This document shows, one piece after another, positions 1-64,000 of a stretch of 64,000 nucleotides of DNA. Every line of letters begins with the position of its first letter. Position 1 is the stretch's first letter. The notes beneath the pieces were generated by a model. That model was not told the origin of the DNA and made no database searches. It worked only from the letters and a program-made list of their open reading frames with translations. The stretch is from Fodinisporobacter ferrooxydans (GTDB lineage: Bacteria > Bacillota > Bacilli > Tumebacillales > MYW30-H2), in assembly GCF_022818495.1 (NCBI RefSeq), contig NZ_CP089291.1, positions 1 through 64,000 on the forward strand, in the 5' to 3' direction. A program made the position numbers and the translations under genes.

Positions 1-220
1 TGGATTCGATTCGATTCAAAACCATGCGTTCCAACGAATCTGCAGCAAACAACTCGGCAAACGAACTTTGCAAACACTGGGATATTTGCGAAAATTCATT
101 AACCAACTCTTCACACTGGGAACAACTTGCAATATGTTGCTGAATTCTCGAGTAGTCAGATTCATCCAATTCCCTGTCTACGTACGCGGATAATTTTTCG
201 CTGATTTCATCACACTGCAT
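1..220 (-). CDS. Anti-sigma factor (RsiW-like), N-terminal part
   Basis: This is the N-terminal part (about 73 residues) of a zinc-finger anti-sigma factor; the gene runs off the left edge. The translation begins MQCDEISEKLSAYVDREL and contains HIASCSQC, the H-x3-C-x2-C core of the zinc-binding anti-sigma domain. Proteins of this family hold the partner ECF sigma factor at the membrane until regulated proteolysis releases it. The ATG at 220 follows a purine-rich AAGGGGG sequence and lies 14 bp after the stop of the sigma gene, so the two are co-transcribed. The transmembrane part is outside the window. Confidence 0.8.
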   Translation of the reverse strand, partial: MQCDEISEKLSAYVDRELDESDYSRIQQHIASCSQCEELVNEFSQISQCLQSSFAELFAADSLERMVLNRIES

Positions 221-233
221 TTCATTTACCCCC

Positions 234-767
234 TTACAGGTGATTTTCTAATGTTTTGCGCAACTGCATACGAGCCGAATGCAATCGTGAACGAACCGTA
301 CCAATTGGTATTTGTAAAATATTCGCAATTTCTTGATAATCAAATCCATGTATTTCCCGCAGGATCAAAATTGCCCGGTGATCTTCATTCAATTCCGCTA
401 ATGCATGATGCACACTTAAACGCAATTCCGTATGACTTATGTCATGTTTCGGATCTTGAATTTGCAGCCAAGAATCATCCCATGTTACCGGACTTGCCCG
501 CTGCCTTTTTTTTATCAGATCAATTGCGAGCCGAGTCGTAATGGTCGTGATCCATGAAGGGAAGGACCGTTCTTCTTGTAATTGTGCCAGGGAAAGATAC
601 GCCTTGATAAATGCTTCCTGTACAACATCTTCTGCATCCGTTCGGCTTTGTAAAATCCCGTAAGCAGTACGGTAAACATACTGTTTATAATTTTGTACAA
701 GCAGGGCAAACGCTTCTTTCGAACCGTGTTTTGCTGATCGGATCAATTGTAGATCTTTTTCTTCCAC
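234..767 (-). CDS. ECF RNA polymerase sigma factor, SigW-like
   Basis: A 177-residue group 4 (ECF) sigma factor. Region 2 lies at about residues 20-90, with the DAEDVVQEAFIKAY segment typical of region 2.2. Region 4 lies at about 120-172, with FDYQEIANILQIPIGTVRSR as its helix-turn-helix. The start is GTG at 767, behind a GGGGTG ribosome site. It is followed by its anti-sigma factor, the usual sigW-rsiW arrangement for envelope-stress regulation. I looked for the autoregulatory TGAAAC/CGTA promoter upstream and found only a weak match, so regulation is inferred from family knowledge. Assignment to SigW rather than another ECF subgroup is tentative. Confidence 0.88.
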   Translation of the reverse strand: MEEKDLQLIRSAKHGSKEAFALLVQNYKQYVYRTAYGILQSRTDAEDVVQEAFIKAYLSLAQLQEERSFPSWITTITTRLAIDLIKKRQRASPVTWDDSWLQIQDPKHDISHTELRLSVHHALAELNEDHRAILILREIHGFDYQEIANILQIPIGTVRSRLHSARMQLRKTLENHL

Positions 768-1252
768 GAAGCATTTTCACCCCTTGCACAGTGCCTCACC
801 TCGACCCGCATGGACATTCTCATGCGCTATATCCGAACATTCATTCATTTCTGTTTCCAAGGAGACGGCCGCCATCCCTTTGCACTCGACTCGATAAGAT
901 TTATAATAAAACCATAAAATATACGGTTCTAAATACATGGACAGAGACAAATACCGAAAAGTTCAAATGCAGTGATCAAAAATCAATTTTTAAAATATTT
1001 TTATCCTAGAACTTTTTGGACAGTTCTGCAGTCTATTTTCTTAGAGAAGTAACATTTTTAACATACGATTGCCATATTTCATAATAGTAATCAATTCATA
1101 AAAGAAAATATAGAATTTTTACATTTTCTTTATAGTATTCGCTGTAATTTTTGGCAATACTATTATGGAGAGTTCCATTGCTTGACAGCTTGTATTTTCT
1201 AAAACAAACCGGTACTTTCAAAGTCCTGGCAAGTAAGGAGTTCTGAATCGTC
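768..1252. other. Intergenic region between divergent genes
   Basis: This 485-bp stretch separates the divergent sigma-factor and glycosyltransferase genes. The part from about 890 to 1200 is strongly AT-rich and presumably holds both promoters. No coding region, stable hairpin or repeat stands out. An open frame across 611-1009 on the plus strand overlaps the sigma gene antisense and has no ribosome binding site. Confidence 0.5.
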
Positions 1253-2449
1253 ATGTCACAATACAGGAAACCCAATATTTTAATACTTTATGGCAATTAT
1301 GGCAGTGGTCATAAAAGGGCAGCGGAAGCAGTCGCTGCATCCATTCAGTCAGAAATGCCTGATGCAACAATTTTTGTGGAGGATTTTTTGGGCCAGGCAT
1401 TCCCTGTAGGAGATTGGGTCTTACGAAATCTGTACTTACAAACCTTTTCATGGGCAAAGCCTGTGTATGGTTGGTTATATTACAAAACCAAAGAATGGCC
1501 TGCAGATCATGCATTATTTCAGTCAATTTCCTACTTGGGCGTTTGGAAACTGGAAAGATTTTTGAGAGACATCCAACCGGATATTATCATCAGCACATTT
1601 CCCGCGCTTACGGGAATGTTGGCTCTCATCAAAGAGAGAGGCAATGTCTTTTTTAATCTTTGGTGCGTAGTGACGGATTATACCGTCCACAGCCAATGGC
1701 TATATAAATCGGTTGATCAGTATTTTGTTCCGACAGATACGGTACGAGTCCAAATGATCCAAGCCGGTATTGATGCACATTCGATTGTATCTACTGGTAT
1801 ACCCATATTCCCTACGTTTTATCAAAAACAAGACCGCAATCGTTTACTGAAAAAGTGGAACCTTTCACCAAATCGTCCGGTTGTCTTAATGTCTGCCGGT
1901 GCTTTTGGCGTAACCAACTTTGCAGACGTAAGCCAACAACTTGCGCAAACATGTCCACAAAGTCAATTTGTTGTCATTTGCGGGAGAAATCACAAATTGT
2001 ATAAACAATTATTGACAATTTCCCAATTCGGGATTGGGAATCTGCATCCTTTGCCTTTTGTACAAGAAGTCGATGAATTGCTGCAAGTGGCCGATTTGTT
2101 CGTAACGAAGCCAGGCGGTCTATCCGTGTCTGAAGCCATTGCTTGCAGTGTGCCGATGATCCTGTGCAGAAGCACTCCGGGTCAGGAAAGTGAAAATGCC
2201 AACTACCTTGTCGCTTCCGGTGCAGCCCGCTTTGTCGATGATAACGCCGAGTTGTTGCATGCAATTTCTTCTCTAACGCGAGGAACGTCCGAATTGGCTC
2301 GGATGAAATTGAACATTCAATCGATTCGTCATCCCATTTCACCTGCCGAACGAATTGCTTCCATTACGAAAAAGACATTTGAAACAGATCAGCTTCCCTA
2401 TGCAAAAGAACTCTATTTACAGCCCCATATGGTCGGAGAGGTGTTGTAA
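1253..2449 (+). CDS. MGDG-synthase-type (UgtP-like) glycosyltransferase
   Basis: A 398-residue glycosyltransferase of family GT28. The N-terminal part carries ILYGNYGSGHKRAAEAV, the glycine-rich start of the MGDG synthase domain, which precedes an acceptor-binding domain to about residue 190. The C-terminal half is a Glyco_tran_28_C domain with the donor-site segment KPGGLSVSEAIA at about 285. Relatives add hexoses to diacylglycerol (UgtP) or act in other sugar transfers at the inner membrane face. The start is ATG at 1253, with AAGGAG 12 bp upstream. It is a single-gene unit by context. The lipid acceptor cannot be read from sequence. Confidence 0.85.
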   Translation: MSQYRKPNILILYGNYGSGHKRAAEAVAASIQSEMPDATIFVEDFLGQAFPVGDWVLRNLYLQTFSWAKPVYGWLYYKTKEWPADHALFQSISYLGVWKLERFLRDIQPDIIISTFPALTGMLALIKERGNVFFNLWCVVTDYTVHSQWLYKSVDQYFVPTDTVRVQMIQAGIDAHSIVSTGIPIFPTFYQKQDRNRLLKKWNLSPNRPVVLMSAGAFGVTNFADVSQQLAQTCPQSQFVVICGRNHKLYKQLLTISQFGIGNLHPLPFVQEVDELLQVADLFVTKPGGLSVSEAIACSVPMILCRSTPGQESENANYLVASGAARFVDDNAELLHAISSLTRGTSELARMKLNIQSIRHPISPAERIASITKKTFETDQLPYAKELYLQPHMVGEVL

Positions 2450-2548
2450 GTCAAATACCTCTCTTATTTTTTCTTACTCAAGCTTCTGAATATTTCCACG
2501 TTCTGACGAAATCATAAGTCCACCCCTTTTTGGAATGATATAAGTGCG

Positions 2549-2693
2549 TGTTCAAAAAGTAGTTAAGTAAGACACAAGGAGTGCGAAGTCGAAGCACGAA
2601 AAGTCTACGGAGTGTACGTATTTGGTACATGAGTAAGACGTTTTGGGATTCGGCAAAGCAATCCGCCGTGGAGTTTTGAATACTTTTTGAACA
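2549..2693. repeat. MITE-like 145-bp repeat with 13-bp terminal inverted repeats
   Basis: The segment is bounded by perfect 13-bp inverted repeats, TGTTCAAAAAGTA at 2549-2561 and TACTTTTTGAACA at 2681-2693. The interior is non-coding. It sits alone in the gap between the glycosyltransferase and the TerC gene. The architecture is that of a miniature inverted-repeat element or a mobile structured repeat. Only one copy is in this window, so its repetitive nature is inferred. Confidence 0.5.
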
Positions 2694-2736
2694 TCCTTTA
2701 TAAATACGATGGAATGGTTACGGGGGTGGATTCTAC

Positions 2737-3366
2737 GTGCTTACAATTTTGAATGTAGCTTTGATGAATCTTTTGTTAAGCAGTGACAATATTTTAATCA
2801 TTTCTCTGGTCGGGAAAACCGTTGATAAATCGAAACGGTTTACCGTCCTCATGTTTAGCCTTCTCGTGTCTGTGATCTTGCAATTAGGAATTCTTTTTGT
2901 AATAGCATTTTTATTTCAATTTTCCTTTTTGCAATCGGTATTTGGTGTTCTCATGTGTTATATGGCATATCATCTGCTATCCCAACACATAACAAAAGAA
3001 GAGAAGATACGTCATCAGTCCGTGTCTTCTGCAGTCGGTAAAATTGTGGTTGGCAATTTAATGATGAGTTTTGAAAACGATGCAGCATTAATTCCAATAT
3101 CCAACGGGAATGTCTGGATGGCCTGGATTGGTGTATTAGCTACTTTGCCGTTGATTTTCCTCGGAAGCCACAGCATATTCTGGTTATTGGAAAAATATCA
3201 TGTCATCGTATATATCGGTTCTGTCATCTTGTTCAAAATCGGAATGGACTTAGTGTTTACATATGCATATATCAACACATTCGCTGCACTCGGTTCATGG
3301 TTCTTGACAGGGCTATTCGCACTATTTGTCGTATACAAATATGCAAAGGCAAGATCCGCGGCTTAA
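2737..3366 (+). CDS. TerC/YjbE family integral membrane protein
   Basis: A 209-residue polytopic membrane protein with about seven hydrophobic segments. The first helix holds LLLSSDNILII and the middle of the protein holds NLMMSFENDAAL. These are the paired acidic/asparagine motifs of the TerC family, members of which export manganese or partner with secretion of metalloenzymes. The start is GTG at 2737, placed after GGGGGTGGA. It stands alone between a MITE-like repeat and yojF. The substrate is not shown by sequence. Confidence 0.8.
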   Translation: MLTILNVALMNLLLSSDNILIISLVGKTVDKSKRFTVLMFSLLVSVILQLGILFVIAFLFQFSFLQSVFGVLMCYMAYHLLSQHITKEEKIRHQSVSSAVGKIVVGNLMMSFENDAALIPISNGNVWMAWIGVLATLPLIFLGSHSIFWLLEKYHVIVYIGSVILFKIGMDLVFTYAYINTFAALGSWFLTGLFALFVVYKYAKARSAA

Positions 3367-3531
3367 ATCCCTTCCTTTCAGAAATCATTGACCCCCCACA
3401 GGGATAAGTCTCTCTAGACGCTGAAGCGCCAAGTTCGGCTTGATTCACTGGTACGTTTTCGGCGAATATGATACTATGTTCCCATACTTTGTATGTATCA
3501 AAAAAGATTTGGCAGAACGGAGGGATCATTT

Positions 3532-3882
3532 GTGGGACCCATTGAGATGCATGAAGTGCAAGCGGCTCTCGACCGCTTTGCCAATCAAGAACTGTACTTA
3601 CATCTTGAAACAACCGCCGGCGCTTATGCGGCACATCGAAATGAAAAGGCATTGCAAGTGGGAGCCTATATTCGGAATGGGCGCATTCGCTATGAACGCG
3701 GTGTAATCACAGGTGGCGGCCCTTATCGAATAGGTTTGAAAATTGAGCTGGGATGGGTATATGCAGAAGGTTTGACAGATTGGGAAATCGATGCACAAGG
3801 CCGTATTTTATTGGCTGGCCATGACCAAGACGGCCGACTTGCCGTTGCATTGGAATTAAGCCCCAATCCATTTGCCATCTGA
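3532..3882 (+). CDS. yojF: YojF family protein (DUF1806), bacillithiol-associated
   Basis: A 116-residue protein of the YojF family, identified by ELYLHLETTAGAYAAH near the N-terminus and by its position directly before bshB2. I chose GTG at 3532 because a GGAGGG ribosome site lies 8 bp upstream and the resulting length equals that usual in the family. The upstream in-frame ATG at 3493 has no such site. YojF is repeatedly found beside the BshB2 deacetylase, and a role in bacillithiol synthesis is inferred from that pairing; its biochemical role is not established from sequence. Confidence 0.85.
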   Translation: MGPIEMHEVQAALDRFANQELYLHLETTAGAYAAHRNEKALQVGAYIRNGRIRYERGVITGGGPYRIGLKIELGWVYAEGLTDWEIDAQGRILLAGHDQDGRLAVALELSPNPFAI

Positions 3883-3908
3883 ATGGCCGTCTGAAAGGAG
3901 GAATTGAC

Positions 3909-4583
3909 ATGGAACGCCATGTGCTTGTTGTCCTGCCACATCCGGACGACGAATCCTTTGGTTGCGGGGGAGCAATCGCCTTACATACAAATGCCGGCAC
4001 ACCTGTCACATACGCATGTGGAACACTGGGTGAAATGGGCCGGAATATGGGGCGTCCTTTTTTTGCCACGCGGGAATCCCTTCCCAAGATCCGTGAAAAA
4101 GAATTGCGAAATGCCTGTGATGCATTGGCTGTCCGCGATTTGCGGTTGATGGGGTTGCGGGATAAAACGGTTGAATTCGAAGATCCGGAGCGCTTGGCAG
4201 ATCGAATCGAAGCATTTATCAAAGAATTGCAGCCTTCCTTGATTCTTACGTTTTATCCGGGACATGCCGTCCATCCAGACCATGACGCCATGGGTGCAGC
4301 AACCATCCGTGCGGTTGCCAGATTTGCAAAGGAAAACCGCCCTGTCGTCCATTGTATGGCAATCACCAAAAACCGTGAAACGATACTCGGAAAACCGGAT
4401 GTCACCATCGATATCAGCGCTGTCCGCGAACAGAAACTCAATGCTATCAAGGCACATCGCTCACAAACGGAAGCGCTTTTCGCCAATTGGGAAGAAGAAA
4501 AAAAGAAAAACCCGGATTATATCAAACGAATGGAACAGAATTGGCAAAAAGAAGTATACTGGACCTATTCATTTGAAAATTAA
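3909..4583 (+). CDS. bshB2: Bacillithiol biosynthesis deacetylase BshB2
   Basis: A 224-residue PIG-L/LmbE-family zinc deacetylase. The metal-binding HPDDE motif is at residues 11-15 and the second histidine motif HPDH follows at about 119. It removes the acetyl group from GlcNAc-malate, giving GlcN-malate for cysteine attachment by BshC in bacillithiol synthesis. The start ATG follows AAAGGAGG closely, and yojF ends 26 bp upstream, so the two form an operon. A hairpin terminator lies at 4628-4674. Assignment to BshB2 rather than BshB1 rests on the yojF linkage. Confidence 0.9.
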   Translation: MERHVLVVLPHPDDESFGCGGAIALHTNAGTPVTYACGTLGEMGRNMGRPFFATRESLPKIREKELRNACDALAVRDLRLMGLRDKTVEFEDPERLADRIEAFIKELQPSLILTFYPGHAVHPDHDAMGAATIRAVARFAKENRPVVHCMAITKNRETILGKPDVTIDISAVREQKLNAIKAHRSQTEALFANWEEEKKKNPDYIKRMEQNWQKEVYWTYSFEN

Positions 4584-4627
4584 ACGAAACCATCGAAACA
4601 CACAATAACACAAAATAGCATTATTTC

Positions 4628-4674
4628 AGCCGTCGTACCAAGTATAAATTTAGTGCTTGGAAGGCGGCTTTTTT
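4628..4674 (+). terminator. Rho-independent terminator after yojF-bshB2
   Basis: An imperfect hairpin pairs AGCCGTC...CCAAG with CTTGG...GGCGGCT and is followed by six T residues. Confidence 0.65.
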
Positions 4675-4737
4675 CTTTCGAATGTATAGATTTTACGCAA
4701 TGATGAACACTATATATGTCGCAAAGGAGGAATTCAT

Positions 4738-4932
4738 ATCAATAAATTCGCACTGACGCTCGTTGTCATTGGCGCTCTCAACTGGCTGCTCGTCGGACTT
4801 TTCCAATTTGACCTGGTTGCGGCCATTTTCGGAGGTCAGACAGCTGTACTGAGCCGAATTATCTATACTTTGATCGGACTATCAGGTATCTGGTGTATTT
4901 CCCTGCTCTTTCGGGAGCGAATCACGCCATAG
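4738..4932 (+). CDS. DUF378 (YuzA-like) membrane protein with an ATC start codon
   Basis: A 64-residue protein with two membrane segments. VVIGALNWLLVGLFQFDLVA followed by AIFGG is diagnostic of the DUF378/YuzA family; its function is unknown. The frame has no ATG, GTG or TTG near its beginning. A perfect AAAGGAGG at 4723-4730 places initiation at the ATC codon 4738-4740, seven bases downstream, and this gives the N-terminus INKFALTLVVIGA that matches family starts. The next candidate, CTG at 4753, is too far from the ribosome site. The gene is too short and unconventional for simple ORF calling. Confidence 0.75.
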   Translation: MNKFALTLVVIGALNWLLVGLFQFDLVAAIFGGQTAVLSRIIYTLIGLSGIWCISLLFRERITP

Positions 4933-4977
4933 CATGCATCGTTCCCGCTACATCCCTTTGTGCATCACCCTTTGCAA

Positions 4978-5010
4978 AAAAACCCGATTCAAAATGAGCC
5001 GGGTTTTTTC
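4978..5010. terminator. Terminator between convergent genes
   Basis: AACCCG pairs with CGGGTT around a 13-base loop, with A-rich and T-rich flanks suitable for both directions. It separates the DUF378 gene from the convergent membrane-protein gene. Confidence 0.55.
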
Positions 5011-5057
5011 ATGCATCTTATCATCTTTATTTTGAACAATGTTCCATGATTCTTTTT

Positions 5058-5495
5058 TCACGGTTTTAAAAATGCCACGAGTGTCCCATAGTGTGCTGTC
5101 AAAATCGCAATCGCCAAAACAGCGATTTCCAACACAAAATACAAGATCATGCGAAATCGATAGCGGCCGAGTGTCAATCGGATCAGCCACGTCAACAGCA
5201 ACAGAAGAATTGTCTCGCTTGCCATTATGATATGACGATGAAGTTGTGACACACCCGCTGCTGTTGAGATTTGCACATGACTGGCCAGGATTCCGCCAAT
5301 ACCGGCAAGTGCCACAAATGACAACAATGCAAACAATGCGCAAACAAACGCTATCCTTGCATAAAACCGCGGCGGGCGCAGAATAGCGATAAAATCGAAA
5401 AACAAGGCGCCTAATACGAAAAGGATAAAAGCAGCGGCAAAGATTCCATGTACAAATACCAGCAAAACCTGTTCACTCCCAAAGCAAGATTCCAT
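5058..5495 (-). CDS. Four-helix membrane protein, possibly DUF2231-like
   Basis: A 145-residue hydrophobic protein with four predicted transmembrane segments (about 10-38, 48-72, 86-108 and 115-138). The first helix has FVHGIFAAAFILFVLGALFFD and the third begins HRHIIMASETILLLLL. The histidines near helix starts recall small cytochrome-like or DUF2231 proteins, but I do not recognise the family firmly. It lies downstream of the ger operon in the same direction, with the 53-aa membrane protein between them. Confidence 0.6.
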   Translation of the reverse strand: MESCFGSEQVLLVFVHGIFAAAFILFVLGALFFDFIAILRPPRFYARIAFVCALFALLSFVALAGIGGILASHVQISTAAGVSQLHRHIIMASETILLLLLTWLIRLTLGRYRFRMILYFVLEIAVLAIAILTAHYGTLVAFLKP

Positions 5496-5535
5496 TCTAT
5501 ACTAGCATGATTTTTTGCCGGGAGTCGTGAACGTT

Positions 5536-5697
5536 TTACGACATCAATTTATATACACATCCGGCAGCCATCACAAGATTCAAGATCGCCAGCTCAACGG
5601 CCGCCAGACGTTTTTTCTTCTTCCACAAATACCAGATATACCGGCAAGTATAGATAAAACCTACACCGACAGCCCCATATAAAAGAATTGTAGACAT
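5536..5697 (-). CDS. 53-aa two-helix membrane protein at the end of the ger operon
   Basis: The frame starts at ATG 5697. Its ribosome site GGAGG is part of the gerC stop region, so translation is coupled to gerC. The product has two hydrophobic segments separated by a KKKKR loop: about residues 3-25 (ILLYGAVGVGFIYTCRYIWY) and 32-50 (AAVELAILNLVMAAGCVYKL). Several GerA-type operons carry a small two-helix D subunit that modulates germination, and the size, topology and position here match that. Sequence similarity to known D subunits is not established. Confidence 0.65.
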   Translation of the reverse strand: MSTILLYGAVGVGFIYTCRYIWYLWKKKKRLAAVELAILNLVMAAGCVYKLMS

Positions 5698-5701
5698 CCC
5701 T

Positions 5702-7036
5702 TTACCTCCGCGGGTTTTCTAACTGTTTGCCAGCCGTTAGAATCTTGACATGAACATCCACTTTTACATCTGCCTGGCAAAACGCTTTCCCCCAATCGTA
5801 AGTTTTCCAATCCCCGGTGTATAGAAAATGATGCCGCGCTTTCCATTCAAAATGAAAAGGATCCCCCTTGTATTTTGTCTGGAACCGTTTTACAAGTGCA
5901 TTGGCCTGTTTGGATAGTATATAGTTAACGAATTTTTCCAATTTCAGTCGATTTTTTGTATTTGTTACAAAGTTGTCTCCGCTTTGAATCGCAACAATCT
6001 TTGCATTCAATTCGACTTTCTCTTGAATCGATTTTAAATGATTCCCATTCCACTGCATCTTTATATCGGGGCTTCCCGACTGGAATAAAGTGAGTGCAAC
6101 TCCGTACTTGGACTTTGGCTTCAAGGGGTTGGCAAAATTGCGATAGATTTCTTCGCTTTCCCCTTGAATCATTAACAGCAGTTGTGTATCTACCGTTCCC
6201 AATTTTCCAATCATATATTTTTTCCCAAAAACAGCAGTTCCCATTAATTCGACCGGATTTCCACCTTTCAACCGGAATTGATCTCCATACAAATAGTTAT
6301 CCGATTTTGACAAATCTTGATTCCCATTGCTGTCTGCCAATACGGGCAGTGCAGAAGAATTGAAACTTGACGATGACGGTTGTTTATTGCTTCCCTTGTC
6401 CCGAATTTTTATTTTTTGCGGATCTTGATAGGAACTCAAGATCGTAATCGGCAGCCCTTGTCCGCCTTCCAGCGTCCGCAAGAAGGAATGCAAACGGATA
6501 TTCGGCCACAATCCCGTCGTTTGCCAGAGCGGGTAAATCATTTCGAAAAATTTATAAGGGGTTTGCTCCAAAAGCGGTTGATTGCGATAAATAAACTCTT
6601 TTGCTTTCCCTTCTGTCACGATTAATAACATATCGCGGCGAAAGGAGTGATCCCGCAATGCAGATGATAAAAACCGCAAAATGTCGTGTGTGCGAACCAA
6701 CGCTTCGCCAACAATCAAAACGTTTGTATGTTCAAAGGAATACCTGCGGCTGACGGTCGTATTTCCGAAAAATTTGGCAGTCAACGGCCCTTCCAACAGA
6801 TAGGTGACCGTTTCCGATGCTGTCGGTCCCTCACCCTTTCCTCCGCCTCCTTGACTTGTTGCACCTTGTGGCGAAGCTGACTGCAACGTAACCTGAATTT
6901 TGCCGTTCTTCCCTTGATCAAGCCCGACGGTCGTAATATATGTAAAATCCTCCAACTCATGCTGATCCCAACATCCCGTCAGCAACAGCGCACTGACGAT
7001 CATACTCATGCCGGCCAGCCAAATCATTTTTTTCAT
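5702..7036 (-). CDS. Ger(x)C family spore germination lipoprotein
   Basis: A 444-residue C subunit of a GerA-type germinant receptor. The N-terminus is a lipoprotein signal, MKKMIWLAGMSMIVSALLL then TGC, with cysteine the lipidated residue. It is followed by WDQHELEDFTYITTVGLDQG, the family's conserved start of the mature protein. I chose ATG 7036 because the longer open frame would put 53 unrelated residues in front of the signal peptide. The start overlaps the gerB stop by 4 bp. The lipoprotein sits on the inner spore membrane as part of the receptor. A low-complexity insert rich in serine lies near residue 235. Confidence 0.92.
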   Translation of the reverse strand: MKKMIWLAGMSMIVSALLLTGCWDQHELEDFTYITTVGLDQGKNGKIQVTLQSASPQGATSQGGGGKGEGPTASETVTYLLEGPLTAKFFGNTTVSRRYSFEHTNVLIVGEALVRTHDILRFLSSALRDHSFRRDMLLIVTEGKAKEFIYRNQPLLEQTPYKFFEMIYPLWQTTGLWPNIRLHSFLRTLEGGQGLPITILSSYQDPQKIKIRDKGSNKQPSSSSFNSSALPVLADSNGNQDLSKSDNYLYGDQFRLKGGNPVELMGTAVFGKKYMIGKLGTVDTQLLLMIQGESEEIYRNFANPLKPKSKYGVALTLFQSGSPDIKMQWNGNHLKSIQEKVELNAKIVAIQSGDNFVTNTKNRLKLEKFVNYILSKQANALVKRFQTKYKGDPFHFEWKARHHFLYTGDWKTYDWGKAFCQADVKVDVHVKILTAGKQLENPRR

Positions 7037-8142
7037 CGATTCGCCAACTCTTTCTCTGATTGCTTCCATATGCCATAAAGGGATGGCAGGATCAATAGTG
7101 CAAAAACACCCGGACCCGCATAATTCCATAATATTTCTACCCGAAAATTGTTGGCGTCTGACATGGAATCGGGCCACACGCTGACTACTATGCATAAAAA
7201 CAAATTTAAAACAAGGACGGGACGGTAATCATGCAGCTCCAAGGTCGTTGCCAACAGATAACAAGTGACAAAAAACGTGATCGCGAAACGGACATACTCG
7301 GCTGCAATCCAGATAAACACAAAAAATGCGTCGAGATGCTGGATATAGCGATTGATGTAAATCGTTTGTAAAGCTTGCTGAAAGGGCCATGGGTTCTTGT
7401 TCATGCTTTGAATATCAAATACACAGATACACAAAATCAAGATGAGGATCAACAATCCTGATGAAAAGAAGATCCCTCTGAAAATCCCTTTTTTCAACTC
7501 GGCATGGCTTCTCGCCATCGATGCCAACACCAGGATCATTGCGATCTCCCCATATATGGATGTATCAGGAAGCAATTGTCTTGCCATCTCGCCAAGTGGT
7601 ATACCAGGTAAAGGAAACAAAAAATCCCAATGAAAATACGAATATAAAAGGGCAAACCCAATCAACAGCGCGAAAATCAGATAGGGGAACAGCATGGTGG
7701 CTACCCGGGAAATGGCTTCAATCCCTTCATAGGCGGCATAAAAAGCGCCAGCGCTCGTTATACAGATCAGGACAAAATCAGGCGTGCTGGTCAAAAACAA
7801 CGTATGTACGGCATCCACCTCCAACCGTTGATTGATTCCCGTATCCAGCAAGGAAGCTGTATAGAGAAATAGCCCGATGATATGAATGACAGGCTTCGGA
7901 AGTACATTCTGCATCGCTTCCAGCCAATTCAAACCGGGATTTTTTTGCATGAATCGCAATGCAAGCCAGACGGCGGATCCGATCACAAGCGTCACAAGAA
8001 CGACCATAATCGGCGCCCCATTCAGACTGGAGCGGGAAATGTATAACAGACTGTTATCAAAAAGCTTCATCCCGACCAAATAGACCAACAACGCCGAGAA
8101 TCCTCGATAATCGAGATGACCCATTCGGATTCCTTTGGCCAC
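7033..8142 (-). CDS. GerB-type spore germination permease subunit
   Basis: A 369-residue protein with about ten transmembrane helices, of the amino-acid/polyamine permease-like Spore_permease family. It is the B subunit that binds germinant in GerA-type receptors. The start is GTG 8142, with AAGGAGG about 9 bp upstream. It lies between gerA and gerC, and its stop overlaps the gerC start (ATGA). The germinant cannot be predicted by eye. Confidence 0.92.
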   Translation of the reverse strand: MAKGIRMGHLDYRGFSALLVYLVGMKLFDNSLLYISRSSLNGAPIMVVLVTLVIGSAVWLALRFMQKNPGLNWLEAMQNVLPKPVIHIIGLFLYTASLLDTGINQRLEVDAVHTLFLTSTPDFVLICITSAGAFYAAYEGIEAISRVATMLFPYLIFALLIGFALLYSYFHWDFLFPLPGIPLGEMARQLLPDTSIYGEIAMILVLASMARSHAELKKGIFRGIFFSSGLLILILILCICVFDIQSMNKNPWPFQQALQTIYINRYIQHLDAFFVFIWIAAEYVRFAITFFVTCYLLATTLELHDYRPVLVLNLFLCIVVSVWPDSMSDANNFRVEILWNYAGPGVFALLILPSLYGIWKQSEKELANR

Positions 8143-8159
8143 TCTAGTGAATCCTCCTT

Positions 8160-9743
8160 TTATTGCTCATCCCACTCTCTTGACCACCAAACGCGGAGCG
8201 CGCGCAATGGACGCACGGAAGCAGGGCGAACTTTATCTTTAAACACCAAATTCCGCAAAATCAGATCACCATTATGTTCGGCATGTGGAACATAGGGGGA
8301 AAAAAACGGAACACCCGCCGATTTGATTCCGGCCACATAGATGAGGATCATGCAAAATCCTGCCGTCAATCCAATTAGCCCAAAGAAAGACGCAAACGCA
8401 ATTAAAAAAAAGCGGGTAATGCGAATCATATAGCCAAGACTGGAATTCGGAATCGCAAACGATGCCAAACCTGTGATCGCTACGACGATGACGATCACCG
8501 GACTGATGATGTTGGCTTGTACGGCCGCCTGTCCCAAGATCAATGCGCCGACGATGCTGATCGTCGAACCCAGGGCGCTGGGGATCCGAATCCCGGCTTC
8601 CCGAATCAGCTCAAAGGAAAACTCCATTAAAAACACTTCAAATATGGACGGAAATGGCAGCCGCTCTCTGGAGCCTGCGATGGCCAGTAGCAAATCTGTC
8701 GGTATCATTCCCGGGTGATAATTGGTCGCAGCGATAAATACCCCTGGTGCAAACAACGTGATGAAAATCGAAATCAAGCGGATGATCCGGATAAAGCTCC
8801 CGTAAAATGCCCGCTGAAACGAATCCTCCGATACATGAAACATTGACCAAAAAGTACAAGGCAAAACCAAGGCATTCGGGCTGCGATTGGCCAATATCAC
8901 AACATGACCGTCACGCAAAAACGATGCTGCCCGATCCGGACGCTCTGTCGCCAGCACAGTGGGTACCAAGGATTTGGGCCGATCTTCAATAAACTGTTCA
9001 ATCTCACCAGCATCCAGCGCTCCGTCCGTTGTAATAGCAAGGAGCCGTGTGCGAACTTCATCAACCAACTTGGGATTGGCAATTCCCCGCAAATACAAAT
9101 AATAATTTTTTGCCGGTGCCAGCTTTCCTATATATATTTCTTCCACCATAAGATTGGGGGAAGGAAATACTCGTCGAATCAGGTTTTTATTCACGACAAC
9201 ATCTTCCACAAATCCTTCTTGCGGACCACGCACAACGTTCTCCGTCTTCGGCGCTTCGACTGACCGCGTCGGCACGCTTTCCGCATGCAATACAATCGCC
9301 TGATCGATGCCATCGCGAAAAAGGATAACCGCTCCTTCCAGCAGCTTTGTGATGGCCTGTTGCAAATCCGCAATGTCTTCCCGGGCCAAAAAAGGGATAT
9401 CCATGCGACTTCCCAGCAGTAACGGCGCAAGCACTGTTTCGTTGACCAACTCGGAATCCACAAGCCCCTCAATAAAAATCAGCAAACATTTCTTTCCGTC
9501 CGGTACTGTATACTCTCGCAGATGGATATCTTTATTTTCAGGCAAACTTAACACTTTGCTCAAATCGTCCTTTACCTGTTGCAACGATTTCGGAATCGGT
9601 GTCGTCGGTTTTTGGCCGGACTTGTTCACTTGCGGATTCTGTGTAGAATCATTACTCGGACGTTTTCCTAATGAGAATTCAGTCGCCTGTTTTTGTCGTT
9701 TTTTTTGAAATAACCGTTGATACCAGAAGTGAAACACGTTCAT
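8160..9743 (-). CDS. GerA-type spore germination protein, A subunit
   Basis: A 527-residue A subunit of a germinant receptor. A soluble N-terminal part to about residue 290, preceded by a basic stretch (RLFQKKRQKQ), carries conserved elements such as LVDSELVNETVLAPLL. The C-terminal third has about five membrane helices, including FELIREAGIRIPSALGSTIS and the conserved FFSPYVPHAE. In the family the A subunits form a pentameric ion channel opened by germinant. The start is ATG 9743, behind GGGAGGG. It is first in the operon gerA-gerB-gerC-small ORF. I could not define a forespore sigma-G promoter with confidence. Confidence 0.93.
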   Translation of the reverse strand: MNVFHFWYQRLFQKKRQKQATEFSLGKRPSNDSTQNPQVNKSGQKPTTPIPKSLQQVKDDLSKVLSLPENKDIHLREYTVPDGKKCLLIFIEGLVDSELVNETVLAPLLLGSRMDIPFLAREDIADLQQAITKLLEGAVILFRDGIDQAIVLHAESVPTRSVEAPKTENVVRGPQEGFVEDVVVNKNLIRRVFPSPNLMVEEIYIGKLAPAKNYYLYLRGIANPKLVDEVRTRLLAITTDGALDAGEIEQFIEDRPKSLVPTVLATERPDRAASFLRDGHVVILANRSPNALVLPCTFWSMFHVSEDSFQRAFYGSFIRIIRLISIFITLFAPGVFIAATNYHPGMIPTDLLLAIAGSRERLPFPSIFEVFLMEFSFELIREAGIRIPSALGSTISIVGALILGQAAVQANIISPVIVIVVAITGLASFAIPNSSLGYMIRITRFFLIAFASFFGLIGLTAGFCMILIYVAGIKSAGVPFFSPYVPHAEHNGDLILRNLVFKDKVRPASVRPLRALRVWWSREWDEQ

Positions 9744-9833
9744 ACAGGTCTCCCTCCCCTATGCTTACATTTCCCAGTACAAGAAAATTTATGAGACGAA
9801 ACTCGGCCAAACCCGGTAAAACTGAGGATAATA

Positions 9834-9882
9834 AAAAACAAGCACCTCTTACCGTATTTCCAATAGTAAGAAGTGCTTGTTT
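9834..9882 (-). terminator. Strong rho-independent terminator of the pseudouridine synthase gene
   Basis: On the minus strand AACAAGCAC...TCTTAC pairs with GTAAGAGGTGCTTGTT around a 13-base loop, and a run of T residues follows. It separates rsuA-like transcription from the ger operon. Confidence 0.8.
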
Positions 9883-10638
9883 TCATACGATGTTTTCATC
9901 ATTTTCAGTTGTTAATGATGCGAGTTCTTGCTCTGTCAACTCCCGGTATTCTCCAAGCTGCAACGATTCATCCAATGGCAAGCTGGCAAATCGAATCCGT
10001 TTGAGAAATGTGACACGTTTGCCGACTGCTGCGAACATTCGTTTCACTTGATGAAATTTCCCTTCATAGATGGTGAGCAAAATTTCCGATTCCGCATCGC
10101 TTTTTTGAATTTCCAATTGCCCAGGCAATGTATGGTACCCATCTTCCAATACAACTCCCTGTGCAAAGGAGTCCACATCTGTTTGTGTCACTTGCCCTTG
10201 GATTTTGGCATAGTAGGTTTTGGGTACATGTTTTCGCGGCGATAACAGATGATGCGCCAATTGGCCATCGTTTGTAAGGAGTAAAAACCCTTCTGTATCG
10301 ATATCCAGTCGTCCGACCGGAAATGGTTGAAAGTTTTGATGTTCCGGATGCAACAAGTCGATGACGGTTTTAAATTTTCTGTCTTCCGTTGCAGATATGA
10401 CGCCTTGTGGCTTGTTCATCATGAGATAGATGTATTCCCGATATTTGACCCGGTCCCCATCCACAACGATTTGATCCATGTATGGGTGAACGATCATGCC
10501 GGAGTCGCGGACTGCCGAGCCGTTGACCAACACGCGGTCTTCTTTACAGAGTTTTTTTATGTCTTTTCGCGAACCGATACCCATATGCGCCAAAAGCTTG
10601 TCCAAACGCATGCGGGCTGCATTCGATTGTTTATCCAT
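9883..10638 (-). CDS. RsuA/RluB family pseudouridine synthase
   Basis: A 251-residue RNA pseudouridine synthase. An N-terminal S4 RNA-binding domain (RLDKLLAHMGIGSRKDIKKL) is followed by the catalytic domain with GRLDIDTEGFLLLTNDG, whose first aspartate is the catalytic residue of the family. KTYYAKIQG and FHQVKRMFAAVGKRV are further family motifs. The likely substrate is 16S rRNA (RsuA) or 23S rRNA (RluB). The start at 10638 has GAGG 11 bp upstream; an alternative ATG at 10662 inside the preceding gene's end would add eight residues. It is co-transcribed with the RsmF-like gene upstream. Confidence 0.9.
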   Translation of the reverse strand: MDKQSNAARMRLDKLLAHMGIGSRKDIKKLCKEDRVLVNGSAVRDSGMIVHPYMDQIVVDGDRVKYREYIYLMMNKPQGVISATEDRKFKTVIDLLHPEHQNFQPFPVGRLDIDTEGFLLLTNDGQLAHHLLSPRKHVPKTYYAKIQGQVTQTDVDSFAQGVVLEDGYHTLPGQLEIQKSDAESEILLTIYEGKFHQVKRMFAAVGKRVTFLKRIRFASLPLDESLQLGEYRELTEQELASLTTENDENIV

Positions 10639-10642
10639 TGAA

Positions 10643-12031
10643 TCACCGATCCTCAAACTCATTTCTGTCTTCCCAACGCCAACCGGGCGGATATTCGTTT
10701 TTTAAAATCGATCCGGCACCTTTGGCCCATCCCAAAGGATAGCCATCCATGCAAACCAAATGCCACCCTTTTTTCCATTGCACGCCTTCCACTTGAATGG
10801 TCTCGCCCCGTAAATACCGAATCCCTTCATACAGCGCCGTTTCATTGTCTGTCGATAAACGGTATGCCTGGACGGCAACTGCCGCTGCTTCCTTTGGCAA
10901 ACCTAACGCATATGCTTGACTCGGGCGAAATCGGCTTTTCTCGATCACTCCGAGGAGCCAGCCGGATCGCAATACTTTGAGACCGCGCAGTGTCGGTAAA
11001 TCCCGGTGTTCAAATACGATGTGTCCGGAGCGTTCCACGATTTGGCCATCCTTTGGAAGAAAGGAACGCCATTTGTCCACATGTCCCCATACTTGCATGG
11101 AAAATTCCTCGATTGCCGCCCTGGAGGTTTTGGAAAAGTGTGTACTCCCATGTTCCGGGCAATCTTTCCGGGGATTTGCTTTGCTTTTAAGTTCTTGATT
11201 CACCAGCTTGGCGGCAAAATGCCCTTCTCCTTTTACCATGTGCGGCCATAGGCGCTTTTTTACCACCAGTTCAAAGTTCGAATGCTGCTTTAAAAATTGT
11301 TCGATTTGTTCTTCATTTTCTTCCCGGGAAAACGTGCATGTGGAATATACGATTTCACCTTGGGGACGCAATAACGCCGGCACTGCTTTTAAAATGTCCG
11401 CTTGCCACCCGGCATACTTTCGCACTTCCTGTTCACTCCAATTGTTGGCCATCACAGGATCTTTGCGAAACATGCCTTCACCTGAACAGGGTGCATCGAT
11501 CAAAATCTTGTCAAAGAACCCGCCAAATACTTTTGCAAGTTTCTCCGGTGTGTCATTGCAAACGACAGCTTGTGTCACACCGTACCGTTCCATGTTTTTC
11601 AGCAGCACCCGCGCCCGCTGCGGATGGATATCATTTACCACCAACAAACCTTCCCGGCCGATTTGTGAAGCGATTTGAACAGATTTTCCGCCAGGCGCCG
11701 CACACAAATCAAGTACTCTCTGACCCTTTTCCGCGTGCAGCATTTCTGCCGGCAACATGGCGCTTGGTTCTTGTACATAATATAATCCTGCATAATAGCA
11801 AGGATGTTTGGCAGGGCGATGGTTCTTTTCATCATAATAAAATCCATCTCTTGCCCACGGAACATTTTCCTGCAAATAGGGGAGCTTTTCTTTTAATGTT
11901 TCCGGTTGAATTTTTAATGAATTGGCACGAACACCAGCCGTCCGCGGCTGTTCGTAACTCTGTAAAAACTGCGGGTACGCATCCCCGAGCAGATATTTCA
12001 TTTTAACTAAAAACGTATCAGGCAATTTCAT
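10643..12031 (-). CDS. RsmF-type rRNA (cytosine-C5) methyltransferase
   Basis: A 462-residue NOL1/NOP2/Sun-family methyltransferase. The S-adenosylmethionine site is DLCAAPGGKS at about residues 108-117. Motif IV, DAPCSGEGMFRK at about 179-190, and YSTCTF at about 228 carry the two cysteines used in C5 methylation. The C-terminal 150 residues form the RsmF-specific RNA-binding extension. Length and the FRKDP segment fit the RsmF branch of the family. It heads a two-gene operon with the pseudouridine synthase, an all-rRNA-modification unit. Confidence 0.9.
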   Translation of the reverse strand: MKLPDTFLVKMKYLLGDAYPQFLQSYEQPRTAGVRANSLKIQPETLKEKLPYLQENVPWARDGFYYDEKNHRPAKHPCYYAGLYYVQEPSAMLPAEMLHAEKGQRVLDLCAAPGGKSVQIASQIGREGLLVVNDIHPQRARVLLKNMERYGVTQAVVCNDTPEKLAKVFGGFFDKILIDAPCSGEGMFRKDPVMANNWSEQEVRKYAGWQADILKAVPALLRPQGEIVYSTCTFSREENEEQIEQFLKQHSNFELVVKKRLWPHMVKGEGHFAAKLVNQELKSKANPRKDCPEHGSTHFSKTSRAAIEEFSMQVWGHVDKWRSFLPKDGQIVERSGHIVFEHRDLPTLRGLKVLRSGWLLGVIEKSRFRPSQAYALGLPKEAAAVAVQAYRLSTDNETALYEGIRYLRGETIQVEGVQWKKGWHLVCMDGYPLGWAKGAGSILKNEYPPGWRWEDRNEFEDR

Positions 12032-12093
12032 TCCTTGTCACTTCCTCAGCCTGTATCCTGACAAATGTTTATTATATAACAAAATCAGCAAAT

Positions 12094-12285
12094 GTTCCCA
12101 CGCGTTTTGGAAACATCGCATCGCAAATGAAGCAATTTATCGATACATGCGGCGGCAATTCTTATAGAACAAGCGCGACCGTTGACCAGGATGGAAATAT
12201 TGTCGGAGACATTACGGCAGCCATTCAGCAACAAGCGAAACGATTGGTTGCAGTAACGGAATGGGTGAAGAAAGGTCAAGCGTAA
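12094..12285 (+). pseudogene. Remnant of a WrbA-like flavoprotein gene
   Basis: A plus-strand frame reads VPTRFGNIASQMKQFIDTCGG and then, after an apparent internal deletion, a C-terminal-like stretch ending VAVTEWVKKGQA before a stop at 12283. PTRFGN...Q followed by a diglycine is the FMN-binding loop of WrbA-type NAD(P)H:quinone oxidoreductases (flavodoxin fold), which are normally about 200 residues. No start codon or N-terminal flavodoxin half is present. It is read as a decayed, internally deleted fragment lying between rsmF and the exporter-like gene. Confidence 0.6.
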
Positions 12286-12469
12286 ACGAAATTCAAGTGT
12301 GTATTCGTATGAAAGACAGCCTGTGTGAACATCCTACAAAAAGACAACCAAGAAGACAACTCCATTCCATATAAATTTTGGAATGTTCGGATGATTGTCA
12401 TGTCAAATTTCAAGGATGATTCACAATGCAACAAGGCCAAAATCTATGATTTGTAAAGGGAATCGCAGA

Positions 12470-13516
12470 ATGAATGATATCTCGTTTTTAAAGCGTTTGC
12501 ACTATTTTTTGGACAGAACAAGTGAGGTTTGGAAATTGGCATTGTCTTCATCGGCTGCCTGGGAATTAGCAAAACTCACCGGTACGAAACATCCGTATTT
12601 TGCACCCATCGCAGCCATTCTCTGTTTACAGGTAACAATCGAAAAATCGGTCACCAGCGCCTTCAATCGAGTGATTGGCACAATCGCCGGCGTTTTATTG
12701 ACAGCGACAATCGCCGGTTATTTGGGCGTACATGCTTGGAGCATCGGCCTCATTGTTTTCATCGGTACAGCCATCACAAAAAAAGCAAAGCTTCCGGATC
12801 AGGCAATTTTTCAAGTAGGAATCAGTGCCATGATGGTGCTGATTTTTCAAACACAATCCCATACATATGCTTTTGACCGGATTATGGAAACAGTGATCGG
12901 CGCATTAACAGCCATCACGATCAATACGTTGTTTTTTCCCCCAGATTTTACAGAAGAAGCGATTCAATCCTTCACGTCATTTACTGATCACATTGTTGAA
13001 TCGTTTAAGAAACTTTCAGCATGGCTGGAAACTGGTTGTCCGCAAGGAGAACAACGAGTCATGCACAAAGAAATACAATCCATGCTTGAAGATTTGCATA
13101 AAACACTGGAACATTTTGAACAAGCCAGAGAAAGTTTGCAATACAATCTGTTTGCAAAAAGAAATCGGGAAGTTCTGAAGCGAATCTCCTCAAATTTCTC
13201 AAAATTACGTCAGGCATATACACATTTGACCAGTATGCTGCAAGCATTGACCAAATGGTCGGAAAGTGGCCAGTTGGCAAAGGAAGATCAAACGGTCTGG
13301 GCAAACAATCTTTCATTACTCTCCTCGTACATGGAAGAGTGGAAGTCAAAATCAATCGCGTCCGCCCGAAATGCGGCCAAACCATCCCTTCTACCCGTTT
13401 TCAAAACATCATCCATTCCGGTACAGCTCCCTGAAAAATTCCATAACGATCAATACCCGATTACATTGTACAATCTTACAATACAACTGACACATGATTT
13501 AAAGGATGCTTTATAA
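12470..13516 (+). CDS. Aromatic acid exporter / FUSC-like membrane protein
   Basis: A 348-residue protein. The N-terminal half (about 10-145) is the four- to six-helix FUSC/ArAE_1 membrane domain, including KHPYFAPIAAILCLQVTIEKS and RVIGTIAGVLLTATIAGYLG. The C-terminal half is a cytoplasmic helical region with a coiled-coil character. Relatives are proposed efflux proteins related to p-hydroxybenzoic acid exporters. I chose ATG 12470, which has AAAGGGA upstream, over the earlier in-frame ATG at 12395 that lacks a ribosome site. No partner gene is adjacent. Confidence 0.8.
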   Translation: MNDISFLKRLHYFLDRTSEVWKLALSSSAAWELAKLTGTKHPYFAPIAAILCLQVTIEKSVTSAFNRVIGTIAGVLLTATIAGYLGVHAWSIGLIVFIGTAITKKAKLPDQAIFQVGISAMMVLIFQTQSHTYAFDRIMETVIGALTAITINTLFFPPDFTEEAIQSFTSFTDHIVESFKKLSAWLETGCPQGEQRVMHKEIQSMLEDLHKTLEHFEQARESLQYNLFAKRNREVLKRISSNFSKLRQAYTHLTSMLQALTKWSESGQLAKEDQTVWANNLSLLSSYMEEWKSKSIASARNAAKPSLLPVFKTSSIPVQLPEKFHNDQYPITLYNLTIQLTHDLKDAL

Positions 13517-13553
13517 TCTTATAATTTTTAAAAAGTAGAACATTTGTGTCATA

Positions 13554-13597
13554 AAAAACATCTCAGTCCGCATCCAAAGTGGAGTGAGATGTTTTTT
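13554..13597. terminator. Bidirectional terminator between convergent genes
   Basis: AAAAAACATCTCA pairs with TGAGATGTTTTTT around CTCC-containing inner pairs. It serves both the exporter-like gene and the convergent chemoreceptor gene. Confidence 0.8.
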
Positions 13598-13610
13598 GTT
13601 TCAATCATTT

Positions 13611-15575
13611 TTATTTGATCTTGAATTTTCCGATCATGGTCTGCAAATGTTCCGCAAGCTCGGAGAGAGAAGTTGCAGACGATGTAATTTCTTCCATTGT
13701 CGCTAATTGCTCCTCTGTTGCTGCGGAAACTGCCTGAATTTGTACGATGCTGTTTTCTTGTCCTTGTTTCGTATATTTATTTAAGGTCACCACTTCCTCC
13801 GCACCCGCTGTTAATTGCTGAATGGCTGCGGAGACCTCTTCCACCTGTACTGCAACTTCTGAAATTGCCTGATAAATCGTTGTAAATGCATCACCAGCAG
13901 AATGGACAGATTGAATTCCAACTTTCATTTGGGCTTGCCCGTATTCGGCAGATGCAATCAATTCTTTCGTTTCTTGTTGTATCGTTTGTATGAGAGCAGA
14001 AATATTACTGGCTGAATTTGCGGATTGTTCCGCAAGTTTTCGCACTTCATCCGCTACAACTGCAAAACCGCGTCCGTTCTCCCCGGCTCTTGCAGCCTCA
14101 ATCGCAGCATTTAACGCCAATAGATTGGTTTGCGAGGCAATATTCGTTATGACACTTGTAATGTTCCCGATTTCTTCTGAGCTTTTCCCCAGAAGTCGGA
14201 TGGAATCCGCAATCTTGTTGACAATTTGATCGATCGCTTCGATTTGTTTAACGGTTTCTTGAATCGATTGCTGCCCTTGTGAAGCGATTTCGGATGTTTG
14301 GCTGGAATGTTGGTTTACATTTTGTGTATTTGCCGAAATTTGTTGAATCCCTAATGCAATCTCTTGTACGGATTGGACACTTTGTTCTACATTTCTTGTC
14401 TGTTGTCCCGATTCTTCCGAAACCGCTTGGATCGAGATCGTGATGTGTTCGGTGGATTTCGTCGTTTGCTCGGCGCCGGCCGAAAGTTCTTCAGAGGAAG
14501 CCGCCAGAGTTTCTGCTGTCGTATGAAGTTCTGTAATCAATGTACGCAAGGAATCCACCATTCCATTAAAACCTTTTGCCAATGCTCCAATTTCATCTTG
14601 TGTTTTTACTTCCACGTAATGTGTCAAATCCCCATTTCCCACTTTTTCTACAGATCCGAGAAGTTTTGCAATGGGACGATTGATGGAACGAATGATAAAA
14701 TATACCAGAACTGCGCCAATCAATACGGATATCGCCAATACCAAAATCATGCGATTCCAAATCGTCGATGCAGCATTGGCAACTTCTTTGATTTCAATGG
14801 ATCCGGCGAGCTTCCATCCGGTCAAAGCATTTGTCGTATATTCCATTTTCTTCAATACGCCTTGAAAATTGTAATCCACTTCACCTGATGTTCCTTTGTA
14901 CATTTGGTCAAGCCAATCCGCATGCACGAGTGTACCCGGTTTAAATACGGGACTCACGAGTGCTTTTTTATCCGTATCAAAAATAAAGATAAACCCTTTT
15001 TGCCCGATTTTTACGTCTTTTACAAGTGTGGCAAAATCTTTCAAATTGAAGTCAATGGCGGTGACTCCCATTCCGTTTTGCAACGCTTTGGCAATCGTAA
15101 TGACCTGATTGCCACTGATCGCATCCACATATGGATTCGTAATGATCACTCGGCCTTTATTTTGCATGGCCTGTTGATACCAGCCTCTGGTGCGCGGATC
15201 GTACCCTGCCGGAAGTTTTTGCTCTGGTTCAAGAAGCATTTTACCACTCGATGTGCCGATATACGTATTCAAAACTTCTTTATGTATCGTTCCAAACTCT
15301 TTCAGACGTTGTAAAATTTCCTGATCATCCTGGTTTGCATCGAATGCAGACTGCAAGCGTTCGGATAGATAATCAACATCCTTCATTTCCGGCTTTATGT
15401 ATTGGGTGACAGCATCATTGATTAACGTTACATTTTGCAGAGCGCTTTGCATCAAATCGTTTTGTACTCGTTCCTTGGCCGCCTGATAAGAAAAAAAGCC
15501 AATGAGAATACTTGGCACAAGTAAAATCAGTGCAAAGGAAACAGCTAACTTATTACGGATACTAAATAAAAGCAA
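13611..15575 (-). CDS. Methyl-accepting chemotaxis protein with dCache sensor
   Basis: A 654-residue chemoreceptor. A first membrane helix (about 10-30) is followed by a roughly 240-residue extracytoplasmic dCache domain containing [12 protein letters not shown] second helix lies near 280-300 ([19 protein letters not shown]). After it come a HAMP domain (about 302-355) and a cytoplasmic signalling domain with the highly conserved hairpin [20 protein letters not shown]. Cache domains of this type often sense amino acids or carboxylates. Transcription is isolated from neighbours by terminators. Confidence 0.94.
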
Positions 15576-15683
15576 CTACATTCTCTCCTTATTCAAATTT
15601 CCTATCGTTTTTCTATAAAATTTTCATATTTAATTATAATTTGTATTTTTAAAAAAATATATAGAAAAATTACACAGATGAAA

Positions 15684-15705
15684 AAGATAGCATCCCTGCT
15701 ATCTT
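15684..15705 (-). terminator. Perfect hairpin with T tract on the minus strand
   Basis: AAGATAGCA pairs with TGCTATCTT around four bases, with TTTTT following on the minus strand. With the hairpin at 15776-15812 it forms a tandem terminator after spoVR. Confidence 0.6.
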
Positions 15706-15775
15706 CACGCTGCATCAATCCGTACCTGCATGGCATTCAGCCATGTATTCATTCAATTTCGGATCATGCTTTCAA

Positions 15776-15812
15776 AATAAAAAAACACCCCCTGAATCAG
15801 GAGATGCCTTTG
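15776..15812 (-). terminator. Terminator downstream of spoVR
   Basis: On the minus strand a CATCTCCTG/CAGGGGGTG hairpin is followed by TTTTTTT. It lies 18 bp after the spoVR stop codon. Confidence 0.7.
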
Positions 15813-15829
15813 TGTCTGAATCGTTTGTG

Positions 15830-16469
15830 TTACAAAAACCGTCGGCTGGTCTTCTTCCCATCATAGGTAAACAACACGTTGCGGTTTTCCAAGATCGTCT
15901 CAATGTGCACAGGGCGACTCCACAAGCGATGAAGATACGGCAGAGTTTTTTCCATATATTTTATATCGAGTTCCAATCCTTCGTAATGATGTTTGATATA
16001 CAGCTCTCCGTTTCGATTGTAATCCCCATCTTCTACATATAGGACGGGGAATCCGCCATTCACCCGCGCTGCACAGAGTTGGTCACGCACACGTTCCCAG
16101 TCCTTGTCGACCACTTTCCACTCGTTGCCGACTTTTTGATACAGATACATATCCTGTTCTTCCACCAGATCCCTTGTCAGATAGTTGCGCAAGAATGACA
16201 TGTCAGACTCCATTTCGCGGATCTCAAACATTTTCTCACGGCCCTTGCCAGATTGTCTGCCGAATCGTTCCCGTTCTTCCTCCGTGGGGTTGTTCCAGCG
16301 CTTCTCGATGTCTTCCCACATGGCCAGCCCAAGTGTATACGGATTGATGCTGGTCTTAGAAGGTGTGACTACGCCGGCATGCATTTTCGCAAATTCAATG
16401 CTATCATCAACCGTCATATCCATCTCCCGCATGATCCGCAAATGCCAGTAGGTCGCCCAGCCTTCGTTC
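15830..16469 (-). CDS. spoVR: spoVR, 3' segment (C-terminal ~206 residues)
   Basis: This is the C-terminal half of SpoVR. The frame runs from the 21-bp core repeat ([17 protein letters not shown]) to the stop at 15830. It contains the conserved [17 protein letters not shown] segment and the C-terminal part of the SpoVR family domain. An in-frame TAG directly precedes the core, and the region has no ribosome binding site of its own, so this segment cannot be expressed as it stands. The N-terminal half lies 19.7 kb away on the same strand (36183-37004). Joining at the repeat gives 1425 bp and 474 residues without a frame change, close to the usual SpoVR length of about 470. SpoVR is needed for normal spore cortex formation in Bacillus subtilis. 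Confidence 0.95.
16449..16469. repeat. Left core attachment repeat (21 bp)
   Basis: The 21 bases begin TAGGTCGCCC and end CCTTCGTTC. They are identical to 36199-36219 in the same orientation. The repeat lies in the codons for NEGWATY of SpoVR, and the neighbouring bases differ on both sides. Confidence 0.95.
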
Positions 16470-16631
16470 TATAAATGTGCTTATAATTTACTTGAAAACC
16501 ATTATTAACGGTCAATGAATACTCCCCACTTACACATCCCACTTGTGGAAGTGGAAGGTGAATCGATATTTAGGATCGAATGAATGAATATCAGATATGT
16601 TACAATCAAATAAAAACGAGAGTGATCGAAA

Positions 16632-16883
16632 GTGAAGAAATGTTATCTTTGCCAAGGAGAGATTGAACAAAAACTTGTCACAGTTGAGCGTGAATGGAAA
16701 GGAAAAAAAATCATTATCGAAAATGTTCCGGCTGAAGTTTGCGATCAATGTGGGGAAAGATATTTTGATGCGGAAACAACTTTTAAGATGGAAAAAATCA
16801 AAAAAGCAACTGATTTTCCGCAAGAGCAAATCATCTCAATCCCCGCATCAGTCCGTAAATTCGACCGTCTTTCCGGATATTAA
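16632..16883 (+). CDS. YgiT-type zinc finger protein
   Basis: An 83-residue protein with two CxxC pairs, CYLC at residues 4-7 and CDQC at about 38-41, separated by a beta-rich stretch. It then has FDAETTFKMEKI and a short tail. This is the YgiT/MqsA N-terminal zinc-binding fold, which often occurs as the antitoxin-like partner of a small DUF4258-type toxin. No such toxin gene is visible in the 160 bp upstream, so this appears to be an orphan. The start is GTG 16632. A strong hairpin follows the stop by 20 bp. Confidence 0.75.
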   Translation: MKKCYLCQGEIEQKLVTVEREWKGKKIIIENVPAEVCDQCGERYFDAETTFKMEKIKKATDFPQEQIISIPASVRKFDRLSGY

Positions 16884-16902
16884 AAATATATGGAACGTCT
16901 TT

Positions 16903-16944
16903 TTATAATGCTCCCCTGTGTCTCACCTCATGGGAGCATTATAA
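16903..16944. terminator. Strong hairpin after the YgiT-like gene
   Basis: TTATAATGCTCCC pairs perfectly with GGGAGCATTATAA (13 bp) around a 16-base loop. It can serve both directions. Confidence 0.65.
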
Positions 16945-17056
16945 ATTGCCGGTTTCATTCGAACTTTTCCATGACAATCCGATCTTGTACTGTAAACAAA
17001 TCCGTTCACTCCGCTTGCATGGCAGCAATTGTAGCTTCTTCTACCTTGAATGTCAT
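16945..17056 (-). pseudogene. Truncated start of an amidase-like gene
   Basis: After the gamma-glutamyltransferase stop, a minus-strand frame opens at ATG 17056 behind GGGGAAGAG and reads MTFKVEEATIAAMQAE before a stop. It resembles the first helix of amidase-signature enzymes. Readable residues continue after the stop (TDLFTVQDRIVMEKFE), but the rest of the ~470-residue enzyme is absent, and the hairpin at 16903-16944 follows. It is interpreted as the remnant of a last operon gene. Confidence 0.4.
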
Positions 17057-17099
17057 GTATTCTCTTCCCCATCTCTACTAAGGTTGAATGCTGCATGTA

Positions 17100-18707
17100 C
17101 TACCAAGCGGCTACGCAACCATCCGTTCGTGGCTCGGTCCCACCGACCAATACACCATGTTCATTGCGCCAAATCACCTGTCCGCGCCCAAAGCTGCCTG
17201 AATCAAGAGAAACTTGGATATTGTGTCCTCGACGTGCCAGTTCTTGCACAATATGTTCCGGGATATTTCGTTCGACTTGAACTTTCATACCCTCCATCCA
17301 TTGCCATCTTGGAGCATCTAATGCCGCCTGCGGGTTCAAATGAAAGTCAATCGCGTTCATAACAACCTGCACATGGCCCTGTGGTTGCATAAATCCGCCC
17401 ATAACGCCAAATGGGCCGACAGCTTGATCGTCTTTTGTCAAGAATCCCGGGATAATCGTATGGTATGTCTTTTTCCCAGGTTCCAGGCGATTTTCATGGG
17501 ACAGATCCAGTGAGAAGTTGTGTCCCCGATTCTGTAGGCTGATTCCTGTTCCGGGAACAACGAGCCCGGAACCAAATCCCATATAGTTGCTTTGAATAAA
17601 GGAAACCATATTTCCTTCCCTGTCCGCTGTTGCCAAGTAGACAGTCCCTCCCTGCGGCGGAGTACCCGGTTCCGGTTGAATGGCTGTGTCTTTGATCAAG
17701 GCTCTACGTTCCGCGGCAAATGCTTCAGACAAAAGTCGTTCCACGGAAATTCCCATATGACGTACATCCGTAATCCAACGTTTCCCATCAGCAAATGCCA
17801 ATTTGATTGCCTCGATTTGTTTATGATATGTATCAACAGCATCCTTTGCCGGAAAATCAAATCCTTTTAAAATATTGAGTGCCAGCAATGCAACAAGCCC
17901 TTGGCCATTCGGGGGAATCTCCCAAACGTCATAGCCACGATAGTTAACATGAATCGGTTTGACCCATTCCGGTTGATAATCCAACAAATCCTCAATGCTT
18001 AAAAAACCGCCATATTGCTTTGAAAATTGATCAATCTGCTCTGCAATTTCTCCACGGTAAAAAGCTTCGGCATTTGTTTCGGCAATTGCTTGTAATGTAC
18101 TTGCATGCCCTTTTGAACGCCACATTTCTCCGATTTCCGGAGCCCTTCCGTCTGGAGCGAATGTTTCAAACCAGGCTGCAAACTCCGGTTCCACGCATTG
18201 CTCCTTGTATAACCTGTAGGCACGTTTCCAATACATGCCTAAAGTCGGAGAAACAGGATAACCATTTGCGGCATATTCAATTGCCGGACGCAGCACTTCT
18301 GTTAACGGCAGTTTTCCAAAGCGCCGGGAAAGCTGCGCCCATGCGGATGGCGCTCCAGGAACTGTAACCGGAACCAACCCGAATTTTGGGATTTCTGAAT
18401 ATCCCGCCTGTTTGAGTGCGTCGATTGAGAGCGCTTTTGGCGCCGGCCCACTCGCATTCAAACCATGCAACTGTCCATTTGTCCAGACAAGAGCAAACGC
18501 ATCGCCACCAATTCCATTTGAAGTTGGTTCCACTACCGTTAAACAAGCGGCTGTAGCGATGGCTGCATCAATTGCATTCCCGCCCTTTTTCAATATCTCA
18601 AGTCCTGCTTGTGCAGCAAGCGGCTGTGATGTCGCCACCATTCCATTATTTGCATATAGCGGCACCCTTCTTGAAGGGTACGGGTACGATAAAGCATCAT
18701 ATTTCAT
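17100..18707 (-). CDS. Gamma-glutamyltransferase-like protein, YwrD type
   Basis: A 535-residue Ntn-hydrolase of the gamma-glutamyltranspeptidase family. The large-subunit region begins NGMVATSQPLAAQAGLEILK, followed by GGNAIDAAIATAACLTVVEP. The predicted processing site is before the threonine of QGGTVYLATADREGN, which would become the small-subunit nucleophile, and the GGFMQPQGHVQV segment follows. There is no signal peptide, so the enzyme is probably cytoplasmic, as for YwrD. I chose ATG 18707 because the N-terminus MKYDALSYPYPSRR matches the family; an earlier in-frame start adds 23 unrelated residues. Its place after a peptide transporter suggests hydrolysis of imported gamma-glutamyl peptides. 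Confidence 0.88.
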   Translation of the reverse strand: MKYDALSYPYPSRRVPLYANNGMVATSQPLAAQAGLEILKKGGNAIDAAIATAACLTVVEPTSNGIGGDAFALVWTNGQLHGLNASGPAPKALSIDALKQAGYSEIPKFGLVPVTVPGAPSAWAQLSRRFGKLPLTEVLRPAIEYAANGYPVSPTLGMYWKRAYRLYKEQCVEPEFAAWFETFAPDGRAPEIGEMWRSKGHASTLQAIAETNAEAFYRGEIAEQIDQFSKQYGGFLSIEDLLDYQPEWVKPIHVNYRGYDVWEIPPNGQGLVALLALNILKGFDFPAKDAVDTYHKQIEAIKLAFADGKRWITDVRHMGISVERLLSEAFAAERRALIKDTAIQPEPGTPPQGGTVYLATADREGNMVSFIQSNYMGFGSGLVVPGTGISLQNRGHNFSLDLSHENRLEPGKKTYHTIIPGFLTKDDQAVGPFGVMGGFMQPQGHVQVVMNAIDFHLNPQAALDAPRWQWMEGMKVQVERNIPEHIVQELARRGHNIQVSLDSGSFGRGQVIWRNEHGVLVGGTEPRTDGCVAAW

Positions 18708-18792
18708 CCATCTATTCTCTCTTTCCTCTATAAAATCGCAACCATGCGTAAAGCCTGTCAAAACAAGTTGTTTCACATTTTATATCAATTTC

Positions 18793-19539
18793 TCACAAAC
18801 TTATTTCAGTTTTTTGCTTCGCTGCTATACTCGCTTCAGATACCGCAGCTGTTACAATAACGGTAAAAACAATCGCAATAGGAAGCCAAATGGCCTGTAA
18901 CTGCCAATGGTGTTCAATTGCTCCGCAAATGGCAGCGCCCATACCGTAAAACACAATCACAGTGATCCACATTACAATAGAGATTAAGGGCACCGTGTTT
19001 TCACTTTTTTCAACTATTCGAAGACGATTGTTTCCAAATTTCCACACCAAAGTTTCCACAAGTCCTGTCAGTGTGCTTGTAATAACTGTTGTTGTAACAC
19101 CGTTCACTCCAATTCTTCGTGCCGCAACCCCTTGCACACCCATGGCAAAGGCCAGTATCAGCAGCATAAGATCCACCTTTGCTCTTGTTACCCGAACCCC
19201 GGATGCAGAAACTATGATCGCAAACAACACGAGCGCCGCTAATTCAAAACAAAGTGTAAATGTTACCGTTCTGCTCCATCCAGTTGTTTTCCGAATTCGA
19301 CGCAACATCACGGCACCTGCTGCCGCCCCTAGGATAAATCCAAATAGCGCCACCAAATATGCAATTGCATTCAATCCGTCGCTATGCACAATGGCCAATC
19401 CAAACAAGACGGTATTTCCAGTCATGGCAGCCGTAAATACTTGCCCAAGCCCAAGAAAACCAATGGCGTCCACACACCCCGAAGTCACAGTGAGCAGTAC
19501 AAGCAAGATATTGCAAACAGTTCTGGACAAATGTATCAA
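18793..19539 (-). CDS. DUF1275 (YoaK-like) membrane protein
   Basis: A 248-residue integral membrane protein with about six helices. TSGCVDAIGFLGLGQVFTAAMTGNTVLFGLA near the N-terminus is the hallmark of the DUF1275/YoaK family, whose members may be permeases; the function is unproven. The gene lies between oppF-like and gamma-glutamyltransferase genes without an evident terminator, so it probably belongs to the same operon. Confidence 0.82.
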   Translation of the reverse strand: MIHLSRTVCNILLVLLTVTSGCVDAIGFLGLGQVFTAAMTGNTVLFGLAIVHSDGLNAIAYLVALFGFILGAAAGAVMLRRIRKTTGWSRTVTFTLCFELAALVLFAIIVSASGVRVTRAKVDLMLLILAFAMGVQGVAARRIGVNGVTTTVITSTLTGLVETLVWKFGNNRLRIVEKSENTVPLISIVMWITVIVFYGMGAAICGAIEHHWQLQAIWLPIAIVFTVIVTAAVSEASIAAKQKTEISL

Positions 19540-19599
19540 CCCTTTTTCTTTTCTATATGAATCTTTCTAAATGCTAAAACCTATACAGTCAAGGTGTGA

Positions 19600-20631
19600 C
19601 TAAATCTGACTCGCGGCGATCTGCTCGACAATAGAATTTAAACCCGGTTTTGTTTCAGTATTTTCTTCGAACAAATGACACGCTACCAAATGCCCACTCT
19701 CTTTTTCTTGTAAGAATGCAACACGAGACTTGCAGATATCCATTGCATGCCGGCAACGCGGATGAAATGTGCATCCCGAAGGAGGATTCGCCGGATTTGG
19801 CAAATCTCCCTGCAAAATAATCCGTTCACGTTTCACCCCTGGTTTTGCCATTGGCAACGCAGATAGCAATGCCTGTGTATAGGGATGCATAGAATTGGAA
19901 AAAAGCTTGTTTTTATCCCCAGTTTCCACAACAAGTCCCAAATACATGACAGCCACCCGATCACATAGATGTTTGACCACAGATAGATCATGAGAGATAA
20001 AAATCAATGTCAAATTAAACTCTTTTTTTAGATCTTTCAATAGATTCAAAATTTGTGACTGAATGGAAACATCCAATGCGGATACCGGCTCATCCGCAAT
20101 GATCAATTTCGGTTTGAGAACCAACGCCCGGGCTATTCCGATTCTTTGCCGTTGCCCGCCGGAAAAATTATGCGGAAACCGATCCAGATGCTGCTTTTTC
20201 AAACCTACGATTTCTATAATCTCTTCTACCCGCTGCATGCGTTCCGCCTTCGTCCCAATTCCATGCGCTTCCAATGTCTCCAGTAAAATATGCCGAATCT
20301 TTTTTCGTGGATTGAGGGAAGCATACGGGTCTTGAAAGACAAGTTGAATATCTTTCCGCGTCCGACGCATTTCTTCTTTACCAAGTGTGGCGAGGTCTTT
20401 TCCGTCAAACCAGATTTCACCTTCAGTCGGTTCCAAAAGCCTTAAAACCGAACGACCGGTTGTCGATTTTCCACAGCCAGACTCACCGACGATTCCTAAC
20501 GTTTCACCCGGCATTACCTGCAAATCTACACCATCTACAGCACGAACGTTGCCAGTCGTTTTATTAAAAAATCCTGTTTTAACGGGAAAGTATTTTTTCA
20601 ACCCTTTTACTTCCAGTAACGGTTTGTTCAT
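19600..20631 (-). CDS. Peptide ABC transporter ATP-binding protein (DppF/OppF type)
   Basis: A 343-residue ABC ATPase. The Walker A motif is GESGCGKST, the signature is [15 protein letters not shown] and the Walker B is [12 protein letters not shown]. The C-terminal oligopeptide-transporter domain contains [14 protein letters not shown], whose cysteines typically bind an iron-sulfur cluster. It powers di- or oligopeptide import together with the D-type ATPase. The start overlaps the preceding gene's stop by 4 bp. Confidence 0.92.
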
Positions 20632-21602
20632 GCTTCATCTCCCTCCGCATATAACCAGCAGCGGACTTTATGGTTGCCGCCCATGTCAATCAGTTGAGGC
20701 GGACTTTCATGACAAATATCCAGTGCGCGACTGCAACGTGGCGCAAAACGACATCCTTTTGGCATTTCATGAATCATCGGAACCGCTCCGGGGATTGTGT
20801 CTAAATATTCTTTTTCTTCATCAATATTTGGAGTGGAACGTAGCAAGCCAACTGTATAAGGATGCTTTGGCTGTTCAAAAAGTGTCTGAACAGCCGTTTC
20901 TTCCACAACAAGCCCGGCGTACATCACAATCACACGGTCACACATTTCTGCGACGACACCCAGATCATGTGTAATCAATAGGATCGCCGTTCCGGTTTCT
21001 TCTTTCAAATTCCGCATCAAATCCAGTATTTGCGCCTGAATCGTCACATCCAGTGCGGTTGTCGGCTCGTCCGCAATGATCACTTTCGGATTACACGCCA
21101 TCGCCATCGCAATCATAACCCGCTGCCGCATCCCTCCTGACAACTGATGCGGAAACTCTTTATACATTTCTTCTGCCCGCGGCATCCCTACCGCTTTCAG
21201 CATTTGAATCGCCCGCAATCTTGTTCCATTTTTATTTAGATTTGTATGCAAACGCAGGGCCTCTTCAATCTGCCTCCCAATGGTATGGAGAGGATTGAGT
21301 GATGTCATGGGTTCCTGAAAAATCATTGCAATCTCATTTCCACGGATTTTTTGCATTGCTTTTTCCGGAAGCGTCAAAAGTTCCCGATTTTCAAAGCGGA
21401 TCGAACCTTCAGAAATGCCACCTTTCGCAAGCAGCCTCATGATCGATAAACTTGTCACACTTTTTCCACAGCCGGACTCGCCAACCAAACCAACGGTCTC
21501 ACCAGCTTGTATCGAAAAATCAACACCGCTAACTATGGGCACCTTGCCACGTTCTGTTTTAAAAAACGTTTTCAGGTTTTTAACTTCCAAGACGGCAGGC
21601 AT
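20628..21602 (-). CDS. Peptide ABC transporter ATP-binding protein (DppD/OppD type)
   Basis: A 324-residue ABC ATPase with Walker [10 protein letters not shown], signature [16 protein letters not shown] and Walker [13 protein letters not shown]. It has the same cysteine-containing oligopeptide C-terminal domain ([14 protein letters not shown]). It pairs with the F-type ATPase encoded next to it, on the cytoplasmic face of the transporter. Confidence 0.92.
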
Positions 21603-21619
21603 TCAAATACCCCCTTCCT

Positions 21620-22450
21620 CTAATTTTTAATGCGCGGATCGAGAAATTGCTGCAATCCGTCCCCTAATAAATTGAAACCAAGCACCAAAATAAAGATAGC
21701 CAGGCCTGGGAAATACGTCGCATATGGCGCCTGGTCGATCAAGGTTTGTGCTTGATTCAGCATGCTTCCCCATGATGGTGCCGGCGGCTGTACCCCAAGA
21801 CCCAAATAGGAAAGAGATGCTTCAGCCAAGATTGCTGATGCCATCGCGAGCGTAGATTGAATAATGATCGGACTTAATGCATTGGGGAAAATATGGCCGA
21901 ATATAATCTTCCAATCTTTAATTCCGACAGCCTTTGCAGCCTGAATATATTCCAGATTCCGAAGCGATAATACCTGTCCGCGAGTGATGCGAATAAAAGA
22001 AGGAGCAAACCCGATCCCGATTGCTATCATCGCATTGCCAAATCCTGCTCCAAGGACTGCCGCAATTGCCAGTGCCAGAATTAAGAACGGAAACGCTTGC
22101 ATTGCATCAACGATCCGCATCACTACCCACTCATCCCAGAAACCCCGGTAATAACCGGAAAAAAGCCCGATTGGCACTCCAACGATCATGGCAATTCCGA
22201 CAGAAATCAACGCTGCTTTCATCGAAATTTGTGCACCAAAGACAACCCGTGAAAAAATGTCTCTGCCTAAATCATCTGTACCAAACCAGTGTGTCGTACT
22301 TGGAAGCTGCAATATCGCTTGGTAATTTTGGAAGTTTGGGTCATATGGAGCAATATGTTTGGCAAAAATTGCAACAAGCAACACAACGAGTACGATGAGC
22401 GCACCGATTACTCCAAGCCCATTCCGAAAAAATCTCACGTACTCTTTCAT
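21620..22450 (-). CDS. Peptide ABC transporter permease (DppC/OppC type)
   Basis: A 276-residue permease with six predicted helices and an N-terminal OppC-like segment (IAPYDPNFQNYQAIL, HWFGTDDLGRDIFSRVV). The EAA-type loop ...AAKAVGIKDWKIIFGHIFPNA contacts the ATPases. It overlaps the B-type permease gene by 4 bp. Confidence 0.93.
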   Translation of the reverse strand: MKEYVRFFRNGLGVIGALIVLVVLLVAIFAKHIAPYDPNFQNYQAILQLPSTTHWFGTDDLGRDIFSRVVFGAQISMKAALISVGIAMIVGVPIGLFSGYYRGFWDEWVVMRIVDAMQAFPFLILALAIAAVLGAGFGNAMIAIGIGFAPSFIRITRGQVLSLRNLEYIQAAKAVGIKDWKIIFGHIFPNALSPIIIQSTLAMASAILAEASLSYLGLGVQPPAPSWGSMLNQAQTLIDQAPYATYFPGLAIFILVLGFNLLGDGLQQFLDPRIKN

Positions 22451-23403
22451 GCTTCAACCCCCTTGCCCGCTTTCATGCGCGGATCGATCACCGCATATAG
22501 CAAATCGACAACGAGGTTAACCATAACTACAAGTGCGGCCGATACTAACACTGCGCCTTGCACTGTCACATAATCCCGCTTAAAAACAGAATCGACGATA
22601 AGTCGGCCAAACCCCGGAATACCAAAAATAGATTCGGTAATGACCAAGCCCCCCAATAGGCCGGCAACCGTCAATCCGGAAGTAGTTACAACAGGGATCA
22701 TCGCATTGCGCAATGCGTGTCCCAGGATTGTTGCCCGTTCATCAAGCCCTTTTGCTTTGGCTGTACGGATAAAATCCATGTTTACCACTTCCAGCAATGA
22801 AGACCGCAACATACGCATGATGACAGCAGACTCTCTGATTCCCGTCGCAATACATGGCAAGATCATTGCTTCAATATTCATGACGGGATTCTGGGTAAAT
22901 GGGACATAACCTGAAGCTGGAAGCCAGTGGTTATTGACTGCAAAAAAGATGATCAGCATTAACCCCAGCCAAAAATTTGGAATACTCATTCCTCCAAGCC
23001 CTGTAAACGTACTGAGATAATCAATCCAGGTTCCCCGTTTGACCGCAGCAAGAATGCCTGTTGGAAACGCTATCAATATGGCAACCAGAAATGTACCGAT
23101 CGTTAGTTCAATCGTTGCAGGCAAACGTTGCGCAATTAAAGATGCGACCGAAACATGGTCCGTTATGGACATTCCCAAATCACCGTGCAATACTTTCAGG
23201 AGCCAAAGAAAGTATTGTTCTACAAGTGGTTTATCCAATCCTAACTCATGTCTGAGATTCTGATACATTTCTGGTGTTGCCTCCTGTCCCAGTATGACCC
23301 GGGCTGGATCGCCCGGAATCAAGTGAACCAAAGAGAAAACCATGATCGACACCAGAAAGAGAATCGGTATTGTCATAATGAGGCGGCGCAGTAAAAATTT
23401 CAT
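22447..23403 (-). CDS. Peptide ABC transporter permease (DppB/OppB type)
   Basis: A 318-residue permease. It opens with RRLIMTIPILFLVSIMVFSL, then HLIPGDPARVILG, which are characteristic of DppB proteins. The inner-membrane-permease loop RTAKAKGLDERATILGHALRNA binds the ATPases. It is the first permease after the substrate-binding protein gene. Confidence 0.93.
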   Translation of the reverse strand: MKFLLRRLIMTIPILFLVSIMVFSLVHLIPGDPARVILGQEATPEMYQNLRHELGLDKPLVEQYFLWLLKVLHGDLGMSITDHVSVASLIAQRLPATIELTIGTFLVAILIAFPTGILAAVKRGTWIDYLSTFTGLGGMSIPNFWLGLMLIIFFAVNNHWLPASGYVPFTQNPVMNIEAMILPCIATGIRESAVIMRMLRSSLLEVVNMDFIRTAKAKGLDERATILGHALRNAMIPVVTTSGLTVAGLLGGLVITESIFGIPGFGRLIVDSVFKRDYVTVQGAVLVSAALVVMVNLVVDLLYAVIDPRMKAGKGVEA

Positions 23404-23442
23404 TCCAGATTCCCCCTTGGTAATGATGCCATTACTGGCCTT

Positions 23443-24987
23443 TTAGTTTTTACCAATGGCAGCTGTTCGAACAATCCCATCCGGTACATACGTGAATCCA
23501 TTAATTTTCTTCGAAATTCCAAAGATATTGTACTCGTGATAAATGTAAGTGTAACCGGCATTGTTATGCAACTCCACCATCGCCTGATCATACAGTTGTT
23601 TCCGTTTGCCGTTATCAAGCTCCACACGCGCTTGATTCAAAAGCTTATCCAACTTTGGATCGGAGATGCGGGCATTGTTTTCAGGCTGGCCTGTCACAAC
23701 AAAATCGTAAATATTTTGATCCGGATCCGGCCGTCCGGACCAACCGAGTTGCAATGCCTGGAATTTCCCATCATTTCCGTTGGAAATCAGTGTGCCAAAC
23801 TCGGTTTTTTCTAATTTCATATTAATTCCATACTTCTTCAACATACCTTGAATGACCGTTCCAAACTGTTCTCCGATCGTTGTCGTAGGAATTTCCAGAG
23901 TAAAGGAGAAGCCGTTTGGCTTGCCGCCTTTTGCGAGCAAATCTTTGATTTCGCCATCATTTGGAGCCGGAGCTTTATCGGAACTGCCATACGCGAGATC
24001 CCCCGGGCCAAACGGAGAATATGCAGGCGCGCCATACCCGTTAAAAAGCACTTTTACAATTGTGTTCCGGTCGATTGCATGGTCTACGGCTTCCCGCAGA
24101 TATTGATTGTTGAACGGCGCTATCGTTTCATTCATATAGAAGCCCTGGAATGCCATTCCTGCATCCGCTACAAGTGATAGATTCGGATCACTTTTGATTG
24201 TTGGAATTTCCCGCACCGGTATAACATTTGGCCCAACGATATCCAACATGCCGGACTTTAAGTTTTGAACGGCAGCAGAACCATCTGCAAATACTTTAAA
24301 GACAACTTCCGATAGCTTCGGCTTTCCATTCCAATACGTATCATTACGCTTCAGCGTTACATGATCGCCTTTCAAATGTTCAACAAACACGAACGGCCCT
24401 GTTCCAACCGGATGATTCTGGTAATCAGATCCATACTTTTTGACAGCGGCAGGAGATGCCATCATACCTGACCGGTCAGCCAATATCGAAATGAACGGTG
24501 CAAACGGTTTCTTTAACACGATTCGCACAGTCGACGGGTCCACAACAGATACCGATTGAACCATTGCCAATTCACCAGTACGTTTGGATCCTTTCGACAT
24601 ATCACGTTCTAGATTGAACTTGACTGCATCCGCATTAAAATCTGTACCATCCTGAAATTTGATGCCAGTACGAAGTTTGATTATGTATATCTTGCCATCT
24701 GTTGTTTCATAAGAAGTTGCAAGCATGGGGACTATTTTTCCGTCTTTATCGAGATCAAATAACTTGTCATAAATGCTGTTTTGCACCATGCGGTCAACAA
24801 GCGCACTGGATGTCATCGGATCGAGGCTCGGCGGATCTGCCTGTATGCCAATATTGAGTACTTTATTTCCATTGCTTGCACTTGACGAAGAGGATGTTTG
24901 TACAGAATTGCTGCCGCAACCCGTTGCAACTAATACTGTTCCTAAAACAACTGCTGCTACTGATCGTTTTCCTATTTTTTTCAACAT
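23443..24987 (-). CDS. Peptide-binding lipoprotein of the ABC transporter (SBP family 5)
   Basis: A 514-residue extracellular solute-binding protein. Residues 1-24 form a lipoprotein signal with the cleavage motif VATGC, and a serine-rich linker anchors the mature protein. Family-5 features include PPSLDPMTSSALVDRMV near residue 55 and NAVKFNLERD-like DADAVKFNLERD near 125. It delivers peptides to the permeases encoded downstream. The ribosome site GGGGGAA precedes ATG 24987. It is the first gene of the uptake operon, just downstream of an Lrp-type regulator. Confidence 0.92.
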   Translation of the reverse strand: MLKKIGKRSVAAVVLGTVLVATGCGSNSVQTSSSSSASNGNKVLNIGIQADPPSLDPMTSSALVDRMVQNSIYDKLFDLDKDGKIVPMLATSYETTDGKIYIIKLRTGIKFQDGTDFNADAVKFNLERDMSKGSKRTGELAMVQSVSVVDPSTVRIVLKKPFAPFISILADRSGMMASPAAVKKYGSDYQNHPVGTGPFVFVEHLKGDHVTLKRNDTYWNGKPKLSEVVFKVFADGSAAVQNLKSGMLDIVGPNVIPVREIPTIKSDPNLSLVADAGMAFQGFYMNETIAPFNNQYLREAVDHAIDRNTIVKVLFNGYGAPAYSPFGPGDLAYGSSDKAPAPNDGEIKDLLAKGGKPNGFSFTLEIPTTTIGEQFGTVIQGMLKKYGINMKLEKTEFGTLISNGNDGKFQALQLGWSGRPDPDQNIYDFVVTGQPENNARISDPKLDKLLNQARVELDNGKRKQLYDQAMVELHNNAGYTYIYHEYNIFGISKKINGFTYVPDGIVRTAAIGKN

Positions 24988-25053
24988 TAAATACTTCCCC
25001 CTTTATATTTTTAATTGGAATAAAAAACATGTTAAATACTAAATTGAATCAAT

Positions 25054-25066
25054 AAATAGACTATTT
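25054..25066. promoter_or_regulatory. Palindromic operator candidate upstream of the peptide operon
   Basis: AAATAGACTATTT is a perfect 13-bp palindrome about 70 bp before the substrate-binding-protein start and just after the Lrp-type gene. AT-rich palindromes of this kind are typical Lrp/AsnC binding sites. Regulation is inferred. Confidence 0.4.
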
Positions 25067-25117
25067 GATAGATAAATTGATATTGTTAGATAAATGCAAT
25101 AACCTTGGTATGCCTGG

Positions 25118-25618
25118 CTAGCGGATAAATTTATACTTGGATTTCAAATGCTTCAATTGAATCATGACATTGGACCGTGTGATCCCTTCGATCTTATTTA
25201 ACTTGTTCATTACAAAATCTGATAATTCCTCATTGGTTCTGGTAAATACCTCAAGCAATAATTGAAATTCACCTGTCATTAGAACAATAAGTCGAACCTC
25301 ATCCAGTTCATTTAACTTTTCCACTACTTGATCCAAGAAAGCATCCCGTACGGAAAGCTGAACAATCGATTGAACGCGAATTCCAGCTTTGACAGGATTG
25401 ACTACCCCGACAAGACGAAGGATTCCATCTTTTTGCAATTGTTGCACACGCGTGCGAATGGTTCTTTCTGTGACACCTAATTGACCTGCAATATGTGTAA
25501 ACGGAGTGCGAGCGTTATCTTGCAGAAACTTCACAATTTCATAATCCAAATCATCCAAATTGCTCATCAATGGTTTCATTTGAAGATCTTCCATAATATC
25601 ACCTGATTTCGTATTCAA
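25118..25618 (-). CDS. Lrp/AsnC family transcriptional regulator
   Basis: A 166-residue feast/famine regulator. An N-terminal winged helix (LDDLDYEIVKFLQDNARTPF, then VTERTIRTRVQQLQKDGI) is joined to a C-terminal RAM/AsnC ligand-binding domain. It is encoded immediately upstream of the peptide transporter operon in the same direction, and a palindrome lies between them. Regulation of peptide or amino acid uptake is inferred. Confidence 0.9.
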   Translation of the reverse strand: MNTKSGDIMEDLQMKPLMSNLDDLDYEIVKFLQDNARTPFTHIAGQLGVTERTIRTRVQQLQKDGILRLVGVVNPVKAGIRVQSIVQLSVRDAFLDQVVEKLNELDEVRLIVLMTGEFQLLLEVFTRTNEELSDFVMNKLNKIEGITRSNVMIQLKHLKSKYKFIR

Positions 25619-25805
25619 ATACCGTTTTAAGTTCTATATAATTTATATTTTCAAAATATTAGTATGAATTTCATCATTAAAATGATAATATCACTACGAA
25701 TTTGAATTTTCAATATATTTGTTCCATTCTATTTATTGATAAAATTCAGCAATATTTAAGTGGCAGTAATGTTGTCAAATTATTTGGAAATATAGCGCCA
25801 CGATA

Positions 25806-25841
25806 TAAAAAAAGACAGCCTATGATTTTTCGGCCGTCTCA
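25806..25841 (-). terminator. Terminator after the 72-aa gene
   Basis: On the minus strand GACGGCC pairs with GGCTGTC, followed by TTTTTTT, 45 bp after the stop of the small gene. Confidence 0.65.
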
Positions 25842-25885
25842 TTTCCTTTCATGATTCAAATTTCACATGGCATTTTGATCAAATA

Positions 25886-26104
25886 TTACAAAGATTTACT
25901 TTTAAATGCAATGAGTGCCTGACATGCAAGTTCTTGTCCGAATTTTTCGACGATTTGCGATCGGATTGCGGATTCACGGACAGATTGACTCCAATGAAGC
26001 ATCTGCCTGGAAATCTTTTCGTACGCCTCAAGATCTGTTATTTCACTGATGGAACGGAATGACAATTGTTCGTTTCCGATTGAAATCGTAAATGTAACAG
26101 CCAT
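25886..26104 (-). CDS. 72-aa protein of unknown function, divergent from the recombinase
   Basis: A small protein starting MAVTFTISIGNEQLSFRSI, with a short beta-rich N-terminus followed by helices. It has its own ribosome site (AGGAGGAG upstream of ATG 26104) and its own terminator. It is transcribed divergently from the serine recombinase, 126 bp away. I do not recognise the family. Its size and placement would suit a recombination directionality factor, as SprB is for SprA, but that is only a positional guess. Confidence 0.6.
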   Translation of the reverse strand: MAVTFTISIGNEQLSFRSISEITDLEAYEKISRQMLHWSQSVRESAIRSQIVEKFGQELACQALIAFKSKSL

Positions 26105-26168
26105 GCCATCTCCTCCTACATTACCCTATGAAGAAAGATGATTGGGACAACCTTATTATTTTTCGACT

Positions 26169-26198
26169 TCAATTTTTCAGATCTCCAAGCATAGAAAT
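26169..26198 (+). promoter_or_regulatory. Possible mother-cell (sigma-E-like) promoter of the recombinase
   Basis: CATAGAAAT at 26190 resembles the sigma-E -10 element CATACANT, with an AT-rich AATTT about 15 bp upstream. The fit is partial. It is listed because such elements use sporulation-timed recombinase expression. Confidence 0.2.
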
Positions 26199-26230
26199 AG
26201 AACAAGTCCAACTTTCGGAGGTTCAACAAC

Positions 26231-27682
26231 ATGTCCGACTTTCCGTTAAAACGTATCGCCATCTATTGCCGGGTGTCCACGGATGAACAAGCAAAAGAGG
26301 GTGTTTCATTAGAAGAACAACGGACTCGGTTGCAGGCGTACTGCCGGGCGATGGGATGGACTGTCGAAATTGTGGAATTTATCGATGATGGGTATTCTGC
26401 CAAAAACCTGAATCGGCCTGCCCTAAACTCCCTTTTGCAACAGATCAAGAATGGCGATATTGCAAAGTTAATGGTTACGAAATTGGACCGTTTAAGCAGG
26501 CGGCTATTGGATCTGCTGCAACTGATCGAGCTATTCCATCAATACTCTGTTTCGTTTATATCGACAAGCGAATCCTTTGATACGGATACACCATCGGGCC
26601 GTCTGACTCTCCAAGTCCTGGGAGCGGTGGCGGAATTTGAGCGGGAACGAATTCGCGAACGTGTATTTGATAATATGCTTCATGCAGCCAAAACAGGAAA
26701 ATGGCTGACACAGCACCCCTATGGGTATCGATTGGACGAAAAAAAATTGGTGATTTTTGAACCGGAAGCTGAAATCGTCAAACGTATATTCCATATGTTT
26801 GTGAATGAAGGACTCGGTTACTATAGCATTGCAAAAAAACTAAATGAAGAAGGGATACCCTCCCGGCAAAATAAAGAATGGTCGCTGCGATCTGTAAAAC
26901 TTATGCTTGCAAACCCGGTTTACATAGGCACGCTTGCATGGAATCGGATCGATTCAAGCAAAAAGAAAAGAGAAAGTAAAGATGAAAACGAATGGATCGT
27001 GATTCCAAACGCTCATCCGGCCATTATCGACCAAGACACATGGGATATCGTTCAAGAGCGAATGAATAAACCACAGGTACCCTCAAGAGCAAAAACAAGT
27101 CCTCATATACTTGGCGGGCTTCTAAAATGCGGAAAATGCGGAGCCTCCATGAGCATCGATTGGTCCGGCTGGCCAAAGCGCCATCGCGTCTATCGCTGTT
27201 CTGCCTATAAAAACAAGGGAACCTGTGACAGTAAACCATATCGGGCCGATGATGTAGAAACGTGGTTCAAAAAAGGAATCATGGAGTTAATCGATTCGAT
27301 TGATACTACATGCCATGAAGTAACCATTCAGAAGGTACAAAAAGAAAACAAAGAAAAAATCGAGCAAAAAATGAAACACGCGAAAGAGAGATATTCCCGA
27401 CAGGTAGAGGCGTATACTGCAGGGCTGATTGAATTGAATGATTTGGCGAAGGAAAAAGAAAAAATGGAACAAAGTATACTCGAAGCACAAAAAAGGATGG
27501 AAACAAACGATTCGAGCCATGCATATTCCGAGTTGGAAACGAAGCTGAATACACAAGAGATGACCATATTGGAAAGTTTTGCTATTTTGCCGATAGAAGA
27601 AGCAAAAGCCCGATTGCGGTTGATCGTCGACAAAGTGGTATTACATGGGGAGGAGAATTTGGAACTTGTTATTGCGATATGA
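26231..27682 (+). CDS. Large serine recombinase, SpoIVCA/SprA-like
   Basis: A 483-residue large serine recombinase. The resolvase domain spans about 8-150, with the nucleophile Ser16 in YCRVSTDEQ and the catalytic arginines and aspartate in KLDRLSR (84-90). The Recombinase domain follows (about 160-275). A zinc ribbon carries Cys300, Cys303, Cys323 and Cys332, and a coiled coil spans about 360-440. Such enzymes perform directional attP x attB recombination; SpoIVCA and SprA excise elements from sporulation genes. The start is ATG 26231, with GGAGG upstream. It is the obvious candidate to act on the two 21-bp repeats in spoVR, although it lies about 9.8 and 8.5 kb from the ends. Confidence 0.93.
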   Translation: MSDFPLKRIAIYCRVSTDEQAKEGVSLEEQRTRLQAYCRAMGWTVEIVEFIDDGYSAKNLNRPALNSLLQQIKNGDIAKLMVTKLDRLSRRLLDLLQLIELFHQYSVSFISTSESFDTDTPSGRLTLQVLGAVAEFERERIRERVFDNMLHAAKTGKWLTQHPYGYRLDEKKLVIFEPEAEIVKRIFHMFVNEGLGYYSIAKKLNEEGIPSRQNKEWSLRSVKLMLANPVYIGTLAWNRIDSSKKKRESKDENEWIVIPNAHPAIIDQDTWDIVQERMNKPQVPSRAKTSPHILGGLLKCGKCGASMSIDWSGWPKRHRVYRCSAYKNKGTCDSKPYRADDVETWFKKGIMELIDSIDTTCHEVTIQKVQKENKEKIEQKMKHAKERYSRQVEAYTAGLIELNDLAKEKEKMEQSILEAQKRMETNDSSHAYSELETKLNTQEMTILESFAILPIEEAKARLRLIVDKVVLHGEENLELVIAI

Positions 27683-27735
27683 AACATATGAAGTCCTTTT
27701 TTATTAGCAAATCCATGTATGAAAGCAAATCTTCT

Positions 27736-27780
27736 AACAAATAGTCCGTATTTCCTTTTTGTGAATACGGACTATTTGTT
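27736..27780. terminator. 17-bp perfect stem-loop downstream of the recombinase
   Basis: AACAAATAGTCCGTATT pairs perfectly with AATACGGACTATTTGTT around 11 bases. There is no good T run on either side, so it may be a regulatory or protein-binding site rather than a terminator. Confidence 0.45.
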
Positions 27781-27860
27781 GCGAATTCAATGCAATGCTA
27801 AGAGGCGACTTTTTGAGACAACCGATGAAGTGTGGCAGTTCTCTTACAATAGTCCTTATT

Positions 27861-27892
27861 ACTAGTACATCATCGAAAATGAACTAGTACAT
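27861..27892. repeat. Direct repeats ACTAGTACAT
   Basis: Two copies of ACTAGTACAT start 22 bp apart (27861-27870 and 27883-27892), about two helical turns. They lie upstream of the replication-relaxation-type gene and could be operator half-sites. Confidence 0.4.
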
Positions 27893-28077
27893 GACAACTA
27901 TCAATTTAGATGTATTTACTCAACAATACACAAAAATTACAGCATAAAATAACTAGTAAAAACTTCCTATCCATGTAAAATGCTTGAACTGAAACACTTT
28001 GAAAAGATGAAAATCCGCAAACTCAACTATGTAAATTACAGCATGCGGGGAATTTCAAAGTAAGGAAGTGACTCGTT

Positions 28078-28620
28078 ATGTTAGCACGTGATCAATCCAT
28101 TTTACATTACCTGAATGCATTCCGGGTATTAAGCCGCGATCAGATTGCAACACTCGTATGTAATGACGTAAAAAATCCAGCATATATCGCGAGCAGAGTT
28201 TGCAAACGCTTGGGGAGAGATGGCCATTTGACAATCTTGGCACAAGAAAAAGGAAAACAAAATTTGTATATGCCAAAACCCCCGCTCATTCATCCGCGCT
28301 CCATACGTGTGAATCATTTTCTGGCCATCGCTGATTTGTATATAAAATTAGACAAACCACAGGTATTTGATGTCGAACCGGCTTATTTTCAGCATGGCTA
28401 TCGGCCGGATGTGTATGCCATCATCGACGGCATTCCTGTATGTATTGAAGTCCAACTCAGTCGTATATCCAAGAAAAAGATGCAGGATAAAGCGAATCGG
28501 TTCATTCAGTCGTATTATCATAGCGAACATAAAGCAAAAACCTTATGGATTTATTCATCCATTCATTACGATGTCAAATTATTTGGTACGTTTCGAATTA
28601 AAAACGGATTAGAATGGTAA
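28078..28620 (+). CDS. Replication-relaxation family protein
   Basis: A 180-residue protein. The N-terminal winged helix (HYLNAFRVLSRDQIATLVC...SRVCKRLGRDGHL) and the C-terminal RPDVYAIIDGIPVCIEVQ segment followed by a basic helix fit the replication-relaxation family found on plasmids, conjugative elements and phages. The acidic/glutamate pattern of that segment resembles a PD-(D/E)xK nuclease core, which is an inference. ATG 28078 follows GTAAGGAAGTG. It is the only other clearly element-type gene besides the recombinase. Confidence 0.72.
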   Translation: MLARDQSILHYLNAFRVLSRDQIATLVCNDVKNPAYIASRVCKRLGRDGHLTILAQEKGKQNLYMPKPPLIHPRSIRVNHFLAIADLYIKLDKPQVFDVEPAYFQHGYRPDVYAIIDGIPVCIEVQLSRISKKKMQDKANRFIQSYYHSEHKAKTLWIYSSIHYDVKLFGTFRIKNGLEW

Positions 28621-28718
28621 ACCCATTTTCTAAAAATTTTAGGCTTCTGTACGTGTCATTTTCTTGATTTGTTTCATTTACTAATCATGTAAGACTTCCC
28701 TTTAAAACACGGCATTCA

Positions 28719-28749
28719 GCTTCCTTCTATGCAAGGAAGCCTTTTTTTT
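28719..28749 (+). terminator. Terminator after the replication-relaxation gene
   Basis: GCTTCCTT pairs with AAGGAAGC around six bases and is followed by CTTTTTTTT. Confidence 0.85.
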
Positions 28750-28836
28750 AATTTTTTCAGTAGGCTTTTTCACATAACGGACGGCTCGTTTGAATGGCTC
28801 ATAACAGATGGTTTTTGTTAGATGATTTGTTTTCAG

Positions 28837-29964
28837 TTATATTAATGAAATGTAAAGTTCCAATATCTTTTGCGAGACTTGGCAGCTGTTAAAATTATTT
28901 TTAACATACTCCCTGCCATGTTCCCCCAATGATTTTCTCTCTTCGGAGTCTAAAAGTACGGTTGCTAAAGAAACGGCCAACGAAACCTCTGTTACTTCGC
29001 GATCTGCTTTATGATCTCCAAAATAACACTGCCACGCTTGCGTGTAGTTAGATGGTTTGACCAGACCAAATAGCCCACGACCGCCAGCTGCAATAACTGG
29101 GCATTTACATGCCATGGCTTCAAGAGCAACCCGTCCCGTTCCTACGACACAATTGCTTATTGAATAAAGTGGGGCCATATCAAATTGTATACCCAGTGCA
29201 TGAATGAACTCAGTTCCCGCTTCCCCATGAATACGGTCGACAACTTGTTTGATTTCTTTAAAACCGATCCCATCGCCTGCAATTAAAACTCTTAAATCCG
29301 GCATCTGCTCTCTCTGAAGATATTTGCAAGCGTGCAACATTCGAATACAAATGTCCGCTTTTTCCCACGCAAGTCTTCCAGCATATAAAACTACAGGTTC
29401 GTTTTTTGAAATGTTATAAGTTTCTCGAATGTCTTTATTTAAAATAGGTTTGTATAATTCGGTATCAATACAATTCGGAATAATTATAGAGGAAATATCT
29501 TTGCTTTTCAGCCAATCAAAGGTAGGTAGACTTACACTGATTACTCTCGTCGTATTTTTAAGGATGGATTTTAAAACATCTTTATCATAATAAGTGCCGT
29601 GTACTGTGAAAACTAAAGGAATTCCCAGTTTCTTTGAGATAGAAACTACAAATCGTGCCGACGTTGTTTGATGTGCATGAATAACATTGATATTTTCTTT
29701 TTCGATTATATTCTGTAATTCTTTACTAATAGTTAGCCACTTGGATGGCGTAACAGAGATCGATATCGGGAAATCTATTAAATATATGGAACATCCGATA
29801 TTTACAAAGCTGTCATACAGGGGACCATGTTTCCCGACAATTACAACATGGACGCCTGTTTTCATTAATTCACGTGCAACAGTCAGCACCTGTGTTTCCG
29901 TCCCCCCAACAAAGAAACCGTCCAAAACAATTAACAATCGAATTTTGCAATCCGGCCTTGTCAT
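28837..29964 (-). CDS. GT4-type glycosyltransferase
   Basis: A glycosyltransferase of about 375 residues with a GT-B fold. The N-terminal domain has LDGFFVGGTETQVLTVARELM and the VIHAHQTTSARFV segment. The C-terminal domain has VVLYAGRLAWEKAD, and FGLVKPSNY after VGTGRVALEAMACKCPVIAA, the donor-binding region. I prefer the start at 29964 (MTRPDCKIRLLIV) to the upstream in-frame ATG 30006. It is a clear paralogue of the gene at 31904, which faces it from the other side of two GT2 genes. A polysaccharide or glycoprotein substrate is likely but unknown. Confidence 0.85.
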   Translation of the reverse strand: MTRPDCKIRLLIVLDGFFVGGTETQVLTVARELMKTGVHVVIVGKHGPLYDSFVNIGCSIYLIDFPISISVTPSKWLTISKELQNIIEKENINVIHAHQTTSARFVVSISKKLGIPLVFTVHGTYYDKDVLKSILKNTTRVISVSLPTFDWLKSKDISSIIIPNCIDTELYKPILNKDIRETYNISKNEPVVLYAGRLAWEKADICIRMLHACKYLQREQMPDLRVLIAGDGIGFKEIKQVVDRIHGEAGTEFIHALGIQFDMAPLYSISNCVVGTGRVALEAMACKCPVIAAGGRGLFGLVKPSNYTQAWQCYFGDHKADREVTEVSLAVSLATVLLDSEERKSLGEHGREYVKNNFNSCQVSQKILELYISLI

Positions 29965-30058
29965 TATTATTGTATTATAAAGATTCACTAAACCCACCTC
30001 ATGCATACTGAGTTATTTTTCGAATGTAAATTTATAGAATGGATTAACCGTGATATTT

Positions 30059-30745
30059 TTAAGATCGTTGCAAATTATGATTTCGATAATAATAAAGAGT
30101 AACGGGTATATTATCGACTTCTACGCCATTCGCTATATATCTGCAAATGAATTCCCAATCCTCCGCTCCAATCACTTTATTTGAAAAGCCGCCAAGTTCG
30201 TCGAAAACAGATCCTCTGAAAAGCATGGTGCCTACACTGACACAATGGCCACCCAATGCATAGGTATTTCGAATATTATCGACTCCGTATGCCAGCCAAA
30301 AAGATGCCTCTTGTTTTTGGTCAAAAAGACCTTCATTAAACGACGCATAATTGCTGCCAACCGCACCAATTTCAGGATGTTCTTGAAGATACTCTACCTG
30401 TCTTTGAATGCGTTCAGGATGGGAAATATCATCCATATCATGAATTGCGATAAATTCACCCCTCGATAGGAAGAATCCGGTTGTCACTGTACCGGAGCAC
30501 CCTACATTACGGGGGAGCTCAACAAATATTAGTCGTTCCGGATCTATTTGATTTTGATAAGATTTAATCAGTTCCTTGACTTGTTGAACACTGTTATCAG
30601 TCGATTTATCGTCAATTATAATAATCTCATTGTTGCGATACGTTTGGTTTATTAAAGAATGGAGGCATTCTTTCACATACTGCCCGTTATTAAAACAGGT
30701 TACGATCACACTAACCAATCCGGATTGTCTTTCGAAAGACATCAT
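30059..30745 (-). CDS. GT2-type glycosyltransferase
   Basis: A 228-residue GT-A glycosyltransferase. SVIVTCFNNGQYVKECLHSL and EIIIIDDKSTDNS mark the nucleotide-binding half, and AIHDMDDISHPERI carries the DXD-type metal motif. It lacks a transmembrane anchor. It is paralogous to its neighbour at 30791-31498, and the two form a tandem duplication. It starts behind AAGGGGTG. Confidence 0.87.
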   Translation of the reverse strand: MMSFERQSGLVSVIVTCFNNGQYVKECLHSLINQTYRNNEIIIIDDKSTDNSVQQVKELIKSYQNQIDPERLIFVELPRNVGCSGTVTTGFFLSRGEFIAIHDMDDISHPERIQRQVEYLQEHPEIGAVGSNYASFNEGLFDQKQEASFWLAYGVDNIRNTYALGGHCVSVGTMLFRGSVFDELGGFSNKVIGAEDWEFICRYIANGVEVDNIPVTLYYYRNHNLQRS

Positions 30746-30790
30746 TCAACACCCCTTCAACAACAGCATAGGATTCAGATTTTACGGATT

Positions 30791-31498
30791 TCACCAAACA
30801 TCTGCCCATTTGTTTTCATGGGTGTTGCCTCCTTTACTTCTGCGATAATAAAGAATATCTTGAATATTTACAGCGTTTATATTTTCTAACACTACACATC
30901 GAAAGATAAATTCATAAACCGGAGTTTCCAGCATACTTCTATTTAATCCGCCCAATCGATCAAATAAGTTTCCACGTAACATTACACTCCCTGCACAAAT
31001 GCAATGATTTCCAAACGAAAAAGATTCGAAGATGTCCTCACTTCCATACTGTAATGATGTAGCCATCGTTTGTTTCTCAAAACATCCATCTTCAAAAAAT
31101 GTGTAATTGGTTCCGAGTAATTGTACATCCGGATTTCCTTGTAAATACTCTACCTGTTTTTGCATTCGTTCTGGGTGAGAAATATCGTCCGGATGGTGTA
31201 AGGCAATAAACTCACCTCGTGCCAAAAAGAAACCGATTGTAATAATGCCGGTTTCCTTGATAGTACGTGGAATTGAACAATGAATAATACGGTTTGTTCC
31301 AAGCATTGATTCTGTACGACTTCTCCACTTTAAAACAATCGAGTTTGTTTTATCCACTGAAGCATCATCGACTACGATTATTTCGATGTTTTTATAATTT
31401 TGCTTGATAAGGCTGTCAAGGCAATCCTCAATATGTGCAGAATTGTTATTGCTAGGAATGATAATACTGACTAATCCGGGTTCTCTAGAATAAGACAT
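30791..31498 (-). CDS. GT2-type glycosyltransferase, diverged paralogue
   Basis: A 235-residue GT-A protein with the same layout as its neighbour (SIIIPSNNNSAHIEDCLDSL, EIIVVDDASVDKT). The metal motif region is ALHHPDDISHPERM. The catalytic region reads MLETPVYEFIFR where the neighbour has VIGAEDWEFICR, so the conserved ED pair near the active site is missing. This suggests altered or lost activity. Confidence 0.83.
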   Translation of the reverse strand: MSYSREPGLVSIIIPSNNNSAHIEDCLDSLIKQNYKNIEIIVVDDASVDKTNSIVLKWRSRTESMLGTNRIIHCSIPRTIKETGIITIGFFLARGEFIALHHPDDISHPERMQKQVEYLQGNPDVQLLGTNYTFFEDGCFEKQTMATSLQYGSEDIFESFSFGNHCICAGSVMLRGNLFDRLGGLNRSMLETPVYEFIFRCVVLENINAVNIQDILYYRRSKGGNTHENKWADVW

Positions 31499-31903
31499 GG
31501 AGTCACTCTCCTGTTATTTCCAAAATTCCATTAAGATATCGTATGAGTATTACAAATCAACCGTTCTGATACAATAGTGGAAAAATCTTATATAGTAGAT
31601 GAATACTGTACAATCGTTTAACACATAATTCTCCCTCTGCTCATAAGTATGTTAAAAGAAAAAATGAGTGGATTTGTTGCTATGAATGATATATTGAGGA
31701 TGTCTGCTTATCCAGATGATGGATGTGAATTTGAGGAGTTCCATTAATAACTTAAATTTTTCCAGCGAGCAGAAGTTTAAATTGCGCTACTTTTTATACG
31801 AAAATAACATTTTCATATCATGTGGTGGCCATAAGGCCATGTTGGTTTTTAAACATCCTCTTAAAGACATGTCAGGTTTAAGGAAGTTATAGAGGTGAAT
31901 CCT
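31499..31903. other. Intergenic region between divergent glycosyltransferase genes
   Basis: About 400 bp, AT-rich, holding the two divergent promoters. A TGGCC/GGCCA hairpin lies near 31826. A 27-codon frame from 31664 lacks a ribosome site. Nothing else stands out. Confidence 0.4.
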
Positions 31904-33067
31904 ATGGCAGTTTACCGTCCCCGTGTCCTTATGGTTTTGGACGAATTATGTGTTGGCGGAACAGAAACCCATGTATTATCAATCACTCGTGAACTTATGA
32001 AAAACGATATACATGTTGTAGTTTGCGCTGCCGAAGGAGACATGCTAAATGATTTTTTGCAAGTTGGATGCCCCGTTTATTTGATAAATTTCTTGAATAA
32101 AAATAAAGCGGTAGAAGAAAGCACGACTGATGCGGGTCATATGGAAGATAGTATGATCGAAATGATTAAGGAAATCATTCAAAAGGAACATGTTAATTTA
32201 ATCCACGCACATCAAAAACCTTCCGGGTTGTTCGTATGTAAGGTTGCCAAACTATTGGGAATCCCATTCATTTTGACTGTTCATGGTTTGTATTACAGTG
32301 AGTCTACTTTATCTTCCTTTACCCAATATGGCGCCACTACTATTGCAGTAAGTCCTCCTGTGCAAAAAAAGCTAAAATCACATAACATTGAATCTATTCT
32401 CATTCCCAATGGAATTGACACGTCAATTTTTCATCCAAATAAGGATATCAATTCTTTACGGAGGAGTTTAGGTATATCTAAAAAATCTCCGATTGTTGTT
32501 TATGTGGGAAGGCTGACGTCGAAAAAAGCGGCAATTTGTAAAAAAGTCATTAAAGCTTGTCGCGCACTAAGAAAAAAAGAACTAAAATCTCTGCAATTAA
32601 TCATAGCAGGTAATGGAGTAAATTATAATGAACTTGAAAATTATGTAAGACAAACAGAACTTAAAACAAAGAGCCACTTTATTCACATAATTGGATTGCA
32701 GAAAGATATGAGTTCTATATATTCTGCCGCTGATTGTATTATAGGAACAGGTCGCGTGGCATTAGAAGCAATGGCGTGTGAACGGCCTGTGATCGCAATC
32801 GGAACGAAAGGTTTTATGGGATTGGTTATACCTAGGCATTTTGAAAAAGCCTGGCAGCAGTATTTTGGAGATCATGCCGCCGACTTCCCATGTTTAACTC
32901 ATTTCATTCAACAAGCTCTCATAAATGTTTTATCTGTTTCCAATAGCATGAGTATATTTTACGGTATTAAAAACAGAGAATTTATAAAGGAGAAATTTAA
33001 CATAATACAAGTTGCAAAACAAACAATTGATGTTTATACCAGTGTTCTTGAACGTTTTCAAATATAA
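31904..33067 (+). CDS. GT4-type glycosyltransferase
   Basis: A 387-residue GT-B glycosyltransferase. It carries LDELCVGGTETHVLSITRELM, LIHAHQKPSGLFVCKVAKLL, VVYVGRLTSKKA and GTGRVALEAMACERPVIAI, each matching the GT4 gene at 28837 on the opposite strand. ATG 31904 follows GAGGTG by six bases; the in-frame GTG at 31895 is part of that ribosome site. Together the four genes look like a duplicated surface-glycan unit. Confidence 0.87.
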   Translation: MAVYRPRVLMVLDELCVGGTETHVLSITRELMKNDIHVVVCAAEGDMLNDFLQVGCPVYLINFLNKNKAVEESTTDAGHMEDSMIEMIKEIIQKEHVNLIHAHQKPSGLFVCKVAKLLGIPFILTVHGLYYSESTLSSFTQYGATTIAVSPPVQKKLKSHNIESILIPNGIDTSIFHPNKDINSLRRSLGISKKSPIVVYVGRLTSKKAAICKKVIKACRALRKKELKSLQLIIAGNGVNYNELENYVRQTELKTKSHFIHIIGLQKDMSSIYSAADCIIGTGRVALEAMACERPVIAIGTKGFMGLVIPRHFEKAWQQYFGDHAADFPCLTHFIQQALINVLSVSNSMSIFYGIKNREFIKEKFNIIQVAKQTIDVYTSVLERFQI

Positions 33068-33168
33068 CTTGCATCTTCTCATCTCACTAAAAAACTGTGT
33101 GTGAGCATTCCCATATCTTTCAATCAGACGGGCCACCCACCCAATTCCACAGTCACTCCACTATACTG

Positions 33169-33210
33169 ACAAGGTATACATGCATGTATACATCATGCCG
33201 TATACCTTGT
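33169..33210. repeat. Nested palindromes between convergent genes
   Basis: A perfect 11-bp inverted repeat (ACAAGGTATAC 33169-33179 and GTATACCTTGT 33200-33210) encloses and overlaps an 18-bp perfect palindrome GTATACATGCATGTATAC (33174-33191). There is no T tract, so a protein-binding or cruciform-forming site is as likely as a terminator. Confidence 0.6.
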
Positions 33211-33266
33211 ACATCAAAACAATAGCGATTTCACAGGAATTTTTTTATCGTGTATCAGCTGGACAT

Positions 33267-35276
33267 TTATCCACTTGAGTCATGCAGTCGAAGGCGCTTG
33301 CCATTTTTCAAATCGGTTCGTTCCATGCTTATGATACAGGTCCACGTCGTTCCGTGTCTGATGCTGCTTTCCAGAATAGCGACCCCGTTGATCGATTGAC
33401 AGCGTTTGTGTATGGAGCGTAACCCAAAATGATGTTCTGTATCGACCTTCTCTATGTCAAACCCGCACCCATTATCCTGAATCCGAATGAGCAGTTGGGA
33501 TTGTGATCGCAAAAGCTGAACGTCTACCCGCGTGGCCTTGGCGTGTTTTCGAACATTCGTGAGCCCTTCTTGAATGATCCTTACAATTTCTGTTACAAGA
33601 TGATCATTCAGATCTTCGAACGTTCCTTGTGTTTGCAGATGCGTTGTAATTCCCGTTCTCCATTTCATTGCATTCAGCATGTCCTGAACGAGTGTCTGCA
33701 GTTCGCCGTGTAAAACATTCAAATTGTGTAATGTTTGCCGCAGTTCTAGATGGCTTTGGTCGAGCACTTCCGATATCTCGTTCAGTTTTCTCTTTAGTTC
33801 CGCAGGATTGTAAACATCAATCCGTTTGGCGACAAATTTCAGCTTCATATTCATATACGCCAAATCCTGCACCACCGTATCATGCAAGTCGCGAGCCAGC
33901 CGTTCCCGCTCTTTCAGCGTATACTCCAGCTCCTCGCTTCGTTTTTGCTCTTCCGACAATTTTTTGGTATCTGTGATGTCTCTGGCAACAACCAATGTCA
34001 ATGGATCCCCGTTAAAGTAAATCGCCACTGCGTTCACTTCAACATCTAGTACTTGACCATCCAGCCGAATCAACTTTTCCTCCAGGAAACCAATCGGTTT
34101 TTTTTCCTTCAAAACTTGTTCAAATCTTTTCCTGGCGATTTCCCGAAAATCCGGGTGTATAAACTTAAGTATTGGTGTACCTATAATATCGTCCGCACTT
34201 GCTGCGCCTAGAAGCTTTACGCCTGCACGATTGATATAGGTGAAAATGCCTTCTTTATGGAGCACAATTGCCTCAGGGGAAAGTTCAACAAGAAGACGGT
34301 ATCTTTCTTCACTCTCGATAAGTTTTTCTTGTGATTTTTTCCAATCGGTGATGTTTCTTATGATTGCTGCTATGGCAACAACGTTTCCTTTGTGATCTCG
34401 TACCGGGGATATCGTTGCGCTTACATGGATATAACTTCCATCTTTATGTTGTCCAATACCTTCAAACATGGATAGCCGTTCACCAGATATCACTTGCCGT
34501 TTAATTTCCTCATAGCAATTCATGAAATTTTTCGGAATAATAGGTATTTTATTCCCTATCGCTTCTTCGGCAGACCAACCGAATATAGATTCAAAAGCAT
34601 TGTTCACCTGTACGATATGTCCTTCAAGATCTACCATAACAATTGCATCTGCCGTGTTTTCGAAAAATGATGCCAGTTGCTCTTGTGTCGCTTTCAACTC
34701 TTCTTCTATTTTTTTTCGCTCTGTAATGTCAAAAGTAAATCCATGGATTTGATTGATGGTTCCCTGCATATCGGCTACCGGAATGATGGTGTTCATGATC
34801 CAACGAACTTCGCCAACCGGATCGAAAACACGATATTCAATCTGCTTTGACTTCCCGGTGATCAAGATTTCTCGTTCCATCTGATTTAAGTAGTCACGGT
34901 CATCCGGATGCGTGATTTCTTTCCAAAAATTCGGATTATTGTTGTAGTTCTTTCTAAGGAACTCCGATACTTTCCCTCCTGTTGAAATCAATATGGAATT
35001 TCGTCGAACATCACGAGACCAAATGGCGACATTTAAGCAATCGGCTGCATGTTCTAAAAGTTCCAGCGATTGTTCCGACTTTTTTTTATAAAATTGAGCG
35101 GTGTAATAGAATTTACAAAAAAACCAAACGATAAAACCTATAAAAATGATGTTTATTAAATCAGAAATGTCCATCCGTTCCATAATACACGGATACATAC
35201 TGAATCCAATAGACAGAATCAAAAAGATGAATAAATATACGACTTTGCAGTTCGCACCATTGATCTTATTTTTCAT
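33267..35276 (-). CDS. PAS-containing sensor histidine kinase (HisKA_3 type)
   Basis: A 669-residue kinase with two N-terminal membrane helices (about 10-30 and 37-58). Three PAS domains span roughly 70-190, 200-320 and 325-440, including the ITHPDDRDYLNQM and VQVNNAFESIFGWSAEEAIG segments. The HisKA_3 dimerization helix contains RLARDLHDTVVQDL, with the phospho-accepting histidine, and a HATPase_c domain ends the protein (IQDNGCGFD). It is related to the DegS/LiaS group. The gene start overlaps the response-regulator stop by 11 bp. The signal is unknown; PAS domains often bind haem, flavin or small ligands. Confidence 0.92.
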   Translation of the reverse strand: MKNKINGANCKVVYLFIFLILSIGFSMYPCIMERMDISDLINIIFIGFIVWFFCKFYYTAQFYKKKSEQSLELLEHAADCLNVAIWSRDVRRNSILISTGGKVSEFLRKNYNNNPNFWKEITHPDDRDYLNQMEREILITGKSKQIEYRVFDPVGEVRWIMNTIIPVADMQGTINQIHGFTFDITERKKIEEELKATQEQLASFFENTADAIVMVDLEGHIVQVNNAFESIFGWSAEEAIGNKIPIIPKNFMNCYEEIKRQVISGERLSMFEGIGQHKDGSYIHVSATISPVRDHKGNVVAIAAIIRNITDWKKSQEKLIESEERYRLLVELSPEAIVLHKEGIFTYINRAGVKLLGAASADDIIGTPILKFIHPDFREIARKRFEQVLKEKKPIGFLEEKLIRLDGQVLDVEVNAVAIYFNGDPLTLVVARDITDTKKLSEEQKRSEELEYTLKERERLARDLHDTVVQDLAYMNMKLKFVAKRIDVYNPAELKRKLNEISEVLDQSHLELRQTLHNLNVLHGELQTLVQDMLNAMKWRTGITTHLQTQGTFEDLNDHLVTEIVRIIQEGLTNVRKHAKATRVDVQLLRSQSQLLIRIQDNGCGFDIEKVDTEHHFGLRSIHKRCQSINGVAILESSIRHGTTWTCIISMERTDLKNGKRLRLHDSSG

Positions 35277-35925
35277 CCTGCATCCCCTTTGTGATCCCTT
35301 CTTTCACTGCGAATGCAGCAGCTTGAAACCGATTCTGCATTTTTAACTTTACCAAAATATTCCCGACATGGTTGCGTACTGTGTTTTCGCTGATAAATAA
35401 CCGCTGGGCGATCTCGCGATTTGTTGCGCCGGTGCTTAATTCACGCAATATATCAATCTCTCTGGGAGTGAGCTGTTCAACTTGGGGATTTGATTTGTGC
35501 AGGATTTTTGAAAGTTCTGATAGTAGTTTTACGGTTATATTGCCAGGAACGACTGCCTCCCCGGCATACACGCGGCGTATCGCTTCGATCATATCATCCG
35601 GATCCGTTGTTTTCATTACATATCCATGTGCCCCATTTTCGATTGCCGCAAAAAGCAAATGTTCACTCATATTTCCTGTCAAAACCAACACGCGTGTAGA
35701 AATATCCATGCCACGAAGTTTACATAAAGTTTCTATTCCATCCATACCTGGCATTGTCAGATCCAGTATAAGTATATCAGGAGCTGATCTCCTGATTGCA
35801 AAAATGGCCTCTTCCCCATTGCTTGCCTCTCCCACAACCTGAATATCACCTGCTTGTTGCAAAATCTCAATCAATCCAGCCCGGAACAATTTATGATCAT
35901 CAACGACAAAAACGTGAATTGGCAT
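35266..35925 (-). CDS. NarL/LuxR-type response regulator
   Basis: A 219-residue regulator. The receiver domain (4-120) has the acidic pair VVDDH, the phospho-acceptor aspartate in ILILDLTMPGMDG and a conserved lysine in GYVMKTTDP. The LuxR-type helix-turn-helix (about 150-210) carries LTPREIDILRELSTGATNREIA. It is encoded upstream of and translationally coupled with the histidine kinase. It is the last gene before the right core repeat of the spoVR element. Confidence 0.93.
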   Translation of the reverse strand: MPIHVFVVDDHKLFRAGLIEILQQAGDIQVVGEASNGEEAIFAIRRSAPDILILDLTMPGMDGIETLCKLRGMDISTRVLVLTGNMSEHLLFAAIENGAHGYVMKTTDPDDMIEAIRRVYAGEAVVPGNITVKLLSELSKILHKSNPQVEQLTPREIDILRELSTGATNREIAQRLFISENTVRNHVGNILVKLKMQNRFQAAAFAVKEGITKGMQDEK

Positions 35926-36083
35926 ATCCCCTTACCTCGCTGTCTGAAAATAGTTGTTGTACGCCACTTCGAATGTACTTTTAGGTTGTAAAGGCTCTTG
36001 TCGTCTTAAGTAACTTTGTGAATTTATTCCAATATTAATGTATGCTTTAAATTTGCAAATATCCATACATCATTTTTATTTCT

Positions 36084-36111
36084 AGAATGAACCCTAATTT
36101 GAGTTCATTCT
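36084..36111. terminator. Hairpin near the right end of the spoVR element
   Basis: AGAATGAAC pairs with GTTCATTCT around ten bases. It lies between the response-regulator promoter region and the end of the spoVR 5' segment, and could insulate the element from the host gene. Confidence 0.4.
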
Positions 36112-36182
36112 GTATTTTAATCGAGTATCAAACAAACCTTATAACTTGCTGTAATGCTTGTCCTATGAAAACAAAACTCTTT

Positions 36183-37004
36183 TTAAGCAACTTTGCGATA
36201 GGTCGCCCAGCCTTCGTTCATGATCTTTGTCTCGATTTGCGGCCAAAAATATAACATTTCATCCCGCAAGATGGATAAGACATCCCGTTCCCATTCCTGC
36301 AATGCCTTGCTGTGTTCGATCAGGAACAACATAATGTCTTTTTGCGGAAACGGCGGGAATTTGGAAATGGAACGTTCGCCAGTATTAGTTTCTGCGTTTT
36401 TTTCCTTTTTCGTTCCGATGCTCCAAATGTCATCATAGGGTGTTTTGCTATCGACTCTCTCGCTTATTCTTGGTTTATCCAAATCCCTTGGCCGAGTTCT
36501 TCTTGCAAACGTCGGGTCTACATGTTCCTGAATCGCCATGCCTGCATCCAAGAACTCCTCGACCGCCGGCTTGCCGTATTCGATCTCATACGATCGAATC
36601 CTGTCGGCACTCACCGCCATGCTCTCTATCATGTAGCGGGAAGTGCCCGCAAACATCGCGTTGTTTTTGAAGAAATCGCAGTGTGCAAGTACGTGTGCGG
36701 ATACGAGCTTATTTTGAATCAATGTATTGCCATCCAAAAGAAAGGCATAACACGGATTCGAGTTGAATACAAGCTCATAGATACGGCTTAACCCAAAATC
36801 GTACTGCATTTTCATTCGATGGAAAGCCTTCCCGAAACTCCAGTGGCTAAACCTTGTGGGCATTGCATATGCGCCAAACGTATATAATACATCGGCTGGA
36901 CAGATTTCAAACCGCATATCGTAGTAATCCAATCCAAAGTCATGAGCAATCTTCATCATTTGTTCAATAGAAATTTCCAATTGTTGCATTTCGTCCTTGG
37001 TCAT
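36183..37004 (-). CDS. spoVR: spoVR, 5' segment (N-terminal ~268 residues)
   Basis: This is the N-terminal half of SpoVR, starting MTKDEMQQLEISIEQMMKIA behind GGGAGGT. It covers typical SpoVR sequence (FGAYAMPTRFSHWSFGKAFH, NPCYAFLLDGNTLIQNKLV, AHCDFFKNNAMF) up to NEGWATY. Past the core repeat the reading frame enters element DNA and stops after four foreign residues (RKVA). The remaining 206 residues lie at 15830-16469. In the present arrangement only a truncated 273-residue protein could be made. It begins 12 bp after the yhbH stop, so the two genes form one transcription unit. Confidence 0.95.
   Translation of the reverse strand: MTKDEMQQLEISIEQMMKIAHDFGLDYYDMRFEICPADVLYTFGAYAMPTRFSHWSFGKAFHRMKMQYDFGLSRIYELVFNSNPCYAFLLDGNTLIQNKLVSAHVLAHCDFFKNNAMFAGTSRYMIESMAVSADRIRSYEIEYGKPAVEEFLDAGMAIQEHVDPTFARRTRPRDLDKPRISERVDSKTPYDDIWSIGTKKEKNAETNTGERSISKFPPFPQKDIMLFLIEHSKALQEWERDVLSILRDEMLYFWPQIETKIMNEGWATYRKVA
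36199..36219. repeat. Right core attachment repeat (21 bp)
   Basis: Identical over 21 bp to 16449-16469 and in direct orientation. It marks the other junction of the spoVR element and codes for NEGWATY in the spoVR 5' segment. Confidence 0.95.
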
Positions 37005-37016
37005 CGCGATACCTCC

Positions 37017-37172
37017 CTACGACGCCCGTTCAGAATCTTTTACAAAGAACGTTCGCAGCGCTTTATAGACTTCCGTTTTTTCTTTGATGACAGCATATTT
37101 GAATTTGGGATCATCAATCTGTTTAAACGCATTCATCAATGTAGACGAACGGTTGTATTGGTATAGCTCTCC
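37017..37172 (-). pseudogene. yhbH: yhbH, 3' end only (about 51 codons)
   Basis: Immediately upstream of spoVR a frame ends ...EVYKALRTFFVKDSERAS. The readable part begins GELYQYNRSSTLMNAFKQID and matches my recollection of the C-terminus of the DUF444 sporulation protein YhbH. Homology stops abruptly at the GEL codons. Upstream the frame reads unrelated residues back to an in-frame stop after about a dozen codons, and prophage genes start at 37198. The N-terminal ~330 residues are not in the window. YhbH and SpoVR are commonly encoded together, often with the PrkA kinase, so this is the authentic neighbour interrupted by the prophage. Confidence 0.8.
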
Positions 37173-37197
37173 ATGATGTATACATATCTTTATAACT

Positions 37198-37665
37198 TTA
37201 TAGTCGAATCACTCGATACGGACCACGTGCGAAAAAAGTAAAACCAGATGCAACCTCACAAATGACTTGTTTATCTTGCAGTCCAAGTATTAAAAGTGCT
37301 GCAGTCGTATGTGCTATCGGTCGATTTAACGAAAATGATAATTCATCTAGCTCACTCCATTCTTCTTGAGAAAACCGCATATGAAGTCTTACATTATATT
37401 CACTGTTTAATAGAATTATTTCATCCAAATTTCTGTGATCAGTATGCCCACACCAAATACTGCGATCCCTCGAATAATCTCGAAAAAAGTAAGGGCCCAG
37501 CTTTCCGATAATTTCGTTTGTATTAAAAGAAGTCATTACGACTTTTCTTGCCGTTTCTCCATCAAAATCACGAATGTAATTTGCGAGATCATGAACAAAC
37601 TTGTGAACCCATTCCGGACAATACGGGGAAATCTGCGGTTTTTTATTTCTCCTCCACCCTTTCAT
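37198..37665 (-). CDS. Hypothetical prophage protein with ribbon-helix-helix-like segment
   Basis: A 155-residue protein of unknown family at the very end of the prophage. Residues about 94-130 (VRLHMRFSQEEWSELDELSF followed by NRPIAHTTAALLILG) have the strand-helix-helix pattern of ribbon-helix-helix DNA-binding domains. The gene ends 26 bp from the yhbH junction. A terminal position and a DNA-binding motif would suit a regulator or recombination accessory factor; this is inference. Confidence 0.6.
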   Translation of the reverse strand: MKGWRRNKKPQISPYCPEWVHKFVHDLANYIRDFDGETARKVVMTSFNTNEIIGKLGPYFFRDYSRDRSIWCGHTDHRNLDEIILLNSEYNVRLHMRFSQEEWSELDELSFSLNRPIAHTTAALLILGLQDKQVICEVASGFTFFARGPYRVIRL

Positions 37666-37770
37666 TACTCACCATCTCCTCTCATTATTTTGAAACAATC
37701 CCAGGTACCCAGTAGCACAGTACCACTTTGTTTTCGGGGAAGTAGGGAACGGTTGTTTGGTTTCGATATT

Positions 37771-37801
37771 GTTTAAAACTGGTTTAAAACAAATCTAAAA
37801 C
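37771..37801. repeat. Three 11-bp-spaced iterons (parC-like)
   Basis: GTTTAAAAC at 37771 and 37782 and the variant ATCTAAAAC at 37793 are spaced exactly 11 bp apart, one helical turn. They directly follow the parR-like stop codon. A fourth copy in inverse orientation lies at 38941-38949 before parM. Such phased repeats are typical centromere or operator sites of ParR proteins. Confidence 0.6.
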
Positions 37802-38112
37802 TAAAAGAATGCTTCGGCTGAATCGAATTCTCCCTTTCCTTCGGTTAGTTCCATTACAGAATCAGTTTCAGGTGTTACTGGAACTAATGGTATAGTAGGA
37901 CTTTCTAGCATTGTTGGTCGTGTACGTAGGCTATCAAGCCAACGTTTTGCCGCACCACTGAAGTTCACCATGCTGCTTGCTAGTTCAAACAGTTCAAGTT
38001 GATACGGATCCCTAATGTTGAACGTAACGGCAAGACTTACGATTTCGCAGTTCTCACTTCTTTTTTGTGTTTTTAATCCCTTATTGCGCTTGCCTTGCAG
38101 ATTCAATTGCAT
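37801..38112 (-). CDS. ParR-like DNA-binding partition adaptor
   Basis: A 103-residue protein. A basic N-terminus (KRNKGLKTQKR) leads into SLAVTFNIRDPYQLELFELA then FSGAAKRWLDSL, a ribbon-helix-helix arrangement like that of plasmid ParR proteins. The C-terminal tail is acidic and proline-rich, suitable for contacting the actin-like filament. It overlaps the parM-like gene by 32 bp and is followed by phased repeats that could be its centromere. Confidence 0.7.
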   Translation of the reverse strand: MQLNLQGKRNKGLKTQKRSENCEIVSLAVTFNIRDPYQLELFELASSMVNFSGAAKRWLDSLRTRPTMLESPTIPLVPVTPETDSVMELTEGKGEFDSAEAFF

Positions 38113-38899
38113 TCACCCCTGCTTCCCGGAATGCCCAGGCATTCGCATATAATGCATCATGATACGCTTCAACGTCCGATGTATATTGCCGAAAATAATC
38201 GGATAAAACACTTGCTTTACCACCAATCAAAATGATTGGAGAAAGTGACCCGAGACGTTTACTTAACTCTGCGACCGTCATCCGAGCAAACATCGATGAA
38301 TTAATTTCCACCGTATCTAATCCATAGTCCAGGCTTCCACTCAATCGGTTAATCCATTTTCCATACTGGAAGGTTGCATAGTTGACCGTTCGTCCTCCGG
38401 GATCTACTACATGAAAGCGATCCGTTCTGCGTAATGCCCAGCCGAATGTTGCTGCTTCCGCTGCTACTTCCACTCGTACAATGCTAAAGCTTTTTTCTTC
38501 TTGGTTTACCGTGATCGTGTGATCCCCCAGTAGGAGCTGCTTCAGTCGCAATTTTTCACCGGCTGTATGATTTTCAATCGGCTCACCCGTAACTAGAAAG
38601 ATAGAACTTCTGTCAGGCACCACTCGGTGCAATGCCGTTAAAACAAAAATCTTCGTATCCAAGTGAACCTTACTTTTAATCATCATCTGCGTGCCGTCCG
38701 GGCTTTCGATCTTTGCAATACCGCCGACATAGTACTGTTGACCGGCATAATCAACGACCATATCCGTTCGAGAAAGTTCCACTTCTAACTTTGGTTTCAG
38801 ATACGCCCCTAAACAAGCAGGAAAATATTCTCTTACACCATCCCCAACTACTTTGATTCCGTTTCTGCCGGCATCCACGCCTACAATCATAAGAGCCAT
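38081..38899 (-). CDS. ParM/Alp-type actin-like partition protein
   Basis: A 272-residue actin-fold ATPase. MIVGVDAGRNGIKVVGD is the phosphate-1 motif, HVVDPGGRTVNYA the phosphate-2 motif, and PIILIGGKASVLSDYFRQY the adenosine-binding loop. This order and length fit the ParM/Alp7A group of segregation proteins that polymerise and push DNA copies apart. It is followed in the operon by the ParR-like gene. A GTTTAAAAC copy sits 42 bp upstream of the start, consistent with autoregulation by ParR. Confidence 0.85.
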   Translation of the reverse strand: MALMIVGVDAGRNGIKVVGDGVREYFPACLGAYLKPKLEVELSRTDMVVDYAGQQYYVGGIAKIESPDGTQMMIKSKVHLDTKIFVLTALHRVVPDRSSIFLVTGEPIENHTAGEKLRLKQLLLGDHTITVNQEEKSFSIVRVEVAAEAATFGWALRRTDRFHVVDPGGRTVNYATFQYGKWINRLSGSLDYGLDTVEINSSMFARMTVAELSKRLGSLSPIILIGGKASVLSDYFRQYTSDVEAYHDALYANAWAFREAGVNAIESARQAQ

Positions 38900-38940
38900 A
38901 CTCTCATCCGCCTTTCAGTTTATTGATTGTTTATGAATTA

Positions 38941-38949
38941 GTTTTAAAC
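38941..38949. promoter_or_regulatory. Upstream copy of the partition iteron
   Basis: GTTTTAAAC is the reverse complement of the iteron at 37771. It lies 42 bp before parM in the AT-rich promoter region (38900-39030). Confidence 0.5.
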
Positions 38950-39038
38950 TGTTGATGGTTAAGATATATGACTATACATAAAGAAAATATGACGATATAT
39001 TTTGCAAATGATGTATAAAAATTTATTTAAGTGTCAAT

Positions 39039-39195
39039 AACGATAATGCAGTATCGTTCGAACAAGGAAGATCAGGCCTGTTCATTCCTACATACAGCAC
39101 ACGAATAGAGACGAGTCTCGAGTATTTGACGTGCGCTAAACCTGGTAATGCAGATACTTAGGCTGAAAGTGACGACTTTCGGCCTATTCGTGTGC
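39039..39195. ncRNA. Structured element, copy A (unknown family)
   Basis: About 157 bp folding into a chain of hairpins. Hairpin 1 is AACGATA/TATCGTT (39039-39058). Hairpin 2 is AGGAA/TTCCT (39065-39089). A 10-bp outer stem GCACACGAAT/ATTCGTGTGC (39097-39106 with 39186-39195) encloses GAGA/TCTC (39108-39119), AGTATTTG/CAGATACT (39121-39158) and AGGCTGAAAGT/ACTTTCGGCCT (39160-39185). The same architecture recurs at 43120-43269 with compensatory changes. Conserved unpaired segments are TTCGAACAA, TACATA and GTGCGC-AAACC. The transcribed strand is not certain. I do not recognise it as a named RNA. Confidence 0.55.
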
Positions 39196-39208
39196 AATAA
39201 AAAGACCG

Positions 39209-39397
39209 CTACATTTGCGGCCAAATATCATAAACGGTTAATCCGAGAACTTTTGCGATTGCATAGGCCTTATCTAATAAAGGAACAGATCCGACAATGT
39301 AGGAATGTATAGTATTTCTGTTCACACCGGATTTTTCCGAAAGCCAAGTAATCGTAAATCCTCGTTCCTCTTTGATTTGTTCCAACCGACATTCCAC
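39209..39397 (-). CDS. Small Xre-family transcriptional regulator
   Basis: A 62-residue helix-turn-helix protein (LEQIKEERGFTITWLSEKSG, VNRNTIHSYIVG), consisting of little more than the HTH. I placed the start at GTG 39397 behind GAGGTGG; the longer open frame upstream is non-coding and crosses the divergent promoter region. It is divergent from the small-peptide gene at 39558, with an operator-like palindrome between them. Its stop codon is inside a GGCCGC/GCGGTC hairpin followed by TTTTT, which acts as its terminator. Confidence 0.8.
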   Translation of the reverse strand: MECRLEQIKEERGFTITWLSEKSGVNRNTIHSYIVGSVPLLDKAYAIAKVLGLTVYDIWPQM

Positions 39398-39475
39398 GTC
39401 ATCCACCTCACAAAACTCATTCGTGAAGCGGTCTGTCGAATCCTTTGATGAAGAATGTCGAAAAATAAATAATCG

Positions 39476-39499
39476 AATTGTATCGCTAACAATACAATT
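39476..39499. promoter_or_regulatory. Operator-like palindrome between divergent genes
   Basis: AATTGTAT and ATACAATT form a perfect 8-bp inverted repeat with an 8-bp spacer. It overlaps plausible promoter elements for both the Xre gene and the peptide gene. Confidence 0.5.
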
Positions 39500-39557
39500 A
39501 TATGGTATATTATTCCTAGAGGGTGTGGTAAACACGCTCCCGAAGGGAGGCAAGGTG

Positions 39558-39635
39558 ATGGAGAAGTGGATATTACTTCTTACTGCTGTGATCAACCTGG
39601 TAACTGCCATCGTGAATCTCAGCAGAAAAAAGTAA
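39558..39635 (+). CDS. 25-aa hydrophobic peptide, type I toxin/holin-like
   Basis: The peptide MEKWILLLTAVINLVTAIVN ends in a basic LSRKK tail: one membrane helix plus positive charges. It has a good ribosome site (GGGAGGCAAGGTG). About 40 bp after the stop, a strong GCAGG..GAGGGC/GCCCTC..CTGC hairpin follows. This peptide-plus-hairpin layout is typical of Firmicute type I toxin mRNAs of the TxpA/holin-like toxin kind. An antisense RNA promoter was not identified. Confidence 0.6.
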   Translation: MEKWILLLTAVINLVTAIVNLSRKK

Positions 39636-39672
39636 AGACCCCACCGCTGGCACGGATAGGGTCGAACACAAA

Positions 39673-39703
39673 GGCAGGAACGAGGGCGAAAGCCCTCCCT
39701 GCT
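39673..39703. terminator. Strong hairpin after the 25-aa peptide gene
   Basis: GCAGG-AAC-GAGGGC closes on GCCCTC-C-CTGC with a GAAA tetraloop. A T-rich run follows only weakly, so it may be a stability or antisense-pairing element. Confidence 0.55.
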
Positions 39704-39763
39704 ACCATCATCTTACGCTTATCATACTCTCGATATTCATATAAGTCAAAGGAGCTGTAAACT

Positions 39764-39847
39764 ATGCAAACATTAACGTTTGTCATCAGTGTTGCCGGAC
39801 TTGTTATTTCTATCGTTGCTCTATTTCAAGCTTTGAAAAGGAGGTAA
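39764..39847 (+). CDS. 27-aa hydrophobic peptide
   Basis: The peptide begins MQTLTFVISVAGLVISIVAL, continues FQALK and ends in two arginines. It is one membrane helix with a basic end, similar in design to the 25-aa peptide upstream. AAAGGAGCTG precedes the ATG. The stop codon lies within the ribosome site of the next gene, so the two are translationally coupled. Confidence 0.55.
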   Translation: MQTLTFVISVAGLVISIVALFQALKRR

Positions 39848-39852
39848 TTCGT

Positions 39853-40038
39853 TTGGCAAAGCCTCTGTCATTTCGATTTCCTGATGAGTTTACAACGTTT
39901 CTTCGCACTTGGTCGTTTGTAACAGGTGAGGAACAGCGTGAATTGTTAGAAAAGGCATTTTATGAATATACGGAAAAACATCCCGGGACTAAAGAAAAAG
40001 TGGAACAGATTATAAATGTCATGGACTCCCCAAAGTGA
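39853..40038 (+). CDS. Ribbon-helix-helix-like small protein
   Basis: A 61-residue protein whose SFRFPDEFTTFLRTWSFVTG and following EEQRELLEKAFYEYTEKHP suggest a strand-helix-helix DNA-binding fold. The start is TTG 39853, eight bases after AAGGAGG. It follows the 27-aa membrane peptide with coupled translation, an arrangement that could be a toxin with its regulator; this is unproven. Its stop lies in the downstream terminator. Confidence 0.6.
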   Translation: MAKPLSFRFPDEFTTFLRTWSFVTGEEQRELLEKAFYEYTEKHPGTKEKVEQIINVMDSPK

Positions 40039-40053
40039 TGGGGATTATTTTTT
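40026..40053 (+). terminator. Terminator overlapping the RHH-like gene end
   Basis: TCCCC pairs with GGGGA around eight bases, followed by TTATTTTTT. Confidence 0.7.
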
Positions 40054-40261
40054 ACACAGCTCGACGATTCACCACAGGTACGACTGCTAGTATGTTGTCG
40101 ATGACAAACGTCCGGCTGGCACGCTTCGTGTAGCAGTATGCTTTTATGTAATCATCGCGGATCGACTGCAGCTTTACTTTCCGCTGGCTCATGGCTCCGT
40201 GACGGTCCATGTAGATCATTTCGACGGTTTGGCCGAGACAACGTTGGAGATCTTTGAGCAT
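40052..40261 (-). CDS. Small WYL-domain-like protein
   Basis: A 69-residue protein. VEMIYMDRHGAMSQRKVKLQ and IKAYCYTKRASRTFVIDNI match the core of a WYL-type SH3-beta-barrel, a ligand-sensing module common in phage-linked and defence-linked regulators. Here it stands alone without a helix-turn-helix. The start at 40261 follows GGGGTGATTCT. It is convergent with the RHH-like gene. Confidence 0.6.
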   Translation of the reverse strand: MLKDLQRCLGQTVEMIYMDRHGAMSQRKVKLQSIRDDYIKAYCYTKRASRTFVIDNILAVVPVVNRRAV

Positions 40262-40374
40262 AGAATCACCCCACAATAAGAACATTCGTTCGTATATAGA
40301 TTATTATATGCAAAAGGATCGCCAAAATATACAGTAAGAACTTAGAAAAAACGTAATATATTTGTATATATCTA

Positions 40375-40403
40375 TTGTTATGTTTAAATAGATATGGTAT
40401 AAT
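40375..40403 (+). promoter_or_regulatory. Sigma-A promoter of the 38-aa peptide gene
   Basis: TTGTTA (40375-40380) and TATAAT (40398-40403) are separated by exactly 17 bp, with a TGG just before the -10 element. The peptide start codon lies 25 bp downstream. Confidence 0.7.
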
Positions 40404-40427
40404 AAAATCAGAAAGGGGGGATGAAAA

Positions 40428-40544
40428 TTGAATGTATGGCTAACAACTCTAGGGCTGATACTGGTGATACTCCAGATCCTCAAAACAATCCTAGAGATCC
40501 TTGAAAAACTAAAAGGCCTACCCCGCAAGCGACGCAAAAGGTAA
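40428..40544 (+). CDS. 38-aa hydrophobic peptide with basic tail, type I toxin-like
   Basis: The peptide has a 27-residue leucine/isoleucine-rich helix (MNVWLTTLGLILVILQILKT at its start) and ends LKGLPRKRRKR. It starts at TTG 40428, behind AGAAAGGGGGG. A sigma-A promoter lies just upstream and a perfect long hairpin starts four bases after the stop. Strong promoter, tiny membrane peptide and 3' hairpin together are the signature of a type I toxin gene. The expected antisense RNA is not demonstrated. Confidence 0.62.
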   Translation: MNVWLTTLGLILVILQILKTILEILEKLKGLPRKRRKR

Positions 40545-40548
40545 GCCC

Positions 40549-40583
40549 GGTAAGAATGGGGAGTAGCCCCTCCCCTTCTTACC
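40549..40583. terminator. Long hairpin after the 38-aa peptide gene
   Basis: GGTAAGAA-T-GGGGAG pairs with CTCCCC-TTCTTACC, 14 bp with a single bulge and a six-base loop. Confidence 0.65.
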
Positions 40584-40612
40584 TCCATTATACAACAAGG
40601 AGGATGAAAATT

Positions 40613-40789
40613 ATGCGTTCAAGTGTTATGAATTTTTTTGAAAATATCGGTTGGATTGTTGTATTAGCGATCATTTTAACTGTTTACGTGATCAAGATAC
40701 CGCTATGGTTTCAGATTCTTCTTGTTATCATAGCTGGATTCAGTATATTTGCTACAACAGTATCATTGATTAAACGTTTTCGGAGGTAA
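40613..40789 (+). CDS. 58-aa two-helix membrane protein
   Basis: A small protein with two hydrophobic helices (about 10-28 and 30-49) and a basic KRFRR end. ATG 40613 follows AAGGAGG by eight bases. It begins a plus-strand run with the two HTH genes, with only two bases between its stop and the next start. Its function is unknown; the size and topology would permit a holin or a membrane anchor. Confidence 0.6.
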   Translation: MRSSVMNFFENIGWIVVLAIILTVYVIKIPLWFQILLVIIAGFSIFATTVSLIKRFRR

Positions 40790-40791
40790 CT

Positions 40792-41046
40792 ATGTATTTA
40801 CAGTTTGAAACGAAAGACGAGTTTATCCGATGGATTCAAGAAAACTTGTTAAGCCCCCATGAGGTTTCTGAATACTTGGGGGTTACCCCGCAAGCTGTCA
40901 ATCAGTCCGTGAAAAACGGGAAGCTTGTACCTATTAAGCAGGAACCGAGATTTTCTCTATTTTTAAAGGAAGATGTAGAAAATCGTAAAGAAGAATTACA
41001 AACTTTACGGACAAAATATCGTCCTTGGGAGAGTGATAAGAAATGA
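40792..41046 (+). CDS. Helix-turn-helix protein (excisionase-like), first paralogue
   Basis: An 84-residue protein. LLSPHEVSEYLGVTPQAVNQ then SVKNGKLVPIK is the MerR/HTH_17-type DNA-binding fold used by excisionases and small phage regulators. ATG follows GGAGGTAACT. It shares the layout MxLxFExxxxxxRxIxExxL with the next gene, so the two are tandem duplicates, overlapping by 4 bp. Confidence 0.72.
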   Translation: MYLQFETKDEFIRWIQENLLSPHEVSEYLGVTPQAVNQSVKNGKLVPIKQEPRFSLFLKEDVENRKEELQTLRTKYRPWESDKK

Positions 41047-41255
41047 GACTGCATTTTGAATCAGAAGAGGACTTGCGCCGGTATATTGCCGAGCAAGTCC
41101 TCACGACAACAGAGGTAACAGAAATGCTCGGTGTAACCAGGCAAATGGTGAATAAGCTCGTAAAAGGTGATAAACTACATCCTTTTAAAAGCAGCGGAGC
41201 CATAAGCTTATTTTTTAAAACAGATGTGGAGAAGTATCTTAAAAGTAAAGGATAA
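41043..41255 (+). CDS. Helix-turn-helix protein (excisionase-like), second paralogue
   Basis: A 70-residue protein with VLTTTEVTEMLGVTRQMVNK then LVKGDKLHPFK, the same fold as its upstream neighbour. The 4-bp ATGA overlap couples translation. A rho-independent terminator overlaps its end. Confidence 0.72.
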   Translation: MRLHFESEEDLRRYIAEQVLTTTEVTEMLGVTRQMVNKLVKGDKLHPFKSSGAISLFFKTDVEKYLKSKG

Positions 41256-41286
41256 CCCGGGATTGTCGCACCGGGGTTTTTCTTTT
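41254..41286 (+). terminator. Terminator of the plus-strand regulator block
   Basis: AACCCGG pairs with CCGGGGTT around ten bases, with TTTTTCTTTT following. Confidence 0.8.
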
Positions 41287-41398
41287 AATTGAATGGTTCT
41301 GCCACATGTCTGTAGATCAGGAACTGTGATCATGGCTGGCTTTGGTCGTGGGGAACGCTTGGGCGTAGAAACCGGATTAGAGGCTACTACTATCAAGA

Positions 41399-41428
41399 AA
41401 GGCTGGCACATGATAGAGTGCCAGCCTT
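41399..41428 (-). terminator. Hairpin after the 67-aa gene
   Basis: AAGGCTGGCAC pairs perfectly with GTGCCAGCCTT, and on the minus strand TTTCTT follows. The rest of 41287-41503 shows no convincing gene. Confidence 0.5.
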
Positions 41429-41503
41429 CCGAATCTATGTAAAAATCTATCACCGCGACGATTGTAACGATTCAGGAGTATTTAATTTTAAAACTTCTGT
41501 TTT

Positions 41504-41707
41504 CTACTGTTGAGAGGAGTCATCCTCTTCCTGATTAATCATTTCAGATTCTTTCTGCTGCTTTGATTCCTTAATTTTTTTTATACGCTCTTGGTACCTT
41601 CTGTTCTCTTCCTCAGTTACCTCAAAGCAAAAAGCATGAAGCCCTTTGTCTTTAGCATATAAAATCGTTCCGTTTTTAAGCCGAATATAAGGTGTATATA
41701 TTTTCAT
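41504..41707 (-). CDS. 67-aa hypothetical prophage protein
   Basis: The product begins MKIYTPYIRLKNGTILYAKD, followed by a charged, glutamine/glutamate-rich helical C-terminus. I chose ATG 41707 behind AAAGG rather than the earlier in-frame start. I do not recognise the family. Confidence 0.55.
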   Translation of the reverse strand: MKIYTPYIRLKNGTILYAKDKGLHAFCFEVTEEENRRYQERIKKIKESKQQKESEMINQEEDDSSQQ

Positions 41708-41835
41708 TTTATCAGCGACCTTTCGCATTTTGAGTATAAAACTCTTGCGAGAAGGCCAACATAGTGATACATTAAAAGCGACCAAACTTTTAGTATGTAG
41801 CGGTGATTCACTATGCTTTTACAGCCGCTAAACAG

Positions 41836-41872
41836 CCGTAGGCCCCCTGCAAGGTCTACGGATTTTTATTTT
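41836..41872 (+). terminator. Plus-strand hairpin with T run, no plus-strand gene upstream
   Basis: CCGTAGGCC pairs with GGTCTACGG around CCCCTGCAA-type loop bases, followed by ATTTTTATTTT. It may limit readthrough or end a short unannotated RNA. Confidence 0.5.
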
Positions 41873-41917
41873 CCGCATTACGACCACCCTTTCTTAAGTT
41901 AAGAATACTCCGTTTAA

Positions 41918-42367
41918 TTAAGCTGTTTGAGTAAAGTTTTCGGAATTAACATAGTCTTCAACAATAGTGTAAGTTCCCCTATTTTCACCACGCTGAAATC
42001 TCGGATCCCTAGATAAATAGCTCAATAGATTTTGCTTTTTATCTTTCCCAGGTATTGTGTATCCTCTTACTGTTAGGAAATCTAAAATCTCTGTATAGTG
42101 CAATGGGCATGGTGAACCTTTGAGTATTTCGCAAATGGCATTTTTGATTTGTTCAGCATCTGATTTTCGTTCAATAGTTGCTGCAACTTCATTTTTTGCG
42201 GACTCCTCAGACTCTAAAAACATGGTCAATCCTTGGATTTTTTGTTGTAAAACTTGATATTCACGCTGTTTTTGAAGTATCTCTTCTTGGATTCGCGCAG
42301 TCTCTTTCCGCAGCTCTTCTAACTCCACCCCACATTGGTCAATAAAACCAACTAACTCCTTTCCCAT
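41918..42367 (-). CDS. Coiled-coil protein with HARE-HTH-like domain
   Basis: A 149-residue protein. Residues about 10-55 form a coiled coil (ELRKETARIQEEILQKQREY). The C-terminal ICEILKGSPCPLHYTEILDF and following FLTVRGY...RDPRFQRGENRGTY match the HARE-type winged helix seen in restriction, RNA polymerase delta and chromatin proteins. ATG 42367 has AAGGAGGAG upstream. A DNA-binding or base-modification-sensing role is possible, not shown. Confidence 0.65.
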   Translation of the reverse strand: MGKELVGFIDQCGVELEELRKETARIQEEILQKQREYQVLQQKIQGLTMFLESEESAKNEVAATIERKSDAEQIKNAICEILKGSPCPLHYTEILDFLTVRGYTIPGKDKKQNLLSYLSRDPRFQRGENRGTYTIVEDYVNSENFTQTA

Positions 42368-42546
42368 GGTATTCTCCTCCTTAAAATGCAGTACATCATC
42401 TTTTTCTATTTGTCTACATGATAAATCTACCATATTAATAACAGGTTTGCAAGAGTGTTATTTACACAAAGGTTAATAACATGTCATATACATTATATTT
42501 GTGCTAACTAAATGTTTATTAAAATGGAATGTAACCAATTAGTTTA

Positions 42547-42570
42547 CCCCGGCATTACGCCGGGGTTTGT
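42547..42570 (+). terminator. CCCCGGC/GCCGGGG hairpin at the end of the holin-like gene
   Basis: A perfect 7-bp stem with a 5-base loop; T-rich sequence follows on the plus strand. It overlaps the minus-strand stop codon. Confidence 0.5.
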
Positions 42571-43052
42571 TGTGTTTGCGGTGCTTGCAATTCTGCCGTA
42601 AAAGCATCGGCCGCTTTAACGAGTGGCGAATCTGCGATAGCATCCGATGCCTGCTGCGCTAGTTCCAACGCCTTTTCGATTTCATCTTTCGTAACGTTAT
42701 ACTTATTCGCCAATGCGCTCTGCACGTAAAAAACTAGCGCCTTCTTCTGATCGTCGCTCAAATCCTTTAAGTCCTTTTCCGTGTAGTTCAACGCCTCTGC
42801 CGCCAGTCTACCTAATTCGGACTTTTTCAAATCGTCCATCACGCCACTTAACTTATGCTCCAGCTCCGTCTTGACGGCCGCAATCGCCGGTATTTTCACC
42901 GCGTCCTCCGCTACAACAGCGACATCTTTCGCTACTTCCTTGATTACGCCAAAATTCAGCTTGCCTTTGCGTGCCAAACCTACAATACCGCTTACTGCAA
43001 GTCCTGCTGCTACAACGTCATTGATTAACTGTGTGTAATCGTACATGTTCAT
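42555..43052 (-). CDS. Putative holin (LLH-type) of the lysis cassette
   Basis: A 165-residue protein. The N-terminus (YDYTQLINDVVAAGLAVSGI) is a single hydrophobic segment, followed by a long alanine/lysine/glutamate-rich helical region and a QAPQTQQTPA tail. This pattern and the position directly after the amidase suggest a holin of the LLH kind. The identification is positional and moderate. Confidence 0.5.
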   Translation of the reverse strand: MNMYDYTQLINDVVAAGLAVSGIVGLARKGKLNFGVIKEVAKDVAVVAEDAVKIPAIAAVKTELEHKLSGVMDDLKKSELGRLAAEALNYTEKDLKDLSDDQKKALVFYVQSALANKYNVTKDEIEKALELAQQASDAIADSPLVKAADAFTAELQAPQTQQTPA

Positions 43053-43080
43053 TTCTCCTCTCGAATTTTAGTTGAAATTT

Positions 43081-43107
43081 TAAAAAGCCCCGTGAATAAC
43101 GAGGCTA
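43081..43107 (-). terminator. Terminator after structured element B
   Basis: On the minus strand AGCCTCG pairs with CGGGGCT, followed by TTTTTAAAATTT. It lies just after element B and before the holin-like gene. Confidence 0.7.
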
Positions 43108-43119
43108 AAACTTGGCAAT

Positions 43120-43269
43120 ACTTGTTAATGCAAGTTCGAACAAAGTAATCTGGCCGGCTTACTTACATAGCACACGAATGAGACATGTCTCGTGGTATTT
43201 TGAGTGCGCCAAACCGGAAAAGCAAAATACTTTAGGCTGAAAGTGACGACTTTCGGCCTGTTCGTGTTG
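43120..43269. ncRNA. Structured element, copy B (unknown family)
   Basis: The second copy of the element at 39039-39195. Hairpin 1 is ACTTG/CAAGT (43120-43135). Hairpin 2 is AAGTAA/TTACTT (43143-43164). The outer stem ACACGAA/TTCGTGT (43172-43267) encloses GAGA/TCTC, GTATTTTG/CAAAATAC (43195-43230) and AGGCTGAAAGT/ACTTTCGGCCT (43234-43259). Stem sequences differ from copy A while pairing is kept. It ends two bases from the amidase stop codon. On the minus strand it is followed by a terminator, which favours minus-strand transcription here. Confidence 0.55.
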
Positions 43270-43270
43270 G

Positions 43271-43939
43271 TTACTGTTTTGGAATTCCTGTTGCACCACG
43301 TAATGCGTCAGCTGCAAAGTGTGCTGCTTCTTGAACTTTCGGATCGTTTGTTGCGTTATATACGGCACCTAGAATATTGACAACTTTTTGCGCTGCGTCC
43401 TTGTCCAACATTGCCACAACCTCCATTAGCTTGTATTTTGCGGTTACATCACTAACCACATCTGTCCACGATTTGCCGTGTGAAGCCAGGTATTCAATCG
43501 GATCGGTATGGTCTGTTTCTTTCCACAAATCTGATACTTGTTTATGGCTGAGTATCGTGACACCGTCAACCACTCCAAGTTTGAGATCAAACAACTTCCT
43601 AGCTGCCAACCATATCCAACGGTCATACGCTGCTGCAAATTTCACGCTGTCAGCTGTTTGCGTCAACTCGAAACCTAAAAAACGTTGATTGGCGGTATAC
43701 GCGGCATGCCAAGCGATATAGTTAAAGTCTGCCGTCTGCAATATTTGTGTGTCATCCACAAACGCATGGACAAATGCGTCCTGCCAATGGTTTGTTTCGT
43801 AATTCCGTTCGCCATTCGCCGTGTCGTTGTAGACGGCTGTGGCGTGCATAACCACACCCTCGTATTGCCCAACACCGTTACGATACGGATTTTTCGGCAG
43901 GCCGGGAATCAGATTAACGTTTATTGTGTACTGGTTCAC
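43271..43939 (-). CDS. Endolysin: N-acetylmuramoyl-L-alanine amidase (Amidase_2)
   Basis: A 222-residue zinc amidase. The PGRP/Amidase_2 domain occupies about 20-165. Its zinc ligands are likely His32 in VVMHATAV and the histidine in TDHTDPIEYL, with VHAFVDD, IAWHAAYTANQRFLGFEL and ILSHKQVSD as surrounding motifs. The enzyme cuts the amide between N-acetylmuramate and the stem peptide. The C-terminal 60 residues are helical and probably bind the wall. It overlaps the HNH-like gene by 4 bp and precedes the holin-like gene. Confidence 0.88.
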   Translation of the reverse strand: MNQYTINVNLIPGLPKNPYRNGVGQYEGVVMHATAVYNDTANGERNYETNHWQDAFVHAFVDDTQILQTADFNYIAWHAAYTANQRFLGFELTQTADSVKFAAAYDRWIWLAARKLFDLKLGVVDGVTILSHKQVSDLWKETDHTDPIEYLASHGKSWTDVVSDVTAKYKLMEVVAMLDKDAAQKVVNILGAVYNATNDPKVQEAAHFAADALRGATGIPKQ

Positions 43940-44436
43940 TGTTGTTCACCTTCCCTTACTGTTTCTGTCGCTTGCTGGAGTGTTTCACCAGACTGCGGAA
44001 CCGCATCGACACCTCGTTTCGCAAGCTTCTGTATCAGCCATACAGGAAACGTCAGCTCATGGATGCCAGTTCCGCTTCCACCATTTTCATGATCGACACC
44101 TGTATGATGTTCTTGGCAAAGCACCATCATGTTACGAATGTCGTCAACTGATGTAATCGGCTGATTTTTGAGCAATCGGCCATAACCGTAAACATCAAAT
44201 GTCTCCACAAAGTCTTTCAATTTGTCATAATCCCCGATGTTCGCTAGGCTCCATTCAAGTCCTACGTGATGGACTTGTAAATTTTCCGTTGATCCACAAA
44301 CCCAACATTTGAAATGGCCATCTACCTTTAGTCGTCGTTTAGAACGCCTAAACTCAGCAGATTCAGTCCTGTTTACGTGATCTGGTACAATTACAGTCTC
44401 TTTAAGCGTTCTATTCATTACGTGTTCGTTTACCAT
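43936..44436 (-). CDS. HNH-like protein in the lysis region
   Basis: A 166-residue protein. CWVCGSTENLQVHHVGLEW and MMVLCQEHHTGVDH supply two CxxC/CxxH zinc ligands and the HH pair of an HNH-type nuclease. A helical tail follows. ATG 44436 is preceded by GGGGGTGATCGTC, and the gene overlaps its upstream neighbour by 26 bp. Whether it is a catalytically active phage HNH enzyme or a structural zinc protein is unclear. Confidence 0.65.
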   Translation of the reverse strand: MVNEHVMNRTLKETVIVPDHVNRTESAEFRRSKRRLKVDGHFKCWVCGSTENLQVHHVGLEWSLANIGDYDKLKDFVETFDVYGYGRLLKNQPITSVDDIRNMMVLCQEHHTGVDHENGGSGTGIHELTFPVWLIQKLAKRGVDAVPQSGETLQQATETVREGEQQ

Positions 44437-44776
44437 GACGATCACCCCCAACATGAAGTGCGTGTAATTCGGACATCATGGAATGAGCACCTTGTAAAAG
44501 TTCCATCGTTGCATCGTGAGTTTCTTGTGCTCGTTTTTCTTGCGCCTCGAATATAGCTTGATTCTTTTGCTCTGCTTTCTTCGCTAAAACAAGAGCGCCC
44601 ACTGCGAGTGCAGGGAGCGCTATAAGTTGGCAAAAATTCGACCAATATAAAATTTGATTCATGTATTGTGGCCACTTAAGTGGTGTTAATCCATAAATCA
44701 CGAATAGATAAAAACACCACATCGTCTGAAATCCGAGTGTCATTTTTAAAGCTAACCAATTGTTGAATTTTTTCAT
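44411..44776 (-). CDS. Two-helix membrane protein of the lysis region
   Basis: A 121-residue protein with helices at about 12-30 and 46-66 (LIALPALAVGALVLA), followed by a glutamine/glutamate-rich coiled-coil tail. A holin or antiholin role is plausible from position only. Confidence 0.5.
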   Translation of the reverse strand: MKKFNNWLALKMTLGFQTMWCFYLFVIYGLTPLKWPQYMNQILYWSNFCQLIALPALAVGALVLAKKAEQKNQAIFEAQEKRAQETHDATMELLQGAHSMMSELHALHVGGDRHGKRTRNE

Positions 44777-44788
44777 GCAATCACCTCT

Positions 44789-45106
44789 TTAAAAGTGAAA
44801 AAAGTGACCCAGAGCAATATAAACAAGAACAGACGAAATAGCCCAAAAAGCTCGCTCCCAGACATGTTCCCATTTGCTGTGCGACTCTTTTTCCGAATCT
44901 TTCACACTGTCTTTTAGTTTTTCAAATTCGTCTTCCATAGCATCCAGACGTTTATGAGCTGAGCGCGTGGATTGCAATGCCTCCTTGGCTATGTCCCTGG
45001 CTTCATTCGCTGTATCTGACACACCCTTGATGGCTTTCACTTCCGTTTCAAGTCTTGCTACAGCTTCCAAAATTTTGAGCAATAAACTACGATCTTCATC
45101 CGGCAT
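44789..45106 (-). CDS. XhlA-like lysis-associated protein
   Basis: A 105-residue protein with a long heptad region (ILEAVARLETEVKAIKGVSD to EKLKDSVKDSEKE) and one C-terminal helix (AFWAISSVLVYIALGHFF). This layout is that of XhlA from PBSX-type prophages, which assists lysis at the membrane. The start is at 45106, with AGGTG upstream. Confidence 0.65.
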   Translation of the reverse strand: MPDEDRSLLLKILEAVARLETEVKAIKGVSDTANEARDIAKEALQSTRSAHKRLDAMEDEFEKLKDSVKDSEKESHSKWEHVWERAFWAISSVLVYIALGHFFHF

Positions 45107-45163
45107 CACCCTACACACCTACTTTGCGACAAAATAAAAAAGCCTACTTTTCAGCGGCTTACG

Positions 45164-45634
45164 TTAGTAATTTCCTATTTTCTTGAGTAATTTTGATTCT
45201 GCCAGATCTCGTGGTGTAGGATACTTGATGCCAGGGCAAAGATCAATTCCGGCAGACTTGTAAGCGTCTGCCCACAGTGTGGAGCAGATACGCGCCTGTG
45301 GCGGTTCTCGGTACGGGATCATGGTGTGTAACAGATAACGGATCGCTTCCCAACCAATCAAGAGGTAATCGTACCGGCTGCCGACTTCGTTTGTAACGTA
45401 TTGCAAAATTTTATCTCTCTGGAAGTCTGACATGTTTTCACATCGGTATACATCTGCATGGCTGGAATAAAAGTCAAGCGCTTGGTATCCTGTTTTGCGG
45501 AATCCTTGCGCTTCGATCAACTCATTTTCTTTTACAATTCCAGCAACGTGTGAATATGAACTGCTTGTGATATCTTCAATCGATCGGTCAAGAAAGCTTG
45601 TACCTCGTACGAATATGAGATCCGCTAGTTTCAT
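45164..45634 (-). CDS. Permuted papain-like (YiiX/NlpC-P60 superfamily) cysteine hydrolase
   Basis: A 156-residue protein. MKLADLIFVRG, then SSYSHVAGIVKENELIEA with the catalytic histidine, and ARICSTLWADAYKSAGIDL with the likely catalytic cysteine, give the circularly permuted His-before-Cys order of YiiX-type hydrolases. Members cleave amide or thioester bonds in peptidoglycan or lipids. It lies between tail-fibre and lysis genes, so a role in wall penetration or release is plausible. Confidence 0.72.
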   Translation of the reverse strand: MKLADLIFVRGTSFLDRSIEDITSSSYSHVAGIVKENELIEAQGFRKTGYQALDFYSSHADVYRCENMSDFQRDKILQYVTNEVGSRYDYLLIGWEAIRYLLHTMIPYREPPQARICSTLWADAYKSAGIDLCPGIKYPTPRDLAESKLLKKIGNY

Positions 45635-45637
45635 AGG

Positions 45638-46471
45638 TTACATCACCGTCACAGTCACGGGTGTGCATTGCTGGCTCTCATTGCCGTCTGAATCCACCGC
45701 ACTCACCGCCACACTGTACACATGCCCGCTCGTCAGTCCGGTTAGCGTGTCGGAATTGGTTACCACGTTTGTTTTCGTGGTTGCTGTATTTGCGGTTGTG
45801 TCCGTCAGATAGAGGTTATAGCTTCCACCGATTTGTACGTCGATTTCACTGTTTGCAGTCCAGTTCGCCGTAATCTGTCCAGCAACTGTTGATGTAGCAG
45901 TTAATCCTGTTGGCGCAGCTGGCGGTGTGGTATCGTTCCATACAAGAGACTGCACGGTCGGGATATCCGGTGATGCATTGACTTGCGCTATTTTGTTGTC
46001 AAACTTAGTTGTTCTGTTTACATCAAACGTTTCGAAGTCGTCCAATACCTGAAAAAATTGTGTTCTCGTATGAAGCACAGGCTTACCGTCTTCGATCGTT
46101 TTGAAATATACAGTGCTTTTGTTTGGATTTGCAGCTAGCAGATTTACATAATACTGCATATTTTGGACTGCTCCCGCGTCCGCTGGATAGGTTTTTAGAA
46201 CACCTAAAGCGGATGATTGGAATGTGGTAAATGATTCTGCGAAAGCGGTTTGGAACTCTGTTGTTTTTTCTTGATTCCAATCGTTAATTGATTTCAAGTT
46301 TGCAACCGCTTGGTTGAACTGATCTTGTGTTGCTGATTTCCATGATGGGCGGATGGTTGCTGTATCTTTTAGGTAACAAGTATATGTGCCATCTTTGTTG
46401 TCAATGGCTTGAATCAAATCATGGTAATCTATATCGAGCAGTCCACTGTTAATAGAGACAATTTGATACAT
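45638..46471 (-). CDS. Tail-associated protein with fibronectin type III domain
   Basis: A 277-residue protein. The first ~185 residues are unrecognised and contain a DQFNQAVANLKSINDW helix region. Residues about 187-275 form a fibronectin type III domain (PPAAPTGLTATSTVAGQITA, then DSDGNES). Such domains decorate phage tails and fibres and bind carbohydrates weakly. It follows the fibre gene by three bases. Confidence 0.7.
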   Translation of the reverse strand: MYQIVSINSGLLDIDYHDLIQAIDNKDGTYTCYLKDTATIRPSWKSATQDQFNQAVANLKSINDWNQEKTTEFQTAFAESFTTFQSSALGVLKTYPADAGAVQNMQYYVNLLAANPNKSTVYFKTIEDGKPVLHTRTQFFQVLDDFETFDVNRTTKFDNKIAQVNASPDIPTVQSLVWNDTTPPAAPTGLTATSTVAGQITANWTANSEIDVQIGGSYNLYLTDTTANTATTKTNVVTNSDTLTGLTSGHVYSVAVSAVDSDGNESQQCTPVTVTVM

Positions 46472-46473
46472 GA

Positions 46474-48783
46474 TTAGACCTCCTTCGCATAAGCATAGAA
46501 TATAGTTGTGGCATAGGAAGAATTTGAAGTGTAAATATTAATTTGTAGGGATGATGTGAAATCCCAAAACATACCAGCTGGGCTCCAACCTGAACTGTTA
46601 CTACTGAATGCTAATGTATTAAGTGCAGCATCAGTATATTTAGATGTTGCAACAGTTACACCGTCAATTATAATTTCTGATGCAGTATATGCATCACCAG
46701 CAAGACCAAGCAACCTTCCCTTACCTGTAACCGACAGTGCTGTTACATAGGTCGTTGAGGTTGTACTAAACGATGCAACAGGTTGTGTTTGTAGATTACT
46801 TGTCATAAGTTTCCACGCTCCCCATGTTCCTCCTTTTTGTAATCGATAGTAAACATTATCTACAGAGGCATTTAATGTCGTTGCTCTTTGCAGACAAAAT
46901 CCATCGGTGTTTACATGCCTAATCACTTCGATGTAAAACCAATCTATAGTATCCCCGTTTGGTGCATTGGTGAGATTATTTCCGTTGTAGAAGCCCGTTG
47001 TCGTTAACGTATTTAAATCCGTGCCGGCTATACCTGTTGCTCCACCATCGGTGTTGAATGTAACCGCATCTAAACCTCGGAATAAATCTGCATCTAATCC
47101 GCTTCCTGCACCGTCGTTCGAACTATCCCATAATTTTGCGTCGATTCCGTCACTGCCCATAGTTCGCATACTGCCATCTTGATGTAGATACATAGCTTTA
47201 GCATAGTAGCCTTCTCGATGAAACCCGATAATAGGTGAACTCCCATCGTTTGTAACAACTTCGATATTTCCTTGTGCATACGAAGCTGAACTTAATGCTG
47301 TATTGTTTTTCCCTATTTGCAACTGGTCCGCTAATCTTGACGTCATCAGCGCTCCAATAACTAAGTCAGAAAAAGTTGAACCGTTAGTTTGTGCGGGATT
47401 AGGAAGATTATTATTGTCCCAAACTACATGTCCATTTTGTTGCAACGTTGTTGCATTAAGTATTGCATTAACCGTCTGATTCGCCGTAAACGTATTTGCT
47501 TGATCTTTCCTTGCGGCATTCTGATAAACAGGATCCGTCGTAGCAACCGCAACAGGATTTTGACCGCTTACAGGTGCGGTGGAGACTTGGACTTTACCTG
47601 GTGTTGTTGTGGATGCTAACGGAACTACAGGTACATTCCCCAGTTGTGATGCGGGCACATTTCCGGTTGCATCCAGTGTGGCGACTCCGTTGGCTGCGGC
47701 TTCCGCAGTTGTCGGAATTGCCCCCACCTGGGATGCTGTGATTCCGGTTAATTGCGAACCGTCGCCGATGAACTTCGATGCTTGTACGTTGTTTTGAAAC
47801 TTTACATTACCAATTGCACCTGTTAGCAAATTCACAGTAGTTGGTCTCTTATCAGTTACTGTCGATATATTACCACTTGCATCCGTAGTCACTTGGCAGA
47901 TCGGCACATATCCCGCCTTGGTGCTATGTGCTGTCCCCCAGCTTGTTGTTCCATCGCTGTTATAGTCTAGATAGTACGTTGTATTTGCAACAGACGTAAC
48001 GAACTGCCCATTCTGTGATGCGGCAAAGTTTACATGCTGACCGCCGCTAAAGTAGACATCGGCTGCGGTAACGTCGAGTTGATTAGCTACAGTGCCATCT
48101 TTGGTTGCTACTCCACCCGATAGGACGACGGACGTGTTGCCGAATAAGTCTTGAACGAACAGGGAATCCACTGAATACAAATTGGTGCTAAGTGTTCCAT
48201 CCGGTGCAACCAGTACACTGGAACTTCCTTTTACAACACCAGCTTTTGATATTGTGGCAGGATTCAAGCCTGATCCATCACCAGAGAAATAAGATCCCGT
48301 TGTGTTTATGGTAGGCATAACCGTGACCAGAGCGGAATCTGCGATGGTGTCTGTCCAACTCGTTGTTGTGTTGTCATTGATTTGCACAAGTTGATAATAG
48401 GTGCTTCCGTTTGCTTTCGTGCGATAAATGACACGGGCAACTACACCTATACCACCAACAGGAATGCTTGTAAGATTCACTTGTTGAGCGGATGGAGAAA
48501 CTGTGTTACTTGTGGTTCCTCCGCTTGTATTACCTTGCGTGTGAATCGTTCCGGTTCCCGCTGGCCCCTGCCAATAGCCCGTTAAAAGAGCAACCTTATA
48601 CTGATAAGATCCAGTAAGGTTGCCTGATGATGTGTTTATTGCTGCTGATAAAGCGCCTGGCGGACTTATTTGTGCGAATGCTTGGATGACGCCAACGTCA
48701 TTGTTTCCGGATAATGCATCGATGATTTGGTTTAAGTCTGTTTGATTGCCGGATGTTAAATTTGTAACATCATACAAAGCCAT
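46474..48783 (-). CDS. Tail fibre / receptor-binding protein
   Basis: A 769-residue protein rich in serine, threonine, glycine and asparagine. The N-terminal ~160 residues (ALYDVTNLTSGNQTDLNQII) presumably attach to the baseplate. The centre holds fibre-like repeats of KFQNNVQASKFIGDGSQLTG type. Residues about 590-670 contain NTLTTTGFYNGNNLTNAPNG and YYRLQKGGTWGAWKLM, a pyocin-knob-like receptor-binding module. The last ~90 residues are a beta-rich tip domain. It likely determines host range. Confidence 0.82.
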   Translation of the reverse strand: MALYDVTNLTSGNQTDLNQIIDALSGNNDVGVIQAFAQISPPGALSAAINTSSGNLTGSYQYKVALLTGYWQGPAGTGTIHTQGNTSGGTTSNTVSPSAQQVNLTSIPVGGIGVVARVIYRTKANGSTYYQLVQINDNTTTSWTDTIADSALVTVMPTINTTGSYFSGDGSGLNPATISKAGVVKGSSSVLVAPDGTLSTNLYSVDSLFVQDLFGNTSVVLSGGVATKDGTVANQLDVTAADVYFSGGQHVNFAASQNGQFVTSVANTTYYLDYNSDGTTSWGTAHSTKAGYVPICQVTTDASGNISTVTDKRPTTVNLLTGAIGNVKFQNNVQASKFIGDGSQLTGITASQVGAIPTTAEAAANGVATLDATGNVPASQLGNVPVVPLASTTTPGKVQVSTAPVSGQNPVAVATTDPVYQNAARKDQANTFTANQTVNAILNATTLQQNGHVVWDNNNLPNPAQTNGSTFSDLVIGALMTSRLADQLQIGKNNTALSSASYAQGNIEVVTNDGSSPIIGFHREGYYAKAMYLHQDGSMRTMGSDGIDAKLWDSSNDGAGSGLDADLFRGLDAVTFNTDGGATGIAGTDLNTLTTTGFYNGNNLTNAPNGDTIDWFYIEVIRHVNTDGFCLQRATTLNASVDNVYYRLQKGGTWGAWKLMTSNLQTQPVASFSTTSTTYVTALSVTGKGRLLGLAGDAYTASEIIIDGVTVATSKYTDAALNTLAFSSNSSGWSPAGMFWDFTSSLQINIYTSNSSYATTIFYAYAKEV

Positions 48784-48801
48784 ATAATTACCACCACCTT
48801 A

Positions 48802-49284
48802 TTAACTAAAAGTGACTTCCCACTTAACTGTAATCATCTGCGTTGATGTTGGTGTAAACGCCGATCCGAATATCACGTGAAACCAAGGATTTCCGTTTAC
48901 ATCTGTCATAAGCGCTTCCGTTACTTGTGTCGTAACTTGACCAGCAGGAAACTGGAAGATGAATGTTGTTGTTCCGCTTGATGGAGAATTTGCATTTGCA
49001 ACATTCACATTTGCGGTTCCGTTAGATATTGCCGCAAACAAAGCTTCATCTGTTTTTGCTGGCGTCCCAGACCCACTACCTAAAGAGCATTTACTTGGAG
49101 GATATACAGGCTGATAACCGGAATTATTAAATCCCGCAATCCACTGACTTAAAGCGGAAAGTGCATAATTCAATTCAATGTTGTGACGTGAAAAAGACTG
49201 TTCTTCTCCTGTGTTTATATCTGTCAAAGTAACAGTCACGTTGTCCATGATATGTACGCCTTGGCGTATTTTCTGTTTTACCAC
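48802..49284 (-). CDS. Baseplate/tail-fibre-associated protein
   Basis: A 160-residue beta-rich protein ending PWFHVIFGSAFTPTSTQMIT then VKWEVTFS. I placed the start at GTG 49284 behind GGGGGGAATTTAC, overlapping the previous stop. The family is not recognised; position between the gpI-like protein and the fibre suggests a connector. Confidence 0.55.
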   Translation of the reverse strand: MVKQKIRQGVHIMDNVTVTLTDINTGEEQSFSRHNIELNYALSALSQWIAGFNNSGYQPVYPPSKCSLGSGSGTPAKTDEALFAAISNGTANVNVANANSPSSGTTTFIFQFPAGQVTTQVTEALMTDVNGNPWFHVIFGSAFTPTSTQMITVKWEVTFS

Positions 49285-50096
49285 GTAAATTCCCCCCAGG
49301 TAAAATTCCCCCAAGTCCAAGGAGTTGTATTGAGCGTTACGCTTATGGTGTCGCTGAGTGATATTCCATCCGTTAATGTTCCTGATAAAATGATATTTGC
49401 AATCGTTCCTGCAGCTTGCAAAAGACTCACAATATTATCAAGCTGACTTAGTGAATAAACAAATCCTTGTGGCGGTGAATTCGGTAAAGTCACATTTACA
49501 TCGAATGTGTATAGGCTTGCATCATCCGACACGGTTGCGTTATATCCTAAGTCCAATAAAACTTGTTCAATTGCTAGGTTGTTTACACGTGGCGCAAGCG
49601 ACAAATCAAAAATGCGAATCGCATACAATTGGTCCGGCTCACCATCTAATCGTGTAATATCAAAAAATTCACCAAAGGAATCAAGCCACGATCCATCAGA
49701 AGTATTCAAAATCATTTCAAGCAAGGCTTGATTTTCAGCTCCGAATGCATCTACCATAGCAAGCGCGACCGGCTTTAAAAGCTGCCAAAGGAACGATGTA
49801 AACATCGGAATATTCATCGGCAGTGAGTATATACCATCGATCAATACCGCTGCTGAAAGTGTTGAAACTTGAATTAAGGTTGCTGAAAAACCAGATTGTG
49901 AATTAATAGCTTGGACCAATGAACCCAGCGTATAAGACCGAAGATTATATTGGGCTGATGATGGTCCTGTAAGTTGTAATACATTGTTCTGTATAATTGC
50001 TTGTCCATTCGTAGCGCTGATTGAAATTGCTGGTACCGATTGCGGATCTTTGTTAATGCCGGGATGAAGGTTATTCAATATTTGTCTTAACATCAT
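49278..50096 (-). CDS. Tail protein I-like baseplate component
   Basis: A 272-residue protein downstream of the baseplate J gene. Segments such as NQALLEMILNTSDGSWLDSF then GEFFDITRLDGE, and LYAIRIFDLSLAPRVNNLAI, recall P2 gpI/YmfQ-like proteins that link baseplate wedges to fibres. The C-terminus has aromatic repeats TWGNFTWGEFTW. Confidence 0.6.
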   Translation of the reverse strand: MMLRQILNNLHPGINKDPQSVPAISISATNGQAIIQNNVLQLTGPSSAQYNLRSYTLGSLVQAINSQSGFSATLIQVSTLSAAVLIDGIYSLPMNIPMFTSFLWQLLKPVALAMVDAFGAENQALLEMILNTSDGSWLDSFGEFFDITRLDGEPDQLYAIRIFDLSLAPRVNNLAIEQVLLDLGYNATVSDDASLYTFDVNVTLPNSPPQGFVYSLSQLDNIVSLLQAAGTIANIILSGTLTDGISLSDTISVTLNTTPWTWGNFTWGEFTW

Positions 50097-50104
50097 TCAT
50101 CCTC

Positions 50105-51217
50105 CTACATCGACGTTACGCTGGGTTGATTTGCCCCAAGTTGCAAAAGCGTGCCAGCTGCCGGTACCGTATCTGCCGTTGGTGTTGTGATTGAAAAGTT
50201 TAAAACGCCTGGCGTATTTCCTATAGCAAGGTTCAAATCATTCATGGTAAGTGTGTCGCCTACATCCAGCGATTGGACAAGATTTGTAATACTATCAATC
50301 ACCGATTGTTGAATCATAGCAAATGTATATCCGGTATCAGGCGATACTTTGACGCTGATATTAACGGATTGTAATGGTGCAATTTGTGCAGTTGTTGGAA
50401 TACCTGCAGCTTTATAACCGATTTGTCGAACGCCATTTGAATCTACATACCCATTCATGACTTGTTGACATTGATTCAATAAATCTGTAGACGTATCATA
50501 CGTTCCGTTATCAATATAGACCGTGTTTGATCCGCTTCCTTGAACCAATTGTGCTTTCATGACTTGTTCGCTTATAAATCCGTAACTGTCGATCAACTTT
50601 GTACTTTTCGCACCGTATAGGATCGCCCGATCATCCCCGCGATGCAAGCTATTTACCCATTGCTGCCACCTGTTTGCGCGTTGATCTTCCGTTTCTAAAT
50701 TGGTTCCACTTATAACTGCTTTTGGATTTGTTACCGTAACATTTTGAAGGCCGGAAATCGGTGTAACCAATTGAGTGATTGTATTGGCACGCACATTTCC
50801 AACGGTTCCTGTTTGGGTACACACAACACGGGCGGAAAAAGATGTACTGCCACTCGGCCACATCATAACCGCTGGCGTTTTGTATTGAATACTCGTACCC
50901 GGTACACCAACGGTTGTTCCGGAAGGAATGGTAACATCTGAAGTTGGAGCTGTTGTTGCAGATAAAGTAACCATCGTATATGCCGCTTGTGCCGGTAAAA
51001 GATTAAAACTGAACATCGAATAAACAGCAAGTTTTTGTGTCTCAGCAGCCGATTGTCCAGCGTATGCATATAGTCTTTTTAATTCTTGCGCAAAGGCTTC
51101 AAATGCCGATCTCTCTACACTACCAGGATTGATATCATCTGTTGCTGTAACTAAGGAACTATAGGTATCAATCAAATTGGCAACGATTTGTGCTTCGGTA
51201 AGCATAGTAAAAGACAA
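50105..51217 (-). CDS. Baseplate J-like wedge protein
   Basis: A 370-residue protein of the P2 gpJ/Mu gp47 family. SAFEAFAQELKRLYAYAGQS near the N-terminus and ETEDQRANRWQQWVNSLHRG at about 175 are typical, and a C-terminal domain follows. It marks a contractile (myovirus-type) tail. The gp25-like gene lies two bases upstream. Confidence 0.85.
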   Translation of the reverse strand: MSFTMLTEAQIVANLIDTYSSLVTATDDINPGSVERSAFEAFAQELKRLYAYAGQSAAETQKLAVYSMFSFNLLPAQAAYTMVTLSATTAPTSDVTIPSGTTVGVPGTSIQYKTPAVMMWPSGSTSFSARVVCTQTGTVGNVRANTITQLVTPISGLQNVTVTNPKAVISGTNLETEDQRANRWQQWVNSLHRGDDRAILYGAKSTKLIDSYGFISEQVMKAQLVQGSGSNTVYIDNGTYDTSTDLLNQCQQVMNGYVDSNGVRQIGYKAAGIPTTAQIAPLQSVNISVKVSPDTGYTFAMIQQSVIDSITNLVQSLDVGDTLTMNDLNLAIGNTPGVLNFSITTPTADTVPAAGTLLQLGANQPSVTSM

Positions 51218-51219
51218 TA

Positions 51220-52080
51220 TTAAACACCACCAATCGGGATTTGGATAGGTTGTGAAATCGGATCTTGGGAACCGATCGGATAAACAGTCAACGTACCAAA
51301 AAGAGAATCGTTTTGAAACGTAACGTTAGAAAGCTGCGCATCCCTTACGCGGATATCCTGTTTTGCACATTCTGTGATGTAATGTTTAGCAAGTCCAATA
51401 AAGTAGGTTTGTCCAGCTTCTCCAAGAATGCTAAACAACTCACTTCCGTAATCCGGATGAAGCATCAATGCGCCCAACTCTGTTTGCAATCTCAATTTCA
51501 ACGCTTGTTTTAAGTTATCGACTCCAGATACCGTTGCGATATCTCCATTGCTTCTCATCAAAAATCCATTATCATCCAGTGACCAATCGGTTCCGAAAAT
51601 GGTTGAGTACGTTTGCGTTTGGCCATTATTTTGAAACTGATTGGCCGGATACAACAATGTGTCACCTGTTCGCAAAACTTGCGTTGTGATATTCGATTGA
51701 TCCACATAAACTGTTACGATTGCAGCTTGATCAAACGTACCTTGGATCGGTTGTTGGAATGTAATTGTACCACCCGTAATCGATTGAACGATCCCCGCAG
51801 CGTATGAAGCTCCTTCCGACAAAAAAACAGTATCGTTCGGCTTGATTACGATACCGTTCGGATTGCTGATATTGATTTGCGAAGGATTCGTATAAGGCTG
51901 TGTAAGATACACATTTCCTTTTGGTCTTGCATACTGATCTGCTGGATTATCACTGATATATGGATACCGCAAATTGTTGATTTGTATCAAGGTTTGATCT
52001 TGTGTCGAATCTCCCAAAAGCTGCTGCGCCAGGATTTCAATTGTATCTCCTTGGCCGACGATATAGGTTGCTAATTTCAT
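51220..52080 (-). CDS. LysM plus gp25/W-like baseplate protein
   Basis: A 286-residue two-part protein. The N-terminus (ATYIVGQGDTIEILAQQLLG) is a LysM-like module. Residues about 185-285 carry LKQALKLRLQTELGALMLHP then DYGSEL, the gp25/GpW lysozyme-like baseplate wedge domain. Fusion of a LysM-like segment with gp25 in one protein is less common. It overlaps its upstream neighbour by 4 bp. Confidence 0.75.
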   Translation of the reverse strand: MKLATYIVGQGDTIEILAQQLLGDSTQDQTLIQINNLRYPYISDNPADQYARPKGNVYLTQPYTNPSQINISNPNGIVIKPNDTVFLSEGASYAAGIVQSITGGTITFQQPIQGTFDQAAIVTVYVDQSNITTQVLRTGDTLLYPANQFQNNGQTQTYSTIFGTDWSLDDNGFLMRSNGDIATVSGVDNLKQALKLRLQTELGALMLHPDYGSELFSILGEAGQTYFIGLAKHYITECAKQDIRVRDAQLSNVTFQNDSLFGTLTVYPIGSQDPISQPIQIPIGGV

Positions 52081-52514
52081 GGCGTGATCCCCTCCAAAAT
52101 CGTATTTAAAACAACTGGAGGATTAAACGATGGGCTTGGATTTAATGCATTATCCCACGTTTGAAATACAGTCAGCGATTGTAGGACATCTTGTGTGGTT
52201 CCTAATGATCGAGTTCCATACGCATTATTCGCTTGCGACGCAAAGGAAGTCCAACCATTCCATGCGGAATCATAAAGATCATTGAGCATTCGCATGACAC
52301 GGACCACATTCGCGTTAGAGTCATTTTGTTGCATGTATTCAATCGTCTTCATGGCAGCATTGTTAATTTGCGAAATCTGCGAGCAAGACGTTGCATCGTA
52401 TTGCGCCAATTTCACGGATGCTTTTTGTACGAACGAGATCCATTGTTGCAGGCATGGATATTGATTGTACATGTATTGCTCGGTTACTTGTGAAGGTGTT
52501 TGAGTATTTAACAA
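52077..52514 (-). CDS. Hypothetical tail-region protein
   Basis: A 145-residue, mostly helical protein (MKTIEYMQQNDSNANVVRVM in its middle) of unknown family. Its place between the LysM and gp25 genes implies a baseplate part. Confidence 0.55.
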   Translation of the reverse strand: MLNTQTPSQVTEQYMYNQYPCLQQWISFVQKASVKLAQYDATSCSQISQINNAAMKTIEYMQQNDSNANVVRVMRMLNDLYDSAWNGWTSFASQANNAYGTRSLGTTQDVLQSLTVFQTWDNALNPSPSFNPPVVLNTILEGITP

Positions 52515-52526
52515 GTATCAACACCC

Positions 52527-53288
52527 CTAATTTGGAATCGTTAAAATAGTTCCGGGATAAATAGTATAAGGTGGTTGAATTCCGTTTGCCAACGCAATAT
52601 CCTTATCCCTTGTACCATCCCCATAATAATTAACCGCAATGGTCCACAAGCTGTCGCCGCTCTGTACTTTATACGTTCTTGTTGCATTGGTTGTATAAGT
52701 GCTAACAGCTTTAACAGCACCACTCGCACCGGCTGCCACCTGATTGAATCCTAATTGTTTTACATTCGGCAATCCAAGATAGTCAACAGGATCCCTGTTA
52801 TTGACCGAAGTGAATTTCACAGTCATATGCAATTGGTAATAATAAAGCAATGGTTTCGATTTACTTTTCGTTGCTTGAAAATCATCCAAACTCACGCGAT
52901 AGACAGTATCGAATAAATCATCAATGACTAAAGCATAAACAAGATCAGGAGTTGCAAAATTGTCTTGTTTTCGTTTGTGATATTCCGTGTAGATGTTTTT
53001 ATACAAGGATTGGAACACTTGAAATCCATCGTAGTTCGTAAAATTCGTATGCCTTCTCCAACCGGTGTGCCCTTGATAGGTTAGGGTTTGTACTCCTAAT
53101 CCTCCGAAATCCTGGTACACACCCTGCAAAGTCTGTGTTGTCGTAACCCGGGCCGGATGACTCATCTGAAACTCTTCTGGCTTGATCGGGAAAGTGAAGG
53201 AAACCGTTGGTCCTCCTCCGACAACACGGAACGTTAAATTCCTATCGTACTGGCTGCGTGGTGGGCTTATATTAACTCGATAGGGCAT
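52527..53288 (-). CDS. LysM-containing tail/baseplate hub protein
   Basis: A 253-residue protein. The first ~190 residues are a beta-rich phage domain (FTFPIKPEEFQMSHPARVTT). The last 50 residues are a LysM domain (TYKVQSGDSLWTIAVNYYGD to LTIPN). Similar proteins (gp53/LysM type) sit between tube and hub in myovirus tails. Confidence 0.78.
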   Translation of the reverse strand: MPYRVNISPPRSQYDRNLTFRVVGGGPTVSFTFPIKPEEFQMSHPARVTTTQTLQGVYQDFGGLGVQTLTYQGHTGWRRHTNFTNYDGFQVFQSLYKNIYTEYHKRKQDNFATPDLVYALVIDDLFDTVYRVSLDDFQATKSKSKPLLYYYQLHMTVKFTSVNNRDPVDYLGLPNVKQLGFNQVAAGASGAVKAVSTYTTNATRTYKVQSGDSLWTIAVNYYGDGTRDKDIALANGIQPPYTIYPGTILTIPN

Positions 53289-53306
53289 TTTTCAATCACC
53301 ACCGAT

Positions 53307-54077
53307 TTAGACTATCGTTGCATTTGTAGTAGTACCGCTAATCGTTTTAGACGCCGTCACTGAACCGGCACCGTTTATTGTTAAAGAAGCGCTGTCTCCA
53401 CTAGAGTCATGTGCGGAAAACTGAATTTGTTTTGCTCCTGATATGGTAACATTGCCATTTTGCACCGATATAGTTATGCCTTGCTGTGCTAAATTGATGG
53501 TCAAATTGTATGGCGTTGTCGTTGTAGGTGGATTCCAAGGCTGCACTTGTTCCCCGCTTGTAAGCGTTCTTGGATTCGTATCTTCTGCCATGATCATGTA
53601 AGATCCATCAGGAAAATGTATTTCATGATGACCGCTTTTATCGGTAAGTGAGTACACACCGGATTCATGCCGGAACATTGCCAGTCCTTGTTCGTCAATG
53701 TGCATCTGTGCATCATTCGGAAAACTGAATCCAATACAACGCGGGGCCAATGTAAAACCTTGCACATATACAATGGTTGCCAATGTATCTTGGATATGTG
53801 TAAGCTGTCCATCCTCTATTATCCCTTTTTCGCTATTTTGTGGATTGTTATTTTGAATACTGACCAAATACCGAAATCCAGCAATGGTATTAGCTGACGG
53901 AAATAGAACACGCACGTTTCGAAGGATCTGGCCATCATACAAGCGAACATCCACACTCGAATCATTTGGGTTTACTTGTATTACTTTTCCTTCATAGACC
54001 AAACCGGCTTTAGGATTTATGATATTCGTTTGCTGCAAGTGGGAATGCTTATGAGCTACCGAGTTCCCTATTTTCAT
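53307..54077 (-). CDS. Baseplate spike protein (gpV/gp5-like)
   Basis: A 256-residue protein. An OB-fold N-terminal region (LVYEGKVIQVNPNDSSVDVR) is followed by a beta-helical, threonine/serine-rich C-terminus with repeating HEIHFPDGSYM, ITISVQNGNVTISG and SLTINGAGSV strands. This is expected of a membrane-piercing tail spike. It overlaps the gpD-like gene by 4 bp. Confidence 0.72.
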   Translation of the reverse strand: MKIGNSVAHKHSHLQQTNIINPKAGLVYEGKVIQVNPNDSSVDVRLYDGQILRNVRVLFPSANTIAGFRYLVSIQNNNPQNSEKGIIEDGQLTHIQDTLATIVYVQGFTLAPRCIGFSFPNDAQMHIDEQGLAMFRHESGVYSLTDKSGHHEIHFPDGSYMIMAEDTNPRTLTSGEQVQPWNPPTTTTPYNLTINLAQQGITISVQNGNVTISGAKQIQFSAHDSSGDSASLTINGAGSVTASKTISGTTTNATIV

Positions 54078-55576
54078 AATCCTGAGTGCCCCCTTATAAC
54101 ACCAACGGACGTTTGAAAACTAAAAACATTATCGCCACCGTTAGAACCAGCCTGTCCTATTGTAATCGAATGATCCACCGATTCGATATAATAGGTTTCA
54201 TTAGTCGAGTCGTTTGTGAAGTAACGACCAATTCTCATGTGTTCATTTCCCTTTAAAAGTAACGTCCCGTTTAACATTTGTGCAGCCCATCCAAATGATT
54301 TTGCTAACCATTGATTCATTTTGATGGATAATTGTAGACCACCATCAGGAGATTCAGAAGGTATTAACGGTGAGCCAATTTGCAACAATTGGAATCCGTA
54401 TCGATATAAATTATCAAGATCGACATAGGGATTTGTGATGTTACTTGAATCAGATTCACGGTTGATGTTTGTAATCTGTTCACGAATTATCGCAATAGAC
54501 TTGAACGCCAATTGATCCGCATAAAAGTTGGCTGGATATGTGAAAAAATAAGAATATACTTCAGAATCTGAATGTCCTACATCTTCCTGAATAATGTCAT
54601 AATCTCTTATATGAGGATGTAAAAAATAAGTTGTGTCCGGTAAAGATTCTTGCCAAACCAGCTTTCCATCGCTCGTTGTAAAAGGTGTATTTCGAAAGAA
54701 GAATACGGGAGCATCCCAGGCTTCATCTATAAAAAACTCACACCATGGACTATTTCCAAATTGCTGAACTAGCGAATAAACCGATCCTTGTGCTTGCTGC
54801 AATTGAAAGCCATTGATGAAATAATCCGGTAAAATATTTGAAATCAGTTTCAACAAAGGCATCTGCGGGTTTACTTGTTGCATAGCCTGTATCTGTTTAT
54901 TTAGCATCACATTCGTTATCCCCTGCATCAAATCAGCAGGCGCGATATCGCCATTTCCATTCGCTCCTATTCCATAGTTCTCATATAGTTGAGCTCCCAT
55001 TAGCCCGATTGCCGGATCCGTGTCTGTTCCTCCAGATTGCATTCCCGGCTGATTCACCAAATAATTGATTTGATATTTATTCCAAATCTTCCCGTAATTT
55101 TCTCCATTTATGGTGATTGCTCGTTGTAGTTTCCCGCTACTATCCATGATTCGTGTGCGTCTTACATTTCCCACCAAACCACGCATGATAATTGGAGGAT
55201 CCGGTAAATACCGTGAAAATCGAATTTCAACATAATCCTGTGGCTGCGCGAACAAATCCCATCGTTTTTGAAAGGATGTCAATATCGTAAATCTTCCGGA
55301 TGGCTCACCTAGCGACATATGTGTTTTAAGCTGCATGATATACGGCGTTACATCATATGCGGTTCCATTGTGATACAGTGTGACTTTCATTTTGATGGTG
55401 TATTGGTCAAAACGTGCATTACTGAGACTGCCGGCATTAAACAATATTCCTGGCGCTTTTGCAAGGGTGACGCTAGGCAAAGTGTAAGATTGAACGGAAT
55501 TCCCTGTAGAATCAGGAGCAGGACTATCTCCGTAAGCACTTCTCGCTAAATCACTTCCACCCATCGCATCAGGCAT
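54074..55576 (-). CDS. Phage gpD-like baseplate hub protein
   Basis: A 500-residue protein with a gp27/gpD-like arrangement. LASFQKRW-like TILTSFQKRWDLFAQPQDYV and EIRFSRYLPDPPIIMRGLVG lie in the N-terminal half, and GNEHMRIGRYF and the TYYIESVDHSITIG segment lie near the C-terminus. The hub connects the tail tube to the spike encoded next. Confidence 0.75.
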   Translation of the reverse strand: MPDAMGGSDLARSAYGDSPAPDSTGNSVQSYTLPSVTLAKAPGILFNAGSLSNARFDQYTIKMKVTLYHNGTAYDVTPYIMQLKTHMSLGEPSGRFTILTSFQKRWDLFAQPQDYVEIRFSRYLPDPPIIMRGLVGNVRRTRIMDSSGKLQRAITINGENYGKIWNKYQINYLVNQPGMQSGGTDTDPAIGLMGAQLYENYGIGANGNGDIAPADLMQGITNVMLNKQIQAMQQVNPQMPLLKLISNILPDYFINGFQLQQAQGSVYSLVQQFGNSPWCEFFIDEAWDAPVFFFRNTPFTTSDGKLVWQESLPDTTYFLHPHIRDYDIIQEDVGHSDSEVYSYFFTYPANFYADQLAFKSIAIIREQITNINRESDSSNITNPYVDLDNLYRYGFQLLQIGSPLIPSESPDGGLQLSIKMNQWLAKSFGWAAQMLNGTLLLKGNEHMRIGRYFTNDSTNETYYIESVDHSITIGQAGSNGGDNVFSFQTSVGVIRGHSGL

Positions 55577-55597
55577 TTGTTTTCACCCCTTTCAATA

Positions 55598-55626
55598 CAA
55601 AAGCACCCTCGCATTCGAGAGTGCTA
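55598..55626 (-). terminator. Terminator after the GNAT gene
   Basis: On the minus strand AGCACTCTCG pairs with CGAGGGTGCT around four bases, followed by TTTTG. It is nearly the same sequence as the hairpin at 56546-56573. Confidence 0.75.
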
Positions 55627-56157
55627 ATCAAGTTCACCTAATTTTAAAGCCATATCCGTAAGTACAACTCGTTGTCCTTGTATGAATTGCTTGCGAGTAT
55701 TAAAACGTATAAAACCGTATGTTTTGTAAAATTCAACTACATTTTCAAATGCCTCTAATGTTAAAAAGTTACACCCGCTGACTCGAACAATATCTTGGCA
55801 AATATCTATCACTTCGAGTAATAGATACTCTCCATACCCTCGTCTTTGAAAACGAGAGTCTACTCCGAAGTAATGGAGTTTAATCGCTGGAAATTGACTC
55901 AATTCATTCGGAAGCTCCCAATTTTCTTTTTTAACGATTCCTTTGTGTATCGAAACATGATCATTAAATAATGTAAAAAACCCGATCAAATTTTGATTTT
56001 CGTCAAAATATAATCGAGTAATTGCCGATTGAAGTTTGTGTAATCTCAATGCATGCTCTTTTAAAAAAATCGCAACACTAGGTTCTTCATCGCAAATAAA
56101 TTCTTGAATGATACCTTCGTGTTTGTAATCCAAATACTCAAAGGTCAAATTCGACAC
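55624..56157 (-). CDS. GNAT-family N-acetyltransferase
   Basis: A 177-residue acetyltransferase. The acetyl-CoA site is VDSRFQRRGYGEYLLLEVID (R-x2-G-x-G), followed by FLTLEAFENVVEFYKTYGFI. It is paired with a 66-aa gene 9 bp upstream, and the pair is flanked by two near-identical terminators. The cassette resembles GNAT toxin-antitoxin pairs or a phage cargo gene. Substrate and toxicity are unknown. Confidence 0.82.
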   Translation of the reverse strand: MSNLTFEYLDYKHEGIIQEFICDEEPSVAIFLKEHALRLHKLQSAITRLYFDENQNLIGFFTLFNDHVSIHKGIVKKENWELPNELSQFPAIKLHYFGVDSRFQRRGYGEYLLLEVIDICQDIVRVSGCNFLTLEAFENVVEFYKTYGFIRFNTRKQFIQGQRVVLTDMALKLGELD

Positions 56158-56166
56158 AAATGAACC

Positions 56167-56367
56167 CTACTTCCGTTCCCTAGCACGAACATGTTTTTGT
56201 CTGAGTTCACGTAATTTTTTCAATTCTTCACTATTTGATTTCGTCGTACTGGTCGCATAATTATAAAATTTTTGAAGATCTTCTTTGCTTGAAAACTCGA
56301 TTTGAGTCGGACGAATTGGTTTAACAGCTGTCATTTTAATCCGATCTCCTTTTGGATTATCCATCAT
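56167..56367 (-). CDS. 66-aa partner of the GNAT gene
   Basis: A basic helical protein (MMDNPKGDRIKMTAVKPIRP then KKLRELRQKHVRARERK). I chose ATG 56367 because AAGGGGG lies nine bases upstream; an in-frame ATG at 56436 would add 23 residues. An antitoxin role is suggested only by size and pairing. It lacks an obvious ribbon-helix-helix motif. Confidence 0.55.
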   Translation of the reverse strand: MMDNPKGDRIKMTAVKPIRPTQIEFSSKEDLQKFYNYATSTTKSNSEELKKLRELRQKHVRARERK

Positions 56368-56545
56368 AGTGCATACCCCCTTGTAGGAAAGTATGTCCTC
56401 ATAAGAACCCATATAGTCTTTAGGATCTACCAACATAATAGCATATGTCCTCGTAAACCGCCATTCCCGGTCCGAAGGAATTTTAAGGCTCGTAATTCGA
56501 CATTAAAACCGTACTTGCATTTTAAGAACCTCCTTCCAATATACA

Positions 56546-56573
56546 AAAACACCCTCGAAATCGAGAGTGCTTT
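56546..56573 (-). terminator. Terminator upstream of the GNAT cassette
   Basis: GCACTCTCG pairs with CGAGGGTGT on the minus strand, followed by TTTTTG. It ends ParB/ORF6C transcription and nearly duplicates the hairpin at 55598-55626. Confidence 0.7.
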
Positions 56574-56593
56574 ATGTTATATTTATTTTAGGT

Positions 56594-56651
56594 GGATTGC
56601 TTTGGCAATCTTTTTTTATTTCCAGCGTTTATGTATGCGCTGGATTTTTTA
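56594..56651 (+). terminator. Two tandem plus-strand terminators
   Basis: GATTGC/GCAATC followed by TTTTTTTATTT (56594-56618) and CCAGCG/CGCTGG followed by ATTTTTTATAA (56622-56651). No plus-strand gene precedes them for more than 10 kb. Confidence 0.65.
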
Positions 56652-56709
56652 TAATAAAAGGTTTTTAAAGCGATTCAGACATTGAGTCATAGATACTTTC
56701 TCCCTTCCG

Positions 56710-57150
56710 TTAGATGTAATCCTCTATTTTAAAATTGCTGATAAAATCTTTTGATTCTTCGAAATACTTTCGTTTGATATGGATGTACTTAGCAGCTCCA
56801 TATCTTTTGTTTAACTTTCTCCAGATGATGTGACGGATTTTCCCAACTAACGTTTTAAACTCTTTTTCGTCCATGATTTCATTCGATAATTCTTTTGCGA
56901 TTGCAACAGAACGATCTCGAACCAACACACAAAGATCATCAACTTCGCCGGGAATCAAACGGTTTTCGTCGTGAAATTCTTTGCGAAATTCATCCATTTC
57001 AGATTTAAAAGTATCCACTTCACCTTTCACGGATTTCACTTCGAGATACATCTGATTCATTAAATCAAACGATCTTTGCAATGCCCGCGCTTGCTCATTG
57101 AGATTTTTAACAGTTACACCGTGGAGTTCGATCACTTTTTCAGATAACAT
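56710..57150 (-). CDS. ORF6C-domain phage protein
   Basis: A 146-residue protein. An N-terminal coiled coil (LNEQARALQRSFDLMNQMYL) is followed by an ORF6C domain (about 60-140) with GKIRHIIWRKLNKRYGAAKY. ORF6C domains accompany phage antirepressors. The gene starts one base after the ParB-like stop. Confidence 0.75.
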   Translation of the reverse strand: MLSEKVIELHGVTVKNLNEQARALQRSFDLMNQMYLEVKSVKGEVDTFKSEMDEFRKEFHDENRLIPGEVDDLCVLVRDRSVAIAKELSNEIMDEKEFKTLVGKIRHIIWRKLNKRYGAAKYIHIKRKYFEESKDFISNFKIEDYI

Positions 57151-58212
57151 CTACATAACCTCCTTGTATTCTGCATCAAATATTTCTGTGATGTCGGCGT
57201 TTAAGTATTGGCGTAAGGAATAAGAAAAGCGTTCTAACGATTCAATTGAATCCAACAAATCTTTGCGAAACAAACCGTTTGATTTAGCGATAGCGCCCTG
57301 CAAAAACAAACTAGGGGAAGCATCTTCCAGAAACTTTTTAATTTTGAGTTGTAATTCGAAAATACTAATGTGCTTTTCGAGTTCCAACTTCTTTGCTTTT
57401 TTCTCTAACAACTCTGTATCAGTTGATGGATCATTGATTTTTCTTTCAAGTTCGGCGATTCGTTCCTTCGCTTCTCGGTATGCGGCTTTTACGATATTGA
57501 GATTCACTTCATCGTCTTTGAGTTTCTTTTGAATCTTATCCGGCACAACCTCTTTTATAACTTCCTTCTCGATCACTTGCGCTGGTTTGTTACGTTCGTT
57601 GGCGAGTTCCTGTTCAAGGTGCTTGGCACGGTTTTCAGCAACCGTCTTGGCGTTTTCGGCCTCCTCCATCCTCTTTTTCGTTTCCATGTATGCGCGATGA
57701 ATACTTATTTTTTCTTCGTTTAGTTTACGAATAGTTTCTTCGTCGGCATGTTCAGCGATGAATTTGGCTTGACGGTATGTTTCTTTGTTTCCGAATCCGG
57801 TTTGTTTTGCAACTATTTCTGCTGATTCACCCTTCGAGCTACCCTGCGCAAAATTTTGCGTAGGGTTCTTCATTCGCTCTTGGGCTTTTAACACTTCTAT
57901 TTGTTCCAAACGTTTTGCCCATTCAAGACCTTCTGAAAATGTGAAATTCTTTCGTTTTTCGTTCTCGCTGATCTCAAGTCTTAATTGATGCTCATAATCT
58001 TTAACAGACATCACACGGACTTCTAATTGCTGATAACCGAGTTTTTTACAAGCTTGTAAACGTCTTTCACCAGCAATCAGTTCATAGTCAGGAGTTACAA
58101 CTGGTGGGTTAATTAACCCGTTTAATTCGATGTCTTGTGCGAGTTCATCGATGTTTCCAAATTCTTTCCTAATTCGATCGGTAACTTTAATTTTTGCAAT
58201 ATCTATTAACAA
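57151..58212 (-). CDS. ParB/Spo0J-like protein with long coiled coil
   Basis: A 353-residue protein. The ParB N-terminal domain carries GLINPPVVTPDYELIAGERR, where GERR is the CTP/DNA-clamp motif. It continues into the KNFTFSEGLEWAKRLEQIEV and ETYRQAKFIAEHADEE helix-turn-helix region. Residues about 185-300 are a highly charged coiled coil. No ParA gene is adjacent, so it may act as a regulator or nuclease-like ParB rather than in partition. Confidence 0.82.
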   Translation of the reverse strand: MLIDIAKIKVTDRIRKEFGNIDELAQDIELNGLINPPVVTPDYELIAGERRLQACKKLGYQQLEVRVMSVKDYEHQLRLEISENEKRKNFTFSEGLEWAKRLEQIEVLKAQERMKNPTQNFAQGSSKGESAEIVAKQTGFGNKETYRQAKFIAEHADEETIRKLNEEKISIHRAYMETKKRMEEAENAKTVAENRAKHLEQELANERNKPAQVIEKEVIKEVVPDKIQKKLKDDEVNLNIVKAAYREAKERIAELERKINDPSTDTELLEKKAKKLELEKHISIFELQLKIKKFLEDASPSLFLQGAIAKSNGLFRKDLLDSIESLERFSYSLRQYLNADITEIFDAEYKEVM

Positions 58213-58260
58213 TTTTCATTCCCCCAATGCTTGTCCATCAGGGGCAAGCGCCCCAGCTAA

Positions 58261-58533
58261 TTATTGCACCACTTTTAGTGCCAGAAGTTTTTCACGTTGT
58301 TCAATTAAGGTTTGGTACATAAACCAAGCATACTTTACACGCTCAGAAACTCCGTGTTTTTCAAATGTTTGAATACTCACTTCGATTAATTCTATCGGCC
58401 AATAACTTACTAATTCTGTCCACGCTTTTTCGAATCCGTATTTCTTGTAATCAGCAGGAAAATCGACTGTAATCTTGTCGGAATTAAATTCTTCATTAAC
58501 TTCCATCTCTGAAACTGTATTTTCTTTTTCCAT
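58261..58533 (-). CDS. 90-aa hypothetical prophage protein
   Basis: A helical protein with FPADYKKYGFEKAWTELVSY in its middle; the family is not recognised. It lies between Xre and parB-like genes, and a long hairpin precedes its start. Confidence 0.5.
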   Translation of the reverse strand: MEKENTVSEMEVNEEFNSDKITVDFPADYKKYGFEKAWTELVSYWPIELIEVSIQTFEKHGVSERVKYAWFMYQTLIEQREKLLALKVVQ

Positions 58534-58553
58534 ATTCAGCTATCCCCTTGTCT

Positions 58554-58603
58554 AGCACACCTAAGATTTGCTAAAATGGATAGCAAATGCACTTAGGTGT
58601 GCT
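58554..58603. promoter_or_regulatory. Two-tier hairpin before the 90-aa gene
   Basis: AGCACACCTAAG pairs perfectly with CTTAGGTGTGCT (12 bp), enclosing a second TTGCTA/TAGCAA pair. There is no T run; it lies in the leader of 58261-58533 and could regulate translation or bind protein. Confidence 0.5.
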
Positions 58604-58611
58604 TTGGAATG

Positions 58612-58654
58612 AAATCACCTTGAACTTCTTGGCGGGAGGCAAGGTGATTTTTTA
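58612..58654. terminator. Hairpin at the end of the small Xre gene
   Basis: AATCACCTTG pairs with CAAGGTGATT, with TTTT on the plus side and TTTCATT on the minus side. Confidence 0.6.
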
Positions 58655-58858
58655 ACTTGTTTCATCCAATAAATCGTCAATGTATTGTGCTCCTAAAATG
58701 TTTTTTAGTTGTTGCGCTGTTTCGAGCGACATTCTACGTTGACCATTTTCGATTTTCTGATAACCCGGTTGTGAAATGCCAAGTATGTCAGCAATTTCTT
58801 TTTGGCTGTAACCGTTTCTTTTTCTGAGCTTTTTTAGTTTGATCATTGTTTTACCCAT
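58652..58858 (-). CDS. Xre-family regulator (Cro-like)
   Basis: A 68-residue helix-turn-helix protein with IKLKKLRKRNGYSQKEIADI and LGISQPGYQKIENGQRRMSL. It is transcribed divergently from a larger Xre gene with 84 bp between them, which makes it the Cro-like half of a lysogeny switch. The start is ATG 58858 behind GGGGGTG. Confidence 0.82.
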   Translation of the reverse strand: MGKTMIKLKKLRKRNGYSQKEIADILGISQPGYQKIENGQRRMSLETAQQLKNILGAQYIDDLLDETS

Positions 58859-58880
58859 TTTCTCTTTTTCACCCCCAATA

Positions 58881-58916
58881 ATAACCTTATGTAATAATTA
58901 TATAACTATTGGTTAT
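58881..58916. promoter_or_regulatory. Operator region of the divergent Xre pair
   Basis: ATAACC (58881-58886) and GGTTAT (58911-58916) form an inverted repeat with a 24-bp AT-rich centre that should hold both promoters. Confidence 0.45.
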
Positions 58917-58942
58917 AAAGTCAATACTAGGAGGAATGTTTT

Positions 58943-59383
58943 TTGCTAATTTTTTCTCAAAGACTAAAATGGTTAAGAGAAAAAAGGGGATTAACCCAAG
59001 CTGAAATGGCCGAAAAATTAAACATGTCGCAACCTGGATATTCTAAAATTGAATCTGGCCGCAGTGAACCCAATCTCGAAACCTTAGTCAAATTGCCTAA
59101 AATACTTGGCGAAGATTTAAATTTCATCGTGGGTCTTGATGACTATACTTTTGAAGCCAAACAAGCATCAGATGAATTACATAACGTAAATCAAAAGTTA
59201 CATTCGATATTAGGCAATATTGATTTTGTAATTAACAACTACGACGAGGATCATAAAGAATTATTCGATGCCCGCAAGGATATCTTGGAACAACAATTAC
59301 TGGAGTTAAAAATTGATCAAAGTAAATTGCAGAAAAAACTTGATAATTATTTATCCAACATCCCGCAGAAAAAAGATCAATAA
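58943..59383 (+). CDS. Xre-family repressor (CI-like) with coiled coil
   Basis: A 146-residue protein. The helix-turn-helix is at 4-60 (RLKWLREKRGLTQAEMAEKL, NMSQPGYSKIESG). The C-terminal half is a coiled coil with no peptidase motif. The start is TTG 58943 with GGAGG eight bases upstream. It is likely the lysogeny repressor. Without an autocleavage domain, induction would need another signal or antirepressor, possibly linked to the ORF6C protein. Confidence 0.8.
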   Translation: MLIFSQRLKWLREKRGLTQAEMAEKLNMSQPGYSKIESGRSEPNLETLVKLPKILGEDLNFIVGLDDYTFEAKQASDELHNVNQKLHSILGNIDFVINNYDEDHKELFDARKDILEQQLLELKIDQSKLQKKLDNYLSNIPQKKDQ

Positions 59384-59494
59384 TACAAATAATAACGGTT
59401 GCGCATTATTCCGCATTTCTTCACAATTACTTAAATGAAGAATGGCGTCAAATCAAGGCTTTGCAAATGTAAATTAAAATGTTCTAATATTGCA

Positions 59495-59530
59495 TCAAAA
59501 AAGAGCCCTTAATGAGGCTCTTTTTTCTTT
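59495..59530. terminator. Bidirectional terminator after the repressor gene
   Basis: AAAAAAGAGCC pairs with GGCTCTTTTTT around seven bases. Confidence 0.85.
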
Positions 59531-59625
59531 ATACGACCCGGGTCGTAATCATTTTAATTTTCACTCTTCCAAAAATTCCCCAATCGTTTTAAAATACCAG
59601 TATATACCTGATTGGAGGTCGTGTT

Positions 59626-61368
59626 ATGTTATGCAAAAGCTGCAAGAAAGAAATATCGGATGACGCAAAGTTTTGTCCGGAATGTGAGGCTTCATTAATA
59701 TCATCCTCTCTTGAAGATCGTTTGCGTGAAAGTGTTCGATTACTAAACGAAAATAAACTGAAAGAAGCTGATGAGTTATTGAGTGCTCTCTATGCAGATT
59801 GCCCTGATCACCCTGTAGTTCTCAATAACATTGGCATCCTGCATCTAAAACATAAAAACAAAAAAGCAGCCAGAGAAATGTTCAAGGCCGCTTTAGAGAA
59901 AAAACCTGATTTTAAGTTGGCGAAGAAAAATTTAAAAAAAATTAGTATTTCGAGAAACATAAGCCTTCCACTCGGAGCTTTCATTTTTATTGTCTCGATT
60001 ATTTTTTCTTATAAAACTCTTTTTGCAACAAATGCTCAATCCCAAATTACTTCTTCTCAACATTCTTCTAATCAATCGTATAATAAAAACAATACAGAAT
60101 CTTCTATAGGAAAATTCAATGATGATGATGTATCATTTACATCATCTAACATAAACTATTCAAGTATTCAATACCTAGGCATTGATCTTCCACCTCATCT
60201 TCTTAGATATAATATGGGAAAAAAAGATAAAAGCGGCTCGTTTTATGAAAACTTCACTAAAGAGCCTCCTAGTAATTCAGTTCTCGTTTATGAAGGAGTT
60301 AAAACTCCACAAAAATTTATATGGTCACAAATATCTGTTTACTCATTGACGAATGGGAACATAGAATTAGATGGAATTCGAAGTCTACTATTGGGTACCA
60401 ATAATTTCAATAGACATATTATTCTTCCTAAAAACTTATTCACAGGTAAAAAATGGTCCTATTCGAGTGGTTCCGGTGAAAATCTCGAAACCACAAATTC
60501 AGAAATTCTCGGTTTAGCTAATGTAAAAACACCATTTAAAACATTCCGAGATTGTTTAGTTGTGAAAAGTCTCGTTAAATACCCAAACGCCAATACGAAT
60601 AAAGATGATCATATTGTTACTGATTTTTATGCTCCATCTGTCGGAATGGTTAGAGAAGATTTAACACAAAACGGAAAAACATCAACTGTATTTTCTTTGT
60701 ATTCCATATCTCCACCCATCACGATTACTACCCAAAATCAAAACGATGCAAACGATACAAATTCAATTCAAAATTCGCCACGTGTAAATTCATTGCCAAA
60801 TATAAGTACTGTAATTGATCCATCAATCACTCAGATGCAAGTAATAACTGAAATTGAATCAAAAGAAAACAAAATAGAGCAATACATTATGAAAAATATC
60901 AACCAAAATAATGAACAACACTTATATCCGATCCAGATATTATATCAAGAGGATTCTAATGGATTACTTTATGCAAGAATTGTCGTTCATCATGAATTCG
61001 GATCTAGTAATGATACAGAAAAGATTTCAAACAATCGCTATATCGAAAGAAACGAATTAATAAATCTGTTTAAATCATGGTACTTGCCTGCAATAAATAT
61101 GGGTGGTTCGTTTAATGTTATTGCAAGTAATCCTGTAATTATTTGGTTTAAAGATTATAAAACCAATCAATCTGTCGGTGTTGGGGTATCGACAATACCA
61201 TTCTTATGGCAACCAGAATTTTCCCGTCGATTATGGTATAAGTCTCATGGACACATAAGCAATACAAATCACAATAATAATGACATATCATCTGTTTTAT
61301 TACAAAGTCCCAATGGTGATAATGTTTGGGGATTGATTGATAATTTTTTCGGGGTTAACTCTAATTAA
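59626..61368 (+). CDS. Zinc-ribbon/TPR membrane protein, prophage cargo
   Basis: A 580-residue protein with a composite layout. The zinc ribbon CKSCKKEISDDAKFCPEC is at residues 3-20. Tetratricopeptide-like helices follow at about 30-105 (HPVVLNNIGILHLKHKNKKA), and a single membrane helix is at about 111-130 (NISLPLGAFIFIVSIIFSYK). The remaining ~450 residues are asparagine/serine-rich and would be outside the cell. It is on the plus strand, opposite to the tail genes, with its own ribosome site (GGAGGTCGTGTT) and upstream terminator. This is typical of a lysogenic-conversion gene. The external part is unrecognised, though GRYFTN-like and KTSTVFSLYSI beta segments suggest beta folds. Confidence 0.7.
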   Translation: MLCKSCKKEISDDAKFCPECEASLISSSLEDRLRESVRLLNENKLKEADELLSALYADCPDHPVVLNNIGILHLKHKNKKAAREMFKAALEKKPDFKLAKKNLKKISISRNISLPLGAFIFIVSIIFSYKTLFATNAQSQITSSQHSSNQSYNKNNTESSIGKFNDDDVSFTSSNINYSSIQYLGIDLPPHLLRYNMGKKDKSGSFYENFTKEPPSNSVLVYEGVKTPQKFIWSQISVYSLTNGNIELDGIRSLLLGTNNFNRHIILPKNLFTGKKWSYSSGSGENLETTNSEILGLANVKTPFKTFRDCLVVKSLVKYPNANTNKDDHIVTDFYAPSVGMVREDLTQNGKTSTVFSLYSISPPITITTQNQNDANDTNSIQNSPRVNSLPNISTVIDPSITQMQVITEIESKENKIEQYIMKNINQNNEQHLYPIQILYQEDSNGLLYARIVVHHEFGSSNDTEKISNNRYIERNELINLFKSWYLPAINMGGSFNVIASNPVIIWFKDYKTNQSVGVGVSTIPFLWQPEFSRRLWYKSHGHISNTNHNNNDISSVLLQSPNGDNVWGLIDNFFGVNSN

Positions 61369-61392
61369 AACACCCCTATATAATTAATCGAA

Positions 61393-61500
61393 TCATTCCG
61401 GTATCAGCCCCGTCTGCCATGTATACTTCGCTGTTATCTTTGTTGTATGGGTGCCCGTTGTTCCATCAACCAAATTTGTTTTTTTTGGTAACTTTCCCCT
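61393..61500 (-). pseudogene. Remnant resembling a phage protein C-terminus
   Basis: Downstream of the tape-measure stop, in a different frame, the minus strand reads KKTNLVDGTTGTHTTKITAK, then YTWQTGLIPE and a stop. It resembles the tape-measure C-terminal strand (KQPDGSTSKHQVKIQATYAG). It has no start codon, so it is read as the leftover 3' end of a gene, or a frameshifted extension. Confidence 0.35.
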
Positions 61501-61501
61501 A

Positions 61502-64000
61502 CTACGCAGGTCCAAAAGACGATGCTCCAGCAAATGGATTTTGACCGGCATAGGTAGCTTGTATTTTCACCTGATGCTTACTTGTTGATCCATCAGGTTG
61601 TTTTACGTTGATATTCAAATTAGCGCCTTGAATTTTCAATGTTCCGCCTAATATTTGTTGAGCATAATTCCTTATGTTGTCATCGAGTGAAGAGTGAACC
61701 CCTTGATTCACATTGCCTCCAGGATGGCCGGAATGCTCAGCAACCCATTGCGCCATTTGCGGGCCTTCTGGAATGCCTAGTGATTTTGCTTTTTTGTATG
61801 CTTCAGCAATGGATCTAAGCCCGATTTGAGCGTTCAGCATCGGGTTTTTTAATTGGCCGGCAGTATATCCGGTTCCTTGGCCGCCATTTTGATGGAGTTG
61901 GAATAACCCCCAACTTGTTCCCTTGTCGCCTTCTGCGTCTGGTCTTAATCCACTTTCAGCATTCGCAATCGCATACGATATGTAACCTGGAACACCGTAC
62001 TTCTGCGACCAATAGTTGATCGCATCCGTCGTGCTTCCTGGAGCAGCTACCGCTTTGAAATTACCAACGCCTATCGTGCCGGACGATCCATTCATTCCGT
62101 TCGAGTTGTAATTCAAGTTCATCAATCCGCTCCACGGACTATTTATTCCGTTCGGCCGATTCACTAAATCATTGGTTGTTTGTGGCTGACCACGATACAT
62201 AAGATCATGAATTGACTTTCCATTTGATGATGTACCTGTCAGATAGGGCTTTAGTTGCTGCATATAAGGCGCTAAAGCAATGATCGTACTTGCAACAATG
62301 GGAGCTAATTCACTTCCAGACGCTGCATTCGAAATTTTGGTTTGCGCCAATCCTGCTTGAATTTGTGCCTGAGTCGGTACAGGTGGCCCGTATGCAGGTT
62401 TTGGACTTTGTTGCTGTTTATGTTTCCACCAAGAATAAACCCCGGCTCCTCCGGCAGTGACTAATCCAGCCAATCCTAAAATGAGCCCAACAGGAAGACC
62501 GACACCAGTTGCATCCGCCCCCGCTCCAACTGCTTCAAGTCCAGTGGCCACACCCATTGCTGCTTCTGTTCCTGCCGCCGCTTCCCCGCCTGCAATTACA
62601 GAGCCCGTTGTTGTAGTTGCGGTATCAACTACAGCTGTATCTGCTATAGAAGTGTCAGCTACCGGAGAATCTGCAATAGTCGTGTCCTGTGCGGTTTGTA
62701 CAGGCGTATTTATTCCGCCGCCACGACTAAATAATTTTGAGCCAATACGTTTGCCGATTTTTACAGCGCCTTTGCCTACCTTCCATGCAGTTGAACCAGC
62801 GGTTATTGCTCCAATAGCTGATAACCCATAATACATTGGCAATCCACCTGCGTTTACTGCTTTAGCCATAAGCGCATCTTTCGGTGCATTTAAAGCAACG
62901 GTATTCTGACCTAGAATATCTGCTGCATGGGAAAGCTCTTGCGACATATTTCTGTATTGGTCAGTTATATTTTGCGGTATGTTACCTGGTGAAGTTTTCG
63001 CTTGTTTCGCAAAGTCATCAATGGCTTTCTGGTTAAACGTTCCGTTCGATGTTTCTGCCGTATCCAAGAACTGCTTTACTACGTGTTGATTGCCGGCGCC
63101 CATCTTGCTGAGCATATAAGCCTGTTGGTCTTTATTTTTCGTTATCCCCGATACATAACTTAAAACGGCGGATAAGTTACCAGAACCGGATATTCCTTGA
63201 GAAGCCATATCGGACAGTTGGAAATAGCTCATTCCCGGATGTGCTTTTGATAAAGCTTGCCAGATCATCGCTTGTCCAGCGTATCCGCCACCCGGATTCC
63301 GGATCATATTGTTGAATCCGTTCATTAGAGGACCGACATTTGCAATAAGCCCCTGATTTCCACTTTTGTTTATGAGAGTTAACAATCCACCTAATTGCGT
63401 CATATCTCCAGCTTGACCAGCAGTTGCAACATTCATTTGCATGATCGATTGCAATTGGCTCATTACTTGCGGTTCTTTCCCTTGCATATTCCCGCGGATC
63501 ACAGCATTTGCCGTTAAATTCGCCAATTCCTGCGGCCTCATTTCCGCTTGTGAACCACCCGTTACGCCGCTAGTCCATGCATTCGAAAAATATTGCGTTA
63601 CACCGGATAAATCAAGCCCGTAGTTTCTCCCTACTTGCTCGATTGAACGCATTTGTTGGGTAAATTTATTCGTATCCATTCTTCCAGTCGCGGCACCATA
63701 CATTGTTGCAGACTGTAAAATAGCTTGATCCGAATACCCATACCCTTGCAATGCATTTGACATGTTGATGCCATATTGCTGAGAATTCACATTAGGCGCC
63801 ATACGTTTTGCAAGATCGCCATATCCATAAGACAATTGGGTTCCGGCATTCAATCCGGATTGAATGGTACTAAGTACATTCCAACCACCATATAACGCTG
63901 CTCCACGTCCCAAATAGGAAGAAACACGCTCAAATCCCCCAGCAGCCTGACTTCCAAAACGATTATGTATCCAGCCCGACATGCCGTTTTTATAGGAATT
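61502..64000 (-). CDS. Tape-measure protein with lytic transglycosylase domain (partial)
   Basis: At least 832 residues; the frame is open to the window edge. The internal ATG at 63982 has no ribosome site, so the true start probably lies outside. Glycine/alanine/glutamine-rich helical sequence fills the first ~390 residues. Membrane-like segments follow near 385-410 and 495-520 (VGLPVGLILGLAGLVTAGGA), flanking short TTIADSPVADTSIADTAVVD repeats. Residues about 655-790 form an SLT domain (YISYAIANAESGLRPDAEGD, WGLFQLHQNGGQGTG) with the catalytic glutamate in NAESG. It sets tail length and cuts peptidoglycan at DNA entry. Confidence 0.85.
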   Translation of the reverse strand, partial: NSYKNGMSGWIHNRFGSQAAGGFERVSSYLGRGAALYGGWNVLSTIQSGLNAGTQLSYGYGDLAKRMAPNVNSQQYGINMSNALQGYGYSDQAILQSATMYGAATGRMDTNKFTQQMRSIEQVGRNYGLDLSGVTQYFSNAWTSGVTGGSQAEMRPQELANLTANAVIRGNMQGKEPQVMSQLQSIMQMNVATAGQAGDMTQLGGLLTLINKSGNQGLIANVGPLMNGFNNMIRNPGGGYAGQAMIWQALSKAHPGMSYFQLSDMASQGISGSGNLSAVLSYVSGITKNKDQQAYMLSKMGAGNQHVVKQFLDTAETSNGTFNQKAIDDFAKQAKTSPGNIPQNITDQYRNMSQELSHAADILGQNTVALNAPKDALMAKAVNAGGLPMYYGLSAIGAITAGSTAWKVGKGAVKIGKRIGSKLFSRGGGINTPVQTAQDTTIADSPVADTSIADTAVVDTATTTTGSVIAGGEAAAGTEAAMGVATGLEAVGAGADATGVGLPVGLILGLAGLVTAGGAGVYSWWKHKQQQSPKPAYGPPVPTQAQIQAGLAQTKISNAASGSELAPIVASTIIALAPYMQQLKPYLTGTSSNGKSIHDLMYRGQPQTTNDLVNRPNGINSPWSGLMNLNYNSNGMNGSSGTIGVGNFKAVAAPGSTTDAINYWSQKYGVPGYISYAIANAESGLRPDAEGDKGTSWGLFQLHQNGGQGTGYTAGQLKNPMLNAQIGLRSIAEAYKKAKSLGIPEGPQMAQWVAEHSGHPGGNVNQGVHSSLDDNIRNYAQQILGGTLKIQGANLNINVKQPDGSTSKHQVKIQATYAGQNPFAGASSFGPA

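Follow-up and report, generated by a model that had tools for sequence, protein, structure and literature searches.

What does it mean when the recombinase gene of a mobile element lies in its middle, far from both attachment (att) sites? We addressed this for a stretch of 64,000 nucleotides from Fodinisporobacter ferrooxydans (the window), in which a 19.75-kb (19,750-bp) element with 21-bp direct repeats as its ends interrupts the gene spoVR. An earlier note on this DNA started from the premise that large serine recombinases normally sit beside one att site, and offered two readings: cargo was inserted on both sides of the recombinase, or the recombinase belongs to a nested older element. We compared the locus with related elements from other genomes.

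The split spoVR gene and its element

The repeat is exact in both copies (Table 1), and after removal of one repeat unit the flanks join as an uninterrupted SpoVR of 474 aa, encoded on the minus strand. spoVR is described as a mother-cell gene (PMC6957869). Hence a mother-cell sporulation gene is split and its frame restored when the flanks are joined, and judging from the association and the att profile presented below the element appears to encode the recombinase for its own ends. The window element is a sporulation-gene intervening element in spoVR, in a non-phage and cargo-carrying form; the kind of element is already known from skin, vrin and gin. No phage structural genes were found among its 17 proteins using Pfam; the comparison with PHROGs covered four window proteins and one small protein of a relative.

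Table 1. Features of the element and of the interrupted spoVR gene (positions in the window).
Feature	Position	Strand	Basis
spoVR C-half, also delimited as 15830-16441	15830..16470	-	
Left junction att site (spoVR C-half side); 21-bp repeat 16449-16469, predicted crossover dinucleotide 16458-16459	16433..16484	-	
83-aa MqsA-antitoxin-like zinc protein beside left end	16632..16883	+	Pfam, 28.5 bits (below cut-off of 30)
Cargo block 1: gamma-glutamyltranspeptidase, DUF1275, oligopeptide ABC transporter, AsnC-type regulator	17100..25618	-	Pfam
72-aa gene divergent from recombinase, candidate recombination directionality factor (RDF)	25886..26104	-	
Divergent intergenic region between 72-aa gene and recombinase	26105..26230	.	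Motif search
Large serine recombinase, 483 aa, ATG start; putative integrase/excisionase of element	26231..27682	+	Pfam domains
180-aa gene, weak similarity to Replic_Relax/CoiA nuclease and PHROG 2190 (replication initiation)	28078..28620	+	
Cargo block 2: four glycosyltransferases (28837-30006 -, 30059-30745 -, 30791-31498 -, 31895-33067 +)	28837..33067	-/+	Pfam
Cargo block 3: PAS histidine kinase and LuxR-type response regulator	33267..35925	-	Pfam
Right junction att site (spoVR N-half side); 21-bp repeat 36199-36219, predicted crossover dinucleotide 36208-36209	36183..36234	-	
spoVR N-half, 273-aa ORF reading on into element	36183..37004	-	

The oligopeptide transporter of block 1 comprises two ATPases, two permeases and a binding protein. 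Except for the two ATPases, which have relatives in genome G357 only, the cargo of the window element has no relatives in the other 19 elements of our comparison. The binding protein has relatives at up to 63% identity in several genomes elsewhere in the class, and for one glycosyltransferase a 48% relative occurs within the same order; no donor of the cargo can be named from the relatives of these two proteins. The 180-aa gene downstream of the recombinase, also without a relative in the other 19 elements, is perhaps a remnant of a replicating ancestor. The MqsA-like protein stands alone by the left att site, with no toxin partner seen.

The recombinase, its clade and the att sites

The recombinase shows Resolvase (5.8e-43), Recombinase (1.4e-31) and zinc beta-ribbon (8.3e-15) domains. 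S16, which we take to be the catalytic serine of the family, and Cys 300/303/323/332 are invariant across an alignment of 20 recombinase sequences. The three domains together with this serine place the protein among the large serine recombinases, and its best match in the PDB is 9dxh (YokA; 3.5e-29). It is under purifying selection (dN/dS 0.03-0.20 in five sister pairs). A comparison with 50,697 records of phages and 72,556 of plasmids gave no named carrier at an identity of at least 60%. Pfam identified no second recombinase in the 17 element proteins; elsewhere the host genome contains eight further serine-recombinase matches, at most 29% identical to that of the element. In genome G000 four serine-recombinase copies with identical match scores and 688-aa frames (G000:C1 577385, 1157085, 1846028 and 3884749; L005-L008) probably represent a multi-copy transposon.

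Searching with the recombinase, and not with spoVR, retrieved 19 further distinct genomes, 18 of them at roughly 57-67% identity and G357 at 47%; G061/G251 and G062/G322 share identical coordinates and each pair was counted once. In all 20 genomes, the window included, spoVR is split at the same codon. The N-half stops at residue 268-276 in 20/20 and the C-half begins at 246-264 in 19/20, the C-half of G067 being cut by the contig start, which leaves its left edge unseen. Joining the halves gives an open frame through NEGWA(S/T)YWH in each of the 19 testable elements. The joined SpoVR of G030 is without the residues just before the junction and the joined frame of G043 has only 362 aa, so that in some elements the restored gene may not be functional. 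When 101 relatives were searched for spoVR, 76 gave a match, and a split at the recombinase-associated codon was found only in G000, G030, G043, G050 and G069, all five of which carry the recombinase clade. From this co-occurrence the recombinase of the window element is most likely the enzyme for the spoVR ends.

spoVR is also interrupted elsewhere. In Ferroacidibacillus organovorans (L009:1025-1219, 8165-8836) and in G357 (L097/L098) it is split twice, at residues ~64 and ~268, each split having its own serine recombinase. A second insertion site near residue 60 is seen in G075 (L119), G004 (L120/L121) and G080 (L122/L123), with another recombinase clade, 47-54% identical to the one of L009. 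Recombinases of this clade end about 10-40 bp from the spoVR fragment, the textbook end position, and the spoVR parts are ~57 kb (G004) and ~135 kb (G080) apart. Two genomes, G102 (L118:1622-1923, 7356-8771) and G070 (L117:1930-2407, 6816-8204), have an intact spoVR and a decayed C-half ~4-5 kb downstream, in G102 with the att arm kept. Neither has a match to the element recombinase in the stretch examined, and the pair may possibly represent escape from the element with cargo kept.

For the att sites a profile was built from 34 half-sites of other elements, with the window left out; G000, G357 and G043N were excluded. Over the 64-kb window the two element ends rank first and second (scores 23.3 and 20.7), while the maxima in six shuffled windows were 8.4-18.4; spoVR sequence contributes part of the score at the window ends. 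If only the 16-bp arm that comes from the element is scored, the right end takes first place among 127,970 positions and the left end, whose arm is weak, the 25th. According to the profile both ends are real att sites and not chance repeats. A further match at 1910 has no second half-site and scores within the range of the shuffled maxima; we discarded it. Att-like sites near 26.1 and 27.7 kb, which the earlier note proposed to look for, are absent: the best profile score between 25.0 and 29.0 kb is 1.7, and within the window element the profile picks up no further att site that is complete.

The elements have att arms and core in common. Across the 16 elements with both junctions the arms are strongly symmetric, G357 being the most divergent. 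For these 16 the site of the excised circle can be predicted, which in the form of G391 would read TAAGCACCTTAGCAA-TACGAAGGC-TG-GGCTTCGTA-TCGCCAAGGTGCTTA. The two copies differ at core position 9 in G113 and at position 13 in G062 and G286, which confines the crossover to the central TG/TGG. A palindromic core permitting insertion both ways was ruled out, the bracketed TG being non-palindromic.

Position of the recombinase and exchange of cargo

Between the recombinase gene and the predicted crossover there are 8526 bp on the right (N-half) side and 9773 bp on the left (C-half) side, which bears out the estimates of about 8.5 and 9.8 kb made previously; its midpoint is at 0.47 along the element. 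In the 16 complete elements (6.0-37.6 kb) the midpoint varies between 0.12 and 0.86 of the length. In 6/16 the gene is within 1.5 kb of one end, in another 6/16 over 5 kb separate it from either end, and 4/16 are intermediate. The premise of a location at the att site is too strict for this family, in which the recombinase is more than 2 kb from both ends in 10/16. Since the midpoints spread so widely, the central place in the window element is one of many. The earlier note named a recombinase that is always central in relatives as a finding that would speak against its reading; with midpoints from 12% to 86% this case does not arise. On a contig from a viral collection (L124) about 40 bp separate the recombinase from the att arm of the N-half junction.

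The proposal that cargo entered on both sides gained support from sister elements. The sole long alignment between G065 and G066 is a 6.7-kb block (88% identical) including the recombinase; between block and ends nothing aligns on either side except the last 35 bp. G069 and G109 have a 6.1-kb core in common at 96%, with flanks partly common and rearranged. More DNA is common to G293 and G391, and little outside the recombinase region to G030 and G050. In most relatives, though not in the window element, an HTH gene and two further serine recombinases adjoin the core. Pfam analysis of selected proteins of G062, G286, G113 and G066 identified as cargo a cytochrome bd oxidase (G062) and an arsenite pump with ArsA-type ATPases (G286). 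These comparisons fit an exchange in which a conserved core persisted and the cargo to its left and right was replaced. For the window element itself the search turned up no closer relative, and its cargo history is deduced from other lineages.

We consider it very probable that the island is a spoVR intervening element excised by its own recombinase, whose central place results from exchange of cargo on both sides of a core. In the sporulating mother cell the recombinase would act together with the divergently encoded 72-aa protein as directionality factor; the two 52-bp junctions would recombine at the central TG dinucleotide, releasing a 19.75-kb circle and restoring the 474-aa SpoVR. The forespore would make no active recombinase/RDF pair and would keep the island. 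Because the enzyme would act in trans, its distance from the ends would be immaterial, and because the small recombination core would be the stable part while cargo on both sides was replaced over time, the recombinase would come to lie in the middle.

As a tentative possibility, the core might in addition be a cassette that moves or inverts inside the element irrespective of the cargo; this would not conflict with the explanation above and may be part of it. Relative to spoVR the recombinase has the opposite orientation in ten and the same in six of the 16 elements; in G293 and G391 the block made up of recombinase, HTH gene and two further recombinases is turned round as a whole in comparison to G065, and with a non-palindromic TG core insertion orientation alone gives no explanation for a change in orientation. 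However, ordinary inversions or cargo swaps would give an identical picture.

Rather unlikely is tandem accretion, in which a second island joined a first at one spoVR site and the subsequent loss of one recombinase and of the inner att site left the remaining recombinase in the middle. Composite islands are described for SCC (PMC5595907), and spoVR of Ferroacidibacillus and G357 was struck twice, though at two different sites. Against this, the window element is without a complete internal att site and the sister pairs show replaced flanks, not doubled ends. That the island stays in place for good, leaving spoVR simply broken, appears very improbable to us: excision is a predicted step of our explanation and spoVR could be dispensable, but the frame is open across the join in 19/19, the recombinase is under purifying selection in all five sister pairs, and G070 and G102 have an intact spoVR next to a leftover C-half where the stretch examined holds no recombinase relative. 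Least probable is a recombinase left from an older nested element with a different enzyme acting on the spoVR repeats, a reading that the distance from both ends and the eight other serine-recombinase matches in the genome might favor, but against which stand the tie of the clade to the same spoVR codon in 20/20 genomes, the lack of another recombinase among the 17 element proteins and of an att-like site near the gene, and the low identity of the other genomic recombinases.

Returning to excision by the element's own recombinase, we see an even chance that it extends to a Bacilli-wide family of non-phage cargo islands at one spoVR codon. These would possess a self-contained core that functions independently of place and orientation, consisting of recombinase, divergent candidate RDF and shared mother-cell promoter region, and would exchange metabolic cargo on both sides, with functions in peptide import, cytochrome bd or arsenic export among others. 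If so, sporulation would be the selective force maintaining the excision machinery. The comparison indicates that an intervening element needs no recombinase at its end, and it provides spoVR elements with a defined att site and a candidate RDF. Within the 20 elements compared, the recombination module appears to be protected by gene restoration while cargo turns over.

The 72-aa gene, its promoter region and known systems

Relatives of the 72-aa gene adjoin the recombinase in divergent orientation in all 20 elements. dN/dS values of 0.09-0.24 in four of five sister pairs indicate purifying selection, the fifth pair being saturated. The protein belongs to no Pfam or PHROG family; its fold is predicted with a pLDDT of 88, and a search of solved (PDB) structures with the predicted model returned no significant relative. 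From its position and by analogy with RDFs of 42-72 aa it is probably the excision partner; reported sizes are 42 aa for GirX (PMC5595907), 64 aa for Skr (PMC6957869) and 72 aa for CD1234 (PMC5025042).

The intergenic region of the pair was searched for motifs with strings taken as the sigma-E and SpoIIID consensus. Toward the recombinase lies CATAGAAATA (26190-26199), a CATA-box motif overlapping the SpoIIID-like TAGAACAAGT (26198-26207), and toward the 72-aa gene GGTTGTCC (26145-26152) is separated by N14 from CATA (26127-26130). WWRRACARNY was found in 10 of 19 upstream regions (2.3 expected from shuffled sequence) and GGTT(G/A)TC-N10-18-CATA likewise in 10 of 19 (0.02 expected); the exact SpoIIID-like string is absent from 9/19. 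G043, in which the anchor motif was not found, was excluded from this count. The motifs resemble mother-cell promoter motifs and suggest mother-cell control of the gene pair. SpoIIID is reported to switch on spoIVCA, the recombinase gene of skin (PMC517825). The 72-aa candidate RDF gene and the mother-cell-like motifs between the two genes are probably new here.

Among the matches listed in the full-text literature were the known cases, and no survey of spoVR elements or of the recombinase position in them. Closest in target is vrin, the spoVR intervening element of Geobacillus thermoglucosidasius C56-YS93 described by Abe et al. in 2013 (as summarized in PMC4191935). As in the window, spoVR is split by an element with its own recombination system, and vrin is said to be rearranged in sporulation. 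The account of vrin mentions phage-related genes (PMC4191935), of which none were seen in the window element; this description alone sets the two apart and they may overlap. The element gin of Bacillus cereus ATCC10987 is likewise non-phage and located in a mother-cell gene, and has the serine recombinase GirC and the 42-aa RDF GirX (PMC5595907). It differs in its target, gerE, and in possessing three serine recombinases (girA, girB, girC), a set that the window element with one recombinase lacks. The HTH gene and two further serine recombinases of the relatives are reminiscent of gin girA/girB (PMC5595907). The SPbeta integrase SprA/YokA is reported to work with an RDF, and excision of SPbeta to rebuild spsM in sporulation (PMC4191935). 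YokA is the best structural match of our recombinase; this similarity is distant, and SPbeta, unlike the window element, is an active prophage in another gene. In skin of Clostridioides difficile, which resides in sigK and not in spoVR, a recombinase is described together with a 72-aa RDF, CD1234, and sigma-E and SpoIIID control the gene of this RDF (PMC5025042); it is in the size and the predicted control of its candidate RDF that we liken the window element to skin.

Follow-up and report, generated by a model that had tools for sequence, protein, structure and literature searches.

We identified a large prophage (79,725 bp core to core) within the sporulation gene yhbH of Fodinisporobacter ferrooxydans, which is probably excised from the mother-cell chromosome during sporulation so that the gene is rejoined. 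Both parts of yhbH are present on the single 4.86 Mb contig of this genome (completeness estimate 100%). The window analysed here is a stretch of 64,000 nucleotides, which includes the 3' part of the gene and part of the prophage.

Two parts of yhbH and a prophage between them

The initial annotation had described an undecayed yhbH fragment of some 51 codons adjoining spoVR. Frame and homology bear this out: the minus-strand frame at 37172-37020 reads GELYQYNRSSTLMNAFKQIDDPKFKYAVIKEKTEVYKALRTFFVKDSERAS followed by a stop, and represents the undecayed C-terminal end of YhbH (DUF444, PF04285). The host-derived share is somewhat smaller, because the GEL codons are part of the attP half-site contributed by the phage (Table 1). 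The 5' part, which had been expected past 64 kb in the same orientation at the far end of the prophage, was indeed located there, 79.7 kb beyond the 3' fragment, on the identical strand and collinear with it. Its frame runs from a start codon at 117896 (MENQRFTLSREDW...) to ...CNLFGYGEVNQYNSP and a stop. A whole-genome search gave one other PF04285 match (G000:C1:116790-117863, minus strand) and neither an intact yhbH nor a further DUF444 gene in the 4.86 Mb genome; an intact copy elsewhere, or a far end lacking the 5' part, had been named as the outcomes that would speak against a split gene, and neither was seen. Joining the flanks in silico generated an intact frame for a 384-aa YhbH, with 76% identity to an intact relative over 384 residues, nearly the whole length, and 3 gap positions. 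Since both halves match intact orthologues end to end, chance is excluded.

Table 1. Features of the split yhbH and spoVR genes and of the prophage (positions in the window; G000:C1 marks positions outside it)
Feature	Position	Strand	Basis or remark
spoVR 3' part	15830-16470	as 5' part	
spoVR 5' part	36183..37004	-	PF04293 positions 3-271
yhbH 3' part, host DNA, ~47 codons, normal stop	37017..37162	-	frame, homology; boundary from attB/attP reconstruction
Crossover core TGGT/ACCA, junction with yhbH 3' part	37159..37162	.	attB/attP reconstruction
Phage half-site of attP	37163..37181	.	inverted partner at yhbH 5' junction; together ATACATCATGGAGAGCTATACC/AGTATAATTCTCCATGATGTAT
Prophage share inside window	37163..64000	.	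phage genes; continues to G000:C1:116887
Phage partition protein	38081..38899	-	PHROG 691, E 2e-36
Endolysin	43271..43939	-	PHROG 2338, E 6e-39
Tail fibre genes	45638..48783	-	PHROGs 1348 and 7389
Baseplate genes	49278..52080	-	PHROGs 6, 7378 and 975
ParB-like nuclease	57151..58212	-	PHROG 12047, E 6e-74
Phage repressor-like regulator	58943..59383	+	PHROG 8/3
Large serine recombinase (LSR)	G000:C1:115307-116857	+	ends ~20 bp from yhbH 5' junction
yhbH 5' part	G000:C1:116868-117896	-	whole-genome search; outside window

Read along the minus strand, the sequence is GGATATGGTGAAGTGAACCAGTATAATTCTCCATGATGTATCC at the 5' junction and ATACATCATGGAGAGCTATACCAATACAACCGTTCG at the 3' junction. The partner of the ACCA core in the window lies at G000:C1:116884-116887, and the outer flanks, with the crossover in this common ACCA, give GGTGAAGTGAACCAATACAACCG (GYGEVNQYNRSS in frame), placing the insertion point in the codons for GEVNQYN (GYGEVNQYN). 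Joined in the same way, the inner flanks form a palindrome, ATACATCATGGAGAGCTATACC/AGTATAATTCTCCATGATGTAT, in which 21 of 25 positions are paired and the CA core is the centre. As in phage large serine integrases, inverted half-sites surround a short core common to attB, and judged by sequence the reconstructed sites are the attB/attP pair expected of such an enzyme. The end of homology and the prophage boundary, formerly placed at the GEL codons (37172), therefore move to the ACCA core; the attP half-site happens to resemble yhbH at these codons. Of the direct repeat predicted at 37155-37180, the short common core is present, but it is the 4-bp ACCA and not GELYQ, which was rejected as the core because GEL is phage DNA. 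A very short common core is expected for serine integrases. An inversion, suggested by an inverted-repeat reading of the junctions, was also rejected: the inverted sequences that match each other are the arms of attP, and the yhbH halves lie on the same strand.

The serine recombinase predicted beside the yhbH 5' part was found there. It contains resolvase (PF00239) and recombinase (PF07508) domains above cut-off and a zinc-ribbon match (PF13408) of 25.1 bits against a cut-off of 25.3, and it matches the PHROG 95 integrase. The DNA beyond the break had been taken for a prophage, in agreement with its phage gene matches: the element has genes for terminase, portal, major head protein, tail sheath, baseplate, tail fibres and endolysin, as well as a DnaC-like helicase loader, a RecE-like exonuclease and repressor-like and antirepressor-like genes. 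The set of terminase, portal, head, sheath and baseplate genes indicates a myovirus-type prophage. Two transposase genes inside it (G000:C1 68004-69302 and 94387-95652) suggest some decay and make the viability of the phage uncertain.

The neighbouring spoVR is also split, by a separate element. A direct repeat of 21 bp, GAACGAAGGCTGGGCGACCTA, occurs in both of its halves (at 16449 and at 36199), and the 19.7 kb between them contain an LSR (26231-27682) located 8-10 kb from either end. The cargo of this element includes a gamma-glutamyltranspeptidase gene, a DUF1275 gene and an apparent oligopeptide transport operon. Two split neighbours might raise the suspicion that a rearrangement or an assembly artefact divided yhbH. 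This explanation is extremely improbable given the complete single-contig assembly, the exact att architecture, the integrase at the junction and the occurrence of breaks in the same codons in unrelated assemblies.

Recurrent insertion into yhbH

yhbH is a recurrent insertion target. Sampling at class level covered 399 genomes, of which 263 had DUF444, and the same codons (GYGEVNQYN) were split in nine other genomes (G004, G006, G116, G160, G235, G244, G275, G289 and G365), in each of which an LSR related to the window's converges on the yhbH 5' part; this count is a lower bound, as outliers alone were inspected. A search for the 3' halves located them in eight of the nine (that of G006 was not found), and wherever both halves were on one contig their orientation was identical. 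The spacing was ~3.9 kb (G244), 8.2 kb (G235), 25 kb (G275), 47 kb (G116), 58 kb (G365) or 131 kb (G289), and the halves were on separate contigs in G004 and G160. In the junctions read, the overlap lay in or adjoining AAYCA. G004 also has a second DUF444 gene, intact but divergent (G004:C130, L018).

A second site (DTSGS/MGxFEKY), at which the window's yhbH is uncut, was cut in at least eight genomes (G116, G175, G217, G226, G244, G275, G289 and G369). The LSR of these elements adjoins the yhbH 3' part, and the five second-site LSRs included in our tree formed one branch apart from the window's family. Both insertions were present in G116, G275, G289 and G244 (loci L030, L031, L036 and L041/L042), leaving yhbH in three pieces. 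The cargo of two second-site elements is host-like: the element of G226 (L037 1981-6934) contains an aconitase, with another aconitase elsewhere in that genome, and the element of G369 (L035 1713-10328) contains a RecQ helicase, a GGDEF protein and a permease.

Some elements at the window's site are small. The 3.9 kb and 8.2 kb elements of G244 and G235 retain an LSR, accompanied in G244 by a permease gene. In G235 (L034 1895-10106), gerA, gerC and gerB-type germination genes and a glutamate-synthase-like gene are also present, and reading of the gene content revealed no recognisable phage gene; the G235 genome has 7 GerA matches. The split yhbH 5' fragments of relatives had dN/dS values of 0.01-0.15, which describe these relatives and not the window locus and may partly predate the insertions. 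Because dN/dS is low and some elements are only 4-8 kb long, split yhbH is probably rejoined; such values, together with small LSR-bearing elements, would fit selection for rejoining, part of which could be older than the insertions. The size of these elements also bears on a reversible lysogenic switch, in which excision of the phage under stress restores yhbH and control lies in phage induction and not in development. The integrase is intact, repressor-like and antirepressor-like genes are present, and SP-beta responds to stress as well as to sporulation (PMC6957869). However, elements of 3.9 and 8.2 kb leave no room for a phage induction circuit, and excision in response to stress only would be selectively odd for a known sporulation gene, which makes such a switch improbable.

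When the LSR alignment was scanned against named genomes and viral contigs, many more loci adjoining yhbH were detected. Split genes occurred, for example, in Alicyclobacillus contaminans, A. tolerans, Sulfoacidibacillus thermotolerans and Ferroacidibacillus organovorans, and also in Anaerobacillus alkalilacustris, Brevibacillus reuszeri and several MAGs. In Geobacillus jurassicus and Anoxybacillus voinovskiensis, the yhbH 5' part passed, next to the integrase, into a 3' end that was complete yet different, and the same state was seen in Neobacillus, Metabacillus, Lihuaxuella, Aneurinibacillus and others. At such restored loci (L083, L073, L072, L086, L102, L113 and L079), a second yhbH 3' end was located 33-66 kb off where both were on one contig. 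We read this as prophages that supply a replacement yhbH 3' end at the LSR flank, which would leave yhbH whole after integration. In an LSR tree built by a quick method, with split and restored states assigned from reading frames, the window's LSR belonged to an 18-row clade whose every member was at a split yhbH (SH-aLRT 97); the sister clade mixed split, restored and other loci.

On balance, we lean slightly towards a broader view in which yhbH of spore-formers is a general docking gene with two sites for serine-integrase elements, those at the window's site either splitting or restoring the gene, lineages switching between these states and host sporulation being made dependent on the element. 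If so, the split state would mean that the host relies on excision for YhbH, and the gene-restoring state that the 3' end is phage-borne. As lineages switch states, splitting could evolve to make host sporulation depend on the element.

Sporulation and excision

For B. subtilis, a published listing places both yhbH and spoVR under sigma-E (PMC3416734), and binding of SpoIIID close to yhbH is described (PMC517825). We propose that a temperate, myovirus-like prophage of 79.7 kb would have been inserted by its own large serine integrase at an attB within the yhbH coding region, leaving the 5' part of the gene beside the integrase and the 3' part beside spoVR. During sporulation, the integrase and a directionality factor would excise the prophage from the mother-cell chromosome and rejoin yhbH, which in B. 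subtilis is a mother-cell gene under sigma-E. In the forespore, the chromosome would retain the prophage, which would thereby be inherited, a working mode like those of SP-beta/spsM and skin/sigK.

We scanned for sigma-E promoters upstream of 26 LSRs at split yhbH genes, and the best scores were not above those of control LSRs (Mann-Whitney p = 0.23). Upstream of the window's LSR there is a CATACATT box, but its -35 partner scores poorly (12 of 15, shuffle p 0.13), and for this reason we make no sigma-E claim for this gene. Inspection for an RDF recognised none. Probable mother-cell excision is therefore our inference from the precedents of SP-beta and skin and from the comparative evidence.

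The same promoter and RDF results would suit an ordinary lysogen, for which yhbH was merely the attB and is knocked out, with excision being rare or limited to phage induction and sporulation proceeding without YhbH. The prophage looks largely complete and may thus be recent, and YhbH may be dispensable. We consider this unlikely: two sites are hit recurrently by separate LSR families, some LSR-bearing elements are too small for phages, and split fragments have low dN/dS, all of which points to selected rejoining in such elements. Excision during sporulation, with rejoining of yhbH, is the reading we retain.

Comparison with known intervening elements

Known or proposed sites of intervening elements include sigK, spsM, spoVFB, spoVR, gerE, kamA and yabG (PMC4191935, PMC6957869, PMC5595907, PMC10747680, PMC13141910). 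The initial annotation knew of no description of yhbH as such a site, and we found no report of one in the openly accessible literature searched. YhbH has been named among prophage proteins of P. larvae in a paper that does not discuss insertion (PMC9341999). Three features of a sporulation-gene intervening element are present here: the halves are collinear and in the same orientation, precise excision would restore the frame, and the element has its own recombinase by the att site. yhbH would extend the small group of genes for which rebuilding through DNA excision in development is known or suspected, and a second split gene, spoVR, adjoins it. Recurrent insertion across many families opens the question of why phages occupy mother-cell genes to comparison and testing, and phages with related integrases that either split or restore the gene allow selection for splitting to be examined as a natural experiment.

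SP-beta in spsM of B. subtilis 168 (PMC4191935) is likewise a large prophage with phage genes and a serine integrase at the element end, which splits a mother-cell sporulation gene and is excised with precise rejoining (here in silico). Its target is spsM and not yhbH, and mother-cell excision and the RDF SprB have been shown for SP-beta, whereas here they are inferred. The skin element in sigK (B. subtilis, C. difficile) and the MMB025 prophage in sigK of Alicyclobacillus (PMC13141910) have a very short core and split a sporulation gene, as found here; skin uses a serine recombinase, and MMB025 is likewise a largely complete phage. Both differ in target, and skin is defective as a phage. As far as the account cited in PMC4191935 goes, vrin in spoVR of Geobacillus thermoglucosidasius involves the same neighbourhood and the same logic, but the prophage described here is in yhbH, and spoVR of the window's genome is split by the separate 19.7 kb element. 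The gin element in gerE of B. cereus (PMC5595907) is resembled by the small non-phage elements in split yhbH of G235 and G244; it contains three recombinases, in contrast to the window's element, which has a single LSR at the junction and phage genes. yhbH is therefore best placed beside skin, SP-beta/spsM and vrin/spoVR as a new target gene, probably repaired by ejection of the virus in sporulation.
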